Below are positions 1 to 27,795 of a stretch of 27,795 bases of DNA, piece after piece; position 1 is the stretch's first letter, and each line of letters begins with the position of its first letter. The stretch comes from a virus: positions 1 through 27,795 of IMG/VR virus record IMGVR_UViG_3300044675_005774; one strand, given 5' to 3'. The notes under the pieces were generated by a model. The model was given only the letters and a program-made list of their open reading frames with translations. It had not been told where the DNA came from and made no database searches. A program made the position numbers and the translations under genes.

Positions 1-1
1 G

Positions 2-616
2 AGCGCCTTTGCGGTCAACACCGGCACGAACACGGTCACGATCAAAAGCACGACGCTGGCAGTCGGGGCAAAATTCAGCACTCTCAAGACCACTGGCACG
101 ATTTCTTTTGCCAACGGCGCGGACGCGACCTGTACGCTTCAAGGCATCGTCGTGCGCGGCACCACGGGCGTCTATTCTCCCAAACTCGAAACCGCCACGA
201 TGCGTTTCACGGCGGCTGGAACCTATGACCTTCGCGGCGCGACGATCAGCGGCACCCTGACGCTCACAAACACCAGCGGGGGTGCGGTAACGGTTCAGTT
301 GCAACCGGGGGTGACCTTCGTAAACTCTGGCCCGAATATCACGGTCGATAACGCGGTCAGCGCGAATTTCACGATTTCTGGCTTGGTGGCTGGATCGCGC
401 CTGCTCATTCGCCGCACAGACACGCAGGTGGTGCTGCTTAACGAATTGGTGGCAGGCACCAGCCGCACCTACACCTATACCTACACCGCGGATATTCCGG
501 TCGAGATTGTCGCAAGAAATGCGTCAGGCTCTCCGGCGTATCAACAATGGCGGACGACCGCGACCCTCGTTGCCGCAGGCGGCGCAGTGATAGCCAATCA
601 ACAACTGGACGAGTAA
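2..616 (+). CDS. Phage tail/fibre-like structural protein (5' end outside window)
   Basis: The reading frame is open from base 2, so the gene begins upstream of the window; 204 residues are visible. The sequence is rich in Thr, Ser, Gly, Val and Ala with short alternating hydrophobic stretches (TISGTLTLTNTSGG), as expected for a beta-structured tail or fibre protein. Near the end, a block LVAGSRLLIRR (residues 128-138 counted from the window edge), followed by a Tyr/Thr-rich strand, resembles a block in the next gene (LVAGDRVLVAR), so the two proteins share a domain. The next start is 3 bases after the stop. No enzymatic motif is visible. The role as a virion surface protein is inferred from composition and from position ahead of the ejection-protein genes. 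Confidence 0.7.
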   Translation, partial: SAFAVNTGTNTVTIKSTTLAVGAKFSTLKTTGTISFANGADATCTLQGIVVRGTTGVYSPKLETATMRFTAAGTYDLRGATISGTLTLTNTSGGAVTVQLQPGVTFVNSGPNITVDNAVSANFTISGLVAGSRLLIRRTDTQVVLLNELVAGTSRTYTYTYTADIPVEIVARNASGSPAYQQWRTTATLVAAGGAVIANQQLDE

Positions 617-619
617 GCC

Positions 620-2062
620 ATGCCCATTGCGACCGACTTTACCATTTCCGCGACCGGCGACATTCGCAGGCAGGCCGGCGCCAGTACGGAGGTCTATTCG
701 GTCCTGGCTCTGCATGCTTGGTTGCAAGACCTAGCCGATGATGCTGCGGCAACGGGCAATGACCTACTGGATATTATCGCGCCAAACCCGTCTAGGTTGG
801 ACGGCCCGCGCGATGTGGCGGTCGCGTCCCGTCTCAACCTGCTCACCGAGGGGGCGGTTGCCTTCAACCTCGACGACACGGCGGCGCAGTTTGTCAACTT
901 CGGTTCGATCAAGCAAACCGGGGCGGCGGTCCAATACTCGGGCCTCAAGACCATCGGTGGCATTGTCGCGGCCAGCCCGATTTATGTCGTCCAAAGCGGC
1001 AGCAAGATCACGAGCTTTTGGCCGAACGGTCATGTTCAAATTCTGGTCAAGGTCCGGGTCGGCGGCACTCTCATCGACAGCGGCAACGTCACGGCTTTCA
1101 GCCGCAAGTGGGGGCAGACCTACTCGCACTTCGATGTGAACCTTGCGGCGGGCGGCGAAAGCAACGCCGCTCTTTCGACTGCGCTGGACGGCAATATCCT
1201 GTTGACCGAAGTGCAGGCGGCGGCGCTGTCCGCCAAGGTTTCGGTGGCCTTTGGCGACACCAACCAAGACCTTGCAAATGGCAACGGCAGCAAGCTCTAC
1301 AAAGGCACCATCACGCTGTCGGGCGGCTGCACGTTGTCGGAAGCCTACCAGTATCTTCAATATCTGACACGGGAAAGCAGCGCCGCCACCCTGAACAGCA
1401 TCCCCGGTTGGCGCTACCGCGTGCTGAATGCGGCCTATACCGAAATTCCTGCGGCCCCGTTCGGCACCTTCGCGGGGGGCACCTTCTTCCTTGCGCAAGG
1501 CTGGTGGCTCACAGGCGTGCTTCCGGCTGAAGCCACGCGCTACCAGCTTATCGCGCATGACGGCACGACGCAGGTTCCGCCGACGCTCGTCGGCATCACC
1601 GTAGGCAACCTCGTGGCTGGCGATCGGGTGCTTGTGGCGCGGGATAACGGATCGGGCGGACTGCTCAAAGACGAATACACGCCTGTCGCAGCATCCTCGG
1701 GGGCCACAGCCCTGACGGTCGTGGAAAGCATCAAGACCGACACGCCTTCGTCGGGTGTCATTCGGATCAAAGGGCTGCGCTACACGTATTCGGCTTTCAA
1801 CGCTGGCACCAAGACCTTCTCGGGTCTGTCCCCGGCGCTGGCGAGCAACATTGTCACTGCCGACGACGTTTTCGTGCCGTTCATTGACCGGCAGGCGGCG
1901 GCGACGACGGAAAGTGTCAGCTTCATCTTCTCAGCCAACTTCAACACGCGGGTCGATGTGCGAAACGGCAGTGGCGTGTCCCCCATCGTGCCATTTTCGA
2001 CCACGCTGTCGATCACCAATGCAGGCGGCTCGGTTAATGCCAGCCGGAACAGTGATGTGTAA
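620..2062 (+). CDS. Phage structural protein, tail/fibre-like (480 aa)
   Basis: This complete 480-residue protein starts 3 bases after the previous stop, and its stop overlaps the next ATG (TAATG). The N-terminal ~60 residues are mixed helical (LHAWLQDLADDAA). The rest is low in charge and rich in Gly, Thr, Ser, Val and Ala, in the style of beta-sandwich or beta-helix fibre proteins. Residues 264-300 are aromatic-rich (GWRYRVLNAAY, FLAQGWWLTGV). LVAGDRVLVAR at 331-341 repeats a block from the preceding gene. No catalytic motif or signal peptide is visible. I read it as a virion tail or appendage component by context; the exact role and partner are unknown. Confidence 0.75.
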   Translation: MPIATDFTISATGDIRRQAGASTEVYSVLALHAWLQDLADDAAATGNDLLDIIAPNPSRLDGPRDVAVASRLNLLTEGAVAFNLDDTAAQFVNFGSIKQTGAAVQYSGLKTIGGIVAASPIYVVQSGSKITSFWPNGHVQILVKVRVGGTLIDSGNVTAFSRKWGQTYSHFDVNLAAGGESNAALSTALDGNILLTEVQAAALSAKVSVAFGDTNQDLANGNGSKLYKGTITLSGGCTLSEAYQYLQYLTRESSAATLNSIPGWRYRVLNAAYTEIPAAPFGTFAGGTFFLAQGWWLTGVLPAEATRYQLIAHDGTTQVPPTLVGITVGNLVAGDRVLVARDNGSGGLLKDEYTPVAASSGATALTVVESIKTDTPSSGVIRIKGLRYTYSAFNAGTKTFSGLSPALASNIVTADDVFVPFIDRQAAATTESVSFIFSANFNTRVDVRNGSGVSPIVPFSTTLSITNAGGSVNASRNSDV

Positions 2063-2565
2063 TGGCCTATTACACCGCGCCGTTTACGTTTGATTTTGTC
2101 ACATCGCGCATCGACGTGGATGTGGGTGTCCAAGATGTGGACTGTGCCACGCTTTACACCGCAATCAAGGCAGCACAGGCCAGCGTAGAGGGGATTATCT
2201 ATGACCGGATCGGGCGCGGATCAGGACTTAACATTCTCGGTCCCGGCGTCCAAGTCGGTCTCACCGTCGAGGTATTGGGGGACTGGCAGCTTCGGTTCCC
2301 GGCAGGAAACTACGTCGCCCGAATTGCCGGTGGAAACTTCATCGGTGGACCAGGCGGCGATCCCATCGCCTACACAGCCGGAGTCCAAACCCTCTTGATT
2401 CAGTCGGCTGCTTCAACGGTCGTGACGGAAGGCGGCGGCGGGCTGACGCAGGCAGACGTTACCGAAGCGGTGCTTGAGGCGTTTGTCGAACCTGGTCTTA
2501 CCTTGGAGCAAGCTCTTGTCGACGCGCGCAAGGCAGCGAAGTTGGCAGCGGCTCTTTCGGCATGA
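2062..2565 (+). CDS. Phage structural protein, small (167 aa)
   Basis: The ATG overlaps the preceding stop by one base, so translation is probably coupled. The first ~120 residues look beta-rich with Gly-rich turns (IGGPGGDPIAYTAG). The last ~45 residues are acidic-to-basic helix (TEAVLEAFVEPGLTLEQALVD, then RKAAKLAAALSA). A C-terminal ALVDARKAAKLAAAL-type helix is often seen in phage tail proteins encoded beside fibres. No function is recognised; it is called structural from its neighbours. Its stop overlaps a 12-codon ORF (2562-2600) that is probably not a gene. Confidence 0.7.
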   Translation: MAYYTAPFTFDFVTSRIDVDVGVQDVDCATLYTAIKAAQASVEGIIYDRIGRGSGLNILGPGVQVGLTVEVLGDWQLRFPAGNYVARIAGGNFIGGPGGDPIAYTAGVQTLLIQSAASTVVTEGGGGLTQADVTEAVLEAFVEPGLTLEQALVDARKAAKLAAALSA

Positions 2566-2680
2566 TCTGGACGATTGACAACCTACTGCGCCTAATTTAA
2601 GCCTATCCCGTCCCCCGCCATAGAGCGCTTTTCCACATAGCCCGTCGGGACCATCGGGGCCATCTGGAAGAACAAAGCGC
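2566..2680 (+). promoter_or_regulatory. 115-bp gap with possible rightward promoter
   Basis: This is the only sizeable gap in the late operon. It contains a perfect -35-like hexamer TTGACA at 2575-2580. At 17 bp spacing the -10 candidate is only TAAGCC; a better TAATTT lies at 12 bp, which is too close. A promoter feeding the ejection genes is therefore possible but weak. The end of the gap carries a GGAAG ribosome-binding site for the gene at 2681, and three Pro-Ser-Gly codon triplets open in that gene's frame but without a start codon. Confidence 0.2.
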
Positions 2681-3088
2681 ATGGTCGTGTCCGCAGAAAA
2701 AGTAGCCGAAGCAATCGACAACTCCCCACTTAATCGGGGACTGTCCGGTGCTGTTTGGCTGGCTTCTGCGGGCAATATCCCTGTCACCTTCGACAACGGC
2801 GACATTGCGCTGTTTGATCACGAAGGCGGCAAGGATTATCAGGTGCATTTCCTGTTCAACTCGCGCGGCCGAGAAGCCATCAAGCACGCTCGTGAATCCT
2901 TCCGGATCATGTTCACCCAGCACGACGCCGAACTGATCTTTGGCCTCGTGCCCGATTTCCGGCGCGACGTGAAGCTGCTCGCGCGTTGGGCAGGCGGCAA
3001 GTTTGCAGGTAAGCGCGCAACGTCGGAAGGCGTCTGCGAACTCTACGTTCTTTCGAACCTCATGTTCTTTAAGGGTAAGCCACAATGA
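2681..3088 (+). CDS. GNAT/DUF2824-like phage head protein (P22 gp14-like position)
   Basis: The protein has 135 residues and a GGAAG site 10 bases before the ATG. It has the feel of a small GNAT fold: strands around IPVTFDNGDIALFDHEG and YQVHFLFNSRG, a helix REAIKHARESFRIMF, then the acetyltransferase-like turn AELIFGLVPDFRRDVKLLARWAGGK, which resembles the name-your-neighbour loop of phage GNAT (DUF2824) proteins. In P22 the DUF2824 protein gp14 is encoded just before the ejection proteins, as here. It ends in an ATGA overlap with the next gene. Whether it has acetyltransferase activity or only the fold cannot be told. Family assignment is from memory of motifs. Confidence 0.6.
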   Translation: MVVSAEKVAEAIDNSPLNRGLSGAVWLASAGNIPVTFDNGDIALFDHEGGKDYQVHFLFNSRGREAIKHARESFRIMFTQHDAELIFGLVPDFRRDVKLLARWAGGKFAGKRATSEGVCELYVLSNLMFFKGKPQ

Positions 3089-3798
3089 GTTTCCTCAAGC
3101 CAAAGCAAGCGGTATCCGATAACGCGAACATGGGTATGATCAATTCGACCTATGGCGGTCAGATGCAGCAAGGCGTCGGCGCGACCAATTTTCTCTCGCA
3201 GCTTCTCGGCGTAAGCCCAAGCGGCGTTGCTGGCGGCGCGAACACTGTCGGCAACATCGCGAACGAGATCGCTGGCGCAGGCGGCGCACAAGCAGGCTAC
3301 AACAATTATCTCCAGAACGCCGGCTATGCGCCTGCGATGCGCCAAATGTCGCAAGCAACCACTGGACAGGGCGCGGCCTCGGGATTGCTCAATAGCGGTT
3401 CGACGACGCGCGCGCTTCAGTCGCGCGGCACGGAACTCAACCAGTCGTTCTTCAACAACTACCTCCAGCAGCTTGCCGGCGTCTCCGGCCTAGGCTTGCA
3501 GGCGGGCGGTCTGGTGTCGAATGCAGGCCAGCGCAGTAAAGGCGGCGGGCCGTCGACCGCAGGCAGTATCGCGAGCGCAGTCGGTGGCATCGCATCGATC
3601 TTCTCGGATCGCCGCTTGAAGCGCGATATCGAGCGCGTCGACGAATTCTCGGATGGCCTTGGTGTTTACGAATACCGCTACGTCATGTCGGCAAAGCGCG
3701 TGCTCGGCGTGATGGCTGACGAAGTCGCCAAGCTGCGGCCGTGGGCTCTCGGGCCTAAGCGTGCTGGCTTTGCGACGGTCAATTACGGAGCGCTCTAA
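3085..3798 (+). CDS. Ejection protein, P22 gp7-like position, with S74-like C-terminus
   Basis: The protein has 237 residues and overlaps both neighbours (ATGA, TAATG). Residues 1-170 are small-residue rich (Gly/Ala/Ser/Asn/Gln; GVAGGANTVGNIANEIAGAGG) with a possible amphipathic hydrophobic stretch near 158-172, in keeping with DNA-ejection proteins. The last ~65 residues start SDRRLKRDIERV, continue YEYRYV and VLGVMADEVAKLRPWA, and end in VNYGAL. This is the front half of the Peptidase_S74 intramolecular chaperone signature normally found at fibre tips. The length is close to P22 gp7 (about 229 aa), and the position just after the gp14-like gene supports an ejection-protein role. Confidence 0.65.
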   Translation: MSFLKPKQAVSDNANMGMINSTYGGQMQQGVGATNFLSQLLGVSPSGVAGGANTVGNIANEIAGAGGAQAGYNNYLQNAGYAPAMRQMSQATTGQGAASGLLNSGSTTRALQSRGTELNQSFFNNYLQQLAGVSGLGLQAGGLVSNAGQRSKGGGPSTAGSIASAVGGIASIFSDRRLKRDIERVDEFSDGLGVYEYRYVMSAKRVLGVMADEVAKLRPWALGPKRAGFATVNYGAL

Positions 3799-5177
3799 TG
3801 GCGATCAATTTCCTGCAATCCCTGCTTGGGCAGCAACAGGCGCCGCCGATCCCAGCGTATTCGATGCCGCAGCAGGCGCAGCCGCGCCCGTTGCCTTCGA
3901 GCAATATCGCGGCCAAAATGAGCGGCCCGCAGGGAGGCAACGTCCTGCAAATGGCACAGGAGCCCACGCCGAATGCACCTGCCCAAGCACCAGCCGGTGA
4001 AGCGCCTCGCAAGCGCCGCTCGCTGCTCGATACCATCGGCGGCATTTCGGACGTTATCGCGCGCGTCGGCGGTGCGGAAGCCATGTATCAGCCGACCTTG
4101 GATGCGAGGCAGGACCGCGCGCAGCAAATCGACCTCGACGCGCTGCGTAAACAAATCCTTGAGCAGCAGGCCACCGTAGGCGGGCAGTCGATCGAGGCGA
4201 ACGAAGTCGGAGCCGCAGACAGTATGCGCGCCCGTGCGGCGCAGGCTCTTGGCGCGCTTGCGGGCAATCCCAACGCCGCGGCTATGTGGCCTCAGATCGC
4301 GCAGCAGGCGGGCCTTGATGAGCAAAGCACCGCCACGCTCGGCAACATGATCCAAGCCGATCCGAACAATGTCGGCACGCTCGCGCAGGCTCTCGGCTAT
4401 GCCGCGCCCAAGCAAGGTTCGCAGGCGAAGGAATTGCAGGTTTACAGCTTGCTCCAAGAGCAGGATCCCGAACTTGCGAACACCTATTTGCGCAGCATCG
4501 CCAATCCCGACAGCCTCACGCCGTATGATCGTGCGCGGCTCGAAATCAGCATGGCGGAATTCGGGCTGAAGCAGAGTGAAGCGGAATTTAATCGCGGGAT
4601 TACCGAGCGCGAAACCGAATTGAAGGAAGATAAGGCAGCGGGCGGCGTCGGTGCGGATCTCACGCCGACTCAGCGCGGCAACGTCGTGCAGAAATTGGCG
4701 CTGCTTCCCAACGTCCGCGAGCAGTATGAGCGCGTCCGCACGCTCTACGACGAAATGATCGAGGAAGGCACGCTTGCGCGTGGTGGCCTCGGCGGGCTTG
4801 TGCCCGGAGCACTTGCAGGCGGAAAAGCCGAAGCCTTCGACAAAGCAGCCGGTGCGCTCCGGAAGTCCATCCTCTCGCTGACGCGCATCCCAGGCGTCGG
4901 CTCCATGTCCAATTATGAAACGATTCTCGACGAGCAAGCATTGCCGAGCCGTTGGGGATCGGATGAAGGCCGGCTGGAAGCGCTCAACGGCATCGGGACC
5001 GTGCTGGACAGCTACGAGCAAGGCTATAAGGAAATGCTCGGCAATCCCCGCCCCGCATCGCGTCCCGCTGCACCTCGCCGTCCTGCGGCTGGCGCAGCCC
5101 CTCGCCGTCCAGCGGCTCCCCGTCGCAGCGTATCACCGGCCGCAGCCGAAGCCCGCCGTCGGGGGTTGATTGACTGA
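3798..5177 (+). CDS. Ejection (internal virion) protein, P22 gp20-like position
   Basis: The protein has 459 residues, close to P22 gp20 (about 471), and lies between the gp7-like and gp16-like genes with one-base stop/start overlaps on both sides. The N-terminus is Gln/Pro-rich (LLGQQQAPPIP, PQQAQPRPLP). The middle is long, Ala/Gln/Glu-rich helix (residues about 110-300) that could form coiled coils. A glycine-proline loop LTRIPGVGSMSNYE sits near residue 370. The tail from residue 418 on is a basic Pro/Ala/Arg tract with repeated PRRPAA units that could contact DNA. No enzyme motif is seen. The function is inferred from gene order, size and composition. Confidence 0.65.
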   Translation: MAINFLQSLLGQQQAPPIPAYSMPQQAQPRPLPSSNIAAKMSGPQGGNVLQMAQEPTPNAPAQAPAGEAPRKRRSLLDTIGGISDVIARVGGAEAMYQPTLDARQDRAQQIDLDALRKQILEQQATVGGQSIEANEVGAADSMRARAAQALGALAGNPNAAAMWPQIAQQAGLDEQSTATLGNMIQADPNNVGTLAQALGYAAPKQGSQAKELQVYSLLQEQDPELANTYLRSIANPDSLTPYDRARLEISMAEFGLKQSEAEFNRGITERETELKEDKAAGGVGADLTPTQRGNVVQKLALLPNVREQYERVRTLYDEMIEEGTLARGGLGGLVPGALAGGKAEAFDKAAGALRKSILSLTRIPGVGSMSNYETILDEQALPSRWGSDEGRLEALNGIGTVLDSYEQGYKEMLGNPRPASRPAAPRRPAAGAAPRRPAAPRRSVSPAAAEARRRGLID

Positions 5178-7843
5178 TGGCAAAGAAGTCCGACCCCAAG
5201 GAACTCGCGCGCACCTATGAGACGTTGCGGCAGTCTGTCGTTGCGCGAGTCAAAGATCCGAAGCAGCGGCAGCAGGCTCTTGCGCGGTTCGATAGCGATC
5301 CCCGCGCGCAGAAATTGCGCCGTGCGGCTGGCCTCGCATCTGTCACCACGCGGCAGCGCGACGTGCGTGATGTTGCCCGCGCCAATGTCGCGCAAGAGGG
5401 TAAGGCCAAAAGGCCGGCAGGCAAGAATTTTGCGGATGCTATGATTGCTGGCACTTCCGAAGCCATGTTCGGCATTCCCGAACGTCTGGAAGCTGCCGGC
5501 CGATATTTTCTGCCGGAAACGTCCAAAGACAAGCGCAAGGGGACGCTACGCCGCGGTCAGTCCTATGACGAGACGCTGGAATTGGTGCGTGCCGAAAATG
5601 AAGAACGCAAAAAGCTAAGTCTCGCGGGCAACATCACCGGACAAATCGGCGGATCGATCGCGGGTGGCTTGGGTGCAGCGCGAGCAGTCACGGCAACCGG
5701 CGCCCGTCTTGCTGCATCGGCAACGCCTGCGGCCGCTCGGGCGGGCAACGTGCTCCAGAAGGTCGAGCGCGCCGCCACTTTGCAGCGCGGGCAGACTGCT
5801 CGCAATGCTGCTCGACTCGTCGGGACGGGTGCGGCGGCTGGCGCGGCTCAGGCAGCGGGCGAAGGCTCCGATATCGGCGAAGGTGCCGCTTTTGGTGCGG
5901 GGGGCGGTGCCGCTCTCGGCGTAGCAGGTAAGGTTGCCCCGTGGCTTGGCGGCAAAGCTTCCGAAGTTTTCCGCATGTCTGGCGCCGACGCAATTTTCCG
6001 GCGCTACACAAAAACAACGCGCGAAGCTTTGGAAGCCCGCGCAGCCGACTTCCGCAAGCGCACCGGCACCGAGCCGACGATTTACGAATTGCTCGACCTC
6101 GAAGATCGCAAGTCATTGCAGGACGTATTCCAGCGCCTCGACAAGCCCCAACAGGAGCGCGGCGCGACGATGGCCCGCGAGCGCGTCGAAGCCATTCCTG
6201 GCGAAGTCGCTCAGGTGGTCCGCAACGAGACACGCGGCCAGCGGAAGCGGAATATCGCATCCTTGGCTTCCGCGTTGCCTGAATCGCGCGGCGGGCAGGC
6301 AGCGACGACCGCCGAAGCCCGTCTTGCTGTCGGCGCTGCGGAAAACCCGACGAGGCTCGCGCAGCTTCGCCGGCAGGAAGCCCGCAACACTATGGCGCCG
6401 TTCGACGATCAGCGCCCCGTCGACAATGTTGGCGAATTGGTGCCGACCGAATTGCGCGCGACCAATCCGGACAAGCCTGGGGAAATTTCGGAAGTCGAGA
6501 TTGATCCCGAATTGTCGAGCGTCATCCGTGCAGCCGCAGGGCTCGCGAAGATCCGGCCGAACGATCAGGGCATCACGGTTCGCGAGATCACCGACATGAT
6601 TTCGCGGCTCAAGGAAGCTGCGGCAGGCAAGGGCAGCGTCATCGAGCAGGGCGCAGCACAGCGCGCGGCCGACCATCTGGAAAGTGTGCTCGCCGAGAAA
6701 ATCCCCGACCTCGCTCCGGCTCTCGCCCGCATGAACGAGAATTGGGCTGCTCGATCGCGCCAGATCGAAGGGATGGCCGAAATCCGTCCGCAGGCAGACG
6801 TAAACCCGAATTCGATGCGCAATCTGCGCCGGTCCGAAAACGTGTTCGAAACGCCGGAAGGCGGCGTAGGCCGTGCGATGGGTCAGCGGGGCGCGCTGAT
6901 CGACGATCTCGGGGCGGCGACAAGTCCCGCTCTCGGCACGGTCCGCACGCTCGCCGAGAGCCCCACGGCAGCGCGCCAGATCGCGCAGAATATCGGCGTG
7001 CCGGCAACGCGCAACATCACCGACGCCGCTGCGGCTCAGAGCGAAAGCGCCCGCCGCCTCGCAACTGCGGTGCGCGATCCGAGTTTCGACGCCTCGGAAA
7101 TCGAAGCTGGCGACCTTGCACTGCTCGCGGCCGCGCTTAACCCTGCCTCAATGGCCTACACCAAGGCCAACGCGATCGCCCGCGTCTATCAGCGCCTCGC
7201 CAAGTCGATCCCCGAAAGCCAGTCGCGAACCATCGTCGACATGCTGTTTTCGCGCGATCCAACCATGACCCAGCGCGCGATCAATGCGCTGCGCTCGCAG
7301 GGCGACGAAGGCGGCAAGGTGCTGCAAGAGATCGTCGCGATGGCGGGCATGGCATCGGCTGGGGACAGCGAGGCTCCCGAAGCTGAAGTTGAAATGGCAG
7401 CGGCGGCGGAAACTCCCCAGGCCGAAGCCGATTACAGCCAAATGTCGGACGAAGAATTGATGGCAGCGCTGGAAGCCGAAGAAGCCGAAACCGCCGAAGC
7501 CGACTACAGCCAAATGTCGGACGAAGAATTGATGGCAGCGCTGGAAGCCGAAAAGGAAATGGAGCCTTACGGGCGGCGTGTGATCCAAGACTTGTTCCCC
7601 GACGCACAAATCACCGACGACTTGCGGGATCCGAACAGCGACTTGGGCAAGAAAAATCCGAGCAGCTACCATGTGGGCACAGATGGCGCAGTAGATATTC
7701 GCCCGATCCCGGGCATGACGTTTGACGAATTCGTGAACGCTGTCAAAGCCGAAGGGTATGATGTGGTCGAAGCCATCGACGAAACCGGAAAAGGTCGCTC
7801 GAAGCACGCCACTGGTCCCCACTGGCATATTGTGATCGGATGA
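5177..7843 (+). CDS. Large ejection protein with C-terminal M15-like peptidase domain
   Basis: The protein has 888 residues, the third and largest of the ejection block (gp16 position, though P22 gp16 is about 609 aa). Residues 1-140 are charged helix. Residues 150-185 and 235-257 are Gly/Ala-rich (GQIGGSIAGGLGAARA, AAFGAGGGAALGVAGKV), typical of membrane-active internal virion proteins. Residues 260-740 are mostly helix. Two copies of a 20-residue acidic repeat occur at 749-768 and 773-792. The C-terminal ~70 residues carry SYHVGTDGAVD (H832, D840) and HWHI (H882, H884). This is the SxHxxGxAxD...HxH zinc-ligand pattern of M15-type peptidoglycan peptidases. It probably cuts or loosens the cell wall during genome entry. 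Confidence 0.7.
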   Translation: MAKKSDPKELARTYETLRQSVVARVKDPKQRQQALARFDSDPRAQKLRRAAGLASVTTRQRDVRDVARANVAQEGKAKRPAGKNFADAMIAGTSEAMFGIPERLEAAGRYFLPETSKDKRKGTLRRGQSYDETLELVRAENEERKKLSLAGNITGQIGGSIAGGLGAARAVTATGARLAASATPAAARAGNVLQKVERAATLQRGQTARNAARLVGTGAAAGAAQAAGEGSDIGEGAAFGAGGGAALGVAGKVAPWLGGKASEVFRMSGADAIFRRYTKTTREALEARAADFRKRTGTEPTIYELLDLEDRKSLQDVFQRLDKPQQERGATMARERVEAIPGEVAQVVRNETRGQRKRNIASLASALPESRGGQAATTAEARLAVGAAENPTRLAQLRRQEARNTMAPFDDQRPVDNVGELVPTELRATNPDKPGEISEVEIDPELSSVIRAAAGLAKIRPNDQGITVREITDMISRLKEAAAGKGSVIEQGAAQRAADHLESVLAEKIPDLAPALARMNENWAARSRQIEGMAEIRPQADVNPNSMRNLRRSENVFETPEGGVGRAMGQRGALIDDLGAATSPALGTVRTLAESPTAARQIAQNIGVPATRNITDAAAAQSESARRLATAVRDPSFDASEIEAGDLALLAAALNPASMAYTKANAIARVYQRLAKSIPESQSRTIVDMLFSRDPTMTQRAINALRSQGDEGGKVLQEIVAMAGMASAGDSEAPEAEVEMAAAAETPQAEADYSQMSDEELMAALEAEEAETAEADYSQMSDEELMAALEAEKEMEPYGRRVIQDLFPDAQITDDLRDPNSDLGKKNPSSYHVGTDGAVDIRPIPGMTFDEFVNAVKAEGYDVVEAIDETGKGRSKHATGPHWHIVIG
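7421..7552 (+). repeat. Tandem in-frame repeat, two 60-bp copies, 72-bp period
   Basis: Copies at 7421-7480 and 7493-7552 match at 59 of 60 bases; the single change is silent (GAT/GAC). Each encodes AEADYSQMSDEELMAALEAE and they are separated by four residues (EAET). Near-identity at the DNA level points to a recent duplication. It lies in the acidic linker before the peptidase-like domain. Confidence 0.95.
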
Positions 7844-7847
7844 AATA

Positions 7848-8186
7848 ATGCCTGAGCGTAACGAAACCGTTAAGGAACATATCGCCGATGCCGTCATTGA
7901 ACGGTTTGTGTCGCAGCATCCAGAATTAAGGCAAGGAGCGATAGTGACTGAGATTCCTCCGACGATTAGATGGGCAGGCGTCATCATCGCAGGGGTCATG
8001 ACGGCTGCGGTTTCGGCAGGGCTTTTCTGGTTGGCTTCGACCGTCAACACGATGCAGGTGACACTTGCCCGCATGGATGAACGGATAGGGAATTGGATTT
8101 CGACGCAAGACGCCAAATACACCGATCTCGAAGAAAGAGTGGATCGGATCGAGGCAAAATTGGAGAACCGCAATGCCCCAAAGTAA
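7848..8186 (+). CDS. Single-TM coiled-coil protein, holin/antiholin candidate
   Basis: The protein has 112 residues and heads the lysis cassette, 4 bases after the ejection gene. Residues 1-38 are polar; 42-64 form one clear membrane helix (WAGVIIAGVMTAAVSAGLFWLA). The C-terminal half is a charged helix with coiled-coil spacing (LEERVDRIEAKLENR). The ATG at 7848 has only a weak ribosome site. A second in-frame start, GTG at 7944 (residue 33), has a near-perfect AAGGAG five bases upstream and would give an 80-residue form beginning just before the membrane helix. It could be a holin partner or antiholin; the two-TM protein downstream is the better holin. Confidence 0.6.
   Translation: MPERNETVKEHIADAVIERFVSQHPELRQGAIVTEIPPTIRWAGVIIAGVMTAAVSAGLFWLASTVNTMQVTLARMDERIGNWISTQDAKYTDLEERVDRIEAKLENRNAPK
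7933..7946 (+). promoter_or_regulatory. Strong internal ribosome-binding site and GTG start
   Basis: AAGGAG at 7933-7938 lies five bases before an in-frame GTG (7944-7946) inside the gene that opens at 7848. This is the best Shine-Dalgarno match in the lysis region and may set the main or an alternative start of the membrane protein. Confidence 0.5.
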
Positions 8187-8418
8187 AAAGCCCGTCTCCC
8201 GACTTGACGCGATGGCGCAGCAGAAGGGCTTCCCCAACTACGCCGCGTGGAAGGCGTGGAACGAAAATTATCGCAGCAGAAAAACGAAAACCGGCTCGGC
8301 GCCGAAGAAAAATTTCTTGCAGTCTCTGCCGGAAAAAATACCTCTCCATCCGTCGCACCTGTTTAAGAACGTCAACGATAAGGCGGGGCCGGCGCTGAAA
8401 AAGGATCGCAAGAAGTGA
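8173..8418 (+). CDS. Small basic protein of unknown function in lysis cassette
   Basis: The protein has 81 residues, overlaps the preceding gene by 14 bases and shares a GTGA stop/start with the next. It is strongly basic: SKKP at the N-terminus, RSRKTKTG and APKKN in the middle, LKKDRKK at the end. It carries an aromatic patch PNYAAWKAWNENY at about residues 21-33. There is no membrane segment or signal peptide. Some phage small proteins share the F.nYaaW..wN pattern, but I cannot name a function. Tight packing inside the lysis operon supports a real gene. Confidence 0.6.
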   Translation: MPQSKKPVSRLDAMAQQKGFPNYAAWKAWNENYRSRKTKTGSAPKKNFLQSLPEKIPLHPSHLFKNVNDKAGPALKKDRKK

Positions 8419-8651
8419 AAGGCTGGTTTCGTCCTCGTAGCGCATGGCATCTGGTGCCTTACTGGCGGCGGATGCACAAATTCATGTCGACCCAGGCTCT
8501 CACGCTCGGCTCGACCATTTTGGCCGTGCAGATCGCCGTAGGTGCGAGCAACAAGACGCTGCTCATAACGCTCGGCCTGACCGTTGTAGCAACTCTGATC
8601 GGCGCGCTGATCGAGCAACCGGAAGTCAAAGATGAACAAGCCGATCCATAA
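8415..8651 (+). CDS. Putative two-TM holin
   Basis: The protein has 78 residues and starts with GTG overlapping the preceding TGA; AAGGA lies at 8401-8405. A basic N-terminus (FRPRSAWHLVPYWRRMHKF) is followed by two membrane helices, about residues 26-44 (TQALTLGSTILAVQIAVGA) and 48-66 (TLLITLGLTVVATLIGALI), then a charged tail (EVKDEQADP). Two helices with both ends cytoplasmic is the class II holin layout. The gene overlaps the lysozyme gene by 20 bases. It would form membrane lesions or pinholes that depolarise the membrane and release the signal-anchored lysozyme. The holin role is from topology and context only. Confidence 0.7.
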   Translation: MKGWFRPRSAWHLVPYWRRMHKFMSTQALTLGSTILAVQIAVGASNKTLLITLGLTVVATLIGALIEQPEVKDEQADP

Positions 8652-9201
8652 CCCGAACCTGCCTCCCAAGAGTGCGCTTGTTGCGCTGGTTGGCACGACT
8701 GCCGCCATCGCGCTGGCGGTGCTGATCCCGCACGACGAAAGCGGCCGGAAGGTCGAGGCCACCGTGACGCGCGACGGCGCGCTTGTAGTTACGCACGTCA
8801 GCGGACTGCAATACAGGAAAGCCTATGCCGATATCGTCGGCGTCTGGACGATCTGCGACGGCGACACGAGGAATGTTCGTCCTGGAATGGTCGAAACCGA
8901 AGCGGGCTGCACGGCGCGGCTGGAGCGTCAACTGATCGCACACGCCAAGCCGGTCCTCGAATGTGTGCCCGCCTTGCGCCGTCCGGAAAATCAGAATCGC
9001 CTCGTCGCGTCGGTTTCCTTGGCCTACAACATCGGCACCACAGGCTTCTGCAATTCGACTGCGGCGCGCAGGTTCAATGCTGGCGACTGGCGGGGCGGCT
9101 GTGACGCTTTCCTGCGTTGGAACAAGGCGGGAGGTCGCGAAGTCCTTGGGCTCACGCTGCGCCGCCAGAGGGAGCGGGCTTTGTGCCTGAAAGCACCATG
9201 A
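8632..9201 (+). CDS. Endolysin, GH24-type lysozyme with signal-anchor (SAR) segment
   Basis: The protein has 189 residues; GGAAG lies 6 bases before the ATG. Residues 14-32 (SALVALVGTTAAIALAVLI) form a weakly hydrophobic, Ala/Gly-rich N-terminal anchor typical of SAR endolysins. The rest matches GH24 muramidases: YADIVGVWTICDGDT (D67, T73), AVSLAYNIG-type segment VASVSLAYNIGTTGFCNST, and LTLRRQRERALC near the end. The catalytic Glu usually found in the EG motif before this region appears as S57-G58. Cysteines at 75, 94, 111 and others could switch pairing on release. It cuts the glycan backbone of peptidoglycan after export. It overlaps the next gene as ATGA. Confidence 0.9.
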   Translation: MNKPIHNPNLPPKSALVALVGTTAAIALAVLIPHDESGRKVEATVTRDGALVVTHVSGLQYRKAYADIVGVWTICDGDTRNVRPGMVETEAGCTARLERQLIAHAKPVLECVPALRRPENQNRLVASVSLAYNIGTTGFCNSTAARRFNAGDWRGGCDAFLRWNKAGGREVLGLTLRRQRERALCLKAP

Positions 9202-9587
9202 TGACATTTTTCCGAAGCCTCACCCCCCTTGGCGTCCGCGTAATCATCGGCATCGTCTCGGCGATCGTGATCGCGCTTGCAGCATGGTGGCTGTTTGCGA
9301 CCTTGGCAGGCGGCAAGACAGCCAAGACTGAAGCGAAACTGAATGAAAATCTCGCCGAAGCTGCGATCGAAAGCGGGCAAGATGCCGTCGAGACAGTCGG
9401 GCGCACGATCGAATATGAGCGCCATATCGACTACATCACGAAGGAGAACGAACGTGCATTCCGTCAAGCCCCTGGCGCATCTGCGCAGATCGACCCTAAT
9501 CTGCACCGCCTTGCTCTTGACCGGCTGTGTCAACGCCCCGCCTATCGTGAGCACCCCGACTGCTTGCAGCCGGCTGCTCCCGAGTGA
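9198..9587 (+). CDS. Inner-membrane spanin (Rz-like)
   Basis: The protein has 129 residues from the ATG that overlaps the endolysin stop (ATGA); a longer upstream frame exists but lies wholly inside the endolysin gene. The N-terminus has one membrane anchor (residues about 12-36, VRVIIGIVSAIVIALAAWWLFATLA), followed by a polar helical periplasmic region with heptad-like spacing (AKLNENLAEAAIESGQDAVETVGRTIEYERHIDYI). This is the Rz architecture. The Rz1-like gene is nested in its 3' part in another frame. The pair would bridge the periplasm and fuse the membranes in the last step of lysis. Confidence 0.8.
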   Translation: MMTFFRSLTPLGVRVIIGIVSAIVIALAAWWLFATLAGGKTAKTEAKLNENLAEAAIESGQDAVETVGRTIEYERHIDYITKENERAFRQAPGASAQIDPNLHRLALDRLCQRPAYREHPDCLQPAAPE

Positions 9588-9789
9588 GTGGAAGGACGGC
9601 GTAGCTGGTGCCTCCCTGCCAGCGCAAAGCATCGTCGCTGACTGGATCGCATTTGCCGACGCGCAGACCGGACAACTCGATAAAGCCAATGAGCGCTACC
9701 GCGAAGCGGTCGGGATCGTCGAGCGCTGTGAAGCGTCAGCCATCGAAGCAGTCGAAAAGTCCGAGCCTAAATTTCTCGGATTGTTTTAA
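9454..9789 (+). CDS. Outer-membrane lipoprotein spanin (Rz1-like)
   Basis: The protein has 111 residues starting at GTG 9454, with AAGGAG at 9441-9446 seven bases upstream; longer frames lack such a site. The signal peptide has a basic start (LAHLRRS), a hydrophobic core (TLICTALL) and lipobox L-T-G-C at residues 22-25, so the mature lipoprotein has 87 residues. It begins inside the Rz-like gene and runs about 200 bases beyond it, an overlapped layout like many spanin pairs. The mature part is less proline-rich and longer than lambda Rz1. Its stop overlaps the stop of the opposing leftward gene. Confidence 0.8.
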   Translation: MHSVKPLAHLRRSTLICTALLLTGCVNAPPIVSTPTACSRLLPSEWKDGVAGASLPAQSIVADWIAFADAQTGQLDKANERYREAVGIVERCEASAIEAVEKSEPKFLGLF

Positions 9790-9890
9790 TAATCCCAATC
9801 GTTTTCATCATACTGTCCTAGAGTTGCCCAAACGGCCCCGAGGATGAAGCCGATGCAGAACGTGCAAAGTCCGAGTGCAACGTAGATCAT
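9786..9890 (-). CDS. 34-residue single-TM microprotein
   Basis: A short ORF whose ATG overlaps the stop of the RuvC-like gene (ATGA), so it is the last gene of the leftward operon. Residues 1-24 form one hydrophobic helix with small and Cys residues (MIYVALGLCTFCIGFILGAV), and the last ten are acidic (QYDENDWDY). The TAA stop overlaps, on the opposite strand, the TAA of the Rz1-like gene. Coupling and a convincing membrane helix support expression. It resembles small phage membrane proteins, but I recognise no family. Confidence 0.6.
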   Translation of the reverse strand: MIYVALGLCTFCIGFILGAVWATLGQYDENDWDY

Positions 9891-10360
9891 AGGAATTTCC
9901 TTCCATAATGGGCCAGCAATACAGCTTCAGCCCTTCCATCATCTTTGACTCGAGTCAGGTGCCGCGCGGTCGAGGGGTAAAGCGTGCGGCACTTTTCGCG
10001 GCTCGCCCCCTTGTTGCTGTTCAAGAGCCCTAACTTGGCTTTCCAGACGCTAGGCGTGACAAAGTGCGTCGGGCAATTTGTTGTCGCCTGCACCAGCCCA
10101 TGCACGAAGCCAAGGGTGCGGCCGAAGGTAAACATGGACGTGACGCCTTGCCCTGGACGGGCGGCAATGTCCTCGATCACGACCATGCTAGGCGCCGCGA
10201 AATCCAGCGCCACGCACCATTCGCACGCCCATAGGCTCCAAGCCGGCTTGTCCTTGCCTTTGACCTTGATCCGCGGCACGTCGAAGAATTCCGCACTTCC
10301 GTCCGGATGCAGGATCGCAAGCGCGCCGGTCTTGCCTGGATCGATGCCAGCGATGATCAT
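9887..10360 (-). CDS. RuvC-like Holliday junction resolvase
   Basis: The protein has 157 residues. It opens with the RNase H-fold signature MIIAGIDPGKTGALAIL (catalytic D7), followed by strand VVIEDIAARPGQG (E63) and FTFGRTLGFVHG, VTPSVWKAKLG, and a C-terminal acidic helix DDGRAEAVLLAHY (D140/D141, E145). These are the ordered motifs of phage RuvC-type endonucleases that cut branched DNA. It would resolve recombination and replication junctions before packaging. It lies at the end of the replication operon and overlaps the upstream Lar-like gene by 4 bases. Confidence 0.85.
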   Translation of the reverse strand: MIIAGIDPGKTGALAILHPDGSAEFFDVPRIKVKGKDKPAWSLWACEWCVALDFAAPSMVVIEDIAARPGQGVTSMFTFGRTLGFVHGLVQATTNCPTHFVTPSVWKAKLGLLNSNKGASREKCRTLYPSTARHLTRVKDDGRAEAVLLAHYGRKFL

Positions 10361-10773
10361 TCCGCTCCCTCAATCTTGGCGATGGCGGCGGTGAGGCGGG
10401 TGAGAGCGCGTTCGGCGCGGGTGTCCTCCCACTTTGGCTTGCCGTAGCCGTCAGCCCCAACGTCATAGCCATCGTTGAAGCCTTCATCATAGGCTGCTTT
10501 GATTGTGTCCCGCGCCTCCCGCATTGCTTCCAGCGCCTCGGCTGTGGCTGTGTGGCGGGTGTTCCATGCGGTGATCAGTGCGGCCTTTGGTTTGTAGGGC
10601 CAAACAATCGAAAAGCCGCCAGCACAATCGTGGTGACTGAGCGTAAACAGATAGTGATCGTCTGTCGCCATCTCGCCTAATGCCAACATCTTATTCTGGT
10701 GGGCGCGATGAAGGTTCGCCTTGCGCCCGCAGAACGGACACGGCAGCAGTTGCACCTGATCTTGTTCGGTCAT
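10357..10773 (-). CDS. Lar-family restriction-alleviation-like zinc protein
   Basis: The protein has 138 residues. The first ~75 match the small Lar-type zinc ribbon common in phages: LLPCPFCGRKA (C12, C15), HHDCAGG (C50) and the closing signature ITAWNTR (67-73). The C-terminal half is a charged helix (EALEAMREARDTIKAAYDEGF), a tail often fused to this module. Lar of the Rac prophage relieves type I restriction by modulating the host enzyme, but most phage members are untested and the name is family-based. It overlaps genes on both sides by 4 bases. Confidence 0.7.
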   Translation of the reverse strand: MTEQDQVQLLPCPFCGRKANLHRAHQNKMLALGEMATDDHYLFTLSHHDCAGGFSIVWPYKPKAALITAWNTRHTATAEALEAMREARDTIKAAYDEGFNDGYDVGADGYGKPKWEDTRAERALTRLTAAIAKIEGAE

Positions 10774-12767
10774 TTGCGATACCTCATCATTTTCTCGACT
10801 TCTGCCTTAACACGAAACTTCCGCTCGCGCGCCCACGGCTCGATATCTTCCATGACCTGTTTCACCGTCTGCACCAGATCGGGACGGTCATATTCCTCGA
10901 ACACCAATTCGTCGTGGACCTTGAAAATCGTGTTGAGCCCCGCAGCTTCAGCGCGCTTCATGGCCTCGACCATCAAATCCCGGGCGCTCCCCTGAATGCA
11001 GTCGGCCGTGAGCATCCCATGCCACGCCAAGTGCCTGCGAAACTTCTTCCCCTGATAGGACATGAAGGTCCACGCCGGCCGCTCGTCGCCTCCAGGCGTG
11101 TAGCTGATCGCCTTGCGCGGCCGGTGATACCAAAGCTTCCGCCCGCTTGGCAGGCGCATCGTAAGGAAGTCGTGTTCCTTGCGGAATTCGATCCCCTGAT
11201 AGCTGTAGGCTTTCGCCAGATCGCAATAGACGGCGTCAACGCTCGCCTGCCATAGACCATACCAGAATTTAGGCACCATCGGCGCGAATTCCTGCCTGTA
11301 GGTGTTGATGGCGAGCATCGCTAGGTCGATGCTGTCCTTCGGTGCAAACCGCGCGCGGAAGCCAACTGGCCCGAGCCCGTATCCGCTGCCGAGCACCGTG
11401 GCCTTGCCGATCGCGCCTTCCTTTTGCATCGACGGGTCCTTGCGATTGATCGGCCGCTTGAAGATCATCGAAGCCGTCTCCGAATACACGTCTAGGCCGG
11501 CGTGCATCTGCTCGACGCGGTCATGCTGTCCGGCCATCGAAAGCAGGTTGCGCGCTTCGACCGCGGCAAAATCCCCGCCGACAAGCACCTTGCCTTCTTC
11601 CGGCACAATGCAGGAGCGCAGCGACGAGATCACCGCCGAGAAAATATCCGGCCCCCACAATTCTTGGATATGTGCAACATTGCGCGTCAAGATCGCATCG
11701 GCAAGGATATCGGCAGTGAGCCCCTGTCGATCGCCGATTTCGCCTCTAGGATAATTCTGAATTTGGATGAGTCTGCCTGCATCACGTCCGGTTCTGGCGC
11801 CGTGATATTGGGTAGCATATCGCACTCGCCCGTCGCCGCCCGCACATTGCAGCATCCGCTCCAGCTTCGCCACAGAGGACGATGCGAGCGCTCGCCGCAG
11901 TGTGAGGACTTCGTGGACATGATACGGGAGAGGTTCGCCGAAATCCTCAATTCCGAATTCGTCATCGGGATCAAGAATTGCATCGAGCGTGGCCTTCTTC
12001 ATGTCACCAAGGGCGATGCCTTGGTCGTTGACCCAATTCAGCACCTTCTCGCGCTGTGTCGGCTTCAGTCCGGTCAATTCGCGGAAGCGCTCGACCATCG
12101 GCACGCGCACCTGATCGAGCACGTCGATACAGGCGTTCACAAATTCAATGTCGATCTTGATCCCGCGCTGATTGATCCGCTGATCCAGCACCCAGGCGTG
12201 CCGCTCCGAGGCTCCGAGCCCCTTCGTGGCGACATAGACGCCATATTGCGCGTTCGCGTCGTCCCCGCAGTAATCGTAGAGCCGTTGCAGGTTGAAGTCG
12301 TTGTGCTGCGACCAGCCGCCGATCCGATCGGGCTTGCACATGACCAGCATGTGCCGGTGCCCGTCCATATCCTTCTTCACTGGCAATTCCAGCGCCGTCA
12401 CGAGCGCGTCGAGGCCAAGGGGTAGCGCCTTCATGCCCGCAACCGCCATCGTATCGTGCCAGCGCTCAGGCGGCAATTCAGGATAACCCATCGGCACCAT
12501 ATGAAAGCGCCACATCGCTTGCTCGAAGCCGGCGTTATGGGCGACGAAGATCACCGTCGAATCGTTCGCCAACTGCATCAATTCGGGATCGAGCGCGTGC
12601 ATCTGCTTTTCGGTGAGGACGCGCGTGGGCCGCGGCGCATTGTCGACCACGACCTTGAGCGAAAGACACAGCGGAAAAGTGGTCATGTCGGCAGCGTATT
12701 TCCACGCGCCAATCTTCACCAGGTCCGCACGGCTGGCAGTTTCAAAGTCGGCGACGACGTATTTCAT
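10770..12767 (-). CDS. Family A DNA polymerase with 3'-5' exonuclease domain
   Basis: The protein has 665 residues. The N-terminal DnaQ-like exonuclease shows VVADFET (D7, E9), FVAHNAGFE at about 75-82 and YDYCGDD at 164-170. The polymerase domain has HGARTGRDAGRLIQIQNYPR (322-341), motif A GGDFAAVEAR (D399, E404, R406), motif B GAIGKATVLGSGYG (K455, Y463) and motif C VHDELVFE (H618-D619-E620). All key residues are present, so it should be an active replicative polymerase with proofreading. This polymerase type often travels with DUF2815, DUF2800 and SNF2 genes in phages, as here. It overlaps both neighbours by 4 bases. Confidence 0.95.
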   Translation of the reverse strand: MKYVVADFETASRADLVKIGAWKYAADMTTFPLCLSLKVVVDNAPRPTRVLTEKQMHALDPELMQLANDSTVIFVAHNAGFEQAMWRFHMVPMGYPELPPERWHDTMAVAGMKALPLGLDALVTALELPVKKDMDGHRHMLVMCKPDRIGGWSQHNDFNLQRLYDYCGDDANAQYGVYVATKGLGASERHAWVLDQRINQRGIKIDIEFVNACIDVLDQVRVPMVERFRELTGLKPTQREKVLNWVNDQGIALGDMKKATLDAILDPDDEFGIEDFGEPLPYHVHEVLTLRRALASSSVAKLERMLQCAGGDGRVRYATQYHGARTGRDAGRLIQIQNYPRGEIGDRQGLTADILADAILTRNVAHIQELWGPDIFSAVISSLRSCIVPEEGKVLVGGDFAAVEARNLLSMAGQHDRVEQMHAGLDVYSETASMIFKRPINRKDPSMQKEGAIGKATVLGSGYGLGPVGFRARFAPKDSIDLAMLAINTYRQEFAPMVPKFWYGLWQASVDAVYCDLAKAYSYQGIEFRKEHDFLTMRLPSGRKLWYHRPRKAISYTPGGDERPAWTFMSYQGKKFRRHLAWHGMLTADCIQGSARDLMVEAMKRAEAAGLNTIFKVHDELVFEEYDRPDLVQTVKQVMEDIEPWARERKFRVKAEVEKMMRYRK

Positions 12768-13069
12768 TCACCGCCACCAGTTTCGAGATTATTGTTGGAC
12801 AGGCCAGCCGTCTGCATCAGATGATGAAGCTGCGACCGTCGTTCATTTGTCATGCGCTCAAAGCTGTGAGCTTGCGCAATCACTGTCCGGTTTTCAGTGT
12901 CGTATTTCTCAAGCGCAATCGACACAGCAAGAGCCACAATTTCGTGAGCAATTTTCTCGTCGATCGTCCTTGCTGACAATCGTAATCGTGCCTGCCGTCT
13001 TAGCGAGGAAACCGCCATATCCTGAATATATCTCTGCAATCGCTGACGATAGGGGTCCCGATCAAACAT
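12764..13069 (-). CDS. Hypothetical charged helical protein (101 aa)
   Basis: The chosen start is the ATG at 13069, which has GGGAG-type spacing upstream; a longer frame to 13132 would run through a terminator-like hairpin. The protein is highly charged and helical, with many Arg/Gln in the first third (DPYRQRLQRYIQDMAVSSLRRQARLRLS), followed by a helix AHEIVALAVSIALEKYD. No motif is recognised. It ends in an ATGA overlap with the polymerase start, so the two are likely coupled. A DNA- or polymerase-accessory role is possible but unproven. Confidence 0.65.
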   Translation of the reverse strand: MFDRDPYRQRLQRYIQDMAVSSLRRQARLRLSARTIDEKIAHEIVALAVSIALEKYDTENRTVIAQAHSFERMTNERRSQLHHLMQTAGLSNNNLETGGGE

Positions 13070-13085
13070 CACAATTCTCCCGCTC

Positions 13086-13119
13086 AAAAAGGTGGCAGAC
13101 TTCTCGCATCCGGTCTGCC
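13086..13119 (-). terminator. Intrinsic terminator-like hairpin between DUF2815 and downstream genes
   Basis: On the minus strand GGCAGAC and GTCTGCC form a perfect 7-bp stem around a 12-base loop, followed after three bases by TTTTT. It lies in the 81-bp gap after the DUF2815 gene. It could reduce transcription of the polymerase genes. The same stem sequence recurs at 15438-15459, without the T run. Confidence 0.5.
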
Positions 13120-13150
13120 AGCGGACTTCCAACGCTCTAGGCGCTCGCGA

Positions 13151-13879
13151 TCACCAAGCCGGAGCTTCTGCTTCGGTGGTGCTTTCGGCAGTCGGTGCAT
13201 TGGCAAGCGGATCATAATCCGAGTAGCCAGCGAAGCCGCCGAAAACCTGGCTGTTGTCGGGACCGCCGCCGCCAGCAATGCGCTCGCCCTTCCGGATGAA
13301 AAGGCAATTCTGGAGATAGGCGGTCACGCCATCCTTGGCGTCCAGCGTCTTGCGACGGAACGCCTTGAGAGCGATCGCGGGCACGACGTAGGCGCCAGGA
13401 TAGAACAGATCCTTGCCAGCCTGCGCGCGTGCGTGTTCCTCGTCGGGAATGTCGACGATCTTGCCCGCTTCCAGCTTCGCCAATTCGACCGCATACTGCG
13501 ACGAGGCCGTGAGGATGCCGGCATAGGGGCGATAGAGTTCGGCGCGCTTCTCGGCCTTTTCCTTGATCTTGAACACTTCGTCAGGGCTCTTGCCCTGCGC
13601 ATCCAGATCGGCCTTCTGGATCGCACGATTAGCAGCGGTCGTGCCGCTCATGCAGGCCAGATAATAGTCGTTCGGATTGCCGGAGAAGCTGCCCATTTCG
13701 GCGGTGATGCCGCTGACCATGCTTTGCACGATCGCGTCGAAATCTTCCTTCTCGATCCCGAACGTGCCGGAAAACTTCGGCGTGGCATTCATGACGCCGC
13801 GCGGTGCCGACTTCGCCGTAACAGACGAGTAGAGCAGACGGGCGGGCTTGACGAGTGTGTAGCGGTGAGTTTCAGCCAT
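13151..13879 (-). CDS. DUF2815-type single-stranded DNA-binding protein
   Basis: The protein has 242 residues from the ATG at 13879, which has AAGGAAG upstream; a 282-residue frame starting at 13999 would fill the intergenic region and looks unnatural. The sequence has YTLVKPARLLYSSV near the start, a long central helix-rich insertion, and the end GERIAGGGGPDNSQVFGGF followed by acidic and Pro/Ala-rich tail residues. The fold-level pattern and position beside DUF2800 and a family A polymerase fit the DUF2815 SSB-like proteins of phages. It would coat single strands at the fork. Family call is by context and pattern. Confidence 0.7.
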   Translation of the reverse strand: MAETHRYTLVKPARLLYSSVTAKSAPRGVMNATPKFSGTFGIEKEDFDAIVQSMVSGITAEMGSFSGNPNDYYLACMSGTTAANRAIQKADLDAQGKSPDEVFKIKEKAEKRAELYRPYAGILTASSQYAVELAKLEAGKIVDIPDEEHARAQAGKDLFYPGAYVVPAIALKAFRRKTLDAKDGVTAYLQNCLFIRKGERIAGGGGPDNSQVFGGFAGYSDYDPLANAPTAESTTEAEAPAW

Positions 13880-14002
13880 GTCGGTTACTTCCTTGTGTCC
13901 CTTCGTTGAGAGTGATCCGGAGCGGCGGGGACGGAGCCGTTTCCGAAAATGCAGACTGCCGACGAATTGCCCGACAGCCATGTTAGAGTATGATCCCACG
14001 GA

Positions 14003-15220
14003 TCAAAACCCCTGATCTTCGTAAGACTGCGCATGCTGTTCGAACACGGTCGCATTGCCGCGGGGCTTGGCTTCCGGCCGCGGATCGGAGAGCGGCGCGA
14101 CGGACAGGCCAGCGCTCTCAGGTTTGTAGCCGTATTCGAGCGCCATTGCCTTGCCAAGCGTGGACAGTTTTTCCACCTGCGCAGGGCTCCGGATCTTCTT
14201 CGGCTCATACGCCTTTTCCCCGAACGCCTGAAGCAGCGCATCGGCTGCACCAGGCTTCCAGACGCGCGTTGCCCGCTTCTCGACCAGCTTCGCGCTGGTG
14301 ATGCACCCAGGCCGCGCCACAAGCCGCGCATGGACTGTGCTTTCCAGCGCGTTCATGAAGCGGCGCGCTTGCTCACGCATCGAATAATAGCGGTCAAGTT
14401 CCTGATCTGGCAGCATGGCGATAAATTCCTCATCTGCGGCAGCATATTCCTCAAAGGCGCGCTGCATCTTGGGGCAGTCCAAAAGGACAGGGCAAAACTG
14501 GCAATGATCACCAGTTACGAAATCGTCGCTGATGGCCTCGCGCTCAATCATAAGAGCGTGCATCGACGGCAGGAGCACGTCATGCCCCCAATCAATGACG
14601 AAGCCTAGCGTCGTCTCCCAAACGTCGGGAGCCTCAAACACGCCATAGAAATTCGGCTGGACGATGCCGAGCCTGACAGGCAGATCGCGCGGACCGCCGC
14701 GCAGCCTGTGGTCGGACATGATCATGAGGAAGGCGTAATAGAGAAGCTGCTTGTTGCCGGCCGACGAAACGCCGATGCCTTCGCCGTTCTTGTAGTCGCG
14801 CAGATCGAGGCCATCGGCCAGTGACCAGAAACCAAAGTCGACCGTGCCGCGCAGCAACGGGTGCAGATCAGGCAGGTGAATGGTTTCTTCAATCAGCAGG
14901 TTCCCGCGCTCTTGACGCCGGTCCAGAATGCCCATGCATTCGTTGAAATACACCTGCAAGGCGTCGAGGTCGATGCCATCCGGCCAGCCGACGAGATAGC
15001 CGCCATATTCCTCACCGAGCAATTCGAAAGGCTCGATCGCTTCGGAGACGGCAACGGCGCAAGCTTCGTGCGCAGCGGTGCCAAACTTGGCATATTCGCT
15101 TTCGACGTTCTCGAAGGTGCCTGTCTCAAGCTGATGGCGGTGCAGCAGGAAGGATCCTATGCAAGCCAAGAAGCGGTGAGCGCCTGAGCCGCCGAGCGGT
15201 GAATGCTCTAGGTGGATCAT
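14003..15220 (-). CDS. DUF2800-type PD-(D/E)XK nuclease with Fe-S cysteines
   Basis: The protein has 405 residues. Nuclease motifs are in order: GTAAHEA (47-53), GTVDFGFW (D128), LDLRDYKNGEG (D142, K144) and KQLLYYAFL (157-165). Four cysteines are placed as in Cas4/AddB: C20 near the N-terminus and C240-x2-C243-x5-C249, which could hold an iron-sulfur cluster. The last third is helical with Pro-rich tail. It likely acts as a recombination or end-processing nuclease with the adjacent SSB. Overlaps the upstream 60-residue gene by 4 bases. The catalytic set looks intact. Confidence 0.85.
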   Translation of the reverse strand: MIHLEHSPLGGSGAHRFLACIGSFLLHRHQLETGTFENVESEYAKFGTAAHEACAVAVSEAIEPFELLGEEYGGYLVGWPDGIDLDALQVYFNECMGILDRRQERGNLLIEETIHLPDLHPLLRGTVDFGFWSLADGLDLRDYKNGEGIGVSSAGNKQLLYYAFLMIMSDHRLRGGPRDLPVRLGIVQPNFYGVFEAPDVWETTLGFVIDWGHDVLLPSMHALMIEREAISDDFVTGDHCQFCPVLLDCPKMQRAFEEYAAADEEFIAMLPDQELDRYYSMREQARRFMNALESTVHARLVARPGCITSAKLVEKRATRVWKPGAADALLQAFGEKAYEPKKIRSPAQVEKLSTLGKAMALEYGYKPESAGLSVAPLSDPRPEAKPRGNATVFEQHAQSYEDQGF

Positions 15221-15399
15221 GGCTTAGGTTCCACAATCAACTGCACCCGCCATTTATCAGGTTCGGCAATAGCTTCTTTCAACTTTTCGATAATGGATGC
15301 GGTTTCTTCTTGACGATTTTTCGATGATGCTCCGAACATAACCTGACGATTATGCTCTTTCTCCAATGCATGGAGAAAGTCTGTGCGGAGAGTATGCAT
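15217..15399 (-). CDS. Small hypothetical protein (60 aa)
   Basis: The protein has 60 residues, charged and mostly helical (LRTDFLHALEKEHNRQ, ASIIEKLKEAIAE), ending in a short strand WRVQLIVEPKP. AAGGAAT lies about 8 bases before the ATG, and the stop overlaps the DUF2800 start (ATGA). No family is recognised. It is likely translated as the first gene after an 82-bp intergenic hairpin region. Confidence 0.6.
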   Translation of the reverse strand: MHTLRTDFLHALEKEHNRQVMFGASSKNRQEETASIIEKLKEAIAEPDKWRVQLIVEPKP

Positions 15400-15437
15400 A
15401 TCAAATTCCTTAGCTACATCGTGGTTTCATCGTGGTT

Positions 15438-15463
15438 GGCAGACTTTACACGGTCTGCCAGCG
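15438..15463 (-). repeat. Hairpin repeat, second copy of the GGCAGAC stem
   Basis: On the minus strand CGCTGGCAGACCG, four bases, then AAGTCTGCC. The same sequence with eight bases between arms occurs at 13094-13123. Both lie in about 82-bp intergenic gaps. This copy is not followed by a T run, so it is not a simple terminator. Confidence 0.6.
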
Positions 15464-15481
15464 TGGAATTCGCAGAGGGGG

Positions 15482-16171
15482 TCAGCCTGCGAATTCAATT
15501 CCTGCCGCAGCTTCGATAGCCGCGACGAATTCAGCGCGCTTGTCGGCCGGCACGTTACGGCTGTGAGCCACTTCGCCTTCCGGCACGAAACGCGCGATCT
15601 GTTCCTTGACGGGAGTCGGATCACCCAGCTTCACCGCAGCCTGATTGCACAGTGCGCCAAGATCAGCGTCCGTCCATTCGCGGGCCGGCAAGACGACTTC
15701 AGCCTTCGCGGCATCGACCTTGGCAGCAGCCGCAGCGAAAGCAGCGAATTCATCTTCTTCATCGACCGGCGATGCAGCAGCAGATGCAGGTTCCGCGATC
15801 GGCGAAGAACCAGCCGGTTCCGTCGCACCAACGGCAGTCTCGCTGGCCTGGGAAGTGGTCAAAGTCGACGAAGGTGTTTCGGCGCCCTTCTTCATCCGCC
15901 AAGTGCCATCCTTCTTCTTGGTGCCGGTGTGCAGCGCCGTGTCGAAAGGGACACCATTCGCATCGGTTTCGATATCCTCGCTTTCAGTCGCAAGCAGAGT
16001 CTCCATGACCTGCTTGGCTTCGGCAACCGCTTCAGCCGGCACAGCCACAACGGCGGGAAGGCTGCGGTGATCGACGGTAATATCGTAGGTCCGCGTTTCG
16101 ACGCCAGCAAGCAACGCGCAAACGGCAGTGAATTTCTCGACGGGGATCGGCATATTGACGAATTCAGACAT
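15482..16171 (-). CDS. Acidic hypothetical phage protein with VPFD...TW motif
   Basis: The protein has 229 residues from the ATG at 16171 (AAGGA upstream; the longer frame to 16213 would overlap the HNH gene). Residues 74-96 carry VPFDTALHTGTKKKDGTW, a short motif I recall in many phage proteins encoded next to replication genes (VPWDARIHAS...GTW in relatives). A low-complexity acidic and Ala/Ser/Pro linker follows, then a folded C-terminal helical region (WTDADLGALCNQAAVKLGD). The function is not known; its place upstream of DUF2800/DUF2815 suggests a replication or recombination accessory. Confidence 0.7.
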   Translation of the reverse strand: MSEFVNMPIPVEKFTAVCALLAGVETRTYDITVDHRSLPAVVAVPAEAVAEAKQVMETLLATESEDIETDANGVPFDTALHTGTKKKDGTWRMKKGAETPSSTLTTSQASETAVGATEPAGSSPIAEPASAAASPVDEEDEFAAFAAAAAKVDAAKAEVVLPAREWTDADLGALCNQAAVKLGDPTPVKEQIARFVPEGEVAHSRNVPADKRAEFVAAIEAAAGIEFAG

Positions 16172-16184
16172 GTTATTTTCCTTC

Positions 16185-16631
16185 TCAAAGGTCTGTGCGA
16201 GCGAACTCGCCATGATATTTCAAAGCAGCTTCGTTATAAGCATCCGCGGCTTCTAGAGCGGTGTTGAAGCTGCCGAGAAATTTGTTTTTACCGTCGACGG
16301 ATATCAATGCTTGCCACCGTTTGCGGTGCTTGTGGTAAGAGACACCTTTATGTCCAGAAGTGTTGCTGCTCGTCCGATTTCGGTTAAGTTGGTTTTCAGA
16401 AAAATTGGCAAGCCTCAAATTTTTGATGCGATTATCACTCTTATTACCGTTGATATGGTCGATTAACCCATCGGGCCAAGAGCCATAATGCAGAAACCAA
16501 GCAACACGATGTGCAAGGTGATGCTTCTTCTGGAATTGGACATAGATATATCCGCGCCCGTCGGAACTGCCTGCTTCCCTCCAGAGTTTTCCAGTTTCAG
16601 GATCATAGCGCATTTCTCGATTCTCGGGCAT
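16185..16631 (-). CDS. HNH homing endonuclease with AP2 DNA-binding domain
   Basis: The protein has 148 residues. The HNH_3-type motif is LAHRVAWFLHYG (H41) then LIDHINGNKSDNRIKNLRLA (D58-H59, N61, N67). The C-terminal AP2-like domain is SGHKGVSYHKHRKRWQALI followed by FLGSFNTALEAADAYNEAA. This is the standard free-standing phage homing endonuclease. It nicks or cuts DNA at a target site and spreads by copying itself. Its start lies 29 bases inside the 3' end of the SNF2 gene, and its stop is 13 bases before the next start. GC content is about 44 % by hand count over sampled lines, lower than the neighbours, a sign of transfer. Confidence 0.92.
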   Translation of the reverse strand: MPENREMRYDPETGKLWREAGSSDGRGYIYVQFQKKHHLAHRVAWFLHYGSWPDGLIDHINGNKSDNRIKNLRLANFSENQLNRNRTSSNTSGHKGVSYHKHRKRWQALISVDGKNKFLGSFNTALEAADAYNEAALKYHGEFARTDL

Positions 16632-18237
16632 CTAGCACCTTATGTATCGTGTTGAGTTTTTCTAATGCTCGAACCAATATCTTTTCAGAAATAGATCCAG
16701 GAGCCACAAAAATTTCGGCGGTCACCATATTCTCTTGACCAAATCTGTCTAGGCGAGAAACAGCTTGTTCGTTCTGTGCGGGCACCCAATCGGGCTCTGC
16801 GAGATAGCATCGAGAAGCAGCCTTTTGTAACCCGTCTAAACCTGTGCCTGCCGCCTGAATATTGCCGATGAATACCCTAGTGTTAGCTGAGTTTATAAAG
16901 TTGTCAACGGCGAAATGCCTCGCGTTCGCTGATTTCCGTCCGTCAACGCGCACGGTGCCAAAGCGGGACAATTCATTTTCGAAAATATCCAGCACGTCCA
17001 GATGCCAGCCGAAAATTACTAATTTCTCGTCGCTTCCTTCGAGAAAATCCTTGGCGTATTCGGCGATCTGCGGCGCGAGAGCAATTCCCATAAGCCGCCG
17101 AGCCTCGGCAATATGCCCGAGAATTTCAAAATCCTTGGTGGTCTGGATTTCGTCAATGGAAATTCCTAGCAGCCCCTCGACCGCAAGCGCACCTTGCACT
17201 GCTCCATTTTCCTCGCAACGCACGACTGTATAGCGCGGCGGCTTCATGAACGTGAGCACGTCCTTTTTCTCGTGCCGAGCCATGACATTGACGCGCAGGC
17301 GATTTTGCAATTCGGATTCCAGCGAAGTGCTTTCCAGCTTGAACCGCTTGCCCTCGATCGTTTTCATGTCGGCCTGCCGGTTGTAGCGCTCCTTGAATTT
17401 TTCTTCGCTCATGAAGTCGATGGCTTCCCAATCGAAAAACCGGAAAAGCACATAAGCTTCGCTCGGCCGATTGAGCAAGAGCGTGCCGGTCAAAGCCAAA
17501 TGCTCGCGGCAGTAGTGAGCAATCGCCTTCATCTTGTGCTCGCCGTGGTGATAGTCGCCGCGGTTGTTGCCGATGATCGCGCGCGTCGTGAGCGCGTTGA
17601 TGTTCTTCATCTTGTGCGCTTCGTCGCAAATCAGCACGTCCCATTGGTATTTCGAGATCGCCCGCATGATCGCCGGATTGCGAGCAGCGTCGTAGCTGAT
17701 AATCTGGTAATGTGCCGTCGGGTGAATGCCATCCTTCACCTTCAGCATGGTCGATACCTTCACCAGCGGGATCGTCGACCATTCCTTGATACGCTCTGCC
17801 CATTGCAACCGCACCGATGCTGGAACGATCACAAGCACGCGCTGCGCTTCGCGCTCGTTGCAATAGGCGATGCTCGTAGGCGTCTTGCCAAGTCCAGGCT
17901 GATCCCCATTGATGCCGCCGCCGCGCTCTAGCAGGTAATCGAGCGTGGCCTTCTGGTAATCCCACAACTCACGGCCTGGGGGCAGCTTCGACGTGCCCTT
18001 GCCATCGAGCGCGCGGGACTTCTCGATCTGCTTGCGATATGCGCCGAGCGTCGGCAGGCTTTCGTCGGCTATGTCTGCCAGCGAATAGGGATTAGGGCTC
18101 CAAAGCACCGCAGCTTCGCGGCTGCTCGCGCTCGTCGAGAAGATCATCCCGCGGTAGGCCATCAGGCCGGCGATATCCTTTTTCTGCGCCGACGGCACCC
18201 GCAAGATGAAATTGCCGTTGTTCTCCGAGACTTCCAT
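16603..18237 (-). CDS. SNF2/DEAH-family helicase
   Basis: The protein has 544 residues. Helicase motifs are in order: WDYQKATLDYLLERGGGIN (Q/0 region, 92-110), Walker A GDQPGLGKT (111-119), VLVIVPASVRLQW (134-146), DEAH (205-208), LTGTLLLNRP (249-258) and motif VI QAVSRLDRFGQ (491-501). All core residues are kept. Such phage SNF2 proteins occur with DUF2800, DUF2815 and family A polymerase and probably move or unwind DNA during replication or recombination. The TAATG overlap couples it to the gene upstream. The last ~105 codons are AT-richer than the rest and adjoin the HNH gene. Confidence 0.93.
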   Translation of the reverse strand: MEVSENNGNFILRVPSAQKKDIAGLMAYRGMIFSTSASSREAAVLWSPNPYSLADIADESLPTLGAYRKQIEKSRALDGKGTSKLPPGRELWDYQKATLDYLLERGGGINGDQPGLGKTPTSIAYCNEREAQRVLVIVPASVRLQWAERIKEWSTIPLVKVSTMLKVKDGIHPTAHYQIISYDAARNPAIMRAISKYQWDVLICDEAHKMKNINALTTRAIIGNNRGDYHHGEHKMKAIAHYCREHLALTGTLLLNRPSEAYVLFRFFDWEAIDFMSEEKFKERYNRQADMKTIEGKRFKLESTSLESELQNRLRVNVMARHEKKDVLTFMKPPRYTVVRCEENGAVQGALAVEGLLGISIDEIQTTKDFEILGHIAEARRLMGIALAPQIAEYAKDFLEGSDEKLVIFGWHLDVLDIFENELSRFGTVRVDGRKSANARHFAVDNFINSANTRVFIGNIQAAGTGLDGLQKAASRCYLAEPDWVPAQNEQAVSRLDRFGQENMVTAEIFVAPGSISEKILVRALEKLNTIHKVLDARESRNAL

Positions 18238-18440
18238 TAGAGGTCAAACTCCAATGCCGCATTCATGTAAGGCAACGGGCCGATCCAGCCTGCGACGGTG
18301 CCTGCGACAGGTTCCTTGATGTTGGACAGCCAGCCGGTCCCGCCAGCGAGCCAAAAGCGGACGACTGTAGGCGTCTCGACGCCGTGCATATAGCAGACGT
18401 AGTGCCCTGTCTCGTGCGGGTTGCCTGTCTGGATGATCAC
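18237..18440 (-). CDS. Small phage protein ending in EFDL (67 aa)
   Basis: The protein has 67 residues and starts with GTG that overlaps the MerR-like gene's stop (GTGA); its own stop overlaps the SNF2 start (TAATG). It is strand-rich and aromatic: GHYVCYMHGV, VVRFWLAGGTGWLSN, AGWIGPLPY. The alternating pattern resembles small DUF551-like domains of phages, a weak comparison. It ends EFDL, one of five neighbouring proteins with this tail. Function unknown. Confidence 0.65.
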   Translation of the reverse strand: MIIQTGNPHETGHYVCYMHGVETPTVVRFWLAGGTGWLSNIKEPVAGTVAGWIGPLPYMNAALEFDL

Positions 18441-18772
18441 AGATCAAACTCCTGCACTTTGCTTTCGCCTGCGGGCTTGGGCAATGCTTCACCGAGACGC
18501 ACGGCCGCGCGCATCTGATCATCCAGGCGCGTGATGATCGCCTCGTAGGCTTCGGTGCCCCACTCGACCAGCATCAATTCGATCTGCTCGATCGACCAGC
18601 CGCCGAATTGCGCCGCCGCGATGATCTTGGCCTTGTCCAGTTGCTCAGGCGTGTAGCGCCGGTGCCCGCCGCTCGACCGTTCGACCGCGCCGAAAAGCCC
18701 CTTATCTTCCCAAAACCGGATGCCCCGCGCAGTCGTGCAACCGGCGCGCATCATTTCTTCAACGGTGTGCAT
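18437..18772 (-). CDS. MerR-family transcriptional regulator
   Basis: The protein has 111 residues from the ATG at 18772 (AAGGGAA upstream); the longer frame to 18856 overlaps the previous gene. The N-terminal winged helix matches MerR: TTARGIRFWEDKGLFGAVERSSGGHRRYTPEQLDKAKIIAAAQFGGWSIEQI, here split over residues about 12-62. The second half is a helix that would serve as the dimerisation region, and there is no effector domain or metal-binding cysteine set. It probably binds a promoter in the phage or host genome. It ends QEFDL. Confidence 0.8.
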   Translation of the reverse strand: MHTVEEMMRAGCTTARGIRFWEDKGLFGAVERSSGGHRRYTPEQLDKAKIIAAAQFGGWSIEQIELMLVEWGTEAYEAIITRLDDQMRAAVRLGEALPKPAGESKVQEFDL

Positions 18773-19187
18773 GAAATTCCCTTTCGACTTCTTCGAGCGT
18801 TGCAGCGCTCCAGTGATGAATGCGCTCGACAATGAAATATCTCTCGTAAGGTCCAACCCATCTTAGGCGCGGCAGACCTGCATAATCCAGTTCGAATTCG
18901 ATCCGCTTCGCCGACTTCGGCACTTCAGGCCATCGCGTCGTATGCCCTACGGCAATCGCCAGCGCCGGCCACAAGGGTGCCAATTCGTCGGCAGTATAGA
19001 ACGGCCGCACCTGCCAATGCGGAAGCCACGACAGGGCCGCAGCGGCGTTGGGATCGCGCGGATTGTTCTCGGCCCACATAGCAATGTCAGCCTTCCAACC
19101 TGCAATCACTCCAGGCCGGTTGCCTGTTGCGCGCATGGCTTTGACGATCGCCCACGTCTCGCCCTTCCAGAATTCCCGTCCGCTCAT
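18759..19187 (-). CDS. Hypothetical phage protein (142 aa)
   Basis: The protein has 142 residues; GAGG lies 7 bases before the ATG. It is Trp-rich: WKGETWAIVKAM at the start, GWKADIAMWAENNPRDPNAAAALSWLPHW in the middle, and HWSAATLEEVEREF near the end. The central block LWPALAIAVGHTTRWPEVPKSAKRIEFELDYAGLPRL looks like a small alpha/beta domain. I do not recognise a family. A tiny 11-codon ORF (19184-19219) overlaps the stop of the upstream gene and this gene's start by ATGA on both sides; it could pass ribosomes along. This gene interrupts the run of proteins ending in [D/E][F/Y]DL. Confidence 0.6.
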   Translation of the reverse strand: MSGREFWKGETWAIVKAMRATGNRPGVIAGWKADIAMWAENNPRDPNAAAALSWLPHWQVRPFYTADELAPLWPALAIAVGHTTRWPEVPKSAKRIEFELDYAGLPRLRWVGPYERYFIVERIHHWSAATLEEVEREFHAHR

Positions 19188-19215
19188 GCTCGTGCCTCAC
19201 ATGAAAGCTGCGCGC

Positions 19216-19857
19216 TCATAGGTCGTATTCTGTGACATTGACCGATCGTGCCATGCTGATCAGCACGTCCTGAAATTCTTTCGGTGTGTGAATTCGCGGG
19301 CTGCTATCCACTCCACCGCCCTTGCTGCAAACTTCACCCAGCTTCTTGGCGCGCTTCAAGCCGATGCGCGCAATCAGTTCAGGGTCGGGCTCCCATGAAC
19401 GCTTGCCCCAACGCAATTCAGGCAGATCGCAGCGATAGGCGAGTAGCATAGTAGGCTTGCGAGCATAGTGGCCGTATTGCCCTTGCTCGACACAGCACGT
19501 CCAGCCGCCTAGATCATCGGCCTTAATCCAGCCGCCTTCGCGCGGAGGCACAGACAACCCAAAATGCGGCCACGCATGGCTTTGCCAAGGATGCTCCAGA
19601 ACACCTCCCCACAACCTTACACTTTCGAGCGCGCCCTTAAAGCATCCGCCGTCGTCGCCCTTCACTTTACGCAAGCCCGTCTTGGCGACTACCCCGGGTG
19701 AACCAAACCACATTTTACCCCACCGCTGGCAAGGCGGATGCGCAACCACAGGCCAAGGGCCGCGATACTTGAGAGCGTCACGAGGCTCGTCCCAAGGATC
19801 AACACCTTCCAAGCCAAAATAGGCGCCGCCTGTGCGGACATAAAGCGCAGCAATCAT
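19216..19857 (-). CDS. DNA cytosine methyltransferase-like protein (compact)
   Basis: The protein has 213 residues. Motifs resemble a shortened m5C methyltransferase: YFGLEGVDPWDE (14-24) where the SAM-binding loop would be, VAHPPCQRW (38-46) like the PC catalytic motif IV, GVLEHPWQSHAWP (85-97) like the ENV motif, and EQGQYGHYARKPT (124-136) like the QxRxR/KPT part. The usual FxGxG loop is not clear and there is no target-recognition domain of normal length. It may be a reduced or relocated methyltransferase, or a relative lacking activity. It ends TEYDL. Overlaps both neighbours. Confidence 0.55.
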   Translation of the reverse strand: MIAALYVRTGGAYFGLEGVDPWDEPRDALKYRGPWPVVAHPPCQRWGKMWFGSPGVVAKTGLRKVKGDDGGCFKGALESVRLWGGVLEHPWQSHAWPHFGLSVPPREGGWIKADDLGGWTCCVEQGQYGHYARKPTMLLAYRCDLPELRWGKRSWEPDPELIARIGLKRAKKLGEVCSKGGGVDSSPRIHTPKEFQDVLISMARSVNVTEYDL

Positions 19858-21737
19858 AGATCATACTCCCGCTTCGGAATTGCCCACTTGCCTGCGCTCG
19901 GCCGAAGGAATGTCAGCGCTTCATTCTTTGCCAACTGCTTGCGCACCTGATCCCGATCAACACCGGTTGCGCCCGAAATCTCCTGCGCCAGCACGCTTTC
20001 GCTTGTCTCGCCGCCAAGGCTCTCCAACACCTTCAGGACTTCTTCAACGCTCGCCCATGCAAACCGGCTAGATTGCAGCTTGCTCGGAGACATATCGGCG
20101 AGCGCGGCCGTCCTCTCCAGCACGATTGACGAGCCCACTTCCTTGACTGCAAAATAGCTGACTTCTTCCGATACGTCAGCATCCTTTTGCTTGCGCACTC
20201 GCAATTCTGTCCCGCCCTGCTTCAGCTTCACCGATAGGACTGCATCCATGTTGCTGTAGAAGGCGCTGGAGCCGCGGGCGCCCTTTGATTGATCCTTGCC
20301 AGTGTGATGCACGGCGAGCACAAAGCACTCATAATAGCGGGCAAGCTGCTCCATGAAACTCGTGATCATGGTCGCATCCTTGGCGCTGTTTTCATCCATG
20401 CCGGTAATCAGGCGCGTGAGCGTATCAATCACAATCAGGCTAGGCTTGGCCTTCAACTCGGCGAGGTCCGCTTTCACATTCTCCCAGCCATCGGAGTCGC
20501 TGTACAAGGGCACCCGATCCTTGATCATGAACCTGTGACCATCGCGCGCTTCGATCCCCTGCCACTCCATCCAGGCCGGCCAACGCTTTTTCGCGGTCGC
20601 AACCGGACCTTCGCCGGCAAAGAACAGCACATCATTCTTGACGGGCGGCGCGCTCCATTGTCCGGGAATACCGAAAGCCAATGACAGCGACATATCAAGC
20701 GCGAGGAATGACTTGTAGCTGCCGCTCTCCCCGTAAATCATCCCGATCCCTTGCGCTGGTAGCATGTTAGGAATCAACCAGACAGGATCATTCACATTGT
20801 CCGCGTAGTCGTGCAGGAATTTGATCTTGTCGCGGGCGCGGTCGACAGGCGCAGCCGGTTCGAATTCCTGCCCGACAAACGAGGCGAAAGCATCTTCGTT
20901 CGCCTGAAATCCCTTCACCCCGCCTTCTGTGTCCTCTCCATAGCTGGCGGCGTTGCGGATGATCTGTTCCAACTCCCAATCATCCCACGGCGGCGAGCAA
21001 TGGGGATTCCAGTGCTGCCAAAGAAGATCAAAGCAGGTTCCGGCCGAAATGGCTTTGTCAAGTATCGAAGCCGCGACTTGAAAGGCGGTGTTATTGCCGC
21101 CGCGCCCTTCAACCGACACGCGCCCGCTAGTCACATAGCCTTTCAGCAAATCCGTGGCCCATTGGACGTTGCGCGGCTGATCTGCATCGGGGTTTTTGTT
21201 AAGCCCTAGGGTATCCGTTTTCTTGCGCTCAGGCACAATCGCCGCGACAGCTTGAGGCAAGGGCAGGATCGCGCCGCCAGGCAGCGCGCTATAGGTTCCG
21301 GCCGACGTTCGGGACCCAGGCAACAAGACATAGCCGCCCGATACAATCTTGCCATCGCGCCGGATCCCGCCGCGCGTATCGATGCCATCTGCAATGCGGC
21401 TGGCAGTGCTCGGCCCTTCACCCTTGAAATAGACATGCAAGCCGCCCCGCGGCGTCCGCACCTGAAAGGCTTTGCCGACAGCATCACGGATCGCGCCATC
21501 TCGCTCCAGCAGCTTGTGCCACCAGTCGAGGCCGTTCGGATCCACATCGATTACAAACAGGCCGCTAGGTCCGGTCGCAACAGCCCAATTGAATTCAGGA
21601 TTAACGCGCCGCCATTCGGCAAGTTGTGCCGGATCATCGGTTGCGATATGCCAGCCCTCACGCGTGGCGGGCTCCTTGCCACCTACAACGCAGGGAAAAA
21701 GCTTGCAGCCTCTCAAAATGTCCGGTAAATCTTGCAC
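19854..21737 (-). CDS. Primase-polymerase fused to RecA/AAA-type helicase
   Basis: With the GTG at 21737 the protein has 627 residues; a TTG at 21791 would add 18, but that frame runs through a perfect hairpin and has a poor ribosome site, whereas AGGGA precedes the GTG. Numbering is from the GTG. The N-terminal prim-pol region has PATREGWHIATDD, LFVIDVDPNG (D64, D66) and TPRGGLHVYF (H101). The C-terminal ATPase has Walker A GESGSYKS (336-343), LIVIDTL (D438) and AVHHTGKD (about 475-482). This pairing makes primers and unwinds DNA at the fork. It ends REYDL, and a winged-helix-like stretch EISGATGVDRDQVRKQL precedes the end. Confidence 0.9.
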   Translation of the reverse strand: MQDLPDILRGCKLFPCVVGGKEPATREGWHIATDDPAQLAEWRRVNPEFNWAVATGPSGLFVIDVDPNGLDWWHKLLERDGAIRDAVGKAFQVRTPRGGLHVYFKGEGPSTASRIADGIDTRGGIRRDGKIVSGGYVLLPGSRTSAGTYSALPGGAILPLPQAVAAIVPERKKTDTLGLNKNPDADQPRNVQWATDLLKGYVTSGRVSVEGRGGNNTAFQVAASILDKAISAGTCFDLLWQHWNPHCSPPWDDWELEQIIRNAASYGEDTEGGVKGFQANEDAFASFVGQEFEPAAPVDRARDKIKFLHDYADNVNDPVWLIPNMLPAQGIGMIYGESGSYKSFLALDMSLSLAFGIPGQWSAPPVKNDVLFFAGEGPVATAKKRWPAWMEWQGIEARDGHRFMIKDRVPLYSDSDGWENVKADLAELKAKPSLIVIDTLTRLITGMDENSAKDATMITSFMEQLARYYECFVLAVHHTGKDQSKGARGSSAFYSNMDAVLSVKLKQGGTELRVRKQKDADVSEEVSYFAVKEVGSSIVLERTAALADMSPSKLQSSRFAWASVEEVLKVLESLGGETSESVLAQEISGATGVDRDQVRKQLAKNEALTFLRPSAGKWAIPKREYDL

Positions 21738-21772
21738 CGCTGTCCCTGTCCCGATAGCGTTACCGCCAGGAT

Positions 21773-21812
21773 AGAGCCGGAAGCCCGCCAAGGTTTCCGG
21801 CTCTTTTCTTTT
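21773..21812 (+). terminator. Intrinsic terminator facing rightward, inside the leftward operon
   Basis: AGAGCCGGAA (21773-21782) and TTCCGGCTCT (21795-21804) form a perfect 10-bp stem around a 12-base loop, followed on the plus strand by TTTTCTTTT. Read leftward, the stem is followed by no T run. It therefore stops plus-strand transcription. No rightward gene is seen here, so the RNA stopped would be antisense to the primase gene. It also lies in the leader of the primase-polymerase gene. Confidence 0.7.
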
Positions 21813-21889
21813 GCTTAGTCAATCAACCGCTTCCGATCGCTTCAGCGTGAGCCCTCAGACATACCCCAAGGGCAAGCATTCTGGCAAGG

Positions 21890-22261
21890 TCACAAATCGT
21901 AATCAAGCCAGCGGGGCGAATCCAGCATCGCTTCTAGCCGATCCTTGGCGTCAACAGGCTCCGTGCCGTTCGGCCAGGTCATGCCATCCGATGCGGCGTG
22001 GATCATCATTTCGATTTCATCGAGCAAATCGAGCCGATCAACAATATGCTCAACTTGGCGCCAGCGGTCGAGGCGCACAACCTCTTTCAGCTTGCTAGGC
22101 AAATGCCGATCAAGCGCATTAAAGGTGTCGTCAACCGTGGCTGAAGCTAGTTGCAGATCCTCTTGGTCGTCTAACAGATCGATCAATTCAGGGATGAATT
22201 CGCAATCGCTGACAAGCCTTTGGGCTTCAAGCCACTCTCTCGCGTTTAGGTGTTTGTGCAT
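21890..22261 (-). CDS. Acidic helical hypothetical protein ending in DYDL (123 aa)
   Basis: The protein has 123 residues, very acidic (Asp/Glu) and helical: IPELIDLLDDQEDLQLASATVDDTFNALDRHLP, then RLDLLDEIEMMIHAASDG. No family is recognised. It starts where the upstream stop overlaps its ATG (TGATG). Acidity and small size resemble DNA-mimic or anti-host early proteins, but this is only a general likeness. It ends LDYDL. Confidence 0.6.
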   Translation of the reverse strand: MHKHLNAREWLEAQRLVSDCEFIPELIDLLDDQEDLQLASATVDDTFNALDRHLPSKLKEVVRLDRWRQVEHIVDRLDLLDEIEMMIHAASDGMTWPNGTEPVDAKDRLEAMLDSPRWLDYDL

Positions 22262-22470
22262 CAGCTTACGTCCTTTTCATCATATTCGCCGCAGCGCGTG
22301 CAAACAAGCCCGATGCAGCCGCCGCTAGAAGTGCCGTCGCGCTGCCAATCATGGGCGCAAGGCTCTTGCTCCATTACAGGGGCGCCGCCGTCGAATGGGT
22401 GAAACCACTTCGAGCCGTCCGACATTGTCAGACGTTCGCCGCCCGTCACCGTTTCGCTTTTGGAGATCAT
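22261..22470 (-). CDS. Small zinc-ribbon-like protein (69 aa)
   Basis: The protein has 69 residues with a possible zinc site C38, H40, C52, C57, C60 (CAHDW, GLVCTRCGEYDE). The first half, including KWFHPFDGGAP, is without clear motif. Overlaps both neighbours by 1-4 bases. Function unknown; single zinc ribbons are common among phage early proteins. Confidence 0.6.
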   Translation of the reverse strand: MISKSETVTGGERLTMSDGSKWFHPFDGGAPVMEQEPCAHDWQRDGTSSGGCIGLVCTRCGEYDEKDVS

Positions 22471-22715
22471 GGCACCACCTCCAGGCCGCTTTCAGCTACG
22501 GGGCACCAGTAGCAATCAAAGTCGAGATAAATGTGCCTTCCATATTTGAAAAGCAGACCGTCGCCTTTGCAAAAGCCGATGATCTTATGAGGCCCGAAGG
22601 TCACTCCATAATTGTTGGTATAGAGCACCTTTTGCCCCAGCTTGACCTTGCAGTTAGGGGCGACAGGTTCCTTGCCGATCGCGGCAATCACCTGTTTTAG
22701 CGTTCGAATGCTCAT
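22467..22715 (-). CDS. Hypothetical small phage protein (82 aa)
   Basis: The chosen ATG at 22715 overlaps the upstream TGA (ATGA); the frame extends further to 22748. The protein starts with a helix (IRTLKQVIAAIGKEP) and continues with strand-rich sequence containing GQKVLYTNNYGVTFGPHKIIGFCKG and RHIYLDFDCYWCPV. The style matches small phage proteins with an SH3-like barrel, but I cannot name it. Two Cys in the last part (CYWC) could bind metal. Confidence 0.6.
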   Translation of the reverse strand: MSIRTLKQVIAAIGKEPVAPNCKVKLGQKVLYTNNYGVTFGPHKIIGFCKGDGLLFKYGRHIYLDFDCYWCPVAESGLEVVP

Positions 22716-23191
22716 GCCGCCGCGCTCCCTTCTTCGCGCTTGAACCACTCCAGCCGCGGACCATCAGGCAAGGCCGCGATCTTCTCGGCTGTGATCCAGG
22801 TTTCGCGGTTCGACATATCGACAGAGGCGCCGTAATAGCGCGCCTCCCCGAGATCAAAGTCGATCCTGACAAATTGGCTTGTGATAGTGCCGGCCGTATA
22901 TTCGCACATAAAAAAGCCAAGGGCGCCGACGCGATGCATAGGCGGCAGACAATTTAACATTTGATAATAAAAATCTTCCGTGATTTCCTGCAAGCGGAAT
23001 TCATCGAGATAGGCTTGCATTGCGCGCTTGTCGAATTCCTCCCACGTCTCGACAACGTAGGGTTTGCCGCGCTCCAGCATCAGCTTGTCGGCCGCTTGCT
23101 CGGCGAGATCGCGAGTCTTGTAGTAATTCCACATTGATTGCGCGCCAGGTTCGCAAACCACGAATTGCACATCAGAAATTGAAAGCGTCAT
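22712..23191 (-). CDS. DUF1419-like phage protein (159 aa)
   Basis: The protein has 159 residues; AGAGGA lies 8 bases before the ATG. Residues about 70-113 (ITEDFYYQMLNCLPPMHRVG, FFMCEYTAGTITSQFVRI) resemble the DUF1419 family, found in phages and plasmids of alphaproteobacteria. The first part is helical (TRDLAEQAADKLMLERG). No enzyme motif. DUF1419 has no known function. The family call is by pattern memory and is moderate. Confidence 0.5.
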   Translation of the reverse strand: MTLSISDVQFVVCEPGAQSMWNYYKTRDLAEQAADKLMLERGKPYVVETWEEFDKRAMQAYLDEFRLQEITEDFYYQMLNCLPPMHRVGALGFFMCEYTAGTITSQFVRIDFDLGEARYYGASVDMSNRETWITAEKIAALPDGPRLEWFKREEGSAAA

Positions 23192-23203
23192 TTTGAATTC
23201 CTC

Positions 23204-23335
23204 TCAATTATCTAGGGATACGTAGTATCTCCAGGCGCCGCCGCGCGATTGTTTCCTGAACAGTTTCGAATTGGCAAAACCGCCTAGGTTATACCATTCG
23301 ACTTTTGTTATCCTCTTTTTTCGTTCGCGTTGCAT
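23204..23335 (-). CDS. 43-residue basic protein
   Basis: A short gene with a full AAGGAGG ribosome site seven bases before the ATG, the best one seen in the window. The protein is basic at the start (RERKKRITKVEW), then YNLGGFANSKLFRKQSRGG and ends WRYYVSLDN. The W-Y-x-x-GG-x-x-N-x-x-L-x-R-K pattern resembles small proteins in many phages, of unknown function. It begins 3 bases after the upstream stop and ends 12 bases before the next start. Confidence 0.7.
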   Translation of the reverse strand: MQRERKKRITKVEWYNLGGFANSKLFRKQSRGGAWRYYVSLDN

Positions 23336-23337
23336 GA

Positions 23338-23562
23338 TCAAGCCTCCTTAATAAACCTATGCGGCCGCTCAGGGTGCCAAGTGACACGCTCGCGCGCCGT
23401 GTGGGGGTTTGAGATATCCTTGCAGGATCCCGCGCACGGTTCGGCCCACACAGTCCCGCTATGGTTCGTTGTGATGGTCTTTTGTGTGCCGCAGCCCTTA
23501 CAGGCATAGACGCGCGCCGCGACTTTCGGAGTCCAGTCGGGCAAGTCTGCGTTGTGATGCAT
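23338..23562 (-). CDS. Small zinc-binding-like protein (74 aa)
   Basis: The protein has 74 residues with four cysteines in two pairs: C21-x2-C24 (YACKGCGTQ) and C43-x3-C47 (EPCAGSCK). The spacing suits a zinc ribbon. The end is basic (TWHPERPHRFIKEA). Its start overlaps the upstream stop (TAATG). It may bind DNA, but no family is recognised. Confidence 0.6.
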   Translation of the reverse strand: MHHNADLPDWTPKVAARVYACKGCGTQKTITTNHSGTVWAEPCAGSCKDISNPHTARERVTWHPERPHRFIKEA

Positions 23563-24020
23563 TAGAAATCCCTTCCCTGAATTTCCGGACCGTTGCCACC
23601 TGACTGCCAGGGGATATTGCGGAAAGTAAACAGGTGATTTCCTGCGGCATCTTCAGCCCGATAAACAGGCACGCAATGCACTTGATATCGGCCTAGCCGG
23701 TCAAAGCGCACAAGCCGGAATTGATGAATTCGCCCGATCGCCAATTTTTGCCAGCGCAACTGCTTTTCGTAGCGCTTCGACCGCAACAGGGCCAAGCCGG
23801 TTTCCCGCAATTCCCCGCGCACAATCGGGCGCACGTCGTCTAGCGCGTCCTCAATAAGCCCGAGACCGTCAATCCCGACAGCGCAAGCCGTTCGGCCGTT
23901 GCCCCAACCTTGATATTTCCGTTCGCTGGCATTTATCAGCTTGCGCAAACCAATCACGTTTGTGCGCTCAACTACGCCCGCGCGGATCGCGTCCAGGTGC
24001 TTTTGTGCTGTCTTATTCAT
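23562..24020 (-). CDS. Hypothetical phage protein (152 aa)
   Basis: The protein has 152 residues. It begins with helix (AQKHLDAIRAGV), has a Gly-rich middle (YQGWGNGRTACAVGIDGLGLIEDALDD), then strands with many Arg and aromatic residues (QFRLVRFDRLGRYQVHCVPVYRA, LFTFRNIPWQ). I recognise no family. Overlaps both neighbours by 1-4 bases, which supports it as a real gene. Confidence 0.6.
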   Translation of the reverse strand: MNKTAQKHLDAIRAGVVERTNVIGLRKLINASERKYQGWGNGRTACAVGIDGLGLIEDALDDVRPIVRGELRETGLALLRSKRYEKQLRWQKLAIGRIHQFRLVRFDRLGRYQVHCVPVYRAEDAAGNHLFTFRNIPWQSGGNGPEIQGRDF

Positions 24021-24262
24021 GCCAGCACCTGTTGTGCTTCTAGCATCAGGACCGCGGCGCCGAGAATGTCGGCCGGCTGCAATTCCATACGGGACAGATC
24101 TCCCGCGCAGATCATGGCTTTAGACGTATCAGAAGCCAAGACGAAAGCAGCATAAGCTTGCTCTCGCACAGTGGTGAAGTGTCCAGGTTTCATTGCGCAA
24201 AGGCGCTTCCAATGCGGCTGCGAATTCTCGCACCAGTTTAGAATGTGTTCGGCATTTGTCAT
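24017..24262 (-). CDS. Hypothetical small protein with repeat-A leader (81 aa)
   Basis: The start is the ATG at 24262, with GGAG in the repeated leader upstream. The protein has 81 residues: MTNAEHILNWCENS, a helix HFTTVREQAYAAFVLASD, and a second helix ADILGAAVLMLEAQQVLA. No family is known. It shares its leader and first codons (ATGACAAA) with the gene that starts at 24904. Confidence 0.6.
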   Translation of the reverse strand: MTNAEHILNWCENSQPHWKRLCAMKPGHFTTVREQAYAAFVLASDTSKAMICAGDLSRMELQPADILGAAVLMLEAQQVLA

Positions 24263-24287
24263 TTTTCGCTCCATCAAAAGCAGGTTA
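24255..24287 (-). repeat. Intercistronic repeat A, copy 1 (33 bp)
   Basis: This copy contains the TAA stop of the upstream gene, a GGAG ribosome site and the ATGACAAA start of the next. The 33 bases are identical to 24897-24929. Confidence 0.9.
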
Positions 24288-24479
24288 CAGGGAATCGTAG
24301 AAGGTTTGGTTTTCTCGCGTTTCGCCAGTCACGTCCACACGTTCGGCATAATACCCGTGCGCGATATAGTTTCGGGCTAGGCGTTGGCTTGCATGATCGC
24401 TGAAAATCATCCCATTGTGTGCAAGCGTCGGCTCTTGTCCGGTTTTCCACTTGCGGACTACATAACGATTTTTATTCAT
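24285..24479 (-). CDS. Hypothetical small protein (64 aa)
   Basis: The ATG at 24479 follows the repeat-A copy 2; GGAG lies in the leader. The protein has 64 residues: MNKNRYVVRKWKTGQEPTL, then HASQRLARNYIAHGYYAERVDVTGE and ends FYDSL. Charged, probably a small alpha/beta fold. No family. Its stop lies in repeat-A copy 1. Confidence 0.55.
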   Translation of the reverse strand: MNKNRYVVRKWKTGQEPTLAHNGMIFSDHASQRLARNYIAHGYYAERVDVTGETRENQTFYDSL

Positions 24480-24487
24480 TTTGCTTT

Positions 24488-24507
24488 GCTCCATCAAAAG
24501 CAGGTTA
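24488..24507 (-). repeat. Intercistronic repeat A, copy 2 (20-bp core)
   Basis: Twenty bases are identical to copies 1 and 3, including TAA and the GGAG site; the downstream 3' part diverges. The TAA is the stop of the gene at 24505-24654. Confidence 0.85.
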
Positions 24508-24654
24508 AGATTCTAGGGACCGACGCGTGAAATTCATCACGAGATCATAGCGGCGCCAAGCTTCCTTGACGTGGATTCCTTGCGCGAGATGCCGAGAAAA
24601 GCGGCGCGATGCCGCGCGGTGGACCTTATGCCAGCGATGCCAATCAAAAGGCAT
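24505..24654 (-). CDS. 49-residue basic protein
   Basis: The ATG at 24654 lies four bases after the upstream stop, with GGAGGG just before. The upstream frame to 24732 would lie within the previous gene. The protein is basic and aromatic: MPFDWHRWHKVHRAASRRFSR, KEAWRRYDLVMNF, ends RRSLES. This looks like a small DNA- or RNA-binding protein, without family match. Confidence 0.5.
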   Translation of the reverse strand: MPFDWHRWHKVHRAASRRFSRHLAQGIHVKEAWRRYDLVMNFTRRSLES

Positions 24655-24658
24655 GGCC

Positions 24659-24904
24659 TCATCCCTCCCCGCAAAAAGAGGCAAGAGCCTTTGCCGTATA
24701 AGGTCCGGTAAAACCGGCGCCGTGGATTGCATTCATCCAGCAATCGCCTTCCAGCTTCAGCTTGCCAGCGCAAGCCTTGCGCGCAGCATCAGCACCCATT
24801 GCAAGGCCGCGCTCGCTTACAGTATCGCCGCGGCGCGCCCATTCATAAGTTGCCTTCATGCCTTCAACATAAAGGGAAACAATCTTGTCAGTCTGGTTTG
24901 TCAT
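24659..24904 (-). CDS. Hypothetical small protein with repeat-A leader (81 aa)
   Basis: The ATG at 24904 is preceded by repeat A copy 3 (GGAG). The protein has 81 residues: MTNQTDKIVSLYVEGMKATYEWARRG, then AMGADAARKACAGKLKLEGDC and ends FTGPYTAKALASFCGEG. It has three cysteines. It has the same start context as the gene at 24262 but no clear sequence similarity beyond MTN. Confidence 0.55.
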   Translation of the reverse strand: MTNQTDKIVSLYVEGMKATYEWARRGDTVSERGLAMGADAARKACAGKLKLEGDCWMNAIHGAGFTGPYTAKALASFCGEG

Positions 24905-24929
24905 TTTTCGCTCCATCAAAAGCAGGTTA
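24897..24929 (-). repeat. Intercistronic repeat A, copy 3 (33 bp)
   Basis: Identical to copy 1. The TAA inside is not the stop of the upstream gene here; that gene stops at 24949. Confidence 0.9.
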
Positions 24930-24948
24930 AACTAAAGCTTACCTAGCG

Positions 24949-25530
24949 TCACAAATTCCATGACGCAAGAGGAAAATTCGGGCGGGCATACAAGGAAAAT
25001 TTTCTCCCTGATCGCGCGTCATAATGCCACCAGCCGGAAAATTCTGGCGCCTTCCTGCACCGCATTAGAGCGCGCGGAATTCTTGGCACGTCAAAATGCC
25101 TTGCCTTTGCTGGCACGCCTAGCAACAGTCTAGCTGCAATCCAGGCATGGCTAACAGCCTCTCCGGACTCCGGCAATGCGCCTTTAATCCAGCCGACAAG
25201 CGCGCTAACGGCTTCAGGATCGCCGCGCGCGGCATCACTTAACAAAGCGACAATCTCCCTAGGCGCGGCACCTGCTTTGGCGTCTCCGATTGCCTCTAGC
25301 TGATCCTGTACCTTGCCAGCATGGCGCCCTAATTCCAGTAGCGCACTAGGGCTCTCAACTAGGCTCACAAGATGCATTGCAGTTAGCGGTTGCCCTTTGA
25401 TCATCATTTGCCTGATCGCGGCCGCTATCTCGGATCCTGAATCATCCAGGCGCAAGACTCCCCGCGCGTGCATCGCTTTCGCCTTTCTTGCGCTGATCCT
25501 GAATTCGTCACAAAATTCTGCTAGATTCAT
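24949..25530 (-). CDS. Phage protein with N-terminal helix-turn-helix (193 aa)
   Basis: The protein has 193 residues. The first ~30 (LAEFCDEFRISARKAKAMHARGVLRL, here in parts) resemble a MerR/excisionase-type HTH. The middle is helical (AIRQMMIKGQPLTAMHLVSLVE, APREIVALLSDAARGD), and the C-terminus is basic with Trp and aromatic residues (EFSGWWHYDARSGRKFSLYARPN). A DNA-binding regulator is possible. It is coupled to the next gene upstream (ATGA). Family unknown. Confidence 0.6.
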   Translation of the reverse strand: MNLAEFCDEFRISARKAKAMHARGVLRLDDSGSEIAAAIRQMMIKGQPLTAMHLVSLVESPSALLELGRHAGKVQDQLEAIGDAKAGAAPREIVALLSDAARGDPEAVSALVGWIKGALPESGEAVSHAWIAARLLLGVPAKARHFDVPRIPRALMRCRKAPEFSGWWHYDARSGRKFSLYARPNFPLASWNL

Positions 25531-25757
25531 GCCGCGACTCCTTCATAATCATGCCAGATTGCCCGCAAGGCGTCGGCATAGGACAGGCAAGGCGCGCGCT
25601 CGGTTAGCGCTTCCAATTCGTCACGGAATTGTGATGCATCATCGCCTTGAAAAAAGACAGATTGCCCGCTAGGCTTGTGCGCCAGATCATAGGCTAAGCC
25701 GTTGACCCATGACGTGACAACAAATTCTGGCGTGTTATGGATGACTCGAGATTGCAT
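25527..25757 (-). CDS. Hypothetical small phage protein (76 aa)
   Basis: The protein has 76 residues: strands VIHNTPEFVVTSWVNGLAYDL and GQSVFFQGDDASQF, then helix RDELEALTERA and ADALRAIWHDYEG. This alpha/beta pattern is seen in small early phage proteins of unknown function. The start overlaps the upstream stop (TGATG). Confidence 0.6.
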   Translation of the reverse strand: MQSRVIHNTPEFVVTSWVNGLAYDLAHKPSGQSVFFQGDDASQFRDELEALTERAPCLSYADALRAIWHDYEGVAA

Positions 25758-26194
25758 CAGCTTTCCCCTTTGATCGCGCGGAAATTAGCATACACGCCGG
25801 CGCCAGGACCTTGCCAAGCATAAAGCTTCCCGCCAATTCGAGCGCGTCCATAGCGTTGACGATCGCCAGACATAGATCGCCGCTGGCCGACAGTATTCAC
25901 CCAGGCGCGCCCCAAAATGTCGCCAGTCCATACAATCACGGCAAGATTAGCGCCGGCATTATCGGCCGCGCCGCTTTCGAGATAAGCGCTAAATTTTTCT
26001 GGCAGATCGCGCAGAATCTCGAATTGTTCAATCCTTCCGCGCATTGCGTTATCACAAGCGGCATAATCAGGGTGCAAGGCGTCCTCTTTGGATATCACAA
26101 TCCAGCCATTTTTCTGGCGGAATTTTTCCGCATAGGCCATAGCTTTATCGAATATCGCGCGCTCGCGCTGATAATCATTTTCGCTGTAAGACAT
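25757..26194 (-). CDS. Hypothetical phage protein with repeat-B leader (145 aa)
   Basis: The protein has 145 residues. It starts MSYSENDYQRERAIFDKAMAYAEKF (helical) and ends with a Gly/Arg-rich strand region (GDRQRYGRARIGGKLYAWQGPGAG), which I recall from other phage hypotheticals. The leader GAATTGAAAAATGTCTTA matches that of the gene starting at 26518 over 17-18 bases. Function unknown. Confidence 0.6.
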   Translation of the reverse strand: MSYSENDYQRERAIFDKAMAYAEKFRQKNGWIVISKEDALHPDYAACDNAMRGRIEQFEILRDLPEKFSAYLESGAADNAGANLAVIVWTGDILGRAWVNTVGQRRSMSGDRQRYGRARIGGKLYAWQGPGAGVYANFRAIKGES

Positions 26195-26197
26195 TTT

Positions 26198-26518
26198 TCA
26201 ATTCTCCGTTTCAACATAAAGGCGAAAGACAGGATAAAAATCGTCGCCGATATCATCATCAGATTCAGGCCAATCAATCCAACCCAAAACGCGCGCAACT
26301 GTATCGGAGTCGTACCAGGCAATAACCGCTTCGCGCGCGGCGTCATAATCAAACCCGTCGAATCGATCGCACGTTTGAATATCATCGACAAATTGCTGCA
26401 AAATATCATCAGGCGTTGAATCCTTACTGGGATATGCCAGCAATATGAATTCGGATTGATCGCGTAAGCGCTCCATACCCTCGGCGCTATCATCAAATGT
26501 GGTTACTGTATAAGACAT
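26198..26518 (-). CDS. Acidic hypothetical phage protein (106 aa)
   Basis: The protein has 106 residues and is strongly acidic (TFDDSAEGMERLRD, PDDILQQFVDDIQTCD, WPESDDDIGDDFY). It starts MSYTVTT after AGAGGAATTTGAAAA. Such acidic early proteins sometimes bind host factors or mimic DNA, but nothing specific can be claimed. It is the first gene after a 273-bp noncoding stretch. Confidence 0.6.
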   Translation of the reverse strand: MSYTVTTFDDSAEGMERLRDQSEFILLAYPSKDSTPDDILQQFVDDIQTCDRFDGFDYDAAREAVIAWYDSDTVARVLGWIDWPESDDDIGDDFYPVFRLYVETEN

Positions 26519-26791
26519 TTTTCAAATTCCTCTCAAAAGTGGACAAGGCGAACAAGGACTTGTTTGCCTTGTTTAGGCTAAGTGGACAAGGCGAACAAGG
26601 CTTTTTATTTACGCGCGTGCGCGATAGATAGCCGACGCCTTGTGATCGCTTCGCGTCCAGCGCTTGCAGCTTCGCTGCGCGCTTCCCGCTGCGCTCTATA
26701 TGGACACAGAAAAAATTTTAAGCAGGTCTAAATCTCCAAAATTACAAAACAGACAAGCCGGAATTTTCCCGTTCTCTTGGCATTAGGGAAT
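26519..26791. other. Noncoding regulatory or origin-like stretch (273 bp)
   Basis: No ORF of note. It holds two direct repeats of AGTGGACAAGGCGAACAAGG, a GC-rich block with repeated CGCTGCGC (about 26611-26698), and an AT-rich block (AAAAAATTTT near 26709). The mix of repeats, a GC-rich and an AT-rich part could mean a regulatory leader or replication origin; neither is proven. Confidence 0.4.
26538..26600. repeat. Two direct repeats and one inverted copy
   Basis: The 20-base repeat AGTGGACAAGGCGAACAAGG is found at 26538-26557 and 26581-26600. Between them CTTGTTTGCCTTG (26559-26571) is the near-perfect complement of CAAGGCGAACAAG (12 of 13, with a G-T pair). So the middle copy can pair with either side. 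Pairing with the right copy is followed on the plus strand by CTTTTTATTT, a terminator-like tail. Confidence 0.85.
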
Positions 26792-26947
26792 TCACCTGCG
26801 CCCTAATCTCCTAACCCGAACCTTTTCACCATTTGCCTGCAAGAATTTGACACGCTCGCGAACCTTGTCAGCATCCGAGAATTCACCGGCAAATTGCCAA
26901 TAGCGCTCAGCTTCCACATAATAGGACACGCTCCAACGATTATCCAT
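26792..26947 (-). CDS. 51-residue basic protein
   Basis: The ATG at 26947 has GGGAAGG about 9 bases upstream and lies two bases after the preceding stop. The protein starts MDNRWSVSYYVEAERYWQF, has FSDADKVRERVKFLQANGEK and ends basic (VRVRRLGRR). This is a compact strand-helix-strand pattern. The first of the early genes before the 273-bp noncoding stretch. No family is recognised. Confidence 0.65.
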   Translation of the reverse strand: MDNRWSVSYYVEAERYWQFAGEFSDADKVRERVKFLQANGEKVRVRRLGRR

Positions 26948-26949
26948 AA

Positions 26950-27099
26950 TCAATTCCCTTCCCTATCCTGATATCTGCCAGGCAACTGATAGCGATATTG
27001 GCGCCTCAAAATTTCCTGATCCCGCAAATGTCGCCAAGCCGTCAATTCATCGAATCCGAATTGCTCCATAGCTTCGCGGATTTTGTCGGGACTGATCAT
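26950..27099 (-). CDS. 49-residue small phage protein
   Basis: The ATG at 27099 has AGGGA seven bases before and is close to the upstream stop (27102-27104). The protein is helical: SPDKIREAMEQFGFDELTAW, then RHLRDQEILRRQYRYQ. Charged helix suggests binding to nucleic acid or protein. The pattern ...DELTAWRHLRDQEILRR is common in small phage proteins of unknown role. Confidence 0.65.
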   Translation of the reverse strand: MISPDKIREAMEQFGFDELTAWRHLRDQEILRRQYRYQLPGRYQDREGN

Positions 27100-27101
27100 G
27101 A

Positions 27102-27338
27102 TCAATCCCTGTCAAAAAGATAAGCCGAGCGATAAAGCGCTTGGATTTTGCAAAGTCTGCGATAGCGCTTTTCCATATATTCAGGACAGCGCTTAAGCGC
27201 ATAAGTTAAATCGCGAGTCCATGGCGCCCGCGCTGATCCGTCAAATTCCAGAATTTGCATTGCTAAATCCGATAGCCGGTCATGTATAATGTCGACGCGA
27301 TAAATATGGGTTTTGCGATGATTGACGCTAATGCGCAT
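27102..27338 (-). CDS. Hypothetical basic phage protein with repeat-C leader (78 aa)
   Basis: The ATG at 27338 has AAGGA seven bases upstream in a repeated leader. The protein has 78 residues: MRISVNHRKTHIYRVDIIHD, then LSDLAMQILEFDGSARAPW, TRDLTYALKRCPEYMEKRYRRL and a helical end. It is basic. The upstream frame is open as ITTEKEF before the ATG because of the repeat. No family. Confidence 0.6.
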   Translation of the reverse strand: MRISVNHRKTHIYRVDIIHDRLSDLAMQILEFDGSARAPWTRDLTYALKRCPEYMEKRYRRLCKIQALYRSAYLFDRD

Positions 27339-27362
27339 GTTGAATTCCTTTTCCGTTGTGAT
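27336..27362 (-). repeat. Leader repeat C, copy 1 (27 bp)
   Basis: ATCACAACGGAAAAGGAATTCAACATG in the minus strand, given here in words as ribosome site AAAAGGA plus start. It matches 27488-27514 at 26 of 27 bases and directly follows the TAA of the upstream gene. Confidence 0.85.
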
Positions 27363-27490
27363 TAGCGCGGCCACTTAATCCCGTAGCTAGTCTGCGGCGA
27401 TCCGTTGCGCCAGATTGTGCTTTCTGCAAATATCGCGGCCATTGGAAGCCCGTGACGTTCGCAGAATTTTTCCGCATCTGAATAAGTCAT
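27362..27490 (-). CDS. 42-residue small protein, first gene of the leftward operon
   Basis: The ATG at 27490 follows repeat C copy 2. The frame could begin at 27529 (55 residues; GTAAGG upstream), reading IITTEKEFS through the repeat. The short form begins MTYSDAEKFCERHGLPMAAIFAES and ends TSYGIKWPR. A Ser/Thr-rich middle and a helix. The putative promoter lies 115 bp upstream. Unknown function. Confidence 0.55.
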   Translation of the reverse strand: MTYSDAEKFCERHGLPMAAIFAESTIWRNGSPQTSYGIKWPR

Positions 27491-27514
27491 GCTGAATTCC
27501 TTTTCCGTTGTGAT
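27488..27514 (-). repeat. Leader repeat C, copy 2 (27 bp)
   Basis: One base differs from copy 1 (AGC/AAC before the ATG). It holds the AAAAGGA ribosome site for the gene starting at 27490. Confidence 0.85.
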
Positions 27515-27558
27515 GATTCGTTGTCGCATTAAGACCTTACCAAAAGCTTAATTCGGCG

Positions 27559-27577
27559 CAAGGCAATTATCGCCTTG
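27559..27577. repeat. Inverted repeat in leader, CAAGGC/GCCTTG
   Basis: A perfect 6-bp inverted repeat with 7-base centre. Next to it the sequence GCCTTGTTCG (27572-27581) is the complement of the repeat core CGAACAAGGC at 26538-26600, so the same factor could bind both. Confidence 0.5.
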
Positions 27578-27604
27578 TTCGGATTATGTGACGCAAAGGC
27601 ACAT

Positions 27605-27625
27605 ATTATAAAGCATTGCAATGCT
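27605..27625 (-). promoter_or_regulatory. Leftward promoter -10 with palindromic operator-like site
   Basis: A perfect TATAAT lies on the minus strand at 27605-27610. The 14-bp perfect palindrome AGCATTGCAATGCT (27612-27625) sits directly upstream in the spacer between -10 and -35. The -35 region (about 27628-27633) has no good match, which suits an activator- or repressor-controlled early promoter. Transcription would begin near 27598 and read all leftward genes. Confidence 0.55.
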
Positions 27626-27703
27626 GCCAGACGCCAAGGGCTAGTAATTATCACAAAAAGGGGACCCGCCAAGCCGGAAAGCTAGAGAGGGGGGATACCT
27701 TCG

Positions 27704-27735
27704 AGCGCCGGCCAGTCTGGCCAGGTCTAGGCGCT
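27704..27735. repeat. Nested GC-rich inverted repeat
   Basis: AGCGCC (27704-27709) pairs with GGCGCT (27730-27735), and inside it GGCCA pairs with TGGCC around GTC. It could be a strong hairpin or a protein binding site upstream of the promoter. Confidence 0.5.
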
Positions 27736-27795
27736 ATACACGACACACCGGATTTTTTTACTTACCTACCCTTACGTCATATACACTTTCCCGCT

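Follow-up and report, generated by a model that had tools for sequence, protein, structure and literature searches.

The window, meaning the whole stretch of DNA analysed, is a virus record of 27,795 bases. All of the genes in the region described here are on the minus strand (Table 1). Comparison of the window for repeats found a 33 bp block that is identical in copies 1 and 3, its 20 bp core being present again in copy 2. Each of these minus-strand copies has the sequence TAACCTGCTTTTGATGGAGC and then an ATG, and directly precedes the start of a small gene. A 16 bp core with up to 3 mismatches has exactly 3 matches in the window, against a mean of 0.39 in shuffled sequence, and none of 100 shuffles reached 3. 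The repeat and its three-copy core, as described in the original prediction, are borne out by these identities and by the shuffle test.

Table 1. Features of the block-carrying region of the window (SD, Shine-Dalgarno sequence).
Feature	Position	Strand	Remarks
Gene X	24949..25530	-	193 aa; constant gene to the left of the exchange slot; most relatives have a homologue (F2 family)
Leader past the X stop	24930..24948	-	CGYTACGTAA..TTTATCA-like in relatives, with or without a block after it
Block copy 1	24897..24929	-	hairpin 24909-24924, GCTTTTGATGGAGC at 24910-24923
Start signals of block copy 1	SD GGAG 24911-24914; gene A ATG 24902-24904	-	
Gene A	24659..24904	-	81 aa, behind block 1; no clear homologue
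Gene B	24505..24732	-	75 aa (49 aa with the ATG at 24654 as start); not behind a block
Block copy 2	24477..24507	-	core 24488-24507, including the gene B TAA stop; gene C ATG 24477-24479
Gene C	24285..24479	-	64 aa, behind block 2
Block copy 3	24255..24287	-	gene C TAA stop, hairpin 24267-24282, gene D ATG 24260-24262
Gene D	24017..24262	-	81 aa, behind block 3
Gene E	23562..24020	-	152 aa; 4 nt overlap with D; own block in L050 and L105

Read on the minus strand, all three copies run TAA, GGAG, ATG. The ATG is within the block in copies 1 and 3, where the identity covers the first 8 nt of genes A and D, and in copy 2 it is 9 nt past the GGAG. Only genes B (stop at 24505-24507) and C (24285-24287) actually terminate at a block TAA, in agreement with the earlier statement that it ends the upstream gene in two of the three cases. 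The TAA of copy 1 is not the stop of gene X, because X already ends at 24949. The description of every copy as holding a TAA, a GGAG and usually the next ATG suits the window, where the ATG lies outside the core of copy 2. Conservation in the relatives does not extend to the TAA, however: comparison of the leaders shows TCA, CAA and others at its position.

Three copies this close together, within 675 bp, might have been left by recent tandem duplication of one gene. However, the genes behind them are mutually dissimilar, as the original prediction also stated: BLASTP gave an E value of 1.3 for A and D, and no alignment for C and D or for A and C. Tandem duplication as the source of the repeats was ruled out by this lack of similarity and by the wide distribution of the element in the clade, and has almost no chance of being correct. 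The best likeness of gene A is a weak match to L076 (35% over 34 aa), and gene C has no homologue among the clade loci compared. Homologues of gene D carry a block in L006, L011, L054, L075 and L110, and are without one in L058.

Relatives were found through the primase (window 19854-21791), as IMG/VR contigs 69-96% identical and then as more distant ones; this search also gave two genome records, one titled as an Erythrobacter MAG. Among known phage records the primase has matches only below 60% identity, gene X has no match, and window positions 22000-27795 have no nucleotide match. Further stretches were found solely through the conserved small protein G (L097, L099, L102, L104, L109 and L112), L099 and L002 being opposite ends of one contig. 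The 32-locus set omits L004, a near copy of L003, and the same-contig rows L049 (= L110), L085 (= L105), L091 (= L108) and L092 (= L110). All loci cover only part of each genome. Genes were called with our own simple caller, with L057 and L049 corrected by hand.

The block had been suggested as something to be sought in other phages. The exact 20-mer has no match in IMG/VR, from which the window's own record may be excluded, and variant forms are present in the relatives. Degenerate block patterns matched 35 and 17 IMG/VR stretches. Most of these appear to be chance matches, from other phages, often of other G+C and with no nearby start, and only those of the window's clade were retained. A search of Rfam gave one sub-threshold match, away from the blocks. 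No publication describing the motif was recognised in a literature search that covered a minority of the subscription papers.

Across the clade the element is GCTTT-N4-GGAG, with the consensus GCTTTYRANGGAGC, and recurs in the relatives, slightly altered, ahead of many different genes. The strict pattern GCTTTYRANGGAG, in which no start codon is demanded, has 29 matches in 23 loci (391,141 bp, both strands), with 0.2 expected in first-order Markov sequences. Every one of the 29 is on the primase strand, a few nucleotides before an ATG that opens at least 30 codons. The loci found only through gene G added five further matches, all at starts (L097, L099, L102, L104 and L112), with no match in L109. 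When any four-base loop is allowed there are 45 matches in the 32 loci (460,350 bp), all on the primase strand and all preceding the start codon of an ORF of at least 30 codons; the opposite strand of these loci has none. Loops of 3, 5 and 6 nt have 2, 0 and 0 coding-strand matches, none at a start. The spacing from GGAG to the start is most often 8 nt (19 sites), followed by 9 (10), 6 (9), 7 (6) and 3 (1).

Sites are present in 23 of the 32 loci. In the nearer set the motif was not found in L010, L051, L055 and L058, and the copy in L009 is degenerate. A further 19 loci (277,988 bp) have no match, these being the partial near loci L007, L012 and L013 and the distant L059-L074, 16 loci in which the primase is only 27-32% identical. 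The leaders of 297 called genes either match the pattern fully or deviate at two or more positions. All 20 block junctions have intergenic gaps of 22-158 nt, a size partly forced because the block needs room, whereas 125 of the 181 other junctions overlap or lie within 4 nt. The block is a real, clade-specific, start-associated hairpin.

The hairpin has a GCUUU/GGAGC stem around a four-base loop, with the Shine-Dalgarno sequence inside it. The loops of the 45 sites are CAAT (16), CAAC (11), TGAT (6), CAAA (5) and others (7). At 43 distinct sites the outermost pair is CG in 26, UA in 3, AU in 2, GC in 1 and UG in 1, and is unpaired in 10. The 33 paired sites compare with 24.4 expected, a number as high was reached in none of 10,000 shuffles, and four control column pairs have no pairing excess. 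The covariation score is 0.106 against 0.060, and none of 500 shuffles reached the observed score. Sliding the partners by +3 gives a score of 0.074, with 7 double changes against 6 and only 41.9% of cells paired. The second pair from the outside is GU in 6 of the 43 sites and unpaired in 3. The four inner pairs are invariant, which is no evidence for those pairs because the pattern partly demanded them. The conserved unit is a hairpin enclosing the Shine-Dalgarno sequence, supported by compensatory changes of the outer pair.

Folded in isolation, the stems of 27 of the 29 sites have energies of -3.2 to -6.5 kcal/mol. With 80 nt of context, pair probabilities anywhere from near 0 to 1 are obtained, and several hairpins are predicted to lose to alternative folds in longer context (0.18 for window copy 1). 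The same symmetry could also be that of a DNA operator or promoter with the imperfect dyad CGCT-N8-AGCG, as a dimeric DNA-binding protein would likewise preserve it, and the accessible text of PMC11373665 describes putative promoters in the extended start-associated elements of cluster K phages. Yet the GU at the second pair fits RNA better than a DNA palindrome, and all 45 copies share one orientation and the Shine-Dalgarno position before a start. Likewise, sigma-70-like matches in 21700-27795 number 9, not far above what shuffled sequence gives (5.3, sd 2.1). A DNA operator or promoter is therefore a quite improbable reading of the block.

Other hairpins were seen near the primase. The primase leaders of L052, L054, L057 and L055, for example ACTGC-CTTCATGGGA-GCAGT, resemble another Shine-Dalgarno sequence in a hairpin, the stem being different in L057 (CTTGC/GCAAG) and L055 (ACTTC/GAAGT). 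In the window there is a strong hairpin at 21773-21804, just upstream of the coding part of the primase, and hairpins at the same place in L002, L003, L006, L010, L050 and L051; the stem changes and part of the loop is kept. Read from the opposite strand, it has the form of a terminator. Translation of the primase probably begins further downstream than the listed TTG.

Gene X and its following leader could be identified in all 17 loci compared, X of L055 through a weak match. With L099, L102, L108, L110 and L112 added, L108 by its likeness to L055, the junction after X could be compared in 22 phages. A block is present in 16 of them, with a GGAT loop in L102, is degenerate in one (L009) and is absent from five (L003, L010, L051, L055 and L058). 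About 13 families (BLAST, E 1e-3) are represented among the genes that come first behind these 16 blocks. The leader itself, which contains the perfect palindrome CCCTACGTAGGG in L006, is possibly a regulatory site.

The gene order of the window is X-block-A-B-block-C-block-D, that of L006 is X-block-D, and the 44 nt flank of X and block is identical at 37 of 44 positions. L006 continues as X-block-D-120 aa-G, as compared to X-block-57 aa-120 aa-G in L099, where the 120 aa proteins are 91% identical; as read from these sequences, a single gene has been exchanged, in the interval from the block to the following overlapping start. A 272 nt unit of leader, block and MVTI gene, 77% identical, precedes X in L049/L110 and follows it in L091/L108, contigs that are 86-95% identical to each other across long flanking stretches. 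In L110 the MA(K/R)YxVYLP gene and the block belonging to it precede X, and in L102 they follow X directly. L050 has X, a degenerate block and E, with D absent; as a counterexample, its close relative L051 has neither block nor E at that place. In L005 the block is followed by nine codons resembling the start of D, fused to another gene, the relatives of which in L014 and L057 begin at the following methionine or valine. Gene exchange beside the block is well supported by these arrangements.

Gene content was expected to change exactly at the blocks. It does differ between relatives, often exactly there, but the gene after X also varies in the 5 of 22 phages that have no block, therefore the block is not needed for gene turnover. 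At blocks the downstream family is conserved in 5 of 189 comparisons, as against 75 of 493 at other junctions and 19 of 182 at those other junctions that have a gap of more than 4 nt. These comparisons are not independent because X supplies most of the block junctions.

The original prediction also held that such borders could allow small genes to be swapped by homologous recombination. Change of gene content at the blocks agrees with this, and homologous recombination between blocks may have caused some of the exchange, but turnover in the slot proceeds without blocks as well. That the blocks are kept mainly because a short shared sequence permits such swaps is possible, though on balance unlikely. 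It would fit with the variant shared by the three window copies, which is rare elsewhere, with the identity of blocks 1 and 3 reaching 8 nt into both genes, and with the joining in L005 of a D-like start to another gene directly behind the block. A recombination site would, however, have no need of a strict start context, a fixed orientation or stem covariation. Between genomes the blocks are short and differ by several bases, and L050 and L051 differ by a gene together with its degenerate block.

On the variable columns, copies within a genome are more alike (0.65, 18 pairs) than copies between genomes (0.53, 388 pairs; p 0.00045), with p 0.056 when the window is excluded. Blocks before the same downstream gene family are no more alike (0.54, p 0.47). 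The TTTTGAT form is found in the three window copies, in the D blocks of L006 and L075, and at one L102 site before another gene. Because this form is shared by the window copies and D blocks elsewhere, it is possible that the block of D has spread within the window. A second case of like copies within a genome was seen in L105, where three leaders with CTTTAGACGGAG (1944-1966, 3095-3116 and 4973-4995), absent from the other loci, precede different genes, one of them gene G.

The explanation considered reasonably probable is that the block is a start-associated hairpin that provides arriving early genes with an independent start and may help them to be exchanged. It would act as a leader forming the RNA hairpin N-GCUUU / GGAGC-N', with a four-base loop that is mostly YRAN and the Shine-Dalgarno GGAG in the 3' arm, with 6-9 nt, or 3 nt at a single site, between it and the start codon. 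Since most neighbouring early genes overlap or nearly touch, translation can presumably pass from one to the next. The block heads genes that come after an intergenic gap, without a stop-start overlap with the preceding gene, and probably equips an arriving early gene, or a short overlapping run of them, with an initiation site of its own that is moderately structured. The hairpin covering the Shine-Dalgarno sequence is weak and may set the rate of initiation or be read by a factor. Copies before different genes would help exchange; an alternative route would be general recombination in the leader and selection for a working start. A role in translation is suggested by the anatomy of the block, and equal translation of the block-headed genes, as the original prediction proposed, is possible.

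Conservation of the loop and stem reaches far beyond the Shine-Dalgarno sequence, as might be the case if a hypothetical RNA-binding protein or nuclease, of phage or host, read the hairpin and switched the block-headed early genes together. There are parallels in T4, where, in the accessible part of PMC3014915, hairpins sequester Shine-Dalgarno sequences, RegB cuts GGAG in early starts, and the gp43 operator has a UAAC loop, with CAAC obtained in SELEX; the loops here are mostly CAAN. The same text has RNA structure at starts both inhibiting and helping. Against an operator, RegB itself is inhibited by RNA structure, and the likeness of the loops involves a phage that is not related and could be fortuitous. 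A translational operator of this sort is considered unlikely, and so, to the same degree, is its portable form, a self-sequestering Shine-Dalgarno hairpin under one putative phage or host factor. If this were true, any gene landing behind a block would join a co-regulated early set at once, and the phage would possess in the block a socket into which new early genes could be plugged, the fixed leader after X being the main docking site. The slot after gene X is also a place to seek new small early genes in environmental phages.

Other features of the window were noted. A 27 nt repeat (27336-27362 and 27488-27514, 26/27 identical) precedes two early genes and ends in AAGGAATTCA-n-CATG. It was rejected as a second start-linked element, as it contains AGGAATTY, a general ribosome-binding site, for which 35 of 106 coding-strand matches are at starts. 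A 60 nt direct repeat, 98% identical and 72 nt apart, is located at 7421-7552 within an 888 aa ORF. An HNH endonuclease with an AP2 domain adjoins the helicase gene (16185-16631) and is possibly a homing endonuclease.

The PeSL cassettes of T4-like phages are repeated regulatory cassettes that contain an early promoter and a stem-loop terminator, and are a proposed mediator of small-gene shuffling. The block differs from these in being a hairpin at a ribosome-binding site, and promoter-like matches here are little above the shuffle level. Short homology at the borders of phage modules is an old proposal for permitting general recombination (PMC3029335, accessible text); here the border doubles as a start site that is under constraint and fixed in orientation. 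In the accessible part of PMC7302621, Microbacterium cluster EF phages have ten copies of an over-conserved 13 bp motif, 5'-GGGAAAGGACCCC, resembling the start-associated sequences (SAS). Like the block it is at the ribosome-binding position before some starts, yet it differs in sequence and host group and is linked to ESAS-like sequences.

The closest likeness is to the SAS of cluster K mycobacteriophages, 5'-GGGATAGGAGCCC, first described in 2011 and present at 11-19 per genome (PMC3203893), which are also treated in PMC12699233 and PMC11373665. About half of these sites carry an upstream 17 bp inverted repeat, the ESAS, and the role of the SAS is still called unknown (PMC3203893 and PMC11373665). 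In the accessible portions of these papers the SAS, like the block, are short repeats at the Shine-Dalgarno position a few nucleotides before starts, nearly all in one orientation and in the non-structural part only. The genes behind them are of different families and are mostly separated from the preceding gene by a gap, the repeat may include the upstream stop, and an outer dyad surrounds the GGAG. The block is correspondingly at the Shine-Dalgarno position in 45 of 45 sites (6-9 nt from the start in 44 and 3 nt in 1), on the primase strand, and among non-structural genes of the partial loci.

Its consensus GCTTTYRANGGAGC is unrelated to GGGATAGGAGCCC, however, and there are 1-4 copies per partial locus, compared to 11-19 per genome in the cluster K text available. 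The leader 3' of X also differs from the ESAS as a feature. Since the sequence differs, the block is not a member of the SAS by sequence, though it is the same kind of thing. Covariation of the stem and visible gene exchange, both present here, go beyond what is described for the cluster K elements. A clade of uncultured phages with its own version, with covariation and with visible exchange opens two questions to experiment, namely whether initiation is controlled by such hairpins and whether new early genes can be taken up by phages through a shared start. The block is this clade's own version of the start-associated sequences known from some actinobacterial phages.
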